The notes under the pieces are model-generated. The model searched no databases. It had not been told where the DNA came from and saw nothing but the letters and a program-made list of their open reading frames with translations. 64,000 bases of DNA from Austropuccinia psidii (lineage: Eukaryota; Basidiomycota; Pucciniomycetes; Pucciniales; Sphaerophragmiaceae): positions 20,893,866-20,957,865 of the forward strand of contig JALGQZ010000008.1 in assembly GCA_023105745.1 (NCBI GenBank), given 5' to 3'. The translations under genes and the position numbers were made by a program. This document shows, in pieces, positions 1 through 64,000 of this stretch (positions are counted from its first letter, which is position 1; every line of letters starts with the position of its first letter).

Positions 1-679
1 ATATTATTATTATTATTACATTACATTAAAAGTGATTTATATATAGATGTAGTTAACAGTAGGTCTGCCTATATTATAAATTCATCTATTAGTGAAATAC
101 TCATATTCAACAAAATATTTATATTATACTCTTCTCACTAGAAGAAAATCTATATCACTATTATTATTATCACACAATATATTTTACATATTATCCAAAA
201 TTATTTACCAACAACAACTATTTAAACTATTAAAAGATATTATTATATATTATCACTATTACCAAATTTTCTAATATTAAACTATTATCCATTAAACAAA
301 ATACCTTCAACAAAGAAAACAACTTAAAATCACCACTCAGTACTATTATATCTATTATTTATCTACTCAATTATTATCTTATCATCTTGAAATCACCTAC
401 AAATTTATTTATTTAAAATTATTATTATTTTATCATTAGTCTGATTATTGAATAGGTCTGATAGAGACTGCTGAAAAGTCTTCTCTAGTTGTAAAGCCAC
501 AATCTTAAATATTGATTTGTGAGCTCTGTAGGGAGATTGTTTAGTATATTCAGAGGGGCAGCTAAAACACCATTAGCACCCTTGGTTACAGGATTAATTC
601 AGCAATTCAAAACTGTTTACCTGTGATTTCCCCCTCAAGGACTGCCTTATCCAATCCCACACTAAAAGGAGTTGCACAG
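1..679. other. AT-rich unassigned sequence
   Basis: The first 460 bases are very AT-rich, with ATT/TTA runs. The rest is mixed sequence in which I recognise no coding region or LTR. Short open frames here look like chance. It abuts the truncated end of element D. Confidence 0.5.
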
Positions 680-2268
680 TGCTTCTGTAAGAGATTTCCT
701 CATCTTCTCATAAGCTTTAATTCTTTCCTGTGTCATCTTAAATACTGTCTGTTGGTCACAGATTCTATAGAGTGACTTGGCTATAATTGCAATGTTTTTT
801 AAGTGTTGCCTATAGTAACTAGCAAATCCAAGAAAAGACATCATTTCTTTCTTATTCTGGGGTATTGGCTTAAGTAATACTGCTGCCACTTTATTTTTGT
901 CACTACCCAAGCTTAAACCAGAAACAATATGTCCTAATGCTTTAAGCTCCTCAAAACCAGAATTTCATTTCTTTAGTGGAATCTTCATATTCACTTCTGC
1001 AACTTTGTGAAGTACTCTTGAAAGTCTTTCAAGGTGCAAAGACCATGAATCTGAACATGTGATAATATCATCAATATTAATGATAAGCCTTCCTTCAAAT
1101 AATTCTGTGGGGAATATGGTATTCATCATCCTTTGATAATGAGATGGTGCATTTTTAATACCAAATGGCATTCTAAGAAACTCATAAATAACACCGTGAG
1201 TGATAACTCTAAGGAATTTGTTACCTTGAGATTTCAAAAATTTGCTGAAAACCTTTCAATGCATCCATTTATGTTATATACTTGGCTTTAGACAATTGGG
1301 TCAAGGTTCCTCAAATTCTATGAATTGGATACCTATCTGGGACTGTGTAGGTATTCAATTCTCTAAAATCTCTGACCATTCTTGACTTATCATTATGCCA
1401 ACCAATAATAACAGGTGTTTTTACTTCAAATTCTTCATTATGGCCTACTTTCCTTAGTACACCAAGTTGGATCAACTCTTGGATATGTTTTCCAAGGATT
1501 CTCTAGCTCTGGGACTGGCTGGATCAGCTGATTTTCTAAGTAGTGGAGGATATGCTCTAACAATATTAATAGTAATATCAACTTCATATCCTTTTATAGC
1601 ACCTAATGGTTCATTATCAGAGGCGGATGCATTATTATATGTGTATAACACATCAATAAGTTCATGTCTCATTTTTATGACAATGATGGGTTAATTTGTG
1701 CTTCAACAAGTAGATTAGACACAGATACTGCTTTTTAAGTATCTTTTTTAGAAGATACTATTGATGTTTGTTTTGGCATATTGGAAAAACCAAATTTTTG
1801 TCTTTTGTTTTCTCCAATTCTGAAATATCTGTTTTTATGATTATTGATGTCAATAACATAAATATTCAAGTAATCATTTCCAAGGATGATATGTTGAGAT
1901 GTGCAATTGTCCATCACTACTATCTCTGTTTTCATTCTTATGCTTCCTGCAGGGTGGGAGAAGACAATATTAGTGTCCAATATGCCCAAAAGGTACATAT
2001 TGTTACTGGCACTGCTAAATTGCACACCTTCTTTTGGTAATAGATGGGTTTTCCATTCAGGAAGTAGAGCTTGGAGATAATCTTTGCCCACACAAGGGCA
2101 AAATGCCCCTGTATCCAAATTTACTTTGGCTTCAATAGCATTCATCAGAATTGATGTGATACAAGATTCTCCAGCAGTATAACCTTTTACTCTAGCAGGT
2201 TTGGTCTTACACATTCTGGCATCTTGGATATTGATCAGGTTATGACTGTCCTCACTGTACTGTGGCAA
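680..2268 (-). pseudogene. Element D pol remnant: protease and reverse transcriptase
   Basis: Protease lies at 1735-2268 and retains the aspartic motif DTGA with the CxCVG block seen in B. Reverse transcriptase follows in pieces, from the P-Y-P-P-L-L-R block near 1550 to the thumb/connection at 662-910. The catalytic box reads NIDD instead of YIDD (near 1070), which should abolish polymerase activity. Frames change between the protease and RT pieces, and the frame stops after the connection segment at 662. The protein would have formed the replication enzymes of a chromovirus. Family assignment is firm; function is lost. Confidence 0.85.
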
Positions 2269-4340
2269 TTGAGTATGGACTTCTGTGACCTCAAAGAAAG
2301 CTGTAATTTTTTCAATGGTATAGTCCTCTACTGGTGTATCCTCAGAGACTGTAGATTTGAGGTCAGATTCTTTTTTCTCTCCAGTGCACTGAGCTTCTTC
2401 AATTACTTGAACTTCATTGATTTTTGTCTTTTTGGTGCATGTGTTGGCTAAATTTCAAGTGCTTCCACATTTATGACACTTAAAGACAGGTCTTTCAGAT
2501 TTTCTGTCCTCTCTGGAAATCCTTGGGACCATTTTGGACTCCAAAGGGATTTTAGTCCAAGTTTTACCAATTTTTGTTCTAGTAATGATATCTTCCATTG
2601 AATTGATGTGCTCCTCTGTTGAACAGGGCGCTACACATCTGCACTTAATAGCATGTTCCAGTTCTCCTCCACATTTTCTTAAAATTTTCATATTAATAAT
2701 GGTGTCACACATATCTGGGTATAAAGCAGATAATTTGTCTTTCTGCTTGAGTAACCAAGTAAGTGGTTTATCCTTTTCTGAGTTGAAAATGGCACTTTCA
2801 AAAGAATTTTCCATTTTAAACCTCCAAGAATTGTTGGCCCATTTGGTAATCATTTCGGATTTCCACCAAGACCAATCATGTTTTCCATGATCTTGTCTCA
2901 TCTTTTAATACCATTTCTTTGCAGTTCTGGTAAACAGAGAGTGTAATTTGCCCACCTTAATTTCATCAGGTATGTGAAAATCTTCTTGCAACATATCAAT
3001 AGTTCTGATGAACTTAATATGACTATATTCTCCTTCACCAGAGAATGTTGGCCATTCTTCCAATTTGGGAATATCTTTTGCAGAGATAACATTTTGTGCT
3101 AAGAATGGGGTCAAACTTCCTTTAACAGAAGGTTTTTCTTCAGTCAAAGGTGTAGAATGTCTTGGCATATGTGGTTCATAATTATTATGAATTTGTCCTA
3201 CATTTGCAATTATTTCATTCTTTAAATTCTGCCTTTCACTGTCACTTTTTGCCAAATGTGTGGCAAGCTGATTGGTATTTTTAGTTATTTCCAAGACATG
3301 GTCTTTCAGAGTTCTCAGTTTTTCATTAATGTTTAAAATGGAAAGATCTTCCATTTAATCATTTTGAACTTGAAATTTACTTTCAATTTTGTCACATGTA
3401 TTGGTAATTGAATCAATTCTGATATTTCTTAATTGATACCATTCAGTATAGTTTTTGTCATTCCTTTTCAATTCACTCATGTCCAATATGATTTTATTTA
3501 GCTTTGCATCAAATTTGGTAAGTTATACATTAATACTAGACTTAACAAAGTGTATTTCATCTATCATCTGCATGTAAAAGTCCTGTTCATCCTTTCCTGC
3601 TCTTTTCCTGTGAATTCCATAAGAGTTCTGGCAATATGAAATACACCGTATACGGCAGAAGGTTCCAATTTGGGAATCCTGTACCCTTGTGGGTAAGGTT
3701 CGTGCCAATTGGCTTTGCCTTTTCCCTTGCCTTGATGGTTCTTGGGACTTTTCTCCTTGTTCTGAGGTCCTTTGGGCTTCTCCTTGGACACTTCTGGAGC
3801 TGATTTGGAGCTGGTGGACGCCACTGGGCCTTCTCTCTCCAAATCTGAAGCCATTTCCAGTTCCTTCTTTTGGTCTATGGATAAAAGAGTTTGGTTGTTC
3901 AACCAATTCTTTATCTTATAACTTTGTCTTTACAAGACAATGGGCTCCAACCTCTGGTGATTTCCATGGTCTTCTCCTGACCCAGAAAGCTGTTGATGTG
4001 TAAGTAGGAGTTCATGGCCCCCTGCCAAAGGCTTGGGCATATTTCCCACTCCGCTTCTTTGACTTCTCTGAACCAATTTTTGTATTGGCATTGATGCATT
4101 TCTATTGCTGCCACTTGAAAATGGTTCAGCCCTTAAAATATCATCATGAATCAGTTCAGATTCAGAATTTACATCAAAGTTTGTGGGTACGGCCCTTGGG
4201 GAATGGGGGGCAACTCTGGCATCCTCCAAATGTGTCTTTCTTGAGGAAGATTTGACACTTCTGGATTTGGTCTTGCCTCTTCCTTTTCCACATCAATCTG
4301 GTTGGAATGCATAGTTGCTTCCAATTGTGGTATGCACCAT
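2269..4340 (-). pseudogene. Element D gag remnant
   Basis: The gag frame would start at ATG 4338-4340 with MVHTTIGSNY, resembling the starts of B (MTTRRGSQY) and C (MPSTRSGASY), but it stops by about 4293. The capsid region lies at 2455-3354 in two frames and contains the W-P-T-F-S-G-E-G-E-Y motif and the K-C-G-G-E-L-E-H-A block typical of these families. The zinc knuckle begins (CHKCGST) and is cut by a stop at 2455. In the living element this polyprotein would have built the virus-like particle and packaged RNA. Here it is broken by several stops and shifts. Confidence 0.8.
3564..4326 (-). pseudogene. Element D ORF0, exon 3 remnant (overlaps gag)
   Basis: In frames different from gag, this stretch encodes pieces that match ORF0 of B and C. 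They include SNQIDVEKE near its start (B: SNQMELDSE), MNSYL and GWSPLS at 3911-4114, GPVASTSSKS, then a basic Lys/Gly/Pro linker and YRIPK with the helix ending in ARTLMEF (3564-3902). The acceptor expected at 4327-4328 reads CA instead of AG. A frameshift near 3905 and stops near 4140-4170 separate the pieces. Function is unknown. The value of this copy is that it is a fourth family with the same overlapping protein. Confidence 0.55.
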
Positions 4341-4391
4341 TTTCACGTCAATTTTAAGATAAAGAGTGAAAATGTAAATATAAAACACAAC

Positions 4392-4549
4392 TTTTGGTGT
4401 TAAATTAGTCTTTTCAGAGTTGAATAAGGTTCCTCTTTTGGCAATTTGCACTTCAATACTATCTTCAGATTCTGCTTCTGAAGATTTTGGACTGGTAATA
4501 TAGCTCTTACTGAGACTATTACCAGCTCCACAGTATTTGATTAAAGACA
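4392..4549 (-). pseudogene. Element D ORF0, exon 2 remnant
   Basis: The exon begins TG directly after a pyrimidine-rich acceptor (CTCTCTAG|TG, 4550/4549). A candidate donor A|GTTACT at 4687/4686 would supply the A of a split ATG, giving MSLIKY. The peptide continues with an acidic stretch (SSEAESEDSIE) and runs to a weak donor GTTGTG at 4391. Its position and the AG|TG junction match A, B and C. The exon appears to end at phase 0, not phase 1, probably through decay. Confidence 0.5.
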
Positions 4550-4892
4550 CTAGAGAGAAATTGATAAAAGAAATTCTTTTTTATGCTTTTAAAATATTTT
4601 CAAAGATTTTTTATAAGTTTTTATATTTGTATATATTAAAAAAATTAAAATTTAAGATTTTGAATGAAAATTTAATCCAGAGTAACTCAAAGAATAATTT
4701 TATAAGTTTTTGGATGTGAAAAAGCCATGTGTAAAAACAATACAAAATTAAACCAAATTTCTGAATGAAAAAATATTTTAAGACAATTTCAAAAAAAAAT
4801 TATTTTGACTCCAAATTGAAATAAAAAAATTATTAAATTAATATATTTTAGAGCTTCAAAGTATATTATTTAAGGTTAAAAGGTTCAAAAAA

Positions 4893-4910
4893 CCCAGCCA
4901 GGACCCCAAA
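4893..4910 (-). promoter_or_regulatory. Element D primer-binding-site-like motif
   Basis: Directly inside the 5' LTR the minus strand reads TTTGGGGTCCTGGCTGGG, a decayed form of the motif TTTGGGGGCCTGGCCGTG found at the same place in A and B. The position indicates the minus-strand primer site. The primer is not identified. Confidence 0.6.
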
Positions 4911-6826
4911 TGTAAGATGTGTCTATCAAATTGTTAATAATATTACTATTAATCAATAGTACTATGCCTGTTCCTATGAGATATAATAATAAAAATTATT
5001 ATGACCACAATTAAATAATTAAAGAATTATTTCTTTTACGTGTTATACACTACTAGTGATTATAACAGTATGCAGTAATTGTCTACTAGAATCAATTACA
5101 AGAAGAATTTAATAGTAAAAACTGCTTTATTAAAATAATGAAATTATTTTAATATATAATTATCTTTTACAAGAATAATTATAATGATAATTCTTGAAGA
5201 AAACTATTACTAGAGAAAAACCTTGAGAATTAAGAAAAAATCACTCACTAATACTCCAAAGAACTTATTGAAAGATAGAAGTAGAGGATTTTGACGTAGA
5301 ATTGTGGATTTAAGGGATCAATATGATTTAGAACTGCATTACAACAAAATATAGTTGATTTCTATTATTTCAAGTCCTTCTGATTGAGTCATAAAGAATT
5401 GAAACACTTAGAAAAGATCTAACTAATACTTACTTGTTGTTGATAAAGGTATAATTAATAATGTGATCATGATTTGTAAAAAACTGGAAGAGGAGGCCTC
5501 TTTTAAGTCTAGGAAAGCTCACACAGACGTGCCACAGAGCAAACTGAAAGCCCAGTGAGTGAGAAAACAGAAAAATGTTTTGGATTATTGATTGCATCAT
5601 CACTTGTCACATAAGATTATCATAATTGTTTAATTGAGCCTTTTACATGACCACCAAGCCATTTATGGTTAAGAATAAAAGGATTAAGAACTTTAAATAT
5701 TCTTTCTGTCCAAGAAAATCATTGATCTCCCAACATTATCAATTTTATTCAAAATTTTATCACAGCATGTATTTTCTGTAAATTTTCAAAGATTCTGTGT
5801 TTCATGTGGAATCCTCAAAAATGGACTGTAAGTAAAACTTTTAATTTTACATATAAAATTAAAATTCTTTTAGGTTTTATATGAATTTTACAGTTCTTAA
5901 TTGTTCCCGAAAGGTTCAGAAAGATTCATGAAGAATTGTATTTTTGAATCAATTTTTGAAGTTTACCTCATTTCTACATACAATTGCAAATAGCAGTCTA
6001 TGGCTGGTTGCTATGAGGTAAATCAATGGATACTAGTCAAAAAAGGGCTTTAATTAATCTTTTGAGGCTTATCCATGGAAAGTCATTAAGAAATGACATT
6101 GTTACAGGAGTCTAAGTTGCTCTTTACCTCCTTGGCACGTCAAAATAGCAGGTTATTTGCTATTTTCATATGATTTGCTGAAGTTGTAACATGGTAACCA
6201 AGTTCCCAAAAGGTTTTAGATAACTAATTGGGCCACGATCAGCCATGCATCCAAGCTTTGGAGCTTTCCACACCTCAGAGGCCTCAGAAGTTGGGTACCC
6301 TGGCTCTGTTTGATGTCTTTTGTCCCCCTTGAATATTTTTTATTTCAAAATAGAATTTTAAGCTTCAAGTGAGATCTCCACTATGGGTGTACCAAAAGTG
6401 CATGTAAGAATACCATAATATTAAGTGCACAAAACATTCTTAACACTATTCTTAGTGTATATGTAACATGGGATTTCTCAAATTCCCATTATTTTGGCAT
6501 GAAATAGAGAACAACAAAAATTTTCATGGATCTTTTAATTGGTATTGATGATGTGGTATTGAAGTATTTTCCATATGACCACCTCAAAGAGTTAATTTAA
6601 ACTTATTCACTCTATGGAGCTACCCTAGGTGCATTTTGTGTAGAATCCAAATCTGGCCTTAAATCCATGGATATACTTACTCAATAATAAGTTATTCATC
6701 TTTTCTGAAATCAAAAATGATGAATTTTGGATATATCCATGACTTATGGGTTATGCATAGTTAAGAATTTATTTTTAAGATAATTGTGGCCTATTTGGGT
6801 ATGTAAAATATACCCCAAGGCTCACA
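4911..6826 (-). repeat. Element D 5' LTR
   Basis: The plus strand begins TGTAAGATG and ends GGCTCACA, the same termini as the LTRs of B, C and E (TGTGAGCC to CTTACA on the coding strand). Length is 1916 bp. The partner LTR is absent from the window. It carries no credible open frame. Confidence 0.8.
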
Positions 6827-7702
6827 TTGTTACGCCTGAAATTAACCTGAAGAGTGATCAACTGTGGTTACCAATGTCCCAATTTTCAGTGAAAATCCCA
6901 GAGAAATTTGAAGAACTCCATAGGAGCAATGTGAGGTTTCAATAATTGATGAATTTACAAGAGGAAACAATAAAAGCCAACAAAGAGATTTATGTTAAAT
7001 TAATAAAAGCCTCTGAATAAACCAACAAAATACTAAATAAAGAACTTGAAGAGCAATACCAATGCAAGAGAGACAGGGATTTTCTGGATCAAGACATAAA
7101 CAAATTGTTGAATTTCTTCCAAAAAAGAACCCTTAACCACAAGGACATGCTTTGGTTTATCCATACCATCAAGACATCAAACCAGATGTTTTGTTGAGTA
7201 ATATGGCAAGATTCACTTCTCAATACCAAGATGGAGATAATATGACTTATTCAGAGAAGTAACCATTGAAACACCTTCCAGAGGCCTCAAGTCCTCCCAA
7301 ATTCTCTGGCATAGGTGAGTATGATCATATGGAACTCATTGATTATATTGATGCACTCTGTAGTGATGTACCAAGTATACCAGATTAATTTATTACTGCC
7401 AAATTAAACACAGAATTAAAACATAGAATTAAAAGTAAGTGCTAGTATCTGGTACACAGAAATGAAAGAAATCCATGGCAGAAGAAACTGGCCATTTTGG
7501 GGCAGTCAAATATTGCAGAAGTACAGCAATTGTACTTGAATATGGAAAAATACCATGTAATTTGGGAATTACAAATAGTCAGTGGACAAAGATCTATATG
7601 AATGGTGTCTCAGACATTCTAAAAGACTTAAATCCACTTATCCTTAAATAAAAAATCAGATGAGGAATCAAAAACTCTCAACAGAAATGCCAGGAGAACT
7701 AA
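6827..7702 (+). pseudogene. A0 gag fragment
   Basis: Translated by eye, this block follows family-A Gag from the coiled-coil region (ACTGTGGTTACCAATGTCCC near 6864) through the capsid motifs, including W-x-T-E-M-K-E-I-H-G-R-R-N-W, to the block that precedes E-L-E-H-A. It ends exactly where the A2 LTR begins. Stops and small indels occur throughout, for example TAA after S-E-K near 7260. No product is expected. Confidence 0.75.
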
Positions 7703-9125
7703 TGTCAGCCTGTGACTCAAAACCAGAGCACAAGCGTGACAGCCAAAATACCATAAACCAATGGTATAGCCAAGATACCACCAAAACATAGAGCTGAGCC
7801 AAATTAGCTCAAAAGGTATCAAACGAAAGAGGAAACTCACCTCTTTCTGAAAATATAAGTCTCATCACCATAGGACAAAGAATAACAAAGTTGTTGCTGA
7901 GAATAAACCTTAATTTTCACCTCTCATCTAAAATCTAGAAGGAGAGGCTTAACCCCATCAAATGGGTATTCAAAATGAAGCTCTAAGCCAGGGCTATCCA
8001 ATGGTACTAGCCAAACTGAGCTAGCACCAGTATTACTTGAGTTATGGTCAAATTCAGACCAAATAAGGGTGAACAAAACATTCACCTCTCATCTAACTTC
8101 TACAGTTTTAGTGTGAGATGCCTAAAGTGGGGTCTTTTTGGAAAGGGCACAATCAGGGCTATCTGATGGTGCCATCCATTTTCTCATAGCTCAACTACAA
8201 CAGAAGTTATTGGCCAAACAAGCTTAATACAGCTTTTGCCCAAACCACGCCAATGTACAAAAATACTTGTACATGGGATAACTTTGCCATATTTAATGAT
8301 AACCATGTCAAGTTGGGTACCATTGTGTAGAGCCCATATAGAGCTATTCAATGAACCAATTTTGAGCTTGATATCTCAAACACTGACAGAGTTATGACCA
8401 TTTTAAGGTCAAAATCCCACCTGCTGTCATATACAGCCTTACCATGGGATAATATCCCATAACCATGAATATGAGGTGTCAAATAGACGAAGAAGCATGT
8501 TTTTAATTCAATACCTCATATGTCAGTCAATACTGGGGTCCCATACAGTTTCTGTACAGCATTCTACGCGTCATACACATCAGAATCAGGCTGTGAGGTC
8601 CCCAGATGAAAAGTTTCACCCTGTATTGGTGAAAACTGCCCAGATGTGGTTTCAAAACCACATCTGAGCCCAATACAGAGTATACAGGCTGTTTGCAAAC
8701 CACAAGCCTGTCATAGAGAGTGAAAAATCTTCACTTCCTCTACGTGGAAAGGTCTAGCAGCCTTTCCACCTCAATTTCAGGATAAAAGGAGGGCTTTTCA
8801 CAGCCAAAAAACCTCTCCTCATCCTGCTCTTGAATAACCTACATAGTAAACTGTCAAAAACAGTTTTACTCTTGGTTAATAATAAGGTATACTCTTAACT
8901 TGAAAGTATTGTAGTCTTTATTATTGTAACCCAACAGGTAAAACTGCACCCAGGGCTTTCAACAGTGCTCACCACCACTATATCTCTATAGTAAAGCCCT
9001 TAATACCTTAATTCTATCATCTATTATCAACTTTATTATCTTTTAAAGCTATTTTTACCGTGTCACAGTCATAGTTAAAGCCTGTAAATACTTATATACA
9101 CCTTTATCATAGACTCAACCTGACA
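7703..9125 (+). repeat. A2 5' LTR (family A)
   Basis: The LTR starts TGTCAGCC and ends CCTGACA, 1423 bp. It is followed at once by the primer-site motif and preceded by decayed A0 gag. It contains a TATA-like box (8781-8790) and a CpG-bearing motif ACGCGT (8566-8571) that is conserved in most other family-A LTRs. Confidence 0.93.
8781..8790 (+). promoter_or_regulatory. TATA-like box in A2 5' LTR
   Basis: GATAAAAGGA sits about 340 bp before the LTR end, in a context conserved in all family-A LTRs. It is the best core-promoter candidate and would place the transcript start near 8810-8820. No experimental support is visible. Confidence 0.4.
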
Positions 9126-9144
9126 TTTTGGGGGCCTGGCCGTG
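9126..9144 (+). promoter_or_regulatory. A2 primer-binding-site-like motif
   Basis: TTTTGGGGGCCTGGCCGTG directly follows the 5' LTR. A TGG a few bases inside the LTR is typical for pairing with the CCA end of a tRNA. I cannot name a tRNA that fits the rest. B has the identical core. Confidence 0.7.
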
Positions 9145-9253
9145 TTTTAAAACTTTTTTGGACCTTAAAAGTAAGTCTTTTTCTCTTTTTATGACTTATT
9201 AACCAGTGTTTTATCTTTTTTTAGGCGTAATTTTTTTATTATTTAAATATATA

Positions 9254-9258
9254 TATTA
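9254..9258. repeat. Target-site duplication of A1, left (TATTA)
   Basis: TATTA precedes the A1 LTR at 9259 and is repeated at 18946-18950 after its other end, as expected for integrase-mediated insertion. Confidence 0.92.
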
Positions 9259-10688
9259 TGTCAGGATGATACTATGATAAAGGTATAACTAGGCTAATTA
9301 CAACTTTAACTGTGTATTTGACACGGTAAAAATGATTTAAAAAAAGATTTATAAGAGTTTATAATGAGATAAAAGGATTCTACTATTGAGAAATAGTGGT
9401 GGTGAGCACTATTGAGAACCCTGGGTGCAGGCTTTATCTGTTGGATTACAATAATAAAGTCTACAATAATTAAAGATTATAATTATACCTGATTATTTAA
9501 CCAAGAGTAAAACTGTTTTTGACAGTTTACTACGTAGGTTATTCAAGAGCAGGATGGGGAAAGGTTTTTGGCAGTGAAAAACCCTCCTTTTATCCTGAAA
9601 TTGGGGTGAAAAGGCTGTTAGACCTTTTCACGTAGAGGAAGTGAAGATTTTTCACTCCTCATGACAAGCTTATGGTTTGCAAACAGCCTGTATACCCTGT
9701 ATTGGGCTCAGATGTGGTTTTGAAACCACATTTGGGCAGTTTTCACCAATACAGGGTGAAAATTTTCATCTGGGGACCTCACAGCCTGATTCTGACATGT
9801 ATGACGCGTAGAATGCTGTACAGAAACTGTATGGGACCCCAGTATTGACTGACATATGAGGTATTGAAGTAAAAACATGCTTCTTCGTCTATTTGACACC
9901 TCATATTCATGGTTATAGGGTATTATCCCATGGTAAGGCTGTATATGACAGCAGGTGGGATTTTTACCTTAGAATTGCCATAACTCTGTCTGTTTTTGAG
10001 ATATCAAGCTCAAAGTTGGTTCATTGAATAGCCCTGTATGGGCTCTATACAATGGTACCCAATTTTACATGGCTATCATTAAATATGGCAAAGTTATCCC
10101 ATGTACAAGTGTTTTTATACATTGGCGTGTTTTGGGCAAAAGCTGTATTAAGCTTGTTTGGCCAATAACTTCTGTTCTAGTTGAGATATGAGGAAATGGA
10201 TGACACCATCAGATAGCCCTGCTTGTGCTCTTTCCAAAAAGACCCCACTTCAAGTATCTCACACTAAAACTGTAGAAGTTAGATGAGAGGTGAATGTTTT
10301 GTTCACCCTTATTTGGTCTGAATTTGACCATAACTCAAGTAATACTGGTGCTAGCTCAGTTTGGCTAGTACCATTGGATAGCCCTGGCTTAGAGCTTCAT
10401 TTTGAATACCCATTTGATGGGGTTAAGCCTCTCCTTCTAGATTTTAGATGAGCGGTGAAAATTAAGGTTTATGCTCAGCAATAACTTTGAGCAGGAATAA
10501 CTTTGTTATTTCTTGTCCTATGGTGATGGGACTTATATTTTCAGGAAGAGGTGAGTTTTCTCTTTCTTTTGATACCTTTTGAGCTAATTTGGCTCAGTTC
10601 CATGTTTTGGTGGTATTTTGGCTATACCATTGGTTTATGGTATTTTGGCTGTCATGCTTGTGCTCTGGTTTTGAGTCACAGGCTGACA
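9259..10688 (-). repeat. A1 3' LTR (family A)
   Basis: On the plus strand it runs from TGTCAGGATG to GGCTGACA. It matches 17516-18945 along its whole length. Several of the differences are CG/TG or CG/CA changes, for example at the ACGT preceding ACGCGT. Confidence 0.95.
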
Positions 10689-10700
10689 TACCCTCCCTCT
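10689..10700 (-). promoter_or_regulatory. A1 polypurine tract
   Basis: The minus strand reads AGAGGGAGGGTA immediately before the 3' LTR, the usual place and composition for the plus-strand primer. A2 has the same tract at 25632-25643. Confidence 0.8.
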
Positions 10701-10712
10701 AAAAAAGGCTCA

Positions 10713-13700
10713 TCATTGATGAGACTGTTCAGTCCTCCTAGAGGCTCTGAATCTCCTTAAATGAAGGTTCCCATCTGGTATGGCATCCTCTGCCAACCAT
10801 TTGTCTTTGTCAGCTGTCTGGTTCTTGAATCTGACTAGGTATTGTCTCTGATCCTTCCCATTAAGTCTGATTTTTCTGGCCCTGATGATTTTACTCACAG
10901 GTCCAGGAGAGTCGTCTACTTCCACTATTTCTGGTGGAGTGATGTTTTTCTTCCTGGAGGGGAATTTATGCTCCTCTGTTTGGAAGTATGGTTTGACCAG
11001 GCTCACTGGAAAGACTGGGTGTTTCCTAGAAAACTCCTCAGTGAGCTTGACCTCTACTGCATTCTTCCCTATCAACTTAATGATAGTGAAGGTCCCTACA
11101 AATGAGTCTCTCATTTTCTTAGGTCCTTTGAGATTGTTAAAGTTCAGTGTAGACACTAACACCTGGTCCCCTTCCTTGAAGTCAGGTTCCATATGTGACT
11201 TGTCCCACCTTTGCTTGTTATACTCTTTGGCCTCAGCTATGCATTTGGCAGCAGTATCACAGGCTTTCTTCCACATATAATGGAAGTCTTTGGCTGTGGG
11301 GTGGATGGTCAGAAGATTTTTCTTCAAGTGATCCACAGGTAACAGGGGATTCCACCCTTTCTCTACCAGTGCAGGTGTTTTTCCTGTGGTAGAGTGCTGG
11401 CTTGTATTATACGCCAGTTGGACTGCTGGTAAGAGGGTGACCCAATCATGGGTGTATCCCTCATGGTCCTTGTATTACATGCCATAGGCACAGAACCTCC
11501 TGAGGATGTCCTCCATTGTTTGGATCATCCTCTCAGCCAGGCCATCTGTTTGTGGATGGTAAGCTGTGGAAAAAGCAAGCTTGGTGCCAAGCATGTCATA
11601 TAAATTGGTCCAAAATTCAGATGTAAATTTTGGGTCCCTGTCACTAATTATGATCTTAGGGACTCCACAGGTGGATATGATGTTATTCCAAAATAACAGA
11701 GCAGTGTCCATGGCTGTGTCCTCTTTATGGCATGGTAGACATCTCATGCTCTTGCTGAACCTATCAACTATGATTAAGCAGGCATTGTAGTTTTCTTTGC
11801 CTCCTGGGACAAGTCCTGTGACCAAGTCCATGTTGATGGTTTCCCATGGGTGTTTGGGTTCTTCTATGTGTTGAAGTAACCCATATTTCTTCCCATGTTT
11901 TCTATTTGCCTTTTGGCATCTTTCACAAGTGTTGATGTATTCACTCAACTCTTGCTCCCACTTGGGCCACCAAGCTGTGCTTGCTACCCTCTCCTTAGTC
12001 CTGTCCTCACTCATGTGTCCCATGTAGGGGCAGTCATGGCATTTCTGCAGGATTAAACAGATGTGGTCTCTGTCTATCACTGTGAGTGCACTGGTGTGCT
12101 TGTCTCTGTGATAAATCAGGCCATCTATAAGGAAGAATTTATTGTCCTTATAGGCCCTCAACCAGGGTTCCTCCAGCTGGGTTTCCAGTTCTGGGCTCCT
12201 GTACTTTTGTTGAAGGAGTTGGAGTAGTATGCTACACTGTTTGTGTTTAGCATAAGATTTCAGTACTGCATTGAAGAATTCATTGTGCAGTTCTGAGGAA
12301 CTTATCCCCAGTATGGGGGTTTCTGTCCCTTCTGAATCAGTGTTTCCACTGTCAAGGGTACCACTCCCTGGTGCCCATTCAGAGAATCTGAAGTTCTTCT
12401 TCCTATCTATTTCCATAAAATGGATAGGAACTTTTGCAGCAACTTCAGGGTCATAAGCTGGATTGCTTTTGACATTGTCCAGTGGCCATCTGCTAAGGCC
12501 ATCTGCATTGGTATGGCTTTTACCTTCCTTGTATATGATGGTCATGTTCCCTCTATACTCCTGGATGGCTATTTGCCATCTCAGCATGTGTCTATTAGTA
12601 GTCTTCATGTTTAGTAAAGACTTCAAGGCTGTGCAGTCTGTGTAGACTTCAAAGACTGCACCCTCCAAATAGTAATGGAGTTTTTCTAGAGCCCAGACTA
12701 GGCATAAACATTCTGTCTGGGTGGCCCCATACCTGGCTTCTGAATCTTTCAGCTGCCTGGAGATGTAACATATTACACCTTCTCTTGGTTCACCATCCAC
12801 AATTTGTCTTTGGTCAAGGGCTGCTCCCAAGCCTTGGCTGCATGCTGCATCTATGTATAACTTGAATGGTAGTTCAAAGTCAGGCAAGATGAGCACAGGT
12901 GCATTAGTGAGTTCATATTTGATCCTCTCATATGCATCCCTCCTTTCCTTGGTTATTTCAAAAACTACATCCTTTGAGCATAACTTGTATAAACTACTGG
13001 TTATGTGGGCAAAGTTTTTGATGTGGTTTCTGTAGTAGCTAGCAAATCCAAGGAAAGATTGCATCTCTTTGATGTTCTTTGGTACTGGCTTTTGCAGTAC
13101 TGCTGCTACTTTGTTCTGGTCAATTGCCAGACTAAGGCCTGAGACTTTGTGTCCTAGAGCTAGTAGCTCTTGTTGGCCAAAATTACACTTTTTGAGTGAA
13201 ATTTTCAGATTGATGGGTGTACATTTACTTAACACTCTGTCTATGTATTGTACATGGTCTTCCCATGTCTCTGAGTATATCATGATATCATCAATGTATA
13301 CTACCATCCAGCCTTCCATTATTTCTTCTTGAAATATGGTGTCCATCATCCTTTGGAAGTGGGCTGGTGCATTCTTGATGCCAAATGGCATCCTGGTGTA
13401 CTCATATATGCCCATATGGCATATAATTCTGAGTAATTTCATGGAGTTTGGTTTAACTCCATTTTGGTGGAAGCCCTTCATACAATCCATCTTGGTTATG
13501 TATTTGGCTTTGGCCAGCTTATCTAAGGCATGAGGTATCCTTGGTATAGGGTACCTGTCTGCTTTTGTGTAGTTATTCAGGGCTCTGAATTCTCCACACA
13601 ATCTAGACTTGCCATCATGCCAGGTGATTAGGACAGGAGTGGTGATTTCCACTATTTCATTATGTCCAATCTTCCTAATGACATCCATGTCCAGGAGTTC

Positions 13701-14585
13701 ATTGATATGTTTCTCAATCTCTTTCCTGGTCTCCAGACTTGCTGGGTAAGGAGGTCTCCTTAACATGGGTGGATAAGGCCTTTCTACATCTAAATATACT
13801 TCTATATCATGGCCTTTGATCTTGCCTAATGGTTCTTCACCAATGGCAAATGCTGGTCTATTCTTCCTCAGCATCTTCAGTAAACTTAGCTTTTGTTTAC
13901 TGGTGAGGGTAGTGCTAAACTGTCCCTCTCTGAATTCTTTCAGAAGTTCTTCCAGTGGGTCCTGAGAAGATATCTGGTATATATCAAGAGAAAATTTCTT
14001 TTCCTTGTTAGTACCAATGGTAATAAGCCTATTTTTACTATTGTAAATATCTATGCCATACATCCTCTGGTAATCTGTTCCCAGTAAAAACCCTTGGATG
14101 TGGGCATCTTCAAGCACTACAAACTCTGGGTTGAGTCTGATATTACCTTTTCTGTGGGGTATAATTATCTCTTTGATAATTGTCCCAATAGAGGTCATCT
14201 TTCCAGATGCACTCTTAAAGTTCTTTGCCCTGGTGGGCAAGAGTTCTTTTTCCCATTTTGGGAAGTGGTTATCCAGATAATTCCTGGCCACTATGGAGCA
14301 GTGTGCTCCACTGTCAATGATCAGTGGGTGCTGAGCATTGTCAATACATACAATCATTTTTGTGGCTGTTCCATGTATATATGCCATTCCTTTGGTTGGT
14401 GTAACCAGGAATGTTTGTGCATCTTGTGTGTGTTTACAAAAGTTCTTGTTGGCAGTGTCTTGTGGCATGCCTGCTTCCAACTGTATATCCTGGATTTCTA
14501 GTGGGGTTTCCTCTTGGTATTCCACTAGAAATTCCTCTCTTGGGTCTTGATCCTCATCAGATGGTTCTCTGATGGCATCACCCAT
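10713..14585 (-). pseudogene. A1 Pol: protease-RT-RNase H-integrase-chromodomain, one stop
   Basis: A frame of about 1290 codons is broken only by TAA at 11475-11477, where A2 has GAA. Counting from ATG 14585, protease has DSGA at residues 91-94. RT has the fingers W-H-D-G-K-S-R-L-C and YIDD at 430-433. RNase H has its Asp near 579 and NADGLSR near 700. Integrase has an HHCC finger (CERC) and a DD35E core ([22 protein letters not shown]). After the stop the rest of the integrase tail and a chromodomain-like segment follow (QYLVRF ... KWLAEDAI). The polyprotein would copy and insert the element. The stop removes the tail needed for target choice. The start at 14585 assumes re-initiation; readthrough of the upstream TAG is the alternative. 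Confidence 0.93.
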
Positions 14586-14603
14586 AGAGTCTGATTCAGA
14601 ATC

Positions 14604-16568
14604 CTATTTTGGAGGTTCTTCTTCAGGGACTTTTTCTATAGCATAGACTTTCTTCTTTGCTTTTGGACAGATGTTGGCATAGTGGTCTGTTGAACCACAA
14701 TTGTGACAAGAATTCTTCTTCTTTGCCACTTCTGCCACTCTTTCTCTGGGTTTTTCTTTAAACTCTACCCTGAAAGGTTGTTTCTCTTTGAAACTATTGC
14801 TTCTATATGGGGTGAATTTCCCTATGTTGGTCCTTTTCCTTATGTCTTGTAAGGTATTGGCTATATCATCTAGAGTGCAATTTTGGTTGCATCTGCATTT
14901 TACTGCATGCTCTAGTTCTCCTGGCAGTTGTGTCAGAAGTTTATGATTCCTCATTTGAATGTTCATTTGAGGATCAATGGCTTTAAGTCTTTTAGACTGT
15001 CTAAGACACCACTCATATGGATCTTTGTCCACAGAGTATTTGTCATTTTCAAATGACATGGTCTTTTGCCATATCCAAGTTCCATTACTGTACTTTTGGA
15101 TTATTTGACTCTTCCACCATGGCCAGTTTCTTCTGCCATGGATTTCTTTCATTTCAGTGTACCATATACTTGCATGACCTTTAAATGCAGTATTCAGTCT
15201 AGCAGTAATCCAGTAGTCTGGTATGCTTGGTACATCAATGAAGAGTCCATCAATATAATCTATGAGTTCCATATGATCATATTCCCCTGATCCAGAGAAT
15301 TTGGGCCAGCTTGAGGCCTCAGGAAGTTGTTTCAAGGCTTCCTTCTCTGAATAAGACATGCCATCTCCATCCTGGTATTGTGATGGAGATCTCGCCTTAT
15401 TCAACAACATGGCATCTGGTTTGATGTCATCTGGTTGATATGGATTCTCCATAGCTTGGCCTTGTGTTTGGGGCTTTAAGCTATGGTAGGCATCAAACAA
15501 TTAGTTGATGTCTTGGTTCAGACACTCCCTGTCCCTGCTACTATGGTGTTGTTCTTCAGAGACTTGATTCAGTCTCTTATTGGTTTCTTGAGAGGCTTTG
15601 CTCAGTTGAGCATATCCTTCCTGAAGGTTTTTAATTATCTGCTCCAATGAGGCTTGAGTTTTTCTCATCCTCTCTTGGGCAGCTGCAAATTCTGTAACCT
15701 GCTTTGCAGATTGCTCAGCATATTGGGACATTTGTAACCACAGTGTGTCACTGTTGATGTTACTCTCAGATGTCATAATGTTATTTTCAGTCTGAGTGGG
15801 GGTAATGTTTCTATTACTAGGACTACTGATTCTAGAGTGGTTTACAACTACTTCTGGTTCTTGTGTACTTCTTTTACCAAATCTAACAGCTTCTGGATCA
15901 TGGGGTCTGACTCTTTCCTCCTCTGGTTGAAGGAGGCTTTGTTCTTGCCCTTGTTGCCTTGTCTTCTCCTGGAAACTTCCTGGAATTGTGAAGAATGGTG
16001 ACTCTTGGCCACTGATCTGCTGGTTTCTGAATGGTGTGAAGCCACTGGAGAGCTGATTTGGCTTGCTCCTTTTGAACCTGAAGGAATCTGAGTAGGCCCT
16101 GTCTGGGTTAACTGTTCTTCTATAGCTTGGATAGTGGCTTGATTCTCCCTTATCCTCTGTGCCCTTGCCTCCAGGAGTCTGTGCTGCCTGGTAGGGTTCC
16201 AACCCTTGGTGATTACCATAAGGTCTTTGAAGTCTATCTCTTTGATACAGATCTTCTGGCAACTTGATCCCAGTTCTGCCCAGTGAGTTGCTAGGTTGAA
16301 CCTCTTGTTGTCCATGCTCCATTGAAACAAGTCTTTGAGGAGTTGGTGGATTTGAAGAACTTGATCCATATCCTTCCAGTCCTCTGGTTTGAGGTTTCTG
16401 TTGAATTGGAGTGTGAATGGCAAGGTTGATATTATGCCCCTCATTGTTTTGCCATCCACCACTGTGTCCAATGTGTCTTCTTTCAGGTCTTCTGGTTCTA
16501 GACATTCCTGCTCTATCCTCTGGCTGGTTCCTTTGGAAGCCAAGGTCTCTGAGGTATGCAGGGGACAT
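14604..16568 (-). pseudogene. A1 Gag polyprotein, one stop
   Basis: This is the virus-like-particle protein. Starting at ATG 16566-16568 (MSPAYLRDLGF), it has a Gln/Ser/Arg/Pro-rich N-terminal part of about 240 residues, a coiled coil (AQERMRKTQASLEQII), then the capsid domain with WPKFSGSGEYDHMELIDYI and a zinc knuckle CHNCGSTDHYANIC. A TAA at 15501-15503 splits it where A2 has AAA. It ends at TAG 14604-14606, in the same frame as pol, 18 bases before the pol ATG. Its first 720 bases overlap ORF0 in another frame, and its ATG lies inside ORF0 intron 2. Confidence 0.9.
15848..16548 (-). CDS. A1 ORF0, exon 3 (overlaps gag in another frame)
   Basis: This 701-nt exon is open to its stop at 15848 in a frame different from gag. 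Spliced to exon 2 it completes a protein of 333 aa. Seen in it are a helical middle part with Cys and Trp (SSCQKICIKEIDF, then TKGWNP), a Gln/Thr/Pro/Ser stretch, a basic linker (SRRRQGNKGKNKA) and a C-terminal amphipathic helix (MIQKLLDLVKEVHKNQK). The last parts align with ORF0 of B, C and D. I do not recognise a known domain. A nucleic-acid-binding accessory role is possible from the basic linker but is only a guess. Confidence 0.62.
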
Positions 16569-16616
16569 ATCAGTGCTTGCAAGCAGTCAAAAACTTTATG
16601 TTCTTAGGGTATTTAC
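16549..16616 (-). other. A1 ORF0 intron 2 (68 nt), contains the gag ATG
   Basis: The donor is AAAG|GTAAAT and the acceptor ATACCTCAG|AGACC, with a branch-like CACTGAT between them. It is phase 1, and splicing moves translation from the exon 2 frame into the ORF0 exon 3 frame. If it is retained, the upstream frame ends at TGA and the gag ATG follows one base later (TGATATG). Confidence 0.6.
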
Positions 16617-16916
16617 CTTTGACTGTGCCTTGTACAAATTTGTTATCTGCTGATTTGGGCAGTTTGCCTTTGGAGGTTACAACTGGGTTAATAATTGTAA
16701 TCTTCCCTGTACAAGTGGTTAAGGTTGGTTTACCTTGTATTGAAGCAGAGTTTCGTGGTTTTCTACTCCTCTGAGTGGCTATTGGTGTCCACTTCTTGGC
16801 TGTAATGAGGCCTTCACTAAGCCTTTTTCCTTTACCCTTGCTGCCCTCTGGTTCTGAGGGTGTCACTGGTGTGTTGGCCTGTGACTGGGTTTCAAGTGGG
16901 ATGTAGTTTTCTTCCA
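16617..16916 (-). CDS. A1 ORF0, exon 2
   Basis: The exon starts TG after acceptor TTGATTCAG|TG. With A17469 from the leader exon this makes ATG and the peptide MEENYIPLETQSQ. The 100-residue segment is rich in Thr, Pro, Ser and Lys with basic clusters (GKGKR, RSRKPR) that could serve as nuclear-localisation signals. Without splicing there is no in-frame ATG, which supports the split start. Exons 2 and 3 plus the leader A total 1002 nt, an exact multiple of three. Confidence 0.6.
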
Positions 16917-17468
16917 CTGAATCAAAACAGGAAAAAAAGAGGGCTTATGTCAGTTAAGACTTCTTAAAAGGCTGGTTTTGCACGTCTAAGAATGGCCTCT
17001 GGGCTTGTATATTATTACAGTATGCCCTTGTATAATGACAGTGTAATTGAATTAACAATTTCACGTCAAAAATACAGCTTATGGTGTCCTGTCACACTGT
17101 TTGTGTGTCAGTATCCCTCAGATACACTTGTGGTTTGCAAGTGTATTCTGTGAAAGTGGTTTATATACAAGTGTTATTGAATTAACAATACACTTGACCA
17201 CGCCTCAACTGATGGTTTTTCAGTCAGAGGTGTCCTTATTCAGTCAAGAATACAGGACTTTATTAGTGGCTTATGTGTTTTTATATGCAAAACACGCCAA
17301 AAATAATAAATTACTGTGGGTGTTAACCACGTAAAAATACTCTTATAATATGAGTATGTGTAAAAAAAAGGTAAAAATATATAAAATATATATTTTTGAA
17401 ACAGGAATTACGCCTAAAAAAGGATAAAACAATGTGTTAATAAGTCATAAAAAGGAGAAAAGACTTAC
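16917..17468 (-). other. A1 leader intron (intron 1, 552 nt)
   Basis: The donor is CAA|GTAAGT at 17469/17468. The acceptor is CCTGTTTTGATTCAG| ending at 16917. The exon before ends in A and the exon after begins TG. The intron is AT-rich and holds no conserved frame. Confidence 0.6.
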
Positions 17469-17496
17469 TTGTAAGGTCCAAAAAAGTCAAAAAAAA

Positions 17497-17515
17497 CACG
17501 GCCAGGCCCCCAAAA
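17497..17515 (-). promoter_or_regulatory. A1 primer-binding-site-like motif
   Basis: The minus strand reads TTTTGGGGGCCTGGCCGTG directly inside the 5' LTR, identical to A2. Confidence 0.7.
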
Positions 17516-18945
17516 TGTCAGGATGATACTATGATAAAGGTATAACTAGGCTAATTACAACTTTAACTGTGTATGTGACACGGTAAAAATGATTTAAAAA
17601 AAGATTTATAAGAGTTTATAATGAGATAAAAGGATTCTACTATTGAGAAATAGTGGTGGTGAGCGCTATTGAGAACCCTGGGTGCAGGCTTTATCTGTTG
17701 GATTACAATAATAAAGTCTACAATAATTAAAGATTATAATTATACCTGACTATTTAACCAAGAGTAAAACTGTTTTTGACAGTTTACTACGTAGGTTATT
17801 CAAGAGCAGGATGGGGAAAGGTTTTTGGCAGTGAAAAACCCTCCTTTTATCCTGAAATTGGGGTGAAAAGGCTGTTAGACCTTTTCATGTAGAGGAAGTG
17901 AAGATTTTTCACTCCTCATGACAAGCTTGTGGTTTGCAAACAGCCTGTATACCCTGTATTGGGCTCAGATGTGGTTTTGAAACCACATCTGGGCAGTTTT
18001 CACCAATACAGGGTGAAAATTTTCATCTGGGGACCTCACAGCCTGATTCTGACGTGTATGACGCGTAGAATGCTGTACAGAAACTGTATGGGACCCCAGT
18101 ATTGACTGACATATGAGGTATTGAAGTAAAAACATGCTTCTTCGTCTATTTGACACCTCATATTCATGGTTATAGGGTATTATCCCATGGTAAGGCTGTA
18201 TATGACAGCAGGTGGGATTTTTACCTTAGAATTGCCATAACTCTGTCTGTTTTTGAGATATCAAGCTCAAAGTTGGTTCATTGAATAGCCCTGTATGGGC
18301 TCTATACAATGGTACCCAATTTGACATGGCTATCATTAAATATGGCAAAGTTATCCCATGTACAAGTGTTTTTATACATTGGCGTGTTTTGGGCAAAAGC
18401 TGTATTAAGCTTGTTTGGCCAATAACTTCTGTTCTAGTTGAGATATGAGGAAATTGATGACACCATCAGATAGCCCTGATTGTTCTCTTTTCAAAAAGAC
18501 CCCACTTCAAGTATCTCACACTAAAACTGTAAAAGTTAGATGAGAGGTGAATGTTTTGTTCACCCTTATTTGGTCTGAATTTGACCATAACTCAAGTAAT
18601 ACTGGTGCTAGCTCAGTTTGGCTAGTACCATTGGATAGCCCTGGCTTAGAGCTTCATTTTGAATACCCATTTGACGGGGTTGAGCCTCTCCTTCTAGATT
18701 TTAGATGAGAGGTGAAAATTAAGGTTTATGCTCAGCAATAACTTTGAGCAGGAATAACTTTGTTATTTCTTGTCCTATGGTGATGGGGCTTATATTTTCA
18801 GGAAGAGGTGAGTTTTCTCTTTCATTTGATACCTTTTGAGCTAATTTGGCTCAGTTCCATGTTTTGGTGGTATTTTGGCTATACCATTGGTTTATGGTAT
18901 TTTGGCTGTCATGCTTGTGCTCTGGTTTTGAGTCACAGGCTGACA
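17516..18945 (-). repeat. A1 5' LTR (family A)
   Basis: 1430 bp with ends TGTCAGGATG and GGCTGACA on the plus strand. It is followed by the right TATTA duplication. It carries the ACGCGT motif at 18061-18066 and a TATA-like box at 17842-17851 on the minus strand. Confidence 0.95.
17842..17851 (-). promoter_or_regulatory. TATA-like box in A1 5' LTR
   Basis: The minus strand reads GATAAAAGGA, matching the box in the A2 LTR. It is the candidate core promoter driving A1. Confidence 0.4.
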
Positions 18946-18950
18946 TATTA
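18946..18950. repeat. Target-site duplication of A1, right (TATTA)
   Basis: It is identical to 9254-9258. A2 leader-intron sequence resumes here. Confidence 0.92.
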
Positions 18951-19415
18951 TATATATTTTGATCCTTTTTATATACATACTCATATTATAAGAGTATTAT
19001 TCACGTGGCTAATACCCACTGAATTTAATTATTTTTGGCGTGTTTTGCATATAAAAACACATAAGCCATCAATAAAGTCCTGTATTCTTGACTGAATAAG
19101 GACACCTCTGACTGAAAAACCATCAGTTGAGGCGTGGATTAAGTGTATTGTTAACTCAATAACTTATACAAAACCACTTGTACAGAATACACTTGAAAAC
19201 CACAAGTGTATCTGTGGGATACTGGCACACAAACAGTGTGACAGGGTACCAAAAGCTGTAATTCTGACGTGAAATTGTTGATGCAATTACACTGTCATTA
19301 TAGAGGGCACATTGTAGTAACATACAAGCCCAGAGGCCAATCTTAGACGTGCAAAACCAGCATTTTGAAGAAGTCTTAACTGACATAAGTCCTCCCTTTT
19401 CTGCCTTGATTTCAG

Positions 19416-19715
19416 TGGAAGAAAATTACATCCCACTTGAGACCCAGTCACAGGCCGACACACCAGTGACACCCTCAGAACCAGAGGGCAGCAAGGGCAA
19501 AGGAAAGAGGCACGGTGAAGGTCTCATCACAGCCAAGAAGTGGACACCAATAACCACTCAGAGAAGTAGAAAACCAAGAAACTCTGCATCCATACAAGGT
19601 AAACCAACCTTAACCACTTGTACAGGAAAGATTACAATTATTAACCCAGTTGTAACTTCCAAAGGCAAATTGCCCAAGTCAGCAGACAGTAAATTTGTAC
19701 AAGGCACAGTCAAAG
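19416..19715 (+). CDS. A2 ORF0, exon 2
   Basis: It begins TG after acceptor TGATTTCAG|. Joined to A9170 it starts MEENYIPLETQSQAD. It is 300 nt, the same length as in A1, with only a few residue differences. It ends GTCAAAG at the donor of intron 2. The leader intron is now interrupted by A1, so this copy is probably not expressed in spliced form. Confidence 0.6.
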
Positions 19716-19783
19716 GTAAATACCCAAAGAACATAAAGTTTTTGACTGCTTGCAAACACTGATATGTCCCCTGTATACCTCAG
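19716..19783 (+). other. A2 ORF0 intron 2 (68 nt), contains the gag ATG
   Basis: GTAAAT at 19716 and CTCAG ending 19783 bound a phase-1 intron. The gag ATG is at 19764-19766, 17 nt before the intron end. TGA at 19760-19762 closes the exon 2 frame if the intron is retained, leaving one base before the gag ATG. Confidence 0.6.
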
Positions 19784-20484
19784 AGACCGTGGCTTCCAAA
19801 GGAACCAGCCAGAGGATAGAGGAGGATTGTCCAGAACCAGAAGACCTGAAAGAGGACACCCTGGACACAGTGGTGGATGGCAAAACAATGAGGGAGATAA
19901 TATCAACCTTGCCATTCACACTCCAATTCAACAGAAACCTCAAACCAGAGGACTGGAAGGATATAGATCAAGTTCTTCAGATCCACCAACTCCTCAAAGA
20001 TTTATTTCAATGGAGCATGGACAACAAGAGGTTCAACCTAGCAACTCACTGGGCAGAACTGGGATCAAGTTGCCAGAAGATCTGTATCAAAGAGATAGAC
20101 TTCAAAGACCTTATGGTAATCACCAAGGGTTGGAATCCTACCAGGCAGCACAGACTCCTGGAGGCAAGGGCACAGAGGATAAGGGAGAATCAAGCCACTA
20201 TCCTAGCTATAGAAGAACAGTTGACCCAGACAGGGCCTACTCAGATTCCTTCAGGTTCACAAGGAGCAGGCCAAATCAACTCTCCAGTGCCTTCACACCA
20301 TTCAGACACCAGCAGATCAGTGGCCAAGAGTCACCATTCTTCACAATTCCAGGAAGTTTCCAGGAGAAGACAAGGAAACAAGGGCAAGAACAAAGCCTCC
20401 TTCAACCAGAGGAGGAAAGAGTCAGACCCCATGATCCAGAAGCTGTTGGATTTGGTAAAGGAAGTACACAAGAACCAGAAGTAG
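19784..20484 (+). CDS. A2 ORF0, exon 3 (overlaps gag in another frame)
   Basis: The exon is 701 nt, as in A1, and open to its stop. Across about 240 shared codons A1 and A2 differ at about 14 residues in this frame against about 20 in the overlapping gag frame (counted by eye). The stretch around the middle helix and GWNP is unchanged. This frame therefore appears at least as constrained as gag. It ends with MIQKLLDLVKEVHKNQK. Spliced length would be 333 aa. Function is not recognised. Confidence 0.62.
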
Positions 20485-21725
20485 TTGTAAACCACTCTAG
20501 AATCAGTAGTCCTAGTAATAGAAACATTACCCCCACTCAGACTGAAAATAACATTGTCACATCTGAGAGTAACATCAACAGTGATACACTGTGGTTACAA
20601 GTGTCCCAATATGCTGAATAATCTGCAAAGCAATTTGAAGAAATTAAAGCTAGCCAAGAGAGGATGAGACAAACTCAAGCCTCCTTGGAACAAATAGTTA
20701 AAAATCTTCAAGAAGGATAAGCTCAACTGAGCAAAGCCTCTGAAGAATCCAACAAAAGACTGAACCAAGTCTTTGAAGAACAACACCACAGCACAAGGGA
20801 CAGGGAGTGTCTGGATCAAGACATTAACAAATTGTTTAATGCCTACCATAGCTTAAAGCCCCAACCACAAGGCCAAGCTATGGAGAATCCATATCAACCA
20901 GATGACATCAAACCAGATGCCATGATGTTGAACAAGGAAGGATCTCCATCACAATACCAGGATGGAGATGGCATGTCTTATTCAGAGAAGGAAGCCTTGA
21001 AACAGCTTCCTGAGGCCTCAAACTGGCCCAAATTCTCTGGATCAGGAGAATATGATCATATGGAACTCATAGATTATATTGATGGACTCTTCATTGATGT
21101 ACCCAGCATACCAGATTACTGGATTACTGCTAGACTGAATACTGCATTTAAAGGTCATGCAAGTATATGGTACACTGAAATGAAAGAAATACATGGCAGA
21201 AGAAACTGGCCATGGTGGAAGAGTCAAATAATCCAAAAGTACAGTAATGGAACTTGTATATGGCAAAAGACCATGTCATTTGAAAATGACAAATACTCTG
21301 TGGAAAAAGATCCATATGAGTGGTGTCTTAGACAGTCTAAAAGACTTAAAGCCATTGATCCTCAGATGAACATCCAAATGAGGAATCACAAACTTCTGAC
21401 ACAACTGCCAGGAGAGCTAGAGCATGCAGTAAAATGCAGGTGCAACCAGAATTGCACTCTAGATGACATAGCCAACACCTTACAAGACATAAGGAAGAGG
21501 ACTAATATAGGGAAATTTACCCCATATAGATGCAGTAGTTTCAAGGAGAAACAACCTTTCAGGGTGGAGTTCAAAGACAAACCCAGAGAAAGAGTGGCAG
21601 AAGTGGCAAAGAAGAAGAATTCTTGTCACAATTGTGGTTCAACAGACCACTATGCCAACAACTGTCCAAAGGCAAAGAAAAAAGTCTATGCTATAGAAAA
21701 AGTCCCTGAAGAAGAACCTCCAACA

Positions 21726-21728
21726 TAG
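21726..21728 (+). other. In-frame TAG between gag and pol
   Basis: The gag frame continues through TAG GAT into pol without a shift. The same arrangement occurs in A1 (14604-14606). The next base is G, as in known UAG-G readthrough contexts. Re-initiation at the ATG 18 bases downstream is the other possibility. Confidence 0.5.
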
Positions 21729-21746
21729 GATTCTGAATCAGACTCT

Positions 21747-24700
21747 ATGGGAGATGCCATCAGAGAACCATCTGAGGATGATCAAAACCCAAGAGAGGAA
21801 TTTCTAGTGGAATACCAAGAGGAAACCCCATTGAAAATCCAGGACATACAGTTGGAAGCAGGCATGCCACAGGACACTGCCAACAAGAACTTATGCAAAC
21901 ACACACAAGATGCACAAACATTCCTGGTTACACCAACCAAAGGAATGGCATATATACATGGAACAGCCACAAAAATGACTGTATGTATTGACAATGCTCA
22001 GCACCCACTGATCATTGACAGTGGAGCACATTGCTCCATAGTGGCCAGAAATTATCTGGATAACCACTTCCCAAACTAGGAAAAACAGCTCTTGCCCACT
22101 AAGGCAAAGAGCTTCAAGAGTGCATCATGGAAGATGACTTCCATTGGGACAATTATCAAGGAGATAATTATACGCCACAGGAAGGGTAATATCAGACTCA
22201 ACCCAGAGTTTGTAGTGCTTGAAGATGCCCACATCCAAGGGTTTTTACTGGGAACAGATTACCAGAGGATGTATGGCATAGATATTTACAACAGTAAAAA
22301 CAGGCACATTACCATTGGTACCAACAAGGAAAAGAAATTTTCACTTGATATATACCACATATCTTCACAAGACCCACTGGAAGAACTCTTGAAGGAATTC
22401 AAGGAGGGACAGTTTAGCACTACCCTCACCAGTAAACAAAAACTAAGTTTACTGAAGATGCTGAGGAAAAACAGACCAACATTTGCCATTGGTGAAGAAC
22501 CACTAGGCAAGATTAAAGGCCATGATGTAGAACTATATCTGGATGTGGAAAGACCTTATCCACCCATGCTGAGGAGACCTCCTTATCCAGCAAGCCTGGA
22601 AACCAGGAAAGAAATTGAAAAACACATCAATGAACTCCTGGACATGGATGTCATCAGGAAGATTGGACATAATGAAATAGTGGAAATCACCACTCCTCTC
22701 CTGATCACCTGGCCTGATGGCAAGTCTAGATTGTTTTGAGACTTCAGAGCCCTGAATAACTACACAAAAGCAGACAGGTACCCTATACCAAGGATACCTC
22801 ATGCCTTAGATAAGCTGGCCAAAGCCAAATACATAACCAAGATGGATTGTATGAAAGGCTTCCACCAAAATGGAGTTAAACCAAACTCCATGAAATTGCT
22901 CAGAATAATATGCCATATGGGCATATATGAGTACACCAGGATGCCATTTGGCATCAAGAAAGCACCAGCCCACTTCCAAAGGATGATGGACACCATATTT
23001 CAAGAAGAAATAATGGAAGGCTGGATGGTATTATATATTGATGATATCATTATATACTCAGAGACATGGGAAGACCATGTACAATACATAGACAGATTTC
23101 TAAGTAAATGTACACCCATCAATCTGAAAATTTCACTTAAAAAGTGTAATTTTGGCCAACAAGAGCTGCTAGCTCTAGGACACAAAGTCTCAGGCCTTAG
23201 TCTGGCAATTGACCAGAACAAAGTAGCAGCAGTACTGCAAAAGCCAGTACCAAAGAGCATCAAAGAGATGCAATCTTTCCTTGGGTTTGCTAGCTACTAT
23301 AGAAACCACATTAAGAACTTTTCACACATAACTAGTAGTTTATACAAGTTATGCTCAAAGGATGTAGTTTTTGAAATAACCAAGGAAAGGAGGGATGCAT
23401 ATTAGAGGATCAAATATGAACTCACAAATGCACCTGTGCTCATCTTGCCTGACTTTGAACTACCATTCAAGTTATATATAGATGCAGCATGCAGCCAAGG
23501 CTTGGGAGCAGCCCTTCACCAAAGACAAATTGTGGATGGTGAACCAAGAGAAGGTGTAATATGTTACATCTCCAGGCAGCTGAAAGATTCAGAAGCCAGG
23601 TATGGGGCCACCCAGACAGAATGTCTATGTCTAGTCTGGGCTCTAGAAAAACTCCATTATTATTTGGAGGGAGCAGTCTTTGAAGTCTACACAGACTGCA
23701 CAGCCTTGAAGTCTTTACTAAACATGAATACTACTAATAGACACATGCTGAGATGGCAAATAGCCATCCAGGAGTATAGAGGGAACATGACCATCATATA
23801 CAAGGAAGGTAAAAGCCATACCAATGCAGATGGCCTTAGCAGATGGCCACTGGACAATGTTAAAAGCAATCCAGCTTATGACCCTGAAGTTGCTGCAAAA
23901 ATTCCTATCCATTTTATGGAAATAGATAGGAAGAAGAACTTCAGATTCTCTGAATGGGCACCAGGGAGTGGTACCCTTGACAGTGGAAACACTGATTCAG
24001 AAGGGACAGAAACCCCCATACTGGGAATAAGTTCCGCAGAACTGCACAATGAATTTTTCAATGCAGTACCGAAATCTTATGCTAAACACAAACAGTGTAG
24101 CATACTACTCCAACTCCTTCAACAAAAATACAGGAGCCCAGAACTGGAAACCCAGCTGGAGGAACCCTGGTTGAGGGCCTATAAGGACAATAAATTCTTC
24201 CTTATAGATGGCCTGATTTATCACAGAGAAAAGCACACCAGTGCACTCACAGTGACAGACAGAGATCACATCTCTTTAATCCTGCAGGAATGCCATGACT
24301 GCCCCTATATGGGACACATGAGTGAGGACAGGACTAAAGAGAGGGTAGCAAGCACAGCTTGGTGGTCCAAGTGGGAGCAAGAGTTTAGTGAATACATAAA
24401 CACTTGTGAAAGATGCCAGAAGGCAAATAGAAAACATGAAAAGAAATATGGGTTTCTTCAACACATAGAAGAACCCAAACACCCATGGGAAACCATCAAC
24501 ATGGACTGGGTCACAGGACTTGTCCCAGGAGGCAAAGAAAACTACAATTCCTGCTTAATCATAGTTGATAGTTTCAGCAAGAGCATGAGATGTCTACCAT
24601 GCCATAAAGAGGACACAGCCATGGACACTGCTCTGTTATTTTGGAATAACATCATATCCACCTGTGGAGTCCCTAAGATCATAATTAGTGACAGGGACCC

Positions 24701-25619
24701 AAAATTCACATCTGAATTTTGGACCAATTTATATGACATGCTTGGCACCAAGCTTGCTTTTTCCACAGCTTACCATCCACAAACAGATGGCCTAGCTGAG
24801 AGGATGATCCAAACAATGGAGGACATCCTCAGGAGGTTCTGTGCCTATGGCATGGAATACAAGGACCATGAGGGATACACCCATGATTGGGTCACCCTCT
24901 TACCAGCAGTCCAACTGGCGTATAATACAAGCCAGCACTCTACCACAGGAAAAACACCTGCACTGGTAGAGAAAGGGTGGAATCCCCTGTTACCTGTGGA
25001 TCACTTGAAGAAAAATATTCTGACCATCCACCCCACAGCCAAAGACTTCCATGATATGTGGAAGAAAGCCTGTGATACTGCTGCCAAATGCATAGCTGAG
25101 GCCAAAGAGTATAACAAGCAAAGGTGGGACAAGTCACATATGGAACCTGACTTCAAGGAAGGGGACCAGGTGTTAGTGTCTACACTGAACTTTAACAATC
25201 TCAAAGGACCTAAGAAAATGAGAGACTCATTTGTAGGGCCCTTCACTATCATTAAGTTGATAGGGAAGAATGCAGTAGAGGTCAAGCTCACTGAGGAGGT
25301 TTCTAGGAAACACCCAGTCTTTCCAGTGAGCCTGGTCAAACCATACTTCCAAACAGAGGAGGATAAATTCCCCTCCAGGAAGAAAAACATCACTCCACCA
25401 GAAATAGTGGAAGTAGAAGATTCCCCTGGACCTGTGAGTAAAATCATCAGGGCCAGAAAGATCAGAATTAATGGGAAGGATCAGAGACAATATCTAGTCA
25501 GATTCAAGAACCAGACAGCTGACAAAGACAAATGGTTGGCAGAGGTTGCCATACCAGATGGAAACCTTCATTTAAAAAGATTCAGAGACTCTAGGAGGAC
25601 TGAACAGTCTCATCTATGA
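21747..25619 (+). pseudogene. A2 Pol with three nonsense codons
   Basis: The frame is collinear with A1 Pol over its whole length. Stops lie at 22077-22079 (A1 has TGG), 22737-22739 (A1 has GGA) and 23403-23405 (A1 has GAG). Protease (IIDSGAHCS), RT ([10 protein letters not shown]), RNase H ([17 protein letters not shown]) and integrase ([20 protein letters not shown]) are all recognisable. The last 727 codons (23436-25619) are open, including the integrase tail and the chromodomain-like segment (QYLVRF ... KWLAEVAI). RNase H-integrase could be intact only if translated on its own, which is unlikely. Confidence 0.93.
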
Positions 25620-25631
25620 TGAGCCTTATTT

Positions 25632-25643
25632 AGAGGGAGGGTA
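25632..25643 (+). promoter_or_regulatory. A2 polypurine tract
   Basis: AGAGGGAGGGTA lies immediately before the 3' LTR, the primer site for plus-strand synthesis. Confidence 0.8.
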
Positions 25644-27081
25644 TGTCAGCCTGTGACTCAAAACCAGAGCACAAACATGACAGCCAAAATACCATAAACC
25701 AATGGTATAGCCAAAATACCACCAAAACATGGAACTGAGCCAAATTAGCTCAAAAGGTATCAAACGAAAGAGGAAACTCACCTCTTTCTGAAAATATAAG
25801 TCTCATCACCATAGGACAAGAAATAACAAAGTTATTCCTGCTCAAAGTTATTGCTGAGCATAAACCTTAAATTTCACCTCTCATCTAAAATCTCGAAGAA
25901 GAGGCTTAACCCCATCAAATGGGTATTCAAAATAAATCTCTAAGCCAGGCCTATCTAATGGTGCTAGCCAAACTGAGCTAGCACCAGTATTACTTGATTT
26001 ATGGTCAAATTCAGACCAAATAAGGGTGAACAAAACATTCACCTCTCATCTAACTTTTACAGTTTTAGTGTGAGATACTTAAAGTGGGGTCTTTTTGGAA
26101 AGAGCACAATCAGGGTTATCTGATGGTGCCATCCATTTCCTCATAGCTCAACTACAACAGAAGGTATTGGCCAAACAAGCTTAATACAGCTTTTGCCCAA
26201 ACCACGCCAATGTACAAAAATACTTGTACATGGGATAACTTTGCCATATTTGATGATAACCATGTCAAGCTGGGAAACATTGTGTAGAGCTCATATAGAG
26301 CTATTCAATGAACCAATTTTTAGCTTGATATCTCAAAAACTGACAGAGTTATGACCATTTTAAGTTCAAAATCCCACCTGCTGTCATATACAGCCTTACC
26401 ATGGGATAATATCCCATAACCATGAATATGAGGTGTCAAATAGACGAAGAAGCATGTTTTTACTTCAATACCTCATATGTCAGTCAATACTGGGGTCCCA
26501 TACAGTTTCTGTACAGCATTCTACGCGTCATACACGTCAGAATCAGGCTGTGATGTCCCCAGATGAAAATTTTCACCCTGTATTGGTGAAAACTACCCAG
26601 ATGTGGTTTCAAAACCACATCTGAGCCCAATAAAGAGTATACAGGCTGTTTGCAAACCACAAGCCTGTCATAGAGAGTGAAAAATCTTCACTCCCTATAC
26701 GTGGAAAGGTCTAGCAGCCTTTCCACCTCAATTTCAGGATAAAAGGAAGGCTTTTCACAGCCAAAAACCTCTCCTCATCCTGCTCTTGAATAACCTACGT
26801 AGTAAACTGTCAAAAACAGTTTTACTCTTGGTTAATAATCAGGTATACTCTTAACTTAAAAGTATTGTAGTCTTTATTATTGTAACCCAACAGGTAAAGC
26901 TGCACCCAGGGCTTTCAACAGCGCTCACCACCACTATATCTCTATAGTAAAGCCCTTAATACCTTAATTCTATCATCTATTATCAACTTTATTATCTTTT
27001 AAAGCTATTTTTACCGTGTCACAGTCATAGTTAAAGCCTGTAAATACTTATATACACCTTTATCATAGACTCAACCTGACA
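25644..27081 (+). repeat. A2 3' LTR (family A)
   Basis: 1438 bp from TGTCAGCC to CCTGACA. It matches the A2 5' LTR with scattered substitutions and a few small indels, and carries ACGCGT at 26523-26528. A0 pol resumes at 27082. Confidence 0.93.
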
Positions 27082-30000
27082 AATACTCTGAAGATGACCA
27101 AGACCCAAGAGAAGAATTTCCAGTGGAGTACCAAGAGGAAACAGAATTAGAAATTCAGGATATACAGTTGGAAGAAGGTATTAAACAAGATATTAAAAAC
27201 AGAAACATGTGTAAACATACACAAGATGCACAGACCTTCTTACTAACACCAACTAGAGGAATGGCATATATAAATTGCACAGCCACCAAGATGAATTTTT
27301 GTATTGACAATGCTCAACACCCCTTGATCATTGTTAGTGGTGCACACTTCTCAATAGTGGCCACAGAATAAATTGACAACCACTTCCCAAATTGGGAAAA
27401 GAAGCTCTTTCCAACTAAGGCAGAAAACCTCAAAAGAGCATCAGTAAAGCTAACATCCATTGGGATCATTATCAAAAGGATAACCATCACCCATAGCAAA
27501 GGTAACATCAGACTCAACCCAGAGTTGTTAGTGCTTGAACATTCTTAAATCCAAGGATTCTTCCTGGGAACAAGCTATCAGAGGATGTATGGCATAGACA
27601 TATAAAATAGTAAAAATAGGCACATTACTATACGTACAAACAAGGAAAAGACATTTTTCCGTGATATATACCAATAAGCCAAGACCCTTTATAGGAATTA
27701 ATCAATGAATTCAAAGAAGGGCACTTCAGTTCTAACTGCACCAGTAAGCAAAAGCTCAGTTTATCGAAAATTCTGAGGAAGAAAATACCAGCTTTTTCCA
27801 TTGGTGAAGAGCCATTGGGAAACTTAAGAGGCCATGACATAAAACTATATCTAGGTGTGGAAACACCTTATCTACCCATTCTAAGAAGACTTACATCCCC
27901 AGAAAGCCTGTAAACTAGGAAGGAAATTGAAACACACATCAAGAAACTACTAGATATTGAGGTCATCATAAAGATAGGACAAAATCAAATAGTGGAAATA
28001 ACCACTCCTTTCCTTATCACTTAGCATGATGGAAAATCTAGGTTGTGTGGGGATTGCAGGGCCCTGAAGAACTACACAAAAGTTTGTAGGTACCCTATAC
28101 CAAGGATACCTCATGCCCTAGACAAACTGGCAAAAGCCAAATACATAAAAAGATGGATTTTATGAAAGGCTTTCACCAGAATGAAGTTAAACCAAAATCC
28201 ATGGAGTTACTTAGGATTATATGCCATATGGGCATATATAAGTACACTAGGATGCCATTTGGCATCAAAAATCCCCCAGACCATTTCCAAAAGATTGTGC
28301 ACACAATATTGGAAGGCTTGATGGTGGTATAAATTGATTATATCATTATATACTCAGAGACATGGGATGATGATGTGCAATACATAGACAGAGGGCTTAG
28401 TAAATGCACACCCATTAATCTAAAAATTTCACTTAAAAAGTGTAACTTTGCACAACAAGGTAGAAGAAGTACTGCAAAAACCAGTACCAAAGAGTATCAA
28501 GGAGATTCAATATTTCCTTGGGTTTGTGAGCTACTACAAAAACCACCACAGAAAGAAAGCTTTGCTGACATAACTAGTAGTCTATACAAGCAATTTTCAA
28601 AAGGTGTAGTTTTTAAAATTATCAAGGAAAGCAGAGATGCATATGGGAGGATCAAAAATGAAATCACCAATGTGCCTGTCCGCATACTCCCTGAATTTGG
28701 ATTACCATTTAAGCTGAACATATATGCAGCTTGCAGTCAAGGATTGGGAGCTTCCCTACACCAAAGACAAATAGTACACAGTTAACCAAGGCAAGGGGTA
28801 ATATGCTGACTCTCCAGGAAGCTGAAAGACTCAAAGGAAAGGTACAGAGAAACTCAGAATGAATTCTCATTCCTAGTCTGTTCCCTAACAAAACTCCACT
28901 GTTATCGGGGGGCAGTGTTTGAAGTCTACACAGACTGCACAGAACTCAAGTCCTTACTTAACATGAAGACTATAAATTGACAAATGTTGAGGTCGAAAAT
29001 ATCCATCAAAGAATATGGGGGTAACATGACCATCATGTACAAAGAAGGAAAAAGCCAAACCAATGAATATGGCCACTGAAAAATGTCAAAAGCAACCCAG
29101 ATTATGACCCTGAAGTAGCTGCCAAAATTGCTATCCATTTCATGGTGAGAGATAAAAGAAACATTTTCAGATTTTTTGAATTGGAACCAGAAAGCGGTAG
29201 CCCATATACTCACCTAAGTGAACCGGCGGGGAAAGAAACACCCATACTAAGAATAAGTTCCTCTGAGATTCACAAGGAATCTTTTAGCTTTGTAACGAAA
29301 ACTTATTCCAAAGAAAAACAGTGTAGCATATTGTTACAACTCCTTCAACAGAATGAATGGAGCCCAGAACTGGAATTTCAGTTAGAGGAACCATGGTTGA
29401 GGGACTATAAGGACAATAAATATTTACTTCCAGATGGACTACCCTATCACAGAGAGAACCATACTAATGCCCTCAAATTGATAGATAGAGACCACATATC
29501 CCTGATCCTGCAAAAATTGCATGATTGCCCCTATATGGGACACATGAGTGAAGACAGGACCAAAGAGAAGGGAACAAGCATAGCTTGGTTGCCCCAATGG
29601 GAAAAAGACTTGAGTGTATACACCAACACTTGTTGAGAATGCCAGAAGGAAAACAGAAAGCATGGGAAGAAATGAAGGTTGCTTCAACACATAGAAGACC
29701 CCAAAACCCCATGGGAAGCCATTAACATGTACTGGGTCACAGGACTTGTCCCAGGAGGCAAAGAAAAACTTCAATGCTTGAATGTTCATAGTTGATAGTT
29801 AGAGTAAATTTTTTGGGTTAAAGCCATATCATAAAGAAGACAAATCAATGGATACAGCCTAGTTATTATGGAATAACATCATATCCACATGTGGAATCCC
29901 TAAAACCATCATTAGTGATAGGGACCCAAAATTTGCAACAGAAGTTTGGACCAAGCTCTATGACATGCTTCAAGAAAAACTTGCATTTTCTACAGCTTAG

Positions 30001-30524
30001 CCTCCACAGGCAGATGGTTTAGCTGAAAGTATGATCCAAATAATGGAGGACACCATCAGAAGATTCTTTGCATATGGAATGGAATATAAGGACAAGGAAT
30101 GGCACACCCATTACTGAGTCACACATTTACCAACAGTCCAACTGGGTTACAACACAATCCAGAACTCTACCACAAGGAAATCACCCTCACTGGTAGAAAA
30201 AACATGGAACACCCTGTTGCCTGTGTATCACTTGAAGAAAAATCTTCTGCATATCCACCCCTCAGCCAAGGACTTCCACAATATGTGGAAGAGGGCATGA
30301 GATGGCTGCTAAGTGCATACCTGAGGCTAAAGAGTGCATCAAACGGAGGCATGATAAGACAAACATGGAACCATACTTCAAAGAAGGGTACAAAGTGTTG
30401 GTGTCTACACTCAACCTTAACAACCTCAAGTGAGCAAAGAAAATGAGAAACTCATTTCTGGGACCCTTCATTATTATCAAATTGATAGGTAAAAATTCAG
30501 TAGAGTTTATAATTACACAGGAAT
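27082..30524 (+). pseudogene. A0 pol remnant
   Basis: This block is family-A Pol from just after its start to the integrase tail, full of stops and shifts. Recognisable parts are the N-terminus (EYQEETELEIQDIQ), a protease whose catalytic Asp is changed (IIVSGAH instead of IIDSGAH), an RT active site reading stop-IDYIIIYS, RNase H (ICS near 28720) and integrase pieces ([12 protein letters not shown] near 29540; SDRDPKF near 29925). It ends at GGAAT, the left duplication of element C, and resumes at 40571. No product is expected. Confidence 0.88.
30520..30524. repeat. Target-site duplication of C, left (GGAAT)
   Basis: GGAAT abuts the C LTR at 30525. The other side has AGAAT at 40566-40570, one mismatch. 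Removing C restores a continuous A0 integrase-tail frame. Confidence 0.8.
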
Positions 30525-32348
30525 TGTAAGGTGTGGATATGAAACTTTGATTAAAAATCAAGTACTTTGCCTGTCCTCAAAATTTGTATAAGGTAAAAAT
30601 CAATTAAAAATAGTAAGAAATATTATTTTGAAGAGAAAACACACCAATTTTATTGTTTATAATTTTATTAGTATAAAACAATAATGTTATAGAAATTGAT
30701 TGTTTTACCAACAATAAAAATTGATCCAAAAAATACTCTACAAGAGATATTTTAAGGCTACAAAGGAAATTTCTTCAAGAGCAATTTCAATTGGAATTAA
30801 TTGAGAAAAGAACTGCAAGCAATTAATTAAAGAACAAAGTCTTTAAAAAGAATATTAAAGAGAAAACACGCCCAAAAGTGACCAGAGTGAATTTGGAAAC
30901 AAAGTGACAAAGTTAACAGTGATGAAAGATGCTTTAATTCACTTTTGGGGTGGTTCAGGGGTAAAAATGATTATAAGAGGTACAAACAATGATTATAATG
31001 ATTTTTTCACGTGGTTAAAAGGATTAAAATGATTTAAAAATGGTGAATGGAATCTTTTATTGATTGGTTTAACAGTGTTTAAACTACTTAATAAAAGGGA
31101 AAGATTCTAACATGAAGAGAAAAGTGGGGCAATAAAGACATTGTTTTATAGCCACCAATTTTCTTACTCCAAAAGTAAAATTTACTCTTGTCAGTCGTGA
31201 AAAACAGTATAACAACAGAAAAGCCAATTATGGCATCATTGAACCCTGGTTTGGACCAAAAAAGGGGTGGTTTTAGCCATTTTTAGCCATTTTAGACCCT
31301 TAAATCAGCCATTACTAAAGCAATACCTGGTCTGGAGCCTTCAAAACATGTCAGAATGTGTTTAGGAGGCGTAGAAACCAGTTAAAACTGTTTTTTCTAA
31401 GTTTGTTTTATCTTAAGGGTAGTTTTACCCTCTTGGCAACAGCTAAAACTACCCCAGTTGGTATTAAAACCTCATCATCAATTGAGTTCACAGACCCTGT
31501 AACTCAATTCCAGGCCAAAAGTGATGAACTTTTGCGTGAATTTTGACATCCCACGCCCTTCAGCAAGCATTTTGGGGGTCTGGCTCCCCCTTAGAGCTAG
31601 AGTTCCTTTTCCCCCCCAATTTTGATATTTCCAATTTATTTTTACCTTTAATTCCTCATCATGTATTATACTTATAATTCACATATGTAATTCAATTGAA
31701 TTGTACAGTATAATAAAGTAATAATTGACACCTCCTATGTAAATCAAAGTGCACTTATGTAATACACACGCACATTTTGACATTTCAATTGAATTCAATT
31801 GAAAATACTTCAATTCCTCATAACTTCTAAACTAAACACAACACCTCAATTTTAACACAAAAATTGATGGTTAACACCACATGTGGTGTGAATTAGATTA
31901 AAGTTTTGAGGATTTTCAACTTTTGTATTGAAAATACTAAAAACTTAATTTAAGCTTATTTAGAGTTGAGTTACAAGAATTTCACTCAGAGGTGACCCCA
32001 CCTGATTTTGTATGAGGAATCCAATGGTGAAATAATTTTTACACGTTTATTTATTGGATAAAAAGTTATAATAATTTTTATTTAAATTTTTTCCAAATTT
32101 ATTTAATTTTTTACAATTTTATTAAAAATTCATTTTTACTTAATTTTTTCAAGTATAAATGTAATTTTACAATTTCAAAATTTAAAGTAATTTTATTTTC
32201 AAATTAAATTTTTAATTTTGACTATAATTTTATATTTATATTTTCATTTTCATTTTAATAATATAAATAAATCTATTTTGTTTATATTTATATGTTAATT
32301 TTGTATTTGTGGTCTTTTGGGTATATGAAATTACCTCTAAGGCTCACA
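30525..32348 (-). repeat. Element C 3' LTR
   Basis: The plus strand runs from TGTAAGGTGTGG to GGCTCACA, 1824 bp. It contains an opposite-strand coding-like tract (31358-31546) and, just after it, a PBS-like motif at 31570-31584. Both recur in the other LTR. Confidence 0.93.
31358..31584 (+). other. Coding-like tract plus PBS-like motif inside the C LTR
   Basis: On the strand opposite to element C there is an open frame of 62 codons (including KTTPVGIKTSSSIEF), followed 24 bases later by TTTTGGGGGTCTGGC. That resembles the primer-site motif found just inside LTRs of A and B. The same pair occurs at 39575-39801 in the other LTR. It may be a captured piece of an older element. I cannot assign a function. 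Confidence 0.4.
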
Positions 32349-32362
32349 TTCCCTCCCCCTAA
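32349..32362 (-). promoter_or_regulatory. Element C polypurine tract
   Basis: The minus strand reads TTAGGGGGAGGGAA directly before the 3' LTR, a clear polypurine tract. Confidence 0.75.
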
Positions 32363-32408
32363 AAAAACAATATTACTTTGTAATATTGGTATTTCTATTG
32401 TGTCTTAA

Positions 32409-34928
32409 TCACCTGAGGAGTTTGGTAGCCTCTGGTATATCTTTTTCCTCTAACCATTCATCTTCACAAGCTGGGTCACTGTACCTAACAAGGTATTCCC
32501 TCACTTTCTTGGTTCTTAATTTTCTTTCTTTAAGAACTTTGGTAATTTTCTTAGTACCAGATGTCTCAATAGGAGGTATAACTTGGGGAATCTTATTCCT
32601 CAAGGGGAATTTTTCAGCATCACTAGATTTATATGGCTTTATCAAGCTCATCGGAAATGTAGGATGCTTATTGATAAGTTCTTCAGATACCTCTATTTCA
32701 ACAGCACTTTCTCCATGGAGGGACATGATAACAAAAGGTTCTGCAAAGGAGTCTTTCATCTTTTTACATCCTTTGCTGTTATTGAAGTTAGTGGTGGATA
32801 CAAGAGCTAGGTCCCCCACTTTGAAATCTGGAGTTGCATGTGATTTATCCCATTTTTCTTTAGCATATGAAAAAGAGTCCTCCATGCACCTTATTGCATG
32901 CTTCCTAGCTTTCTCTAGCATTCCTTTGAAGCTAGCAGCTGTGGGATGTATTTCAATTAAATCTTTCCTCAAGGAATCTTGGGGTAACTTGGGGCTCCAT
33001 CCTTTTTCTAGAATAGCAGGAGTTTGATTGGTACTGGCCTGGATTGATGTTTTATATGCCAATTCCAGTGCTGGAAACAGATTACACCAGTCATGGGTAA
33101 ATCCATCACAATATTTGAATTCAATGCCATATGCACAAAATCTTCTGGCCATGTCCTCTAAGGTTTGGATCATCCTTTCAGCCAAGCCTTCAGTTTGTGG
33201 GTGGTAGGCTGTAGAGAAAGACAGTTTAGTGCCAATTAATTGGTGAAGATTTGTCCATAGTGCTGAAGTGAATTTGGGATCCCTATCACTAATGATATTT
33301 GTAAATATCCCAGTCCATGACACTACTCCATTCCATATCAGAAGAGCTGTATCCATGGCTGTATAATCCTTGTGACATGATAACAAGATTGGAGTTTTAC
33401 TGAATCTGTCCACAATTACTAGGCCAGCATTATAGCTTCTGTCACCCCCTGGTGGTAGTCCAGTTACCAAATCCATGTGGACAATTTCCCAAGGTCTGCT
33501 TGGTTCTTGGATTTTTATCATATTCCCAAGTCTCTTGCCAGTGGATTTATTTGCCTTTTGGCATCTGTCACAGGTTTTGCAATACTCTGAAACATCTTTC
33601 TTCCACATTGGCCACCATATACAGGTCTTCACTTTCTCTCTTGTCCTGTCTTCAGACAGATGTCCTGAAAAGGGGCTATCATGGCATTCTTTCAGTACAA
33701 GATTGATTAATTATCTGTCTACAACTGTCATGACACATGTGTGCTTGGTTCTGTGGGAAATTATACCATCCCTTAGGTGAAATCTTCCTTCATCATAAGA
33801 TTTTTTCCATACTTCATCCAAGGCATGTATTAGAGAGTTGTATTTACAGTCTTTATTAAGTGATTGGCATAAGATGCTACAATTCCTATCTTGGGTGTAA
33901 CTGTTCCTGACTTCTTCAAAGAAGGTATTGTTCAAGTCTGTAACACTTATTCCTTCTATTGGGATCTGTGGTGAAGCTTCTTCTGGCACATAGGCAGGAT
34001 TATCAATGTTATTTGGTAATGGCCATCTGCTCAGTACATCTGCATTCTTATGAATATTCCCATCTTTATGAACAATAGTCATATTTCCCCTGTATTCTTG
34101 TATGGCTATTTGCCATCTGAGCATATGTCTGTTGGGTGTTTTGATATTTAAAAGTGATTTGACAGCTGTACAATCTGTTATCACCTCAAAAACACATCCC
34201 TCTAAGAAGTAGTTCAATTTCTCTAAGGCCCAGACAAGACATAGAAATTCCATTTGACTTGCCCCATATCTGTCTTCAGTTGGTTTGATCTTCCTGGATA
34301 TGAAACATATGGGTCCTTCTACAGGTTTTTAATTTATGATCTGAGCTTGGTGAAGTGCAGCACCTAGCCCATCCCCTGATTCATAAATATACAATTTGAA
34401 AGGCAATTTAAAGTCTGGCATCAGTAAGAGTGAAGCAGTGGTCAAGGCTTCTCTTAGAGACTCAAAAGCTTTGACTCTGTCAACAGTCATTTCAAATACT
34501 GTATCTTTGTCACACAATTTATAAAGTGGTCTTGCTATGGATGCAAAATCTTTAATGTGTTGCCTGTAATATCCTGCAAAATCTAAGAATGACTGAATTT
34601 CCTTCTTATTCTGAGGCATGGGTTTTAGCAATACTTCTGCAACTTTGTTTTTGTCAATTTAAAGGGACAAACCAGATACAACATGTCCTAGTGCTTTAAG
34701 TTCTTTAAATCCAAAATGACATTTCATCAAGGAGATTTTCATGTTTACTGATTGAATTTTTGTCAAAACTCTGGACAATCTGTACATGTGCTCCTCCCAA
34801 GTTTTGGAACAGACAATAATGTCATCAATGTAAATGATTAACCATCCCTCTGAGAGTTCTTCAGGGAAGATTTCATTCATCATTATTTGGAAGTATAAAG
34901 GAGTATTCATACACTCCAGAATGAACAA
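32409..34928 (-). pseudogene. Element C pol, 3' part: RT end, RNase H, integrase, chromodomain
   Basis: One frame runs through four open blocks separated by stops at 34659, 34329 and 33711. It holds the RT box IIYIDDIIVCS, RNase H ([16 protein letters not shown], where a catalytic Asp position is altered, and NADVLSRW), the integrase finger (CDRCQ), the DD35E core ([20 protein letters not shown]) and a chromodomain-like end (EYLVRYSDP ... DEWLEEKDI). The last block, 407 codons, is almost the complete integrase. The function would be copying and integration. It is not functional as a polyprotein. Confidence 0.9.
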
Positions 34929-36018
34929 TAATTCTCAAGTATTTTATTGCTCTTGGTGTTACCACATTTTGGTGGAAACCTTTAAGGGCATTTTCAGTGG
35001 TTATAAACACTGCTTGAGATATCTGAGTGAGGGCAATTTGGCTTTTTGGTATTGGGTATCTGTCTGGAACAGTGTAAGTTTTCAGAGCTCTGAAGTCCCC
35101 AACCATTCTAGATTTTCAATTACGCCATGCCACTATGACTGGTGTAGTTATTTCTACTTCTTCATTGTGGCCTACTTTTCTTATTACACCAAGGTCCAGA
35201 AGTTCTTTGACATGAATTTTTAGAGCTTCTCTTGATTTTGTACTTGCTGGATATGCAGGTCTTCTTAAGAGTGGTGGATAAGGTTTCTCAATGTTAAGAA
35301 TGATTTCAACTTCATGACCAATAATTGCTCCTAGAGGTTCTTTGTCTGAAGCAAATGCTCCTCTGTGGTCATACAAAAGGGAAGAAAGTTCATTTTCCTG
35401 TTTATCAGTCAAATAAAGGCTTATTTCAGCTTCATTTAATTGTTCAGACTTGAATTTCTCTAACTCTAAGTTGACTGGTGATACTTTATTTACTGTAATT
35501 TGTCTTTTAAATGGTAAAAAGGCAAATTTTTGGCGCTTATTGTCTCCAATAGTAAAGTATCTGTCTTTATTGTTATGCAAATCTATCCCATACATGATTA
35601 AATAGTCATTTCCCAATATAAAATAGGTACTAGAGCAATTTTCCATAACAACAAATTCAACTGCGATTCTTAAATTCTCATTTATGTGTGGGAATATGAC
35701 ATTGGTCTCAAAAATTCCTAATTCTTTCATTGGATTACTTGCACTATTGAATTTTATACCATCAATTGGTAAAAATTGGTCTTCAAAATTTGGTACACAA
35801 GTTTTAAGAAAAGATTTTCCAACACAAGAGCAGAAGGCTGCTGGGTCAAGCAAAAGTTTGGTGGGTTTGTTTTCAATCACCACTTCTGTTATACAGGAGT
35901 TTCCAGCTGTATAACCTTTCCCTCTGTTTGGTTTTGTTTTCATAAGTTGTGCATCTTGAACCTTTGATAAATCAAGTTGACCATTGCTCAATTGTGGCAA
36001 GTGGGAATAAGATTCCAT
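34873..36018 (-). pseudogene. Element C pol, 5' part: protease and RT fingers
   Basis: The frame starts MESYSHLPQLSNG and contains the protease motif region, but the active site reads DPAA where B and D have DTGA, so the protease is dead. RT fingers follow (EKPYPPLLRRPAYPAS, VEITTPVIVAW). A stop at 35116 interrupts the fingers, and a frameshift near 34930 separates this part from the RT palm. Confidence 0.88.
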
Positions 36019-36179
36019 GATGTCAAAAGTGGCATTGATATTTTCTATATCTTTTGAAGATTCAGAAAATATGAATGAGTTATCATCTGCATTGTTTTCA
36101 ATTATGTCTTCTTTTTCAAAATCTGCTTCTTTTTCAATGTCAATTTCATTGATTTTCCCCCTTTTTGGACATGCATTGG

Positions 36180-38267
36180 CTAAATGGGTGGTGCTTTGGC
36201 AAATATGGCACTTTCTGATTGTATCTGCAGATTTATACTTAATATTACTAGAATTTTATTTGGGGTTTTTGTCCACAGAATCTTTCCAAGGTGTATTAAA
36301 CCTTTTTTGAGATTCACCCTACTAGAACCAATTTTGGTTCTGGTGGTTACTTCTTCTAATATATTGATAATATCTTCTGCTGAAGATTGTTCAGTAGTCC
36401 TGCTTTTGACAGCATGCTCTAAGTCACCTCCACATTGCCTTAGAATTTTTCTATGGATCATAAATTCTGACATGTCTGGATATAATGCTGTTAATCTGTA
36501 TTTTTGTTGGCAAAACCATGCTAAAGCTTTGTCTTTATCAGCATTAAATTTGGCAGATTGAAAGGCTGTTTCGCCTTTAAACCTCCAAGCATCATTTGCC
36601 CATTTGTTAATGATTTGGGTTTTCCACCAAGTCCAACTCTGGTGTCCATGTGCTTGTCTTATCTTGATGTACCATCTGTGAGCTGATTTGGTAAACAAGG
36701 TGTTAAATCTTGCTGTTACCAATCTGTCTGGTAATTCAAAATCTTCTTTGATCATGTCAATACCTCTAATGAATTCCATATGTTCATACTCTCCTTCACC
36801 ACTGAAGTGAGGCCATTCTTTAAGTTTTGGAACTCCTTTCAAAAGTGCTTGGCCCATTGATGGTTCCAAGTTATGAAAAGGAGTGGATAATTCAATTTTC
36901 AACTGTGAATTATCAGGATCCAATACTTGTGGATTTGGAATTCTTGTGCCCTCATTTCGATTCAGAGGTGTAGACATTCTTGGTAAGGTGTTAAGTATTT
37001 GCTCAATATCATTCATTTTACTGTTGCTACACCTTTGGGAATTTCTCTATTCATGTTGGAAGCCTTGTATTAAATTTATTACTTCAATTTTATGCATTTC
37101 TTCTTTATGTGTCAGTTCTTGCCATAACTCTGTCTGTCTTGTATTATCAGCAGTGACTTGATTCAATTTCATTGATAATTTTGATACTTCTTCTTGTGAA
37201 GTATCAAAACACTTTTTCAAGGCAATGGTATATGTCTTTACTTCAGTAAATGAATTTGAAATGTCATCAAGGACTTTCTTGTTATCTGTTTTGATAATAT
37301 TTATGGCTTGTTTAATTCTTGTTTTAATTATGTAATCAATATTGAATTTAGAATATTTATCTGTTAATTCTTTAATAATGGCAGATTTTTCATTGACTTT
37401 ATTGCCAAAAGAATTATCGTTATTGGAAACTGTAATTGTTCTTAAAACTTTTTCAAAACACATAAGTGTTTCATTAATTTGGCACAGACTCAGGTTGTTT
37501 GTTTTAATGTTGTTACAAATGGTTTCATTTTTATCAGAAAGATGTCTTTTCACGTCATTTATAGCATCATACAATTCTGGGATGGAATCAAATATATCAG
37601 AAATCATTTCTGGAATCTTAATCTGGCTTCCTCCTTCTTCTGTAATTCCATCATGGTTCTGGCCATCTGAAATACATTTTCCATGGCATCCTGCTGAATC
37701 TTTGGAATTCTGTATCCTTGGCTGTAAGATTTTGGGGCTGGTGCTTTCCCTTTGCCCTTGTTTGGAGCTTTTGGCAGCTTTTTCACGTTGGAATTGCTGC
37801 TGCTGGCCACTGGGGCTGTTTTTGGCACTTGCTTTGGTGGTGGAGGGTTGCTTTTCCTCCATTCTAGTGTCAAAAGCATCATCTTTTTCTTCTCCATCAA
37901 TGTATGCCATCCATTGAGCAATTTGCAAGTGTTGGGATGGCCCGGGAATTTTCTCACAGTTAGGTAAGAATTCATGCAATTCTTGCACAGGTCTGCAAGG
38001 ATCTGGTACTCCTTTAATTGAAGTGCATTGCTGTATGCACTGTGGCTGGCTTTGTATATGTCCACAGAGGCTTGTTGTGGCGGTGTAAGCTCTTTTTGAT
38101 GGTAAAATGGTATTACCAGCTTCAGAATGACCCATTTTAGTTGTTTGGAAGTCATCAACTGACCCTTTTCCTTCTGTACCTGATTGGCCTCTGCCATAAT
38201 CACATCTATTACCTTTCTGGGATCTGCTTGAGGGGTTATAGCTGGCTCCTGATCTAGTTGAAGGCAT
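36180..38267 (-). pseudogene. Element C Gag with one stop and a late shift
   Basis: It starts at ATG 38265-38267 (MPSTRSGASYNPSS), inside ORF0 intron 2. The order is a Gln/Ser/Lys-rich N-terminus overlapping ORF0, a long helical region (SKFNIDYIIKTRIKQAINII), a TAG at 37047-37049, then the capsid domain (KEWPHFSGEGEYEHMEFIRG, CGGDLEHAVK). The zinc knuckle KCHICQSTTHLANAC lies in another frame just upstream of the pol block, so a frameshift occurred near 36240. The particle protein is not intact. Confidence 0.88.
37604..38253 (-). CDS. Element C ORF0, exon 3 (overlaps gag)
   Basis: A 650-nt exon, open to its stop, in a frame different from gag. Joined in phase 1 to exon 2 it makes a protein of 282 aa (849 nt with the leader A, a multiple of three). 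Visible parts are a helical region with Cys and Trp (LCKNCMNSYLTVRKF, LLNGWHT), APVASSS, a basic linker (NKGKGKAPAPK) and the C-terminal YRIPKIQQDAMENVF helix ending in MMELQKKEEARLR. The order matches A, B and D. It is uninterrupted although gag-pol of the same copy is broken. The function is not known. Confidence 0.62.
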
Positions 38268-38318
38268 ATTTTATGATTAAAAAGGTTTAAAATAGTAATT
38301 TTACGTCAAAAAACTTAC
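38254..38318 (-). other. Element C ORF0 intron 2 (65 nt), contains the gag ATG
   Basis: The donor AATA|GTAAGT is strong and the acceptor is TCAACTAG|ATCAGG. It is phase 1. The gag ATG (38265-38267) lies 11 bases before the intron end. With retention the exon 2 frame stops at 38287-38289, about 20 bases before the gag ATG. Confidence 0.6.
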
Positions 38319-38516
38319 TATTGGCCAAATTCTTAGCTTTCTGAAGGGTATTAATTATGTCCAAGTTGATCAATTCAGAAGATATTGGTTCAGGTTGAAT
38401 ATTCTGAGTCACAATAATTGTACTATTATCGTCAGAATTAACAGTACTGGCAGGAACAATGCTGGTTACTGATGAGGCTGTTTCAATGTTTTCTTGTCTT
38501 ACCACGTTGTCAGACA
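38319..38516 (-). CDS. Element C ORF0, exon 2
   Basis: It starts TG after acceptor GATTAATTTTAG|. With A38594 of the leader it begins MSDNVVRQENIETASS. It is Ser/Thr/Val/Ile-rich, 198 nt, and ends at a strong GTAAGT donor. There is no in-frame ATG without splicing of the leader intron. Confidence 0.58.
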
Positions 38517-38593
38517 CTAAAATTAATCAAAAAGCCAATTAATTAAGTAAAAAAAAGGTTATTTCAAAAAAGAATTAAAAATATAAGCCTCAC
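38517..38593 (-). other. Element C leader intron (77 nt)
   Basis: The candidate donor is TTATAA|GTGAGG and the acceptor is TTTTTGATTAATTTTAG|TG. The A before the donor and TG after the acceptor would create ATG. The donor is plausible but not the only GT in this AT-rich leader. Confidence 0.45.
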
Positions 38594-38724
38594 TTATAAT
38601 ATAAAAAAGATTATTTTTTATGGCTTTTTTTTTGATTATAAGTATTTTTTTATATGTTTTTGAATTTTTCAATATAAGAAAAAAGATTAAAAAAGAGTAA
38701 AAAAATATGTCACAGGTAAAATAT

Positions 38725-38742
38725 CATGGCTGGGCCCCCAAA
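38725..38742 (-). promoter_or_regulatory. Element C primer-binding-site-like motif
   Basis: The minus strand reads TTTGGGGGCCCAGCCATG just inside the 5' LTR, close to the A and B motif. Confidence 0.65.
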
Positions 38743-40565
38743 TGTAAGGTGTGGATATGAAACTTTGATTAAAATTCAAGTACTTTTCCTGTCCTCAAAA
38801 TTTGTATAAGGTAAAAATCAATTAAAAATAGTAAGAAATATTATTTTGAAGAGAAGACACACCAATTTTATTGTTTATAATTTTATTAGTATAAAACAAT
38901 AATGTTATAAAAATTGATTGTTTTACCAACAATAAAAATTGATCCAAAAAATACTCTACAAGAGATATTTTAAGGCTACAAAGGAAATTTCTTCAAGAGC
39001 AATTTCAATTGGAATTAATTGAGAAAAGAACTGCAAGCAATTAATTAAAGAACAAAGTCTTTAAAAAGAATATTAAAGAGAAAACATGCCCAAAAGTGAC
39101 CAGAGTGAATTTGGAAACAAAGTGACAAAGTTTACAGTGATGAAAGATGCTTTAATTCACTTTTGGGGTGGTTCAGGGGTAAAAATGATTATAAGAGTTA
39201 CAAACAATGATTATAATGATTTTTTCACGTGGTTAAAAGGATTAAAATGATTTCAAAATGGTGGTTGGAATCTTCTATTGATTGGTTTAACAGTGTTTAA
39301 GCTAATTAAAAAAGGAAAAGATTCTAACATGAAGAGAAAAGTGGGGCAAAGAAGACATTCTTTTATAGCCACCAATTTTCTTACTCCAAAAGTCAAATTT
39401 ACTCTTGTCAGTCGTGGGAAACAGTCTTATAACAGAAAAGCCAATTATGGCATCATTGAACCCTGGTTTGGACCAAAAAAGGGGTGGTTTAAGCCATTTT
39501 TAGCCATTTTAGACCCTTAAATCAGCCATTACTATAGCAATAACTGGTCTAGAGCCTTAAAGACACGTCAGAATGTGTGTAAGAGACGTAGAAACCAGTT
39601 CAAACTTTTTTTTCTAAGTTTGTTTTATCTTGAGGGTAGTGTTACCCTCTTGGCAACAGCTAAAACTACCCCAGTTGGTATCAAAACCTCATCATCAATT
39701 GAGTTCACAGACCCTGTAACTCAATTCCAGGCCAAAAGTGATGAACCTTTGCATGAATTTTGACATCCCACGCCTGTCAGAAAGGATTTTGGGGGTCTGG
39801 CTCCCCCTTAGAGCTAGAGTTCCTTTTCTCCGCCAATTTTAATCTTTCCAATTTATTTTTACCTTTAATTCCTCATCATGTATTATACTTATAATTTACA
39901 TATGTAATTCAATTGAATTGTACAGTATAATACAGTATTAATTGACACCTCATATGTAAATCAAAGTTCACTTATGTAATACACACGCACATTTTGACAT
40001 TTCAATTGAATTCAATTGAAAATACTTCAATTCCTCATAACTTCTAAACTAAACACAACACCTCAATTTTAACACAAAAATTGATGGTTAACACCACATG
40101 TGGTGTGAATTAAATTAAAGTTTTGAGGATCTTTAACTTTTGTATTGAAAATACTAAAAACTTAATTTAAGCTTATTTAGAGTTTAGTTACAAGAATTTC
40201 ACTCAGAGGTGACCCCACCTGATTTTTTATGAGGAATCCAATGGTGAAATAATTTCTACATGTTTCTTTATTGGATAAAAAGTTATAATAATTTTTATTT
40301 AACTTTTTTCCAAGTTTAAGTAATTTCTTACAATTTTATTAAAAATTCATTTTTACTTAATTTTTACAAGTATAAATGTAATTTTACAATTTCAAAATTT
40401 AAAGTAATTTTATTTTTAAATTAAATTTTTAATTTTGACTACAATTTTATATTTATATTTTCATTTTTATTTTAATAATATAAATAAATTTGTTTTGTTT
40501 ATTCTTATATGTTAATTTTGTATTTGTGGTCTTTTGGGTATATGAAATTACCTCTAAGGCTCTCA
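38743..40565 (-). repeat. Element C 5' LTR
   Basis: 1823 bp from TGTAAGGTGTGG to a slightly changed end GGCTCTCA. It matches 30525-32348 closely. The coding-like tract and PBS-like motif recur at 39575-39801. Confidence 0.92.
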
Positions 40566-40913
40566 AGAATTCTCAAGAAAACACCCAGTATTCCCAGTAA
40601 GTTTGGTCAAACCCTACTTCCAAAAATGAGAGGATAAGCTCCCCTCCAGGAACAAGACCCACACCCCACAAGACATAGTGGAAGTGGAAGACTACCCTGG
40701 CCCTGTTAGGAAGATCATTGAGACCAGGAATATCAGTATGAATGGCAAAAACCAGAGACAATACGTAGTCAGATTCAAGACCCAGACAGCAGATAAGGAT
40801 AGATGGTTGGCAGAGGATACCATAAAAGATGGTAAGCTGCACCTGAGAAGATTCAGCGCCTCTAGGAGGACTGAACAGTCCAATCAATGATGAGACTTTT
40901 TTGAGGAATGGTA
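40566..40913 (+). pseudogene. A0 pol tail: integrase end and chromodomain
   Basis: After the AGAAT duplication (40566-40570) the A0 integrase tail resumes. It includes a chromodomain-like block open from 40678 to 40890 (QYVVRFKTQTADKDRWLAED). A decayed purine tract (TTTGAGGAATGGTA) precedes the 3' LTR. It is continuous with 30524 once C is removed. Confidence 0.85.
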
Positions 40914-41840
40914 TGTCAGACTGTGACTCAAAGCCAGAGCACAAGCATGACAGCCAAAAACAATAAAACAATGGTAAAGCAAAATAGCACCAAAACATGG
41001 AACTGATCCAAACCAGCTCATAAGGTTTCAAAATCAATAGGAACCTCACCCCTTTCTAAATAAACAACTCCCATAATCATAGGACAAATAGTAACAAAGT
41101 TATTCAAGCTAAAAGCAGCAGCTGAGAATAAATCTTCAATTTTACCTCTCATATAAAATCCAGAGAAAGAGGCTTAACCCCATCAAATGGGTGTTAAATT
41201 TAAACCTCTCAATTAGGGCTATCCAATGGTACTAGCCAAATTGAGCCAGCACCAAAACAACAGTTGTTATGGCCAAAATAAAGCCAAATGAGGGTGAATA
41301 AAATATTCACTCACATCCAACTTCTACAGTTTCAGTGTGAGATACCTCAAGTGAGGCCTTTTTGGAAAGAGCACAATCAGGGATATCTGATTGTGCCATC
41401 CATCCCTCCATAGCTCAACGAGAAAAAAATATATGGGGCAAACAAGTTCCATACAGATTTGGAGAAAATTATATAATAAGCATACTAAATGACGTACCAT
41501 TGTGTATATCACATCCAGCGCTACTCAATGAACCACCTTTGAGCTCAATATCTCATAAACTGACAAAGGTATGGCAGCTTTAAGGTCAAAATACTGCAGT
41601 TTGGTCAATCCACCTTTACTGTGGGATGCTTTCCCATAAATTTTATTATGAGGTGTTAAAAAGATGAAGAAGCTTGTTCATACTTCAAATCCTCATGTTA
41701 AATTCAATACTGGGGTCTCATACAGGTTCTTTAAAGCATTTCAAGAATCATACAGGTTAGAAGAAGGCTGTGTGGTCCCCCAATGAAAACTTGCCAAATG
41801 TGGTTCTAAAACCACATCTGAGCCCAATACAGAGTATACA
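40914..41840 (+). repeat. A0 3' LTR, first part
   Basis: It starts TGTCAGACTGTGACTC and follows the family-A LTR with many substitutions and small gaps. ACGCGT is lost here. It ends with ATACA, the left duplication of B, and continues at 52526. Confidence 0.88.
41836..41840. repeat. Target-site duplication of B, left (ATACA)
   Basis: ATACA precedes the B LTR and recurs at 52521-52525. Confidence 0.93.
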
Positions 41841-43849
41841 TGTGAGCCTTTGAGATATGACCACATACCCAATAAGGTCACAAAAAACATTAAGAATAAT
41901 TATACCTTTAATATAATTATACTAAAATTACTTAGAATAATTATACATTAAAAATAATTACTTAAATATACAAAAAATACCATAAATTGGTACAAAAATT
42001 GGTTTAACTTAAAAACCAATGAATCAACATGTAAAATAAATTATACCATTGGATTCCTCATGGGAAAATACACATATACCATTTTTATGGCATATCTGTA
42101 AAGTCAATATTTAATGAATTATAATGTATAATACCTTATAGAAACCATAAAACCCTATTTATCTCAGGAACTAATGAAGCAACATGTGAAATAAATTGTA
42201 CCAGTGGATTCCCCACAAAAATCCACACATAAAACAATTAATAAGCTAATTCCCAAAGTCAATACTTACGGAATTAACCCGAATATATGCACTTTTTTGG
42301 TCAACGCATATATTCAAGGATCATAGCTAATATCTCCTAAACTGAACCAAAGATAAAGTTACCACGTAATTACTGTCAGAACACAGATATGAACTTTATT
42401 TTACAAATTATAAACAAGGTTAAAACCTATGATGAAATATTGATAAAAATCAACAGAGCTGTTGACCACTTTGTTGTGAAAGTGGTCCAAACTTAAAAAA
42501 AAAGTATACAGTTGGATTCTACTAGTTCATTGGTGAAGAATGATGTAATTTTTATTATTAAATTGAGGGTATAACCCCCTGAAATCAAGGTTTGAAGTTT
42601 AAAATATTGAATTTCGACAGAAAAGATGAGTTACAAGAAAAATCATCAAAATTAGAGTTTTGATGATGTAATGAAAAGCTCTTGGCAGCATAATAAGGTT
42701 ATGCCAGGCTATCAGAATTCAATCTCTGAATTGCTGTAGCGTGTAAATCTTAAACGTTATTGAAGATCAAAGTTTGAGCTTAAATTGAGCAGTTATGATC
42801 ACCTACTGTAGCCTTAAATTAAGTTTAACAGTCATAAGAGTGATAAAATTGGTGAATACTATGAGTTTATGATTAAAACTAATAAAATCCACGAAATTTG
42901 GGTTTCTGCCAAGCCTCTGATGTCATCAAACTTAGAGTTATAGTGATAACTCTAAATAATGGTGTAATAATGATGTAATATGGTTTGATCATGATGTAAT
43001 CACCCTCAAACCTTAAAATATTGATCAATTCCAGTGAATATGATCAGTAAACGTCTACTAGAAGCCTGTTGGACTCTAGGAGGGAGGTTTTTACTTTAAA
43101 TAGAGCTCTTTTTACTCTGTTTTCCCCTCAGACGCATCAAAAACATTAAATCAATTAAATCAAAAGGTAATTTCTTTATTCTTTATATATAAAAGCATTA
43201 TATTATGAAAGACCAAAGACCTCCTTGCTATAATCATCTATTTTGACATCATTAAATCATTTATTTAATTGTTTTTGTTAAAAATCTCTCTAAAACTCAT
43301 TTCCACGTAAAAATCCAGAATAATTTGTAATTTTCTTTATTTTTATTGTAAATACAATTTGAAAAAGTTGTATTTATATTTTTTGGCGTAAAATACTTCA
43401 AAATTATTATATTAAGTGTTAAAAGTAGGTTATTTTCTCTTATTATAATAATTTCTGTATTATTACTCTCTTAATAAATCTTTAATTAATATAAATAGTA
43501 TTTATATTAATTCATAACTTTAATATTAGTAATATTATTGTTATTAATTGTTTTTTATTAATAAAAAACAATTTCTTACGCCTTTATTATTTGTTGGTAA
43601 CAATAATAAAGAGCTTTTTAATATATTAATTATTTTATATTAATATATTTAATTACTATATTATATTTCCATAATATAAATTATATTATTATATTTGTTT
43701 AATAATATAATTATTTTACGCCATAATAATAATAATTATTTATTATTATTATATTTTTAATCTTATTTATTCAATTTATAAGGACATTCAGAGTACAATA
43801 AGTAATAAATTAGTAATTTTTACTTATTGTTTCATAGTCAAACCTTACA
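41841..43849 (+). repeat. Element B 5' LTR
   Basis: 2009 bp from TGTGAGCC to CCTTACA. Compared with the 3' LTR it lacks about 18 bp near 42340 and has scattered substitutions. Very AT-rich in its last 700 bp. Confidence 0.95.
43095..43103 (+). promoter_or_regulatory. TATA-like box in B 5' LTR
   Basis: TTTAAATAG stands before GAGCTCTTTTTACTC, a block that is also kept in the diverged E LTR. It is the best candidate for the B core promoter. Confidence 0.35.
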
Positions 43850-43867
43850 TTTGGGGGCCTGGCCGTG
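43850..43867 (+). promoter_or_regulatory. Element B primer-binding-site-like motif
   Basis: TTTGGGGGCCTGGCCGTG immediately follows the LTR, identical in its core to family A although the LTRs are unrelated over most of their length. Confidence 0.7.
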
Positions 43868-44058
43868 ATATTTACTTAAAAGACCTTTAAAAAGATTCTA
43901 TTTGGGTTTCTCCAATAATAAATTATATTTATAATCATAAAATTATATAATAATTTTATATTTTATTGATTTTAAAAGCTATTGAGGCATTTGGAAAGCA
44001 ATTGTACTGTCTTACACATGGTTTTTCACATCCTTAGACTTGCAAGAACTTTCTTTGA

Positions 44059-44358
44059 GTGACTCTAGTGATTAAAAGAGATATTTTATAAATTAAAAAT
44101 AATTTTATTATAATTTAATTTTATAAGAATCATATTCATTTTTTATTTTATTCTTTAAAAATATAAAAAATATAAAAAAAAAATATTAAAAAATATTAAA
44201 AACCAATAAAAAAAAAGTTATTTTTATTCATTTTTATTCATTTCTTTATTTATTTCAATTTTTTTAAGATATAAAGCAATTTCTACTTGGAAAATTGCCA
44301 TATCTTGCCAAAAATAACACTTCTTATATAAAGACTTATATTTATTTGTCTTTTTTAG
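44059..44358 (+). other. Element B leader intron, candidate (300 nt)
   Basis: The acceptor TTTGTCTTTTTTAG|TG at 44358/44359 is strong. The donor CTTTGA|GTGACT at 44058/44059 is weaker but conserved in D (CTTTGA|GTTACT). The join would create ATG. Other GT sites exist. Confidence 0.4.
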
Positions 44359-44508
44359 TGTTTGAAGATAACCCAACAGAAGACAACCAAGCTACTGTTG
44401 AGAGGTTGGTGGAAGAAACTTGTCAAAGTTCTCCAACACCAGTTATCACCAAAAGAAAGAAAGCTAAGAAATTAGACTTTCCAGGACCCACCATTCAAGA
44501 CTCTGAAG
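44359..44508 (+). CDS. Element B ORF0, exon 2
   Basis: It starts TG after the acceptor. With the leader A it gives MFEDNPTEDNQATVERL and runs to the donor GAAG|GTGAGC. It has acidic then basic stretches (TKRKKAKKLDF). 150 nt, phase 1. Placement and junction types match A and C. Confidence 0.5.
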
Positions 44509-44594
44509 GTGAGCACCTCTTTTATAATTGCCATAAAAGAATTTTTATTCTAAAATACTTTTATGTTTTCTTATTCTTTAATTATGACTACCAG
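44509..44594 (+). other. Element B ORF0 intron 2 (86 nt), contains the gag ATG
   Basis: The donor is GTGAGC and the acceptor is TTATGACTACCAG|AAGAGG. The gag ATG at 44584-44586 lies 8 nt before the intron end. Removal shifts translation to the ORF0 frame. Confidence 0.55.
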
Positions 44595-46281
44595 AAGAGG
44601 TTCCCAATACTCCATCCAATCAGATGGAGCTGGACTCAGAGGTAGAATTGATCCCTCAAAAGGGAAAAGAAAGGGCAATATCCCCAGTGGAACAGAATCC
44701 ACACAAGGAAGTGCCTTATCCCAAAGGCAAGTCCCAGAAATGCCCATGATATCTGAGCCTGAATTAGAACTAAGTATGAGTAACTCAAACAGGTACAAAT
44801 CACATTCAGAGGGCTCAAATAGACATCTACATGAGCCAGTACAAGCAGTATTGCACAGTGTACAAGGACAAAGATTGGGAAATGTTGCCTCAAATACACC
44901 AAGGAGTGATGAACTCCTGGCACATCCTGAAAAAGTTCCTCAAAGAGGAGGAGATAGTGAAATACTCCAATGGATGGAATCCACTGTCATCCAAACCTCA
45001 AATCAAAAAAATCAAGGATTACCATGCCAAAAAGAGGGAGGCAACCAAGGAAGAAGCCCCAGTAGCTTCTACCAGCAAGCCCCAAGCCAACCCACTTCCC
45101 CAAGAAGGGAAGAAGAACAAGAAAAAGCATTGGAGGAAACCATATTCCCCAAGCTACAGAATCCCAAGAATCCAAAAGGATGCCATGGACAATGTTTTCA
45201 ATATGGCCAGAACCTAAACGGAATGCAAGGACAAGGAAGAGCAAAGAATGAGACAACCTCATTTCCCAAAGAAATAACCTTGTCCAAAGATGTTGTAAAT
45301 ACTTTAACAGAAATTAAAAATAGTATATTACCTCTAAAAGAAATTAAAGATAGTTTATTATCACTACAAGAAATAAATAACAATTTATCTTCTTTAACAA
45401 AAATTGTTGTGCAAAACAAGAAAGAAATTGACAACATTAAGTTTATTGTTGAAAATAATAAACCAAAGAACTTAATTGACAATACTCAAAAATTAATACA
45501 AGGACAACAAGAATTGTATAAATACATAAAAGATATCAAAGACAAAACTTTGACAATCAATTATGATGTGAGCATTGACAATCTTACAGAAAAATTAAAT
45601 AAATTAAGTATTTCTGTAGAAAAATTTGAAGAAAAGACTTCATCACACCAAAAATTACTTTTGGACCATGTAGAAAAAAGTGATGAAGCAAGAATGCATC
45701 TGAAAGATGATATTCAGAGTGAAATAAGGCTTATTACTGAAAAAATGGATAAAATTAATGAGGCTAATTTAAATATGCCAAAGTTATCAACACCATTTTC
45801 TCATATAAGAAGCCCTGTTAAAAAAAAAGAGGAATTGTCAAATCCTTTCATAACAGACTTGAGTCACCAAGATAATAACCAAGTCTTAATGAAAGAAGCA
45901 CCTCAATTAAAAGAATGGCCAACATTCACAGGAGAAGGTGAATATGACCACATGTCATTTATTAAAACAATTGACATGTTACAAGAAGACTATGCCATAC
46001 CAGATGAATTAATCACTGCAAGATTACATTCATTATTTGAGAAATCTGCAAAAAGATGGTATTATGGCATAAGACAAACAAATGGTAAAAATACCTGGTC
46101 TTGGTGGAAACAAGAAATAATCACCAAGTGGGCAAATGATGCCTGGAGGTATAAAATAGAAAATGCATTTGAAAACTCTTTCTTTGACCCAGAGAAAGAC
46201 AAACCTTTAACTTGGTTCTTGAAACAAGTTGAAAGGCTTAATGCACTGTACCCAAGAATGTCACTAAGATGGTGCACATGA
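44584..46281 (+). pseudogene. Element B Gag, main part
   Basis: It starts MTTRRGSQYSIQSDG. It has a Gln/Ser/Pro-rich N-terminus that overlaps ORF0, then a long Lys/Asn/Ile-rich coiled-coil region (about residues 220-390) and the capsid domain (KEWPTFTGEGEYDHMSFIKT, W-S-W-W-K-Q-E-I-I-T-K-W). The frame ends at 46281. The following capsid segment (MKILKKCGGELEHALRSRC) and the zinc knuckle are in the next frame, so a small indel occurred near 46262. I read this as decay, because the capsid domain is cut in its middle. Confidence 0.9.
44595..45217 (+). pseudogene. Element B ORF0, exon 3 (overlaps gag; stops in the middle)
   Basis: In the ORF0 frame the sequence is open at 44597-44746 (SNQMELDSEVELIPQKGK). 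Four stops then cluster at 44747-44779, and it is open again to 45217. The second part has YSNGWNPLSS, APVASTS, a basic Lys linker and YRIPRIQKDAMDNVFNMART. Gag is unbroken across the same bases, so an indel is not the reason. A third intron or true loss is possible. D has stops at the corresponding place. Confidence 0.5.
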
Positions 46282-47330
46282 AAATACTTAAAAAATGTGG
46301 AGGGGAACTAGAACATGCCCTAAGAAGCAGGTGTATAGAACCATGCTCCACAGAAGAGTATATAAATGCACTAGAAGATATAGTGACAAGAACAAAAATT
46401 GGCAGGACTTGGAAAAAATTGGACATTAAAAGCCCAAATAAACCATTTATCAAAAAAGATAAATCAAAAGAATCCTTTAAGCCCAATACATCCAACAATA
46501 ATGAGCAAAGAAAATGCCATAAATGTGGAGGTATTGGACACTTAGCCAATAATTGCCTTAAAAAAGCAAAGATTAATGAAATTGTGGAAACAGAAAGCCA
46601 CAATGACAAAGAAGAGGAATCTGACTCTGAAAAAGAGACAGAAGAGTCAGAAAGCTCTGAAAGTGATGAAATCAATATAATTAATGCACAAATTAATAAT
46701 ATTGACATAATTTATGAAGTACTGGATGTTAATTCAAACTTGCCACAAGTTGGAACATCTGACACAAACCTGACAAACATACAAGATGCCAAAATGTATA
46801 GAACCAAACCTGCAAGAGGAATGGGATATACAGCTGGAAAATCAAGTATAAGTATTGTTATTGTTGATAACCAAGAAGGAAAAGTTAACTTGGATACAGG
46901 AGCATATTGCACTTGTGTTGGCAAAAGTTATTTAAAAATCATTGTCCCAAACTGGCAAGAAAAACTTATGCCAATACAAGGTGTCAAATTTAGTAGTGCA
47001 AGTGAGAGCATGAAGCCCCTTGGAATAATTGATTTAACACTAATTTTTCCTCATCCCTCACAATGTGTCAGAATTAAAGTAGAGTTTGTAGTAATGGACA
47101 ACTGTACTAGTAATCATTTCATACTTGGGAGTGACTACTTATCAATCTATGTTATAGATATCTCCAACCAAAAAGATAGATATTTTACCATAGGAGATAA
47201 CAAAAGACAGAATTTTGGCTTCTTAAATAACAAAAAACAATCACAGTTATTAAGAAGGAAGAAAAAATTCCAGAAAAGGAAATTTTTATATCTGAACAAC
47301 TTAAAGAGGCAGAATTCAATCAAGAATTAA
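46269..47330 (+). pseudogene. Element B Gag end and protease
   Basis: A 353-codon frame carries the capsid end (KCGGELEHALRSRC), zinc knuckle CHKCGGIGHLANNC, an acidic Ser/Glu linker, and the protease with active site NLDTGAYCTCVG and the late motif FILGSDYLSIY. A frameshift near 47240 moves the protease-RT linker to the next frame, and a stop follows at 47328. The protease domain itself looks complete. Confidence 0.88.
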
Positions 47331-47338
47331 CAGAAAAA

Positions 47339-50300
47339 ATGAAAGAAAAATTGATTGACCTATTATTTAAGTATAAAAATGCCTTTGCAACTGACAAAGA
47401 ACCACTAGGTGCCATAATTGGATATGAAGTGGATAGAATTCTTAATGTAGAAAAGCCTTACCCACCTTTATTAAGGAGACCTGCTTATCCAGCCAGTCCA
47501 AGAGCTAGAGAAGCCTTAGAGGTGCACATTAAAGAATTAATGGACCTTGGAGTATTAAGAAAGGTTGGACATAATGAACAAGTAGAAGTTACTACACCTG
47601 TCATTATAACTTGGCATAATGGAAAATCAAGGATGGTAGGAGACTTCAGAGCCCTGAATACCTATACCATTTCAGACAGATATCCAATACCCAGAATCCA
47701 TGAGACATTGACCTAATTGTCACAAGCTAAGTTCATTACAGCTATGGATTCTCTTAAGGGTTTTCATCAAAATGTCTTAACAGACAATGCCAAGAAACTA
47801 CTAAGAATAATAGTCCATTGTGGAATTTTTGAATACTTAAGGATGCCATTTGGGATAAAAAATGCACCTTCCCATTATCAAAGAATGATGAATACCATAT
47901 TTCCTGAAGAATTATCAGAAGGATGGTTAATTATCTATATTGATGATATTATAGTTTGCTCAGAAACTTGGGAAAATCACCTTACAAGACTAGAAAGGGT
48001 ACTACAGAAAATAGTCCAAGTGAATATGAAAATTTCCTTGAAAAAGTGTCATTTTGCATATAGTGAATGAAAAGCACTAGGACATGTGGTATCTGGACTT
48101 AGTCTAGGCATAGACAAAAATAAAGTAGCAGCAGTACTACTTAAACCAATGCCTCAAAACAAAAAAGAAATGCAATCATTTCTAGGATTTGCTGGTTACT
48201 ATAGACAGCATATAAAGGACTTTGCAAAGATTGCTAAATCCTTGTATAAGCTATGTGACCAACAAACAGTCTATGAGATGACAGAAGAAAGAGTCAAGGC
48301 ATATGAAGAATTGAAAAATTCCTTAACAAACGCCCCATTTCTTCTAATGCCAGATTGGAAACTACCCTTCAAACTGTACATCGATGCTTGTGGAGAAGGA
48401 CTAGGTGCTGCACTTCACCAAACACAAATTATCAATGATAAACCAGTGGAAGGACCAATTTGTTTCATTTCAAGGCAAATAAAGCCAACAGAAGCAAGGT
48501 ATGGAGCAAGCCAAATGGAATGCTTATGCCTAGTGTGGGCTTTAGAAAAATTGCATTATTATTTGGATGGCACAGTATTTGATGTAATCACAGACTGTAA
48601 TGCTGTAAAATTACTATTAAATATGAAGACTCCAAATAGACATATGCTGAGATGGCAAATTGCTATCCAGGAATATAGAGGAAATATGACTATTGTTCAT
48701 AAATCTGGAAATATTCACAAAAATGCAGATGGTCTCAGCAGATGGGCTCTAGCAAATACCCCTGACAATCCAGCATGGGTACCACAAGAATAGCACCATA
48801 TAGAAGGAATATGTGTTACAGACATTGGCACAGAATTCTTTAACCAAGTTAAAGAAAGCTATAAGACAGAAAAAAATTGTCATATCTTAAGCCAACTTCT
48901 AATGAAAGACTGCAAAGATCCATCACTTTCATCAAAACTAGATGAAATATGGAAAAAGGCATATGATGAAGGAAGATTTCACCTCCTTGATGGAATCCTT
49001 TACCATAGAACAAAACACACATATTTTATGGCCTTAACAGACAGAACACTAATAAACACTATTTTACATGAGTGTCATGATAGTGTTGCATCTGGACATC
49101 TCTCAGAAGATAGGACACTAGAGAGGGTGAAAACCTGCTCTTGGTGGCCAAATTGGAAGAAAGATGTTACAGAGTACTGCCAAACCTGTGACAGATGTCA
49201 AAAAGCCAACAGAGCCACAGGAAAGAAATTTGGAATGATGATCGAAATCCAAGAACCAAAATCCCCATGGGAAATAGTTCATATGGATTGGGTAACAGCC
49301 TTACCTCCAGGAGGAGACAGGAGTTATAATGCATGCCTAGTGTTAGTTGACAGGTACAGTAAAACCCCCATGTTCTTACCATGTCATAAAGATGACACAG
49401 CTATGGATACAGCCATAATGATATGGAATAAAGTCATTAGCCAAACAGGCGTATTCCAAAATATTATAAGTGACAGAGACCCAAAGTTCACTTCAGCATT
49501 ATGGACAAATCTCCATAACTTGTTTGGGACAAAGTTATCATTCTCAACAGCTTATCATCCTCAAACTGATGGTTTAGCAGAAAGAATGATACAGACCCTA
49601 GAGGATATGATCAGAAGATTCTGTGCTTATGGGCTAGAATTCAAAGATTCTGATGGTTTTACCCATGATTGGTGTACACTAATACCAGCACTTGAATTGG
49701 CATATAAGACATCAATCCATTCTTCTACTGGCAGAAAACCAGCAATGCTAGAGAAAGGTTGGAATCCAAGACTTCCTTATGATACCCTCAAAAAGGACTT
49801 AGTGGATATACATCCAACAGCAAGCAGTTTCAAGATAATGCTTGACAAAGCAAGACACCATGCAAACAGATGCATGCAAGACTCTTTTAAATATGCAAAA
49901 GAAAGATGGGATAAAAGTCATAAGCCACCTGATTTCAAAATAGGAGACTTGGTTTTAGTATCAACCCTTAATTTCAATAACATAAAAGGCCCAAAGAAAT
50001 TGAAAGATTCCTTTGCAGGACCATTTATGATAAAAGCACTTCATGGACCCAATGCTGTGCAATTTGAACTCACAGGTGAACTAATGAACAAACACCCAAC
50101 TTTCCCTGTAAGTCTGATAAAACCTTACAGTTCAAGTGACAAGGAGTTATTTCCACTAAGAAAAAAACCCCCACTTGAGATTCCCCCCTTGGAAGAAGGA
50201 GAGGAAAAGAAAATAGTAAAAGTCCTTAAAGAAAGAAGGACAAGAAGCAAAAAAGAAAGGGAATACCTTGTAAGGTATAGAGATTCAACTCAAGAAGATG

Positions 50301-50380
50301 AATGGCTACTTGAGAAATATATAACAAATGCTGATAAACTACTAAGAAGGTTCAGACATGAAAGAAAACCTGAAAAATAA
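47339..50380 (+). pseudogene. Element B Pol: RT-RNase H-integrase-chromodomain, three stops
   Basis: One frame is interrupted by TAA 47714, TGA 48068 and TAG 48791. RT has EKPYPPLLRRPAYPAS and IIYIDDIIVCSETW. RNase H has [22 protein letters not shown] and NADGLSRW. Integrase has the CDRCQ finger and core residues in MDWVTALP, SDRDPKF and AERMIQ. The tail has [13 protein letters not shown] and a chromodomain-like segment EYLVRYRDS ... DEWLLEKYI. The last open block (48902-50380, 492 codons) is nearly a whole integrase. Confidence 0.92.
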
Positions 50381-50475
50381 AAAAGTTAAGCATTATTGAG
50401 CTTCAAGACTAACAAAGTCTATTGAAGAGGTAGGACAGTGGATGATACCCTAATCATATCAGATTGTGGTACAAT

Positions 50476-50494
50476 CTTTTTTGGTGGTAGGGAA
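50476..50494 (+). promoter_or_regulatory. Element B polypurine tract region
   Basis: A T-run is followed by GGTGGTAGGGAA directly before the 3' LTR. It is purine-rich but less pure than in A or C. Confidence 0.55.
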
Positions 50495-52520
50495 TGTGAG
50501 CCTTTGAGATATGACCACATACCCAATAAGGTCACAAAAAATATTAAGAATAATTATACCTTTAATATAATTATACTAAAATTACTTAGAATAATTATAC
50601 ATTAAAAATAATTACTTAAATATACAAAAAATACCATAAATTGGTACAAAAATTGGTTTAACTTAAAAACCAATTAATCAACATGTAAAATGAATTATAC
50701 CATTGGATTCCTCATGGAAAAATACACATATACCATTTTTATGGCATATCTGTAAAGTCAATATTTAATGAACTATAAGGTATAATACCTTATAAAAACC
50801 ATAAAACCCTATTTATCTCAGGAAATAATGAAACAACATGTGAAATAAATTGTACCAGTGGATTCCCCACGAAAGTCCACACATAAAACAATTAATAAGC
50901 TAATTCCCAAAGTCAATACTCAAGGAATTAACCTGAATATATGCACTTTTTTGGTCAACGCATATATTCAAGGATCATAGCTAATATCTCCTAAACTATA
51001 CATGATAGAATGATGAACCAAAAATAAAGTTACCACGTAATTACTGTAAGAACACAGATATGAACTTTATTTTACAAATTATAAACAAGGTTAAAACCTA
51101 TGATGAAATATTGATAAAAATCAACAGAGCTGTTGACCACTTTGTTGTGAAAGTGGTCCAAACTTAAAAAAAAAGTATACAGTTGGATTCTACTAGTTCA
51201 TTCGTGAAGAATGATATAATTTTTATTATTAAATTCAGGGTATAACCCCCTGAAATCAAGGTTTGAAGTTTAAAATATTGAATTTCGACAGAAAAGATGA
51301 GTTACAAGAAAAATCATCAAAATTAGAGTTTTGATGATGTAATGAAAAGCTCTTGGCAGAATAATAAGGTTACGCCAGGCTATCAGAAATCACTCTCTGA
51401 ATTGCTTTAGCGTGTAAATCTTAAAAGTTATTGAAGATCAAAGTTTGAGCTTAAATTGAGCAGTTATGATCACCTACTGTAACCTTAAATTAAGTTTAAC
51501 AGTCATAAGAGTGATAAAATTGGTGAATACTATTATTTTATGATTAAAACTAATAAAATCCACGAAATTTGGGGTTCTGCCAAGCCTCTGATGTCATCAA
51601 ACTTAGAGTTATAGTGATAACTCTAAATAATGGTGTAATAATGATGTAATATGGTTTGATCATGATGTAATCGCCCTCAAACCTTAAACTATTGATCAAT
51701 TCCAGTGGATATGTACAGTACACGTCTACTAGAAGCCTTTTGGACTCTAGGAGGGAGGTATTTACTATAAATAGAGCTCTTTTTACTCTGTTTTCTCCTC
51801 AGATGCATCAAAAAGATTAAATCAATTAAATCAAAAGGTAATTTCTTTATTCTTTATATATAAAAGCATTATATTATTAAATACCAAAGACCTCCTTGCT
51901 ATAATCATATATTTTGACGTCATTAAATCATTTATTTAATTGTTTTTGTTAAAAATCTCTCTAAAACTCATTTCCACGTAAAAATCCAGAATAATTTGTA
52001 ATTTTCTTTATTTTTATTGTAAATACAATTTGAAAAAGTTGTATTTATATTTTTTGGCGTAAAATACTTCAAAATTATTATATTAAGTGTTAAAAGTAGG
52101 TTATTTTCTCTTATTATAATAATTTCTCTATTATTACTCTCTTAATAATTCTTTAATTAATATAAATAGTATTTATATTAATTCATAACTTTAATATTAG
52201 TAATATTATTGTTATTAATTGTTTTTTATTAATAAAAAACAATTTCTTACGCCTTTATTATTTGTTGGTAACAATAATAAAGAGCTTTTTAATATATTAA
52301 TTATTTTATATTAATATATTTAATTACTATATTATATTTCCATAATATAAATTATATTATTATATTTATTTAGTAATATAATTATTTTACGCCATAATAA
52401 TAATAATTATTTATTGTTATTATATTTTTAATCTTATTTATTCAATTTATAAGGACATTCAGAGTACAATAAGTAATAAATTAGTAATTTTTACTTATTG
52501 TTTCATAGTCAAACCTTACA
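50495..52520 (+). repeat. Element B 3' LTR
   Basis: 2026 bp with the same ends as the 5' LTR, followed by ATACA and the remainder of the A0 LTR. Confidence 0.95.
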
Positions 52521-52932
52521 ATACAGGCCTTGTGCAACCCCCTAGCCAGTACTCAGAATTGAGAAATCTTCACCTCCTCTAGAGGACCTTTTCACTCAAT
52601 TTCAGGATAAAAAGATACCTTTCTCTGCCCAAAAGAGAAATCCATATCCTGCTCTTGAATTCCTACGTGGTGCAACTGTCAAAAACAGTGATACTCTTTG
52701 AAAAAAAACTCAGTTATAGTATAAATGTAAGTATTGTAGACTTTATTACAGTACCCCAACTGGTATAAATGCACTCAGGCCTTTTAGCAGTGCTCACCAC
52801 CACTATTTCCCAATAATGGGTCCCCTTTAGCATCATTAAAAAACCTCTTATTATGATAATTATCCATTTCACAGTAATATTTAAAGTTTTAAATTCAAAT
52901 TATTCCAAGTTCATCATAGACCTAGCCTGAAA
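52521..52932 (+). repeat. A0 3' LTR, last part, with right ATACA duplication
   Basis: ATACA at 52521-52525 duplicates 41836-41840. The rest follows the end of the family-A LTR (GGATAAAAAG, then GCTCTTGAAT, then CCTAGCCTGAAA). Together with 40914-41840 it makes about 1.33 kb of LTR. Confidence 0.85.
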
Positions 52933-53380
52933 CATGCTGTGCAAGTATCCTTGTAGCAAAAAGTAACTTTTACATACAAAAATATGCTGCACGTTCTGCA
53001 TTTCACACCTGTCTAGTTGTGACTTAAAAATGCCACCCATTGCTCAAATTCCAATCTCTCCTCACCTCTTGTCAATTGGAGGTGACAGGAAGTTCTTGGA
53101 CTGACAATCAAGGTTCACTAAATTGTGCACTCCCTTGATAGGTAATTCAATATTCCTGAAATCTCACCAATGCAAGGGGACAGAAGGTTCTTTGACTGAA
53201 GAGAAAGCCTTACTACATTTTTCACTCCATTAATAGGCTAAAAGACTTGCATCTACCAAGCTCCAGAAATAGACCATATTCAAGATGTTCAGTTCTACCC
53301 ATGAAAAGAAAGAAGCAGCCAACAACAACACTGAGCTGAAAAAACTTCCCTCAGAGAAGGTCTATTTTCTAATCAACTCA
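52933..53380. other. Unassigned 448 bp between A0 and E
   Basis: It resembles none of the elements in the window. It contains two diverged direct copies of about 65 bp (near 53087 and near 53176) sharing GACAG-AAGTTCTT-GACTGA and a closing CTCC-TTAATAGG-like block. No open frame of note. Confidence 0.5.
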
Positions 53381-55374
53381 TGTAAGTTTTCACTATGAAA
53401 CAATAGGTAAATATTACAAATATTCTACTTAATTTACTATAAATTTCCTTTCAAGATTAAAGAAAAAGAAAAAGAATAATTGTAATAATATATTTTTTAT
53501 TATAATTATGGTGTAAAATAACTATACTATTAATTAAATATAAAAATTTGAGTTTCATCATAAAAGAGTAATATAATAAGAATAAATATGTCAATATATT
53601 GAGGGCACTTTATTATTGTTACAAAAAACCTAATAAAGCAAAGGAAAATTCTTATTTAATAATGGAAAAGAACAATAATATTACCAATATTAAAGCTATG
53701 TGTTAATATAAATACTATTTATATCCATAAATATAAATACTATTTATATTGATAAGAGAATGATTTTGAACAATAATAGAAGGAAACTGGTATAAAAAGA
53801 GAAAATAACCTACTTTTAACACTTATTATGATAACTTTGAGTAATTTTATGCCTAAACATTTAAATAAAACTCATTTAAATTGTATTTACAACAAAAATT
53901 AAAACATATTACAAATGTTCTTAATTTAACGTGGAATTAGAGATCTTTAGACAAATTTAAGAAAAACAATCAAGAATTTATGGAATCATGTCAATATCTG
54001 TGATTTTGATAAAGATTATCTTTAATCTTTGATAATCTAAAGCTATATATAAAGAATAAAGAAATTTCATTTTTATTAAATGTTTTTTAATCTGTTTTAT
54101 GCTTATGAGGGGGAAATAGAGTCAAAAGAGCTCTACAGATATTAAAATACTCCCACCTAGAGTCCAACAGGCTTCTAGTAGATTTTTAATGATTTTATCC
54201 ACTATAATTGATCATTATTCTGAAATTTAGTGATTATTACATCATAATTGAACCATATTATCTAATTATTACACCATTATTTAGAGTTATAACTATAGCT
54301 CTAATTTTGATGACATCATAGGCTTTGCAGAAGCCTAATATTTGTGTATTTTATTACTTTCATTAGAATCTTCTAGTATTAACCAGTTTTATCACTTAGA
54401 TCACTGTTAAACTTAAAATACGCTTACATTGACTGATCATAAATGATTAATTTTAATCTTAAAATTTTATCATTTATACCTTTGAAGTTATACATGCTAA
54501 AGCCATTTAGAGAGTGATTTCAGATATCTTGGCATGTAATTATCAAATTGCCAAGATAATTTCATAACATCATCAAAACTCTATTTTTGATGATTTTTCT
54601 TGTAAATCATCTTTCATGTCAAAATTGACTATTTTAAACTTCAAACCATGATTTCAAGAAGTTTTCCCTAGAATAAGATGATAAATAAACATAATTCCTC
54701 ATGTATGAGCTATTAGAATTTGAATATCTACTTTTTTTAAGTTTGGACCACTTTCACAAAAAAGTGCTCCACAGCTATAGCAATTTTATTTGCTAAACCC
54801 TTACAAGGTACAAACTTTTTTATAAAATGTCAAATGAAGTTTACATATGTATTCTTACAAAAATTACATGGTAGCCTTTTTTGGTTAAACTCTCTATAAT
54901 GTGTATTTGAAGAAATATGAGCTAAAAACCATGAATATATGCACTGACAATTAAAGTACATATATTCAGGTTATTTACTTAAATATTGAATTTATAGATA
55001 TGAAATACAATTTTTATATGTTTCTTTGTTCATGGGGAATCTAATGGATCAATTTATCCCTCAGGTTTATTGATTGCTTTGTGATATAATAAATGACTAT
55101 TATTTTTTAGGCATTTTATTCTCATTACTCCTTATGTATTGTCTTTACAAATATGCCATCAAACTATTATGTGTATTTTATCATGGGGAATCCTATGGTG
55201 CAATTAATTTCACATTTCTACCCATTTGATCCAAAGGTAATCAAGAATTTATGCCTTTGTATGGCATTTTTATTTATTTTAAGATAATTATTTTAATTTT
55301 TATTATTAGAATAATTATTGGAAAGTTGTTTTCTTACCTTTTTCATATATTTTGTAATATCTCAAAGGCTCACA
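53381..55374 (-). repeat. Element E 3' LTR
   Basis: The plus strand runs TGTAAGTTTTCACTATGAAACAA to GGCTCACA, 1994 bp, clearly a diverged reverse copy of the B LTR. It includes the block with GAGCTC and the CCAACAGGCTTCTAGTAGA stretch. Confidence 0.85.
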
Positions 55375-55510
55375 TTACCAACCATCAAAAAATATTTTTT
55401 CAAAATCTAATATAGTTAATTAGAATATCATACACTGTCCTACATCTTCATTAGACTCCGTTAGTCTTTAAGCTAAATAATGCTTTGATTTTCTATTCTT
55501 TAGGTCTACT

Positions 55511-56071
55511 TTAATTTCTGAACCTTCTTAATAGCTTTTGATTATTATTTATATCTTTCTCAAGTAGCCATTCATCTTCTTTAATAGGGTGTCTATATCT
55601 CACAAGGAACTCCCTTTCTTTTTCCCTTCTTGTCCTCCTTTCTTTAAGGACTTTTACAATTTGCTCTTCTTCTCCTTCTTCTATAGGGGTAATCTTCATT
55701 GGTGGTTTATTTTTTGTGGGAAAGAAATATTTGTCACTTGGGCTGTAAGGTTTGATAAGACCTACAGGGAAATTTGGGTGTTTATTCATTAATTCACATG
55801 TGAATTCTAGCTGCACACCAATAGGTCCATGTAGTTCTCTTATCATGAAGGGTCGTGAAAAGGAAACTTTCGATTTCCTTGGCCCTTCAATGTTGTAAAA
55901 GTTTAGAGTTGATACTAGGACCAATTCTCCTACTGCAAACTCAGGTGGTTTATGACTTTTGTCCCATCTTTCTTTTGCATATTTGTAAGAATGCTGCATA
56001 CATCTTTTTGCATGATTTCTTTCTTTGTCAAGAATGATTTTGAAACTTCTTGCAGTTGGATGTATATGCAC
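55511..56071 (-). pseudogene. Element E integrase tail and chromodomain-like end
   Basis: 186 codons are open: [22 protein letters not shown], then EREFLVRYRHP and DEWLLEKDI. It matches the B integrase tail. It is cut on its upstream side by the Copia remnant, whose CTAAG duplication starts at 56071. Confidence 0.85.
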
Positions 56072-56075
56072 TAAG

Positions 56076-56665
56076 TGTCAGAAAATAATAGGATCAACAC
56101 GGAATGATCACACGGTACATTATGATGCCATGTGTTATAGACAGAAGGACGGACAGAGGAAGATATGATCCGTAAAATTCAGAGTGCCAATCAAGTATTT
56201 CATGCAACATTATCAAGACTATGGGGGCAAGACTTGTTGGGGTAATTTAGGGATATTTTTCTATAAATAAATGGTTTCTCTCTACTAGGAAAGAATACCA
56301 CTTTGTTACTACACCATTTTATTCATATCAGTTACTATTTTTTATTCATTGTAATCAGTTTTTTTAAACCCCTAAGACTTAGGAGGAGTAAGGTACACTA
56401 ACTTCTTAAAAGTCCATTTCATTCATATGTCATGTTACTAATATCCAGATTATATATATAGCTTTTTCAAAATCATCATAACTACACAAGCTGTGTATTA
56501 AATAGATAAATATATAACTCTATCTAGTCAGGTATATCTCCATTCCAGCTAGTATAGCTTAGATTTTTGCTTACCTATTGTTTTATTCTTTAAAGTATTA
56601 TTAATTACTGGTTTTCAATATTTGTCTAAAGCAATTTTAAGTCATTTAAACAACAACTCACTGCA
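56076..56665 (+). repeat. Copia remnant 5' LTR
   Basis: 590 bp, TG...CA ends. Its last 179 bp (56487-56665) are repeated at 57484-57662. Confidence 0.82.
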
Positions 56666-56756
56666 TTGTAGCAAGAGTTAGTTGCAAAATTGTTTTAATA
56701 GATATTTGAAACCAGAATTAAAATACATTCAAAAATGATTTAGGATATCATCAATC

Positions 56757-57506
56757 ATGCCTGACATTCCAATTAATATTGAAGACTTGTCATCCAAAGA
56801 AGAGATAATCAAAACCAAATTGATCAAACTCACAATAACGAACTGGGTTCAGTGGAGTTGTCAGGTCAAGAATTACTTCATCAGTAAAGGTATTGATGAT
56901 TTGTTTACTGAAGCAACATCAGAGACAAAGAAAACCGCTAAATTTCGCAAGAAAAATAGTAGTGCCATTGCTTTATTATGGTGTAGCATTAGTACTGAAT
57001 TTGAAGGAATTCTGTTAAATAATAAGACATCCTTTCTTGATTGTTGGGAAGCACTGGGAAGCGCCTGTGGAAAAAACTCAATAATTAAATTGAGCAGAAC
57101 TCTACATCAACTGATTAATTTACATTACAATCCAGGAACGTCGCTAGAAAATCACATTGAGGAGTTTCAAAAGCTCCATGCAAATTACCAGTCACTAACT
57201 TCGAGCACTACTACCAGTATGCAATTAACAAGTAATATGGCAGGAGTATTTTTTCTTCATAGTTTAGAAAATGATAATGAAATAAGCAGTCTTTGTCAAA
57301 TGTTATATGACTTAAAACCTTTTAATCTAAGCACCATCACTGACCGTGTTGCTGTAGAACACACTCGTAGACAATCAGAAGGAGCCACCATCCTTATGGC
57401 CGCAAAGTCAAAAAAGGAAGGTACAAAAGAACCTCAGGGTCAGGAGAACCAGCCAAAGGGTCATAAATGCAAAGAAAATAAACCAAGCTGTGTATTAAAA
57501 AGATAA
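56757..57506 (+). pseudogene. Copia-type Gag fragment
   Basis: A 249-codon frame opens with MPDIPINIEDLSSKEEI and has the N-W-V-Q-W motif typical of Copia Gag (UBN2/gag-polypeptide family), followed by a helical capsid region (SRTLHQLINLHY, SLENHIEEFQKLHANY). It ends by running into the partial 3' LTR (57484), so the zinc knuckle and pol are absent. It is intact as an ORF and could give a truncated Gag. This is family knowledge and inference. Confidence 0.75.
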
Positions 57507-57662
57507 ATATAGAACTCTCTCTAGTCAGGTATATCTCCATTCCAGCTAGTATAGCTTAGATTTATGCTTACATATTGTTTTATTCTTTAAAGTATTATTA
57601 ATTACTGGTTTTTTATATTTGTCTAAAGCAATTTTAAATAATTTAAACAACATCTCACTGCA
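57484..57662 (+). repeat. Copia remnant 3' LTR, truncated
   Basis: 179 bp matching 56487-56665 with a few differences. The first 411 bp of the LTR are missing. Confidence 0.82.
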
Positions 57663-57667
57663 CTAAG

Positions 57668-58345
57668 TACTTGTTGAAAGTTTTATAAGGAAGTCTTGTA
57701 TTCAAACGTTTTTCTAGGATTGCTGATTATTTGGTACAACAATAATGGGTAAAACCATCAAAGTCTTTTAATTCTAGGCAAGAACCACAGAATCTCCTGA
57801 TCATTTCTTCTAAACTTTGTATCATTCTTTCTGCTAAACCATAAATTTTGGGGTGGTAAGCTGTTGAGAATGATAATTTTGCCCCAAAAAAATGATGGAG
57901 ATATTTCCATAATCCTGAAGTGAATTTTGGGTCCCTATCACTCAAAATATTCTGTAATAAGCCTGTATTTCTGATGACTCTGTTCCATATCATTATTGTT
58001 TTGTTCATATCTGTCTCATCTTTATGATATTGTCAGAAAATGGGGGTCTCCTCTACCTGTCAAGTAGTACTAGAGATGCATTAAAACTCCTTTCCCCTCC
58101 TGGAGGTAAGGCTGTTACCCAATTAATATGAGCCATTTCCCATGGGGATTTTGGTTCTTGGATTTGGATCATCATTCCAAATTTCATAGCTGTGGGTCTG
58201 TTTTCTTTTTGACATCTGTCACAGTTTTGGGAATATTCTGTATCTTTTCTCCAATTTGGCCACCAAGAGCAGGTTTTTACTCTCTCTAGTGTTCTTTCTT
58301 CTGAGAGATGTCCTGATAAAACACTATCATGGCATCCATATAGTA
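57668..58345 (-). pseudogene. Element E integrase core and zinc finger
   Basis: 57727-58008 encodes SDRDPKF, FSTAYHP and AERMIQSLEEMIRRF from the DD35E core. Upstream pieces in other frames hold the W-x-x-P-N-W and C-x-x-C finger parts. Several frameshifts are present. The pre-insertion frame is split from the tail at 55511-56071 by the Copia remnant. Confidence 0.8.
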
Positions 58346-58354
58346 TAGTGTTTA

Positions 58355-59280
58355 TCAGCGTTCTTTAGAGGTCATGACAGATGTATGTTTGATCCTCTGA
58401 TAAGGAATTCTATCAAGGTGTTGCAATTGTCCTTCATCATATGCTCTTTTCCATACTTCATCTAGTTTGGAGGATAATGATGGATCCTTACAATCTTTTA
58501 TAAAAAGTCGCCATAAGATATGAAAATTTTTATCCATTATGTAGCTTTCTTTAACTTGAGTAAAGAATTATATACCAATATCTGTAACACATATGCCTTC
58601 TATATGATGTTCTGCCTGTGGTACCCATTCTGGGATCTCAGGTGTATTTGCTGAAGCCCATCTTCTAATAAAATCTGCATTTTTATGAATATTTTCAGAT
58701 TGATGAACTATAGTCATATCTTCTCTATATTCTTGTATAGAAACTTTATATCTCAACATGTTACTATTTGGTGTTTTCATATTTAATGAAAATTTGACAG
58801 CATTGCAGTCTGTGATGACATCAAAAACTGTTCCATACAGATATTATTGTAATTCTTCTAAATCCCATACTAGGTAAAGACATTTCATTTGGCTTGCTCC
58901 ATATCTTTCTTCTGTTGGATTGATTTGTCTTTAAATAAATCAAATTGGTCCTTCAATAGGTTTATGATTGATGATTTGTGTCTATTGTAGTGCAGAACCT
59001 ATTCCTTCTCAGCAAGCATCAATGTACAGCTTGCGAGTTAGTTTAAAATATGGCATTAGAAGAAAGGGGGAATTTCTAAGGGCATTTTTCAATTCCTCAT
59101 ATGATTTACCCCTTTCCTCAGGAATTTCATAGACTATCTGTTGGTCACAGAGCTTGTACAAGGATTTCTAAATTATTTCAAAGTCTTTAATATGCTGTCT
59201 GTAGTAACCATAAAATCCTAGAAATGATTGCATTCCTTTTTTGGCTGGGGGCATTGGCTTTAGTATTACTTCTGCTACTT
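58355..59280 (-). pseudogene. Element E RNase H and linker
   Basis: Open pieces at 58355-58537 (KDCKDPSLSSKLDEVWKRAY) and 58568-58780 ([25 protein letters not shown] in place of NADGLSRW) match B. The region between about 58790 and 59280 follows B RNase H with multiple stops. Confidence 0.78.
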
Positions 59281-59284
59281 CTTT

Positions 59285-59683
59285 TTATCTTGGCCCAAAC
59301 TTAGTCAAGATACAACATGTCCAAGTTCTTTTAGCACTATATGCAGAATGACATTTTTTCATGAAAATTCTCATATTTACTTGCACTATCTTTTGTATGA
59401 CTCTTCCTAGTCCTGTCAAGTGATTTTCCCGAAATTCTGAGCAAAGTATTATATCATAAATGTAGATAATTAACCATCCTTCTGAAATTTCTTCAGGAAA
59501 TATGGTATTCATCATTCTTTGATAGTGGGAAGGTGCAGTTTTATACCAAATGGCATTCATAAATACTCATATATTCCAAAGTGGGCTATTATTCTTGGTA
59601 GTTTCTTGGGATTTTCTCTTACCATATTTTTGTTAAAGCCCTTTAGAGCATCCATGGCTGTGATAGAATTTGCCAGTGACAAC
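59285..59683 (-). pseudogene. Element E reverse transcriptase palm
   Basis: MMNTIFPEEISEGWLIIYIY is followed by DIILCSEF, so the catalytic box YIDD is changed to YIYD. Interrupted at 59683 by the solo family-A LTR and continued at 61128. Confidence 0.8.
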
Positions 59684-61122
59684 TGTCAGCTGGAGTCTAT
59701 GTTGAAGCAGTAATTAGGCTATTTACAACTAGAACTATGACTGTGACACGTGGAAATAATTTTGAAATAAGAGATTCAATTTAATATAATGGTTTGGAAT
59801 ATAATAACAGGGTTCTACTATTGAAGAATAGTGGTGGTGAGTACTATTGAGAACCCTGGGTGCAGTCTTACCAGTTGGATGACTATAATAAGAGCTACAA
59901 TAATTAAAATTAGAATTATACCCTGATTATTACCCAAGAGTAAAACTGTTTTTGACAGTTTACTATGTAGGATATTCAAGAGCAGGATGAGGAAATAATT
60001 CTGGCTGTGAAAATCCTCCTTTTTATCCTGAAATTGGGTGGAAAGGGTGCTAGACCTTTCCATGTAGAGGAAGTGAAGATTTTTTCACTCTCTAGTACTG
60101 GCTTGTGGTTTTCAAACAGCCTTTATACCCTGAATTGGGCTCAGATGTGGTTTTGAAACCAAATCTGGGCAGTTTTCACCAATACAGTGTGAAAATTTTC
60201 ATCTGGGGACCTCACAGCCTGATTCTGATGTGTTTGACACGTAGAATGCTGTACAGAAACTGTATGGGACCCCAGTATTGACTGACTTATGAGGTATTGA
60301 AATATTAACATGCTTCTTTGTCTTTTTGACACCTCATCATCAGAGTACAACTGTATCCTGTCATAATACAGCTGTATTGGCCATATTGTGGGATTATAAC
60401 ATTCAAATGGCCATAGTTCTGTCAGTTTTTGAGATATCATGCTCAACGTTGGTTCATTGGATAGCCCTGTATGATCTCTATACAATGATACCCAATTTGG
60501 TATGGTTATCATTAAATATGACAAAGTTATCCCATGTAAAAGGTTTTTGTACATAGGCATGGAGTGGGCAAAAAAGCTGTATTGAGCTTGTTTGCTTCAT
60601 AACTTCTGTTATAGTCGAGATATGAGGAATTGGATGGCACCATAAGATAGCCCTGATTGTGCTCTTTCCAATAAGACCCCACTTCAAGTATCTCACACTA
60701 AAACTGTAGAAGTTAGATGAGAGGTGAATGTTTTGTTCACCCTTATTTGGCCTGAAATTGACCATAACTCCACTAATATTGGTGCTAGCTCAGTTTGGCT
60801 GGTACCATTGGATATCCCTGCCTTAGAGCTTCATTTTGAATACCCATTTGATGGGGTTAAGCCTCTCCTTCTAGATTTTGGATGAGAGGTGAAAATTAAG
60901 GTTTATGCTCAGCAATAACTTTGAGCAGGAATAACTTTGTTATTTCTTGTCCTATGGTGATGGGACTTCTATTTTCAGAAAGAGGTGAGTTTCCTCTTTC
61001 TTTTGATACCTTTTGAGCTGTTTTGGCTCAGCTCCATGTTTTGGTGGTATCTTGGCTATACCATTGGTTTATGGTATTTTGGCTGTCATGCTTGTGCTCT
61101 GGTTTTGAGTCACAGGCTGACA
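59684..61122 (-). repeat. Solo LTR of family A
   Basis: 1439 bp in reverse orientation, from TGTCAGCTGG to GGCTGACA, with perfect ACAAC duplications at 59679-59683 and 61123-61127. No internal sequence, so it is the product of LTR-LTR recombination after insertion in E. ACGCGT is lost here (reads ACACGT). Confidence 0.93.
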
Positions 61123-61127
61123 ACAAC

Positions 61128-62103
61128 TGTGTTGATTTCTCTTGGATTCTGGCTATTGGATATCTGTCAGGGATAGTATAGGTATTTAAAGCTCTAAAAT
61201 TCCCTACGATCTTTGATTTTCAATTTTGCCAAGTTATGATGACAGCTTTAGTGACTTCTACCTGTTCATTATGCCTCAACTTCCTTCATACTCAAAGTTC
61301 CATCAATTCCTTTATTTTCACCCCTAAGGCTTCTCTAGGTCTTGGTTTATCTGGTTAAGCTTGTCTTCTTAAGAGGGGTGGATAAGGTTTTCCCACATTA
61401 AAAGTAATGTCTCCCTCATTCCCAATGATATAAACTAATGGTTTTTTTTTAGTTACAAGAGCACTTTTGTTTTTACATTATATATCAATCAATATTTCCC
61501 TCCTTTGTTCTGTTCATTATCGATTGAATTATGCATCTGTAAGTTGTTCATTTCTGATTGAGTGTTTTTTTGGGCTTATGTATTCATTTTTTATAACATC
61601 AATTTGTTTTTTATTGTTTAAAAAACCAAATTTCTGTCTGTTATTGTCTCCTATGGCAAAATATATGTTTTACTGGTTAGAGATATCTAGCCATAAATTT
61701 ACAAGTAATCATTTCCTAGTATGAATTGGCTACTATTACAGTTATCCATTACTACAAGCTCTACTTTCACTCTGATACATTTAGAAGTGTGAGGGAAAAT
61801 TAGTGTTAAGGAAATTATTCCAAGGGACTTCATCCTTTCACTTGCACTACTAAATTTAACCCCATGTATTGGTATAGGTTTTTCTTCCACATTTGGTATA
61901 ATTCTTTTCAAATAACTCTTACCAACACAGGAGCAGTATGCTCCTGTGTCCAGCTTTAATTTTCCCTCTTGGTTCTCAACCATAGCAATACTCATATTTG
62001 ATTTTCCAGCTGTATATCCCATTCTGTTTGGAGGCTTGGTTCTATGAAGTTTGGAATCTTTTATGTTTGTGAGGCATGTATCAGATGTTCCAACTTGTGG
62101 CAA
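61128..62103 (-). pseudogene. Element E RT fingers and protease
   Basis: Fingers pieces at 61128-61440 are in broken frames. The protease at 61699-62103 is open for 134 codons with LDTGAYCSCVG and FILGNDYL, so its active site is intact. It lines up with B. Stops and shifts separate it from RT. Confidence 0.82.
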
Positions 62104-62156
62104 ACTTGATTTTACATCTAGTACTTCTTATACTAAATCAATATATTATCAATTTT

Positions 62157-62892
62157 TTAATTAGTTATATTAATTTCATCACTTTCAGAAGTTTCTGACT
62201 CCTCCTTGTATTTTTCAGAGTTAGATTCATCATCTTTATCAATTTGGCCTTCTGTTTCCACCATCTCTTTGATTTTTGCCTTTTTTAGACAATTATTGGC
62301 TAAGTGCCTAATACTTCCACATCTATGGCATTGTTTTTGCTCATTATTAATGGTTGTATTGGGTTTGTATTTCTTGTGAAATGTTTTATTTGGACTTTTA
62401 GTGTACAATTTCTTTCCATGTTCTGCCAATTTTAGTTCTTTTAATTATATCTTCTATTGCATAAATATACTCTTCTGTGGAGCATGGCTCTATGCACCTG
62501 CTTCTCAAGGAATTTTCCAGCTCTCCCCTACCATTTTCTGTGACATTTCTAGGTACAGTGCATGCAATCTTTCAACTTGTTTTATGAACCATGTCAAAGG
62601 GTTATCCTCATCTGAGTCAAAGAAGGAACTCTGAAATGAATTTTCTATCTTGTACCTGCAGGCATCATTTTCCCAATTAGTGATTATTTCATTCTTCCAC
62701 CAAGACCAGGTATTTTTACCAATCTGGCATTGATTAAATCAACTGGTAGGTTATAATCCACTTTTAACATGTCAATTGTCTTAATAAATTACATATGATC
62801 ATATCCACCTTCACCTGTCAATGTTGGCCATTTTTTTTCATTGAGATGCTTCCTTCATTGAAACTTTATTATTGTCTTTATGGCTCAAGTTT
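62157..62892 (-). pseudogene. Element E Gag end: capsid and zinc knuckle
   Basis: The zinc knuckle is CHRCGSIRHLANNC, in which the usual Gly before His is changed to Arg. The acidic linker and capsid pieces (WSWWKNEIIT region near 62700) precede it in broken frames up to the W-P-T-L-T-G-E-G motif near 62830. Cut at 62893 by a family-A LTR. Confidence 0.8.
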
Positions 62893-64000
62893 TGTCAGCC
62901 TGTGACTTCAAACCAGAGCACAAGCATGACAGCCAAAATACCATAAACCAATGGTATAGCCAAAATACCACCAAAACATGGAGCTGAGCCAAATTAGCTC
63001 AAAAGGTATCAAAAGAAAGAGGAAACTCATCTTTTTCTGAAAATGTAAGTCCCATCACCATAGGACAAGAAATAACAAAGTTATTCCTGCTCAAAGTTAT
63101 TGCTGAGCATAAACCTTAATTTTCACCTCTCATCTAAAATCTAGAAGGATAGGCTTAACCCCATCAAATGGGTATTCAAAATGAATCTCTAAGCCAGGGC
63201 TATCCAATGGTACTAGCCAAACTGAGCTAGCACCAGTATTACTTGAGTTATGGTCAATTTCAGGCCAAATAAGGGTGAACAAAACATTCACCTCTCATCT
63301 AACTTCTAAAGTTTTAGTGTGAGATACTTAAAGTGGGGTCTTTTTGGAAAGATCACAATCAGGGCTATCTGATGGTGCCATCCATTTCCTCATAGATCAA
63401 CTACAACAGAAGTTATTAGCCAAACAAGCTTAATACAGCTTTTGCCCAAACCACGCCAATGTACAAAAATACTTGTACATGGGATACCTTTGTCATATTT
63501 AATGATAACCATGTCAAGTTGGGTACCATTGTGTAGAGCTCATATAGAGCTATTCAATGAACCAATGTTGATCTTGATATCTCAAAAACTGACAGAGTTA
63601 TGACCATTTTAAGGTCAAAATCCCACCTGCTGTCATATACAGCCTTACCATGGGATAATATCCCATAACCATGAATATGAGGTGTCAAATAGACGAAGAA
63701 GCATGTTTTTACTTCAATACCTCATATGTCAGTCAATACTGGGGTCGCATACAGTTTCTGTACAGCATTCTACGCGTCATACACGTCAGAATCAGGCTGT
63801 GAGGTCCCCAGATGAAAATTTTTACCCTGTATTGGTGAAAACCACCAAGATGTGGTTTCAAAACCACATCTGAGCCCAATACAGGGTATACAGGCTGTTT
63901 GCAAACCACAAGCCTGTCATAGAGAGTGAAAAATCTTCACTTCCTCTACGTGGAAAGGTCTAGTAGCCTTTTCACCTCAATTTCAGGATAAAAGGAGGGC
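62893..64000 (+). repeat. Family-A LTR, runs off the window
   Basis: It starts TGTCAGCCTGTGACTTC and follows the family-A LTR for 1108 bp, including ACGCGT (63772-63777) and the TATA-like GATAAAAGGA at the very end. Whether it is a solo LTR or the 5' end of another element cannot be seen. Confidence 0.9.

Follow-up and report, generated by a model that had tools for sequence, protein, structure and literature searches.

Elements in the window

The window, the whole 64,000-nt stretch of Austropuccinia psidii DNA that was analyzed, contains the elements A1, A2, B, C and F, whose features are collected in Table 1. Element A1 sits inside the leader of A2 with a TATTA target-site duplication, as read directly from the element ends and the repeat, and its two LTRs were 98.7% identical by self-BLAST. 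The LTR is followed by TTTTGGGGGCCTGGCC, a putative primer-binding site, and the domains are ordered as zf-CCHC upstream, then RVT_1 (331-487), RT_RNaseH (575-683), Integrase_H2C2 (844-901) and rve (918-1017). By its LTRs, target-site duplication, primer-binding site and domain order, A1 is a Ty3/Gypsy LTR retrotransposon. In the test for a chromovirus, the Chromo score of A1 was 14.9 bits against a cut-off of 25.1, and no Chromo domain was listed for B and C.

Table 1. Window coordinates of the elements and of their predicted introns and exons (a slash marks a splice site).
Element	Feature	Position	Strand	Remarks
A1	element	9259..18945	-	LTRs about 9259-10690 and 17516-18945 (self-BLAST)
A1	intron 1	16917..17468	-	552 nt; donor CTTACAA/GTAAGT after 17469; acceptor TTCAG/TG before 16916
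A1	ORF0 exon 2	16617..16916	-	starts TG, completing the split ATG
A1	intron 2	16549..16616	-	68 nt; contains gag ATG 16568-16566
A1	ORF0 exon 3	15848..16548	-	overlaps gag in another frame; stop at end
A2	element	7702..27081	+	interrupted by A1 (self-BLAST, flanks)
A2	5' LTR and leader	7702-9258	+	
A2	rest of element	18946-27081	+	
A2	intron 1, first piece	9171..9258	+	donor CTTAAAA/GTAAGT after 9170; resumes 18946-19415
A2	intron 1, second piece	18946..19415	+	acceptor TTTCAG/TG before 19416
A2	ORF0 exon 2	19416..19715	+	
A2	intron 2	19716..19783	+	68 nt; gag ATG at 19764
A2	ORF0 exon 3	19784..20484	+	gag overlap
C	intron 1	38517..38593	-	77 nt; donor TATAA/GTGAGG after 38594; acceptor TTTTAG/TG before 38516
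C	ORF0 exon 2	38319..38516	-	
C	intron 2	38254..38318	-	65 nt; gag ATG at 38267
C	ORF0 exon 3	37604..38253	-	gag overlap
B	ORF0 exon 2	44359..44508	+	acceptor CTTTTTTAG/TG; leader donor uncertain, candidate 44058/44059
B	intron 2	44509..44594	+	86 nt; gag ATG at 44584
B	ORF0 exon 3	44595..45217	+	decayed, several stops
F	element	about 702-4913	-	probably the D of the original prediction
F	exon 2		-	from acceptor CTCTCTAG/TG
F	ORF0 region	3588..4549	-	exon 2, gag ATG 4340, broken pieces 4165-3914 and 3836-3588

A1 and A2 each carry a gag stop 3' of the region in which gag is overlapped by a second predicted frame, ORF0; neither copy is therefore intact, and this counts against the switch proposed below. 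An Rfam search of positions 7500-45000 at the gathering score gave zero matches, and no relatives were confirmed among the viral contigs and genome contigs searched.

Leader splice sites and the intron around the gag ATG

The original prediction placed the gag ATG of A1 and A2 within a 68-nt phase-1 intron, whose removal would join the upstream exon to a frame that overlaps about the first 700 bases of gag and stays open to a stop. Both introns were recovered at the predicted coordinates, begin with GTAAAT and end with CTCAG, and the gag ATG is placed 20 nt before their end. Across A1, A2 and C, intron 2 measures 65-68 nt and holds the gag ATG in its final 14-20 nt; its predicted removal fuses the upstream exon to a frame that shares 650-701 nt with gag (701 nt in A1 and A2). 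The spliced lengths were reproduced as well, being exactly 1002 nt in each of A1 and A2 and 849 nt in C, including the stop at 37604-37606. The same layout had been claimed for C and B, and both have an intron containing the gag ATG, but exon 3 of B is ridden with stops. The remains ascribed to D fit the minus-strand element F, whose ORF0 matches B and C piecewise, with a frame shift and stops. As for the intron switch between Gag-Pol and ORF0 itself, support at the level of the sequence was good, but the switch as first described was incomplete, since ORF0 needs a second, upstream splice for its start. The length of 1002 nt holds only when the ATG assembled by this leader splice is counted.

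Exon 2 has no genomic ATG in A1, A2 and C. The ORF0 ATG is predicted to be assembled by splicing, from a leader donor ending in A and an AG/TG acceptor. This acceptor was found in each of the five copies that have a leader (A1, A2, B, C and F), and in A1, A2 and C the split ATG agrees in frame with ORF0. The leader donor is clear in these last three copies; in B and F it is uncertain, weak or lost, which counts against the switch, as does an alternative candidate acceptor located 55 nt 3' of the donor in A1. The RNA of the A intron 1 had a strong folding energy and little covariation.

ATGs are scarce upstream of gag. Counted from the primer-binding site to the gag ATG, 1-2 were observed per copy against 7-15 expected: 1 against 11.4 in A1, 2 against 14.9 in the two pieces of A2, 1 against 7.2 in C, 2 against 8.7 in B, and 1 against 7.7 in F. 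The 900 nt past the gag ATG contain 8-26. Two observations count against the switch here: the LTR of A1, counted separately, has an ordinary number of ATGs (25 against 23.5 expected), and C carries a five-codon uORF at the primer-binding site, upstream of both start codons.

Coding signal and gene models

The substitution pattern between A1 and A2 shows selection on the predicted ORF0. In exon 2, nonsynonymous changes were 5 of 22 against 14.9 expected, a value as low being reached in none of 3000 random placements, and in the overlap they were 12 of 24 in the ORF0 frame against 17.9 expected (P 0.007). When B and C were compared in the overlap, ORF0 was the most conserved frame, with a z of 25 against 11.6 for gag and 13.2 for the third frame. 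The idea that the overlap evolves unusually slowly was rejected (3.4% against 3.7% in pol).

ORF0 does stay open to its stop, as had been predicted, but openness alone is weak evidence. Synonymous shuffling of the gag codons, with the gag protein fixed, gave an expectation of just 0.5-1.6 ORF0 stops, and the probability of finding none was 0.55 in A2, 0.40 in A1 and 0.11 in C; the open frame was therefore rejected as proof of coding. These values would suit an ORF0 that encodes no protein, open since gag codons rarely give stops there and bordered by splice-like sites that arose by chance. This explanation is nevertheless improbable in view of the selection that ORF0 shows both within exon 2 and across the overlap, its top rank among the frames in B and C, the split ATG with its AG/TG acceptors, and the boundaries of the gene models at these acceptors.

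The gag frame behaved differently in the overlap between A1 and A2, where no amino-acid constraint was detected in it (nonsynonymous 20 of 24 against 17.7 expected), and its z in B and C was no better than that of the third frame. Both results are what might be seen if Gag started downstream of ORF0, the gag frame of the overlap being an unused extension and ORF0 an ordinary upstream gene. However, the gag frame shows strong avoidance of stops (none in A1, A2 or C, against about 8 expected if ORF0 alone mattered) and ATGs are depleted as far as the gag ATG and normal beyond it, and a downstream start of Gag is thus very improbable.

The gene models of A. psidii MF-1 cluster at the predicted acceptors. 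Among the models without an initial methionine, 13 of 21 for A and 20 of 26 for C start exactly past either predicted acceptor. Of the models that span junction 2, 40 of the 55 for A and 34 of the 50 for C pass it ungapped. The junction is gapped in the other spanning models (15 and 16, respectively), which counts against the switch; so do the start of 96 of 120 gag-frame models at the gag ATG and the fact that the ORF0 models mostly stop short of exon 2. This carries a warning for annotation: a start codon interrupted by an intron would yield "partial" hypothetical proteins, and the models found here resemble such proteins.

Three of the 120 gag-frame models were drawn with exon 2 joined to gag, the link that a tandem acceptor CAGAG in A would provide. 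ORF0 could then be the N-terminal part of Gag, reached by a ribosomal shift or an alternative acceptor, and a separate ORF0 protein would be unimportant. A fusion would need neither a gag frame that stays open over the entire overlap nor an ATG desert that ends at the gag ATG, and it is judged no less improbable than a non-coding ORF0. Altogether, the substitutions, the protein conservation among B, C and F, the ATG desert, the AG/TG acceptor in five leaders and the gene-model boundaries confirm that the predicted layout goes beyond chance.

The predicted ORF0 product, about 280-330 aa long, is basic and probably helical, with a pI of 9.2-9.7 and basic stretches in all four copies considered (A1, A2, B and C). 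A strict leucine-rich export pattern was present in the ORF0 of C and absent from A1, A2 and B. No Pfam family scored above the cut-off for ORF0, and a search of PDB sequences gave zero matches. The structural models were poor (pLDDT 47 for A), and the fold search with Foldseek covered the poor model of C, which had no match at E 0.001. No relation of the Rev/Rex type was thus found by sequence (Pfam, PDB) or by fold (C model). The ORF0 profiles of A and C showed no relation to each other, which counts against the switch.

The proposed switch and known systems

These Ty3/Gypsy elements probably carry a two-splice, reciprocal start-codon switch that would be operated by host splicing. The unspliced RNA would serve both as genome and as Gag-Pol mRNA, and its nearly ATG-free internal leader would let scanning ribosomes get to the gag ATG at the end of intron 2. 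Joining of the leader donor to the AG/TG acceptor would build the ORF0 ATG (A + TG), and when intron 2 is also excised the gag ATG would be lost and ORF0 translated. The ATG would be kept split over an intron because a genomic ATG in exon 2 would precede gag on the unspliced RNA. The anatomy of the sites, the ATG desert, the coding selection on ORF0 and the open gag frame are seen in the sequence itself, and the existence of the spliced RNAs is inferred. The loss of the gag start with intron 2, and the lack of a known function for ORF0, would also agree with introns that act as a host or element brake, by which splicing mainly kills the Gag-Pol message and leaves ORF0 as a by-product, but the amino-acid constraint on ORF0 and an ATG assembled in frame would be superfluous for a dead end, which makes a mere brake hardly credible.

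With regard to function alone, it is tentatively suggested that ORF0 might regulate the unspliced RNA, through export or splicing, as CERV of Cer1 (see below) and Rev do. The wider proposal, taken as a whole, is equally speculative: among rust-fungus retrotransposons, a large group might use splicing to build one AUG and delete the other, and one promoter and near-identical RNA might then give either Gag-Pol or an overlapping regulatory protein that controls what becomes of the unspliced genome, which would be the fungal equivalent of regulation in complex retroviruses. According to the excerpted account in PMC8063080, transposable elements, mostly Gypsy, cover over 90% of a gigabase rust genome, and the switch, if true, would bear on this dominance of Gypsy. 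It would also provide a very compact output of two proteins from one RNA, free of interfering upstream ATGs, and would extend retrovirus-like spliced regulation to fungal LTR elements.

Rev and Rex of complex retroviruses are regulators produced from fully spliced RNA, while Gag-Pol comes from unspliced RNA; to our knowledge, no split-ATG or gag-ATG-in-intron layout exists in this class. Env messages of insect gypsy-type elements are subgenomic RNAs spliced from a leader donor, as proposed here, but their extra protein is Env and is located after pol. Ogre-type plant Gypsy elements have, in likeness to ORF0, an extra ORF upstream of gag; unlike ORF0, it is not known to overlap gag, and the intron is found between later domains. 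Spliced transcripts are a further likeness of the Ogre-type elements in the excerpts of PMC3735527. There, the barley Copia element BARE1 is described with a small, alternatively spliced intron of 104 nt that sets the output of retrotransposon RNA; in contrast to the elements of the window, this intron lies at the end of gag, and its splicing gives Gag alone and, as excerpted, no new overlapping protein (PMC3735527).

The contrast between a regulator from spliced RNA and an unspliced Gag-Pol RNA, which the proposed switch would share with Rev and Rex, also appears for Rev in the excerpts of PMC10309623. These describe the C. elegans Gypsy/Ty3 element Cer1: its unspliced RNA acts both as genome and as mRNA for Gag-Pol, and its spliced mRNA gives the accessory protein CERV. 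The CERV mRNA has five exons, of which exons 1-3 are in the gag frame, and the C-terminal half of the protein derives from an ORF after pol (PMC10309623). The claim that no described Ty3/Gypsy element has the present arrangement has to be made with care, since CERV too is a spliced accessory protein with one exon in a frame other than gag; the split ATG and the gag ATG inside an intron are not described for CERV in these excerpts, the comparison being one of descriptions only (PMC10309623). Additionally, the primer-binding site of Cer1, TGGGGGCCG as given in the excerpts of PMC10309623, resembles the one found here, TGGGGGCC...

Nested elements and a start codon divided by a predicted intron

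The window was resolved by self-BLAST into nested Ty3/Gypsy elements (see table); F is probably the copy called D in the original prediction. The pol regions of B and C match those of A, and the sequence near their gag start differs. A1 carries its domains in Gypsy order (zinc knuckle, RT, RNase H, integrase). ORF0, the predicted spliced frame overlapping gag, is open in both A1 and A2. In each of these copies a stop interrupts the gag frame 3' of the overlap (A1 15501-15503, minus; A2 20619-20621, plus), so neither is intact. A2 and C divide an older A-like element (74-80% identical) into pieces (6824-7701, 27082-30521, 40566-41840) in which the ORF0 region was looked for and not recognised. 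An A-type LTR (about 59684-61122) interrupts a further B-like element (53381-62890, minus), and another, from 62893, truncates its 5' end.

Elements and start-region features (window coordinates)
Element	Extent	Strand	Structure	Leader donor (last exon base)	TG after intron-1 acceptor	Primer-binding site start
A1	9259-18945	minus	Inserted within A2 leader; LTRs 98.7% identical, duplication TATTA	CTTACAA/GTAAGT (17469), canonical, close to inner LTR edge	16916	17515
A2	7702-9258 + 18946-27081	plus	Split by A1	CTTAAAA/GTAAGT (9170), canonical, close to inner LTR edge	19416	9128
C		minus		TATAA/GTGAGG (38594), 150 nt inside element	38516	38744
B		plus			44359	43848
F	about 702-4913	minus	Decayed B/C-like copy		4549	4913

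The original prediction placed the gag ATG within an intron whose removal opens ORF0. Its introns, their phase, the ORF0 lengths (1002 and 849 nt) and the gag ATG position were all confirmed by reading the sequence, the ATG lying 20 nt (A1), 14 nt (C) and 11 nt (B, 44584 vs 44594) from the end of this intron, here intron 2. What had been omitted is a predicted first intron whose removal would create the ORF0 start. On direct reading, ORF0 exon 2 contained no ATG in A1 and C. Directly 5' of exon 2, a pyrimidine-rich acceptor followed by TG was found in A1, A2, C, B and F. The leader exon of A1, A2 and C ends in A, and therefore the join A/TG gives an ATG in the ORF0 frame. Splicing at these predicted sites would both build the ORF0 ATG and delete the gag ATG. 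Only weak A/GT sites occur in B (three) and F (two); one pair within a similar stretch (B 44058, F 4687) is a candidate only. Use of the A1 donor for ORF0 is not certain because a nearer possible acceptor lies 55 nt away.

A small intron-like stretch of about 55 nt directly 3' of the A leader donor (17414-17468, minus; 9171-9224, plus) ends CTTTTTTAG and includes the lone upstream ATG of A. Intron 2 of A ends in a tandem acceptor, CAGAG (A1 16549-16546, A2 19783-19786), whose second AG, 2 nt downstream, would fuse exon 2 of ORF0 with the gag frame. If intron 2 of A were kept after assembly of the ORF0 ATG, the frame would close at a TGA one base 5' of the gag ATG (TGA-T-ATG; A1 16572-16566, A2 19760-19766); the corresponding stop lies about 20 nt upstream in C, and B has none before its gag ATG. 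The primer-binding sites start TTTGGGG(G/T)CC just inside the LTRs; that of Cer1, a Gypsy/Ty3 element of C. elegans, is given as TGGGGGCCG in the available text of PMC10309623.

Scarcity of ATGs in the leader

ATGs were counted in the part of the leader inside the LTR, from the primer-binding site to the gag ATG, and compared with 500 dinucleotide shuffles. One ATG was found in 948 nt of A1 (shuffle mean 11.4), one each in the two A2 pieces of 128 nt (0.9) and 816 nt (14.0), one in 477 nt of C (7.2), two in 739 nt of B (8.7) and one in 573 nt of F (7.7). In every stretch other than the short A2 piece (P 0.77), none or nearly none of the shuffles were as ATG-poor (P 0.000). The opposite-strand triplet CAT occurs 14, 0, 16, 10, 12 and 7 times in A1, the A2 pieces, C, B and F. 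As controls, the A1 LTR holds 25 ATGs vs 23.5 expected, later coding regions are also normal, and the 900 nt downstream of the gag ATG contain 8-26. The lone upstream ATG of A1 starts a 3-codon frame, and in C a frame of five codons lies at the primer-binding site, upstream of both start codons. The scarcity is consistent with ribosomes scanning unspliced RNA as far as gag, and it explains why an ATG belonging to ORF0 itself would not be expected in the DNA.

Coding constraint in the overlap

Between A1 and A2, exon 2 shows 22 differences, 15 in ORF0 third positions, with 5 nonsynonymous vs 14.9 expected (0/3000 random placements as low). The overlap shows 24, 14 of them in ORF0 third positions; 12 are nonsynonymous in the ORF0 frame vs 17.9 expected (P 0.007) and 20 in the gag frame vs 17.7 (P 0.92). 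In the following 316 nt, which are gag only, 20/33 are nonsynonymous vs 24.4 expected (P 0.06). Divergence is 7.3% in exon 2, 3.4% in the overlap and 6.0% in the remaining gag; the overlap is not a specially slow region, as pol diverges by 3.7%.

Comparison of B with C across the overlap gave 49/136 identical residues in the ORF0 frame (z 25), 45/178 in the gag frame (z 11.6) and 32/78 in the third frame (z 13.2); gag amino acids are thus kept no better there than those of a meaningless frame. F agrees best with B and C in ORF0, spread over two frames by a shift. Synonymous shuffling of ORF0 codons produced 7.8-8.4 gag-frame stops, and none is observed in A1, A2 or C (0/5000 shuffles). The reverse test, with the gag protein kept, is weak: 0.5-1.6 ORF0 stops are expected, and the P of none is 0.55 (A2), 0.40 (A1) and 0.11 (C). 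Shuffling of gag codon order gave P for an open ORF0 of 0.08 (A2), 0.07 (A1) and 0.0002 (C). From these comparisons we infer that amino-acid constraint in the overlap acts on the ORF0 frame, and that the gag extension through it is probably selected mainly for staying open.

Proposed role and annotated gene models

The splice sites, split ATG, ATG-poor leader and selection are read in the DNA itself. In the proposed mechanism a single RNA would undergo both splices, and the ORF0 protein translated from this fully spliced message would favour the unspliced RNA. This role is proposed by likeness to CERV, the spliced accessory protein of Cer1, which likewise favours unspliced RNA according to the available text of PMC10309623. 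Cer1/CERV is the nearest precedent found. A full-text literature search, with most subscription papers outside its coverage, returned no description of the layout, and the main text of the A. psidii genome paper and of a rust TE paper gave no match for intron or gag.

ORF0 (pI 9.2-9.7) matched no Pfam family above cut-off and no PDB sequence, and a fold search with the C model found no match. A strict export motif was found in C ORF0 only. Exon 3 models of A and C are poor (mean pLDDT 47 and 67) and contain helices, an unstructured stretch and a C-terminal helix. The A and C proteins, which share no sequence or profile match, may or may not have a common origin.

Intron 1 of A, which spliced RNA would lack, folds far more stably than shuffles (z -8.2 in A1, -7.2 in A2; about -6.1 with separate shuffles), as a row of hairpins (16917-17360, minus; 18970-19415, plus). 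Differing sites fall at 14/265 paired vs 28/173 unpaired positions in the A1 structure (P 0.0002) and 23/295 vs 19/143 in that of A2 (P 0.08, not significant). Covariation is weak, with one pair altered on both sides and 10 or 15 broken. By the same folding comparison, no such structure was found in the C and F leaders; the B leader reached z -3.0, but the control A1 LTR gave -3.2. Only in A is this fold a candidate element for packaging or export.

Protein searches returned 1870 gag-frame, 942 A-type ORF0 and 521 C-type ORF0 matches (first matches 91, 89 and 80% identical). Counts below use the best 120 of each, all of them named Austropuccinia psidii MF-1, and this myrtle rust or a close relation is accordingly the presumed source of the window. 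These models are predictions; the available text of PMC10455828 and PMC7951889 was found to give no description of the method behind them. An initial M was lacking in 21 A-type models, of which nine start at the first full codon past the intron-2 acceptor, four past the intron-1 acceptor and eight elsewhere. It was also lacking in 26 C-type models: 17 start directly past the intron-1 acceptor, three past the intron-2 acceptor and six elsewhere. The annotation marks these 17 as partial, which is what a gene finder unable to build a split ATG would be expected to produce. Of the A-type models, 55 extend across junction 2 (40 ungapped there), as do 50 C-type models (34 ungapped). The N-terminus predicted from the gag ATG is present in 96 gag-frame models, and six carry the exon-2 peptide, three of them joined via the acceptor 2 nt downstream.
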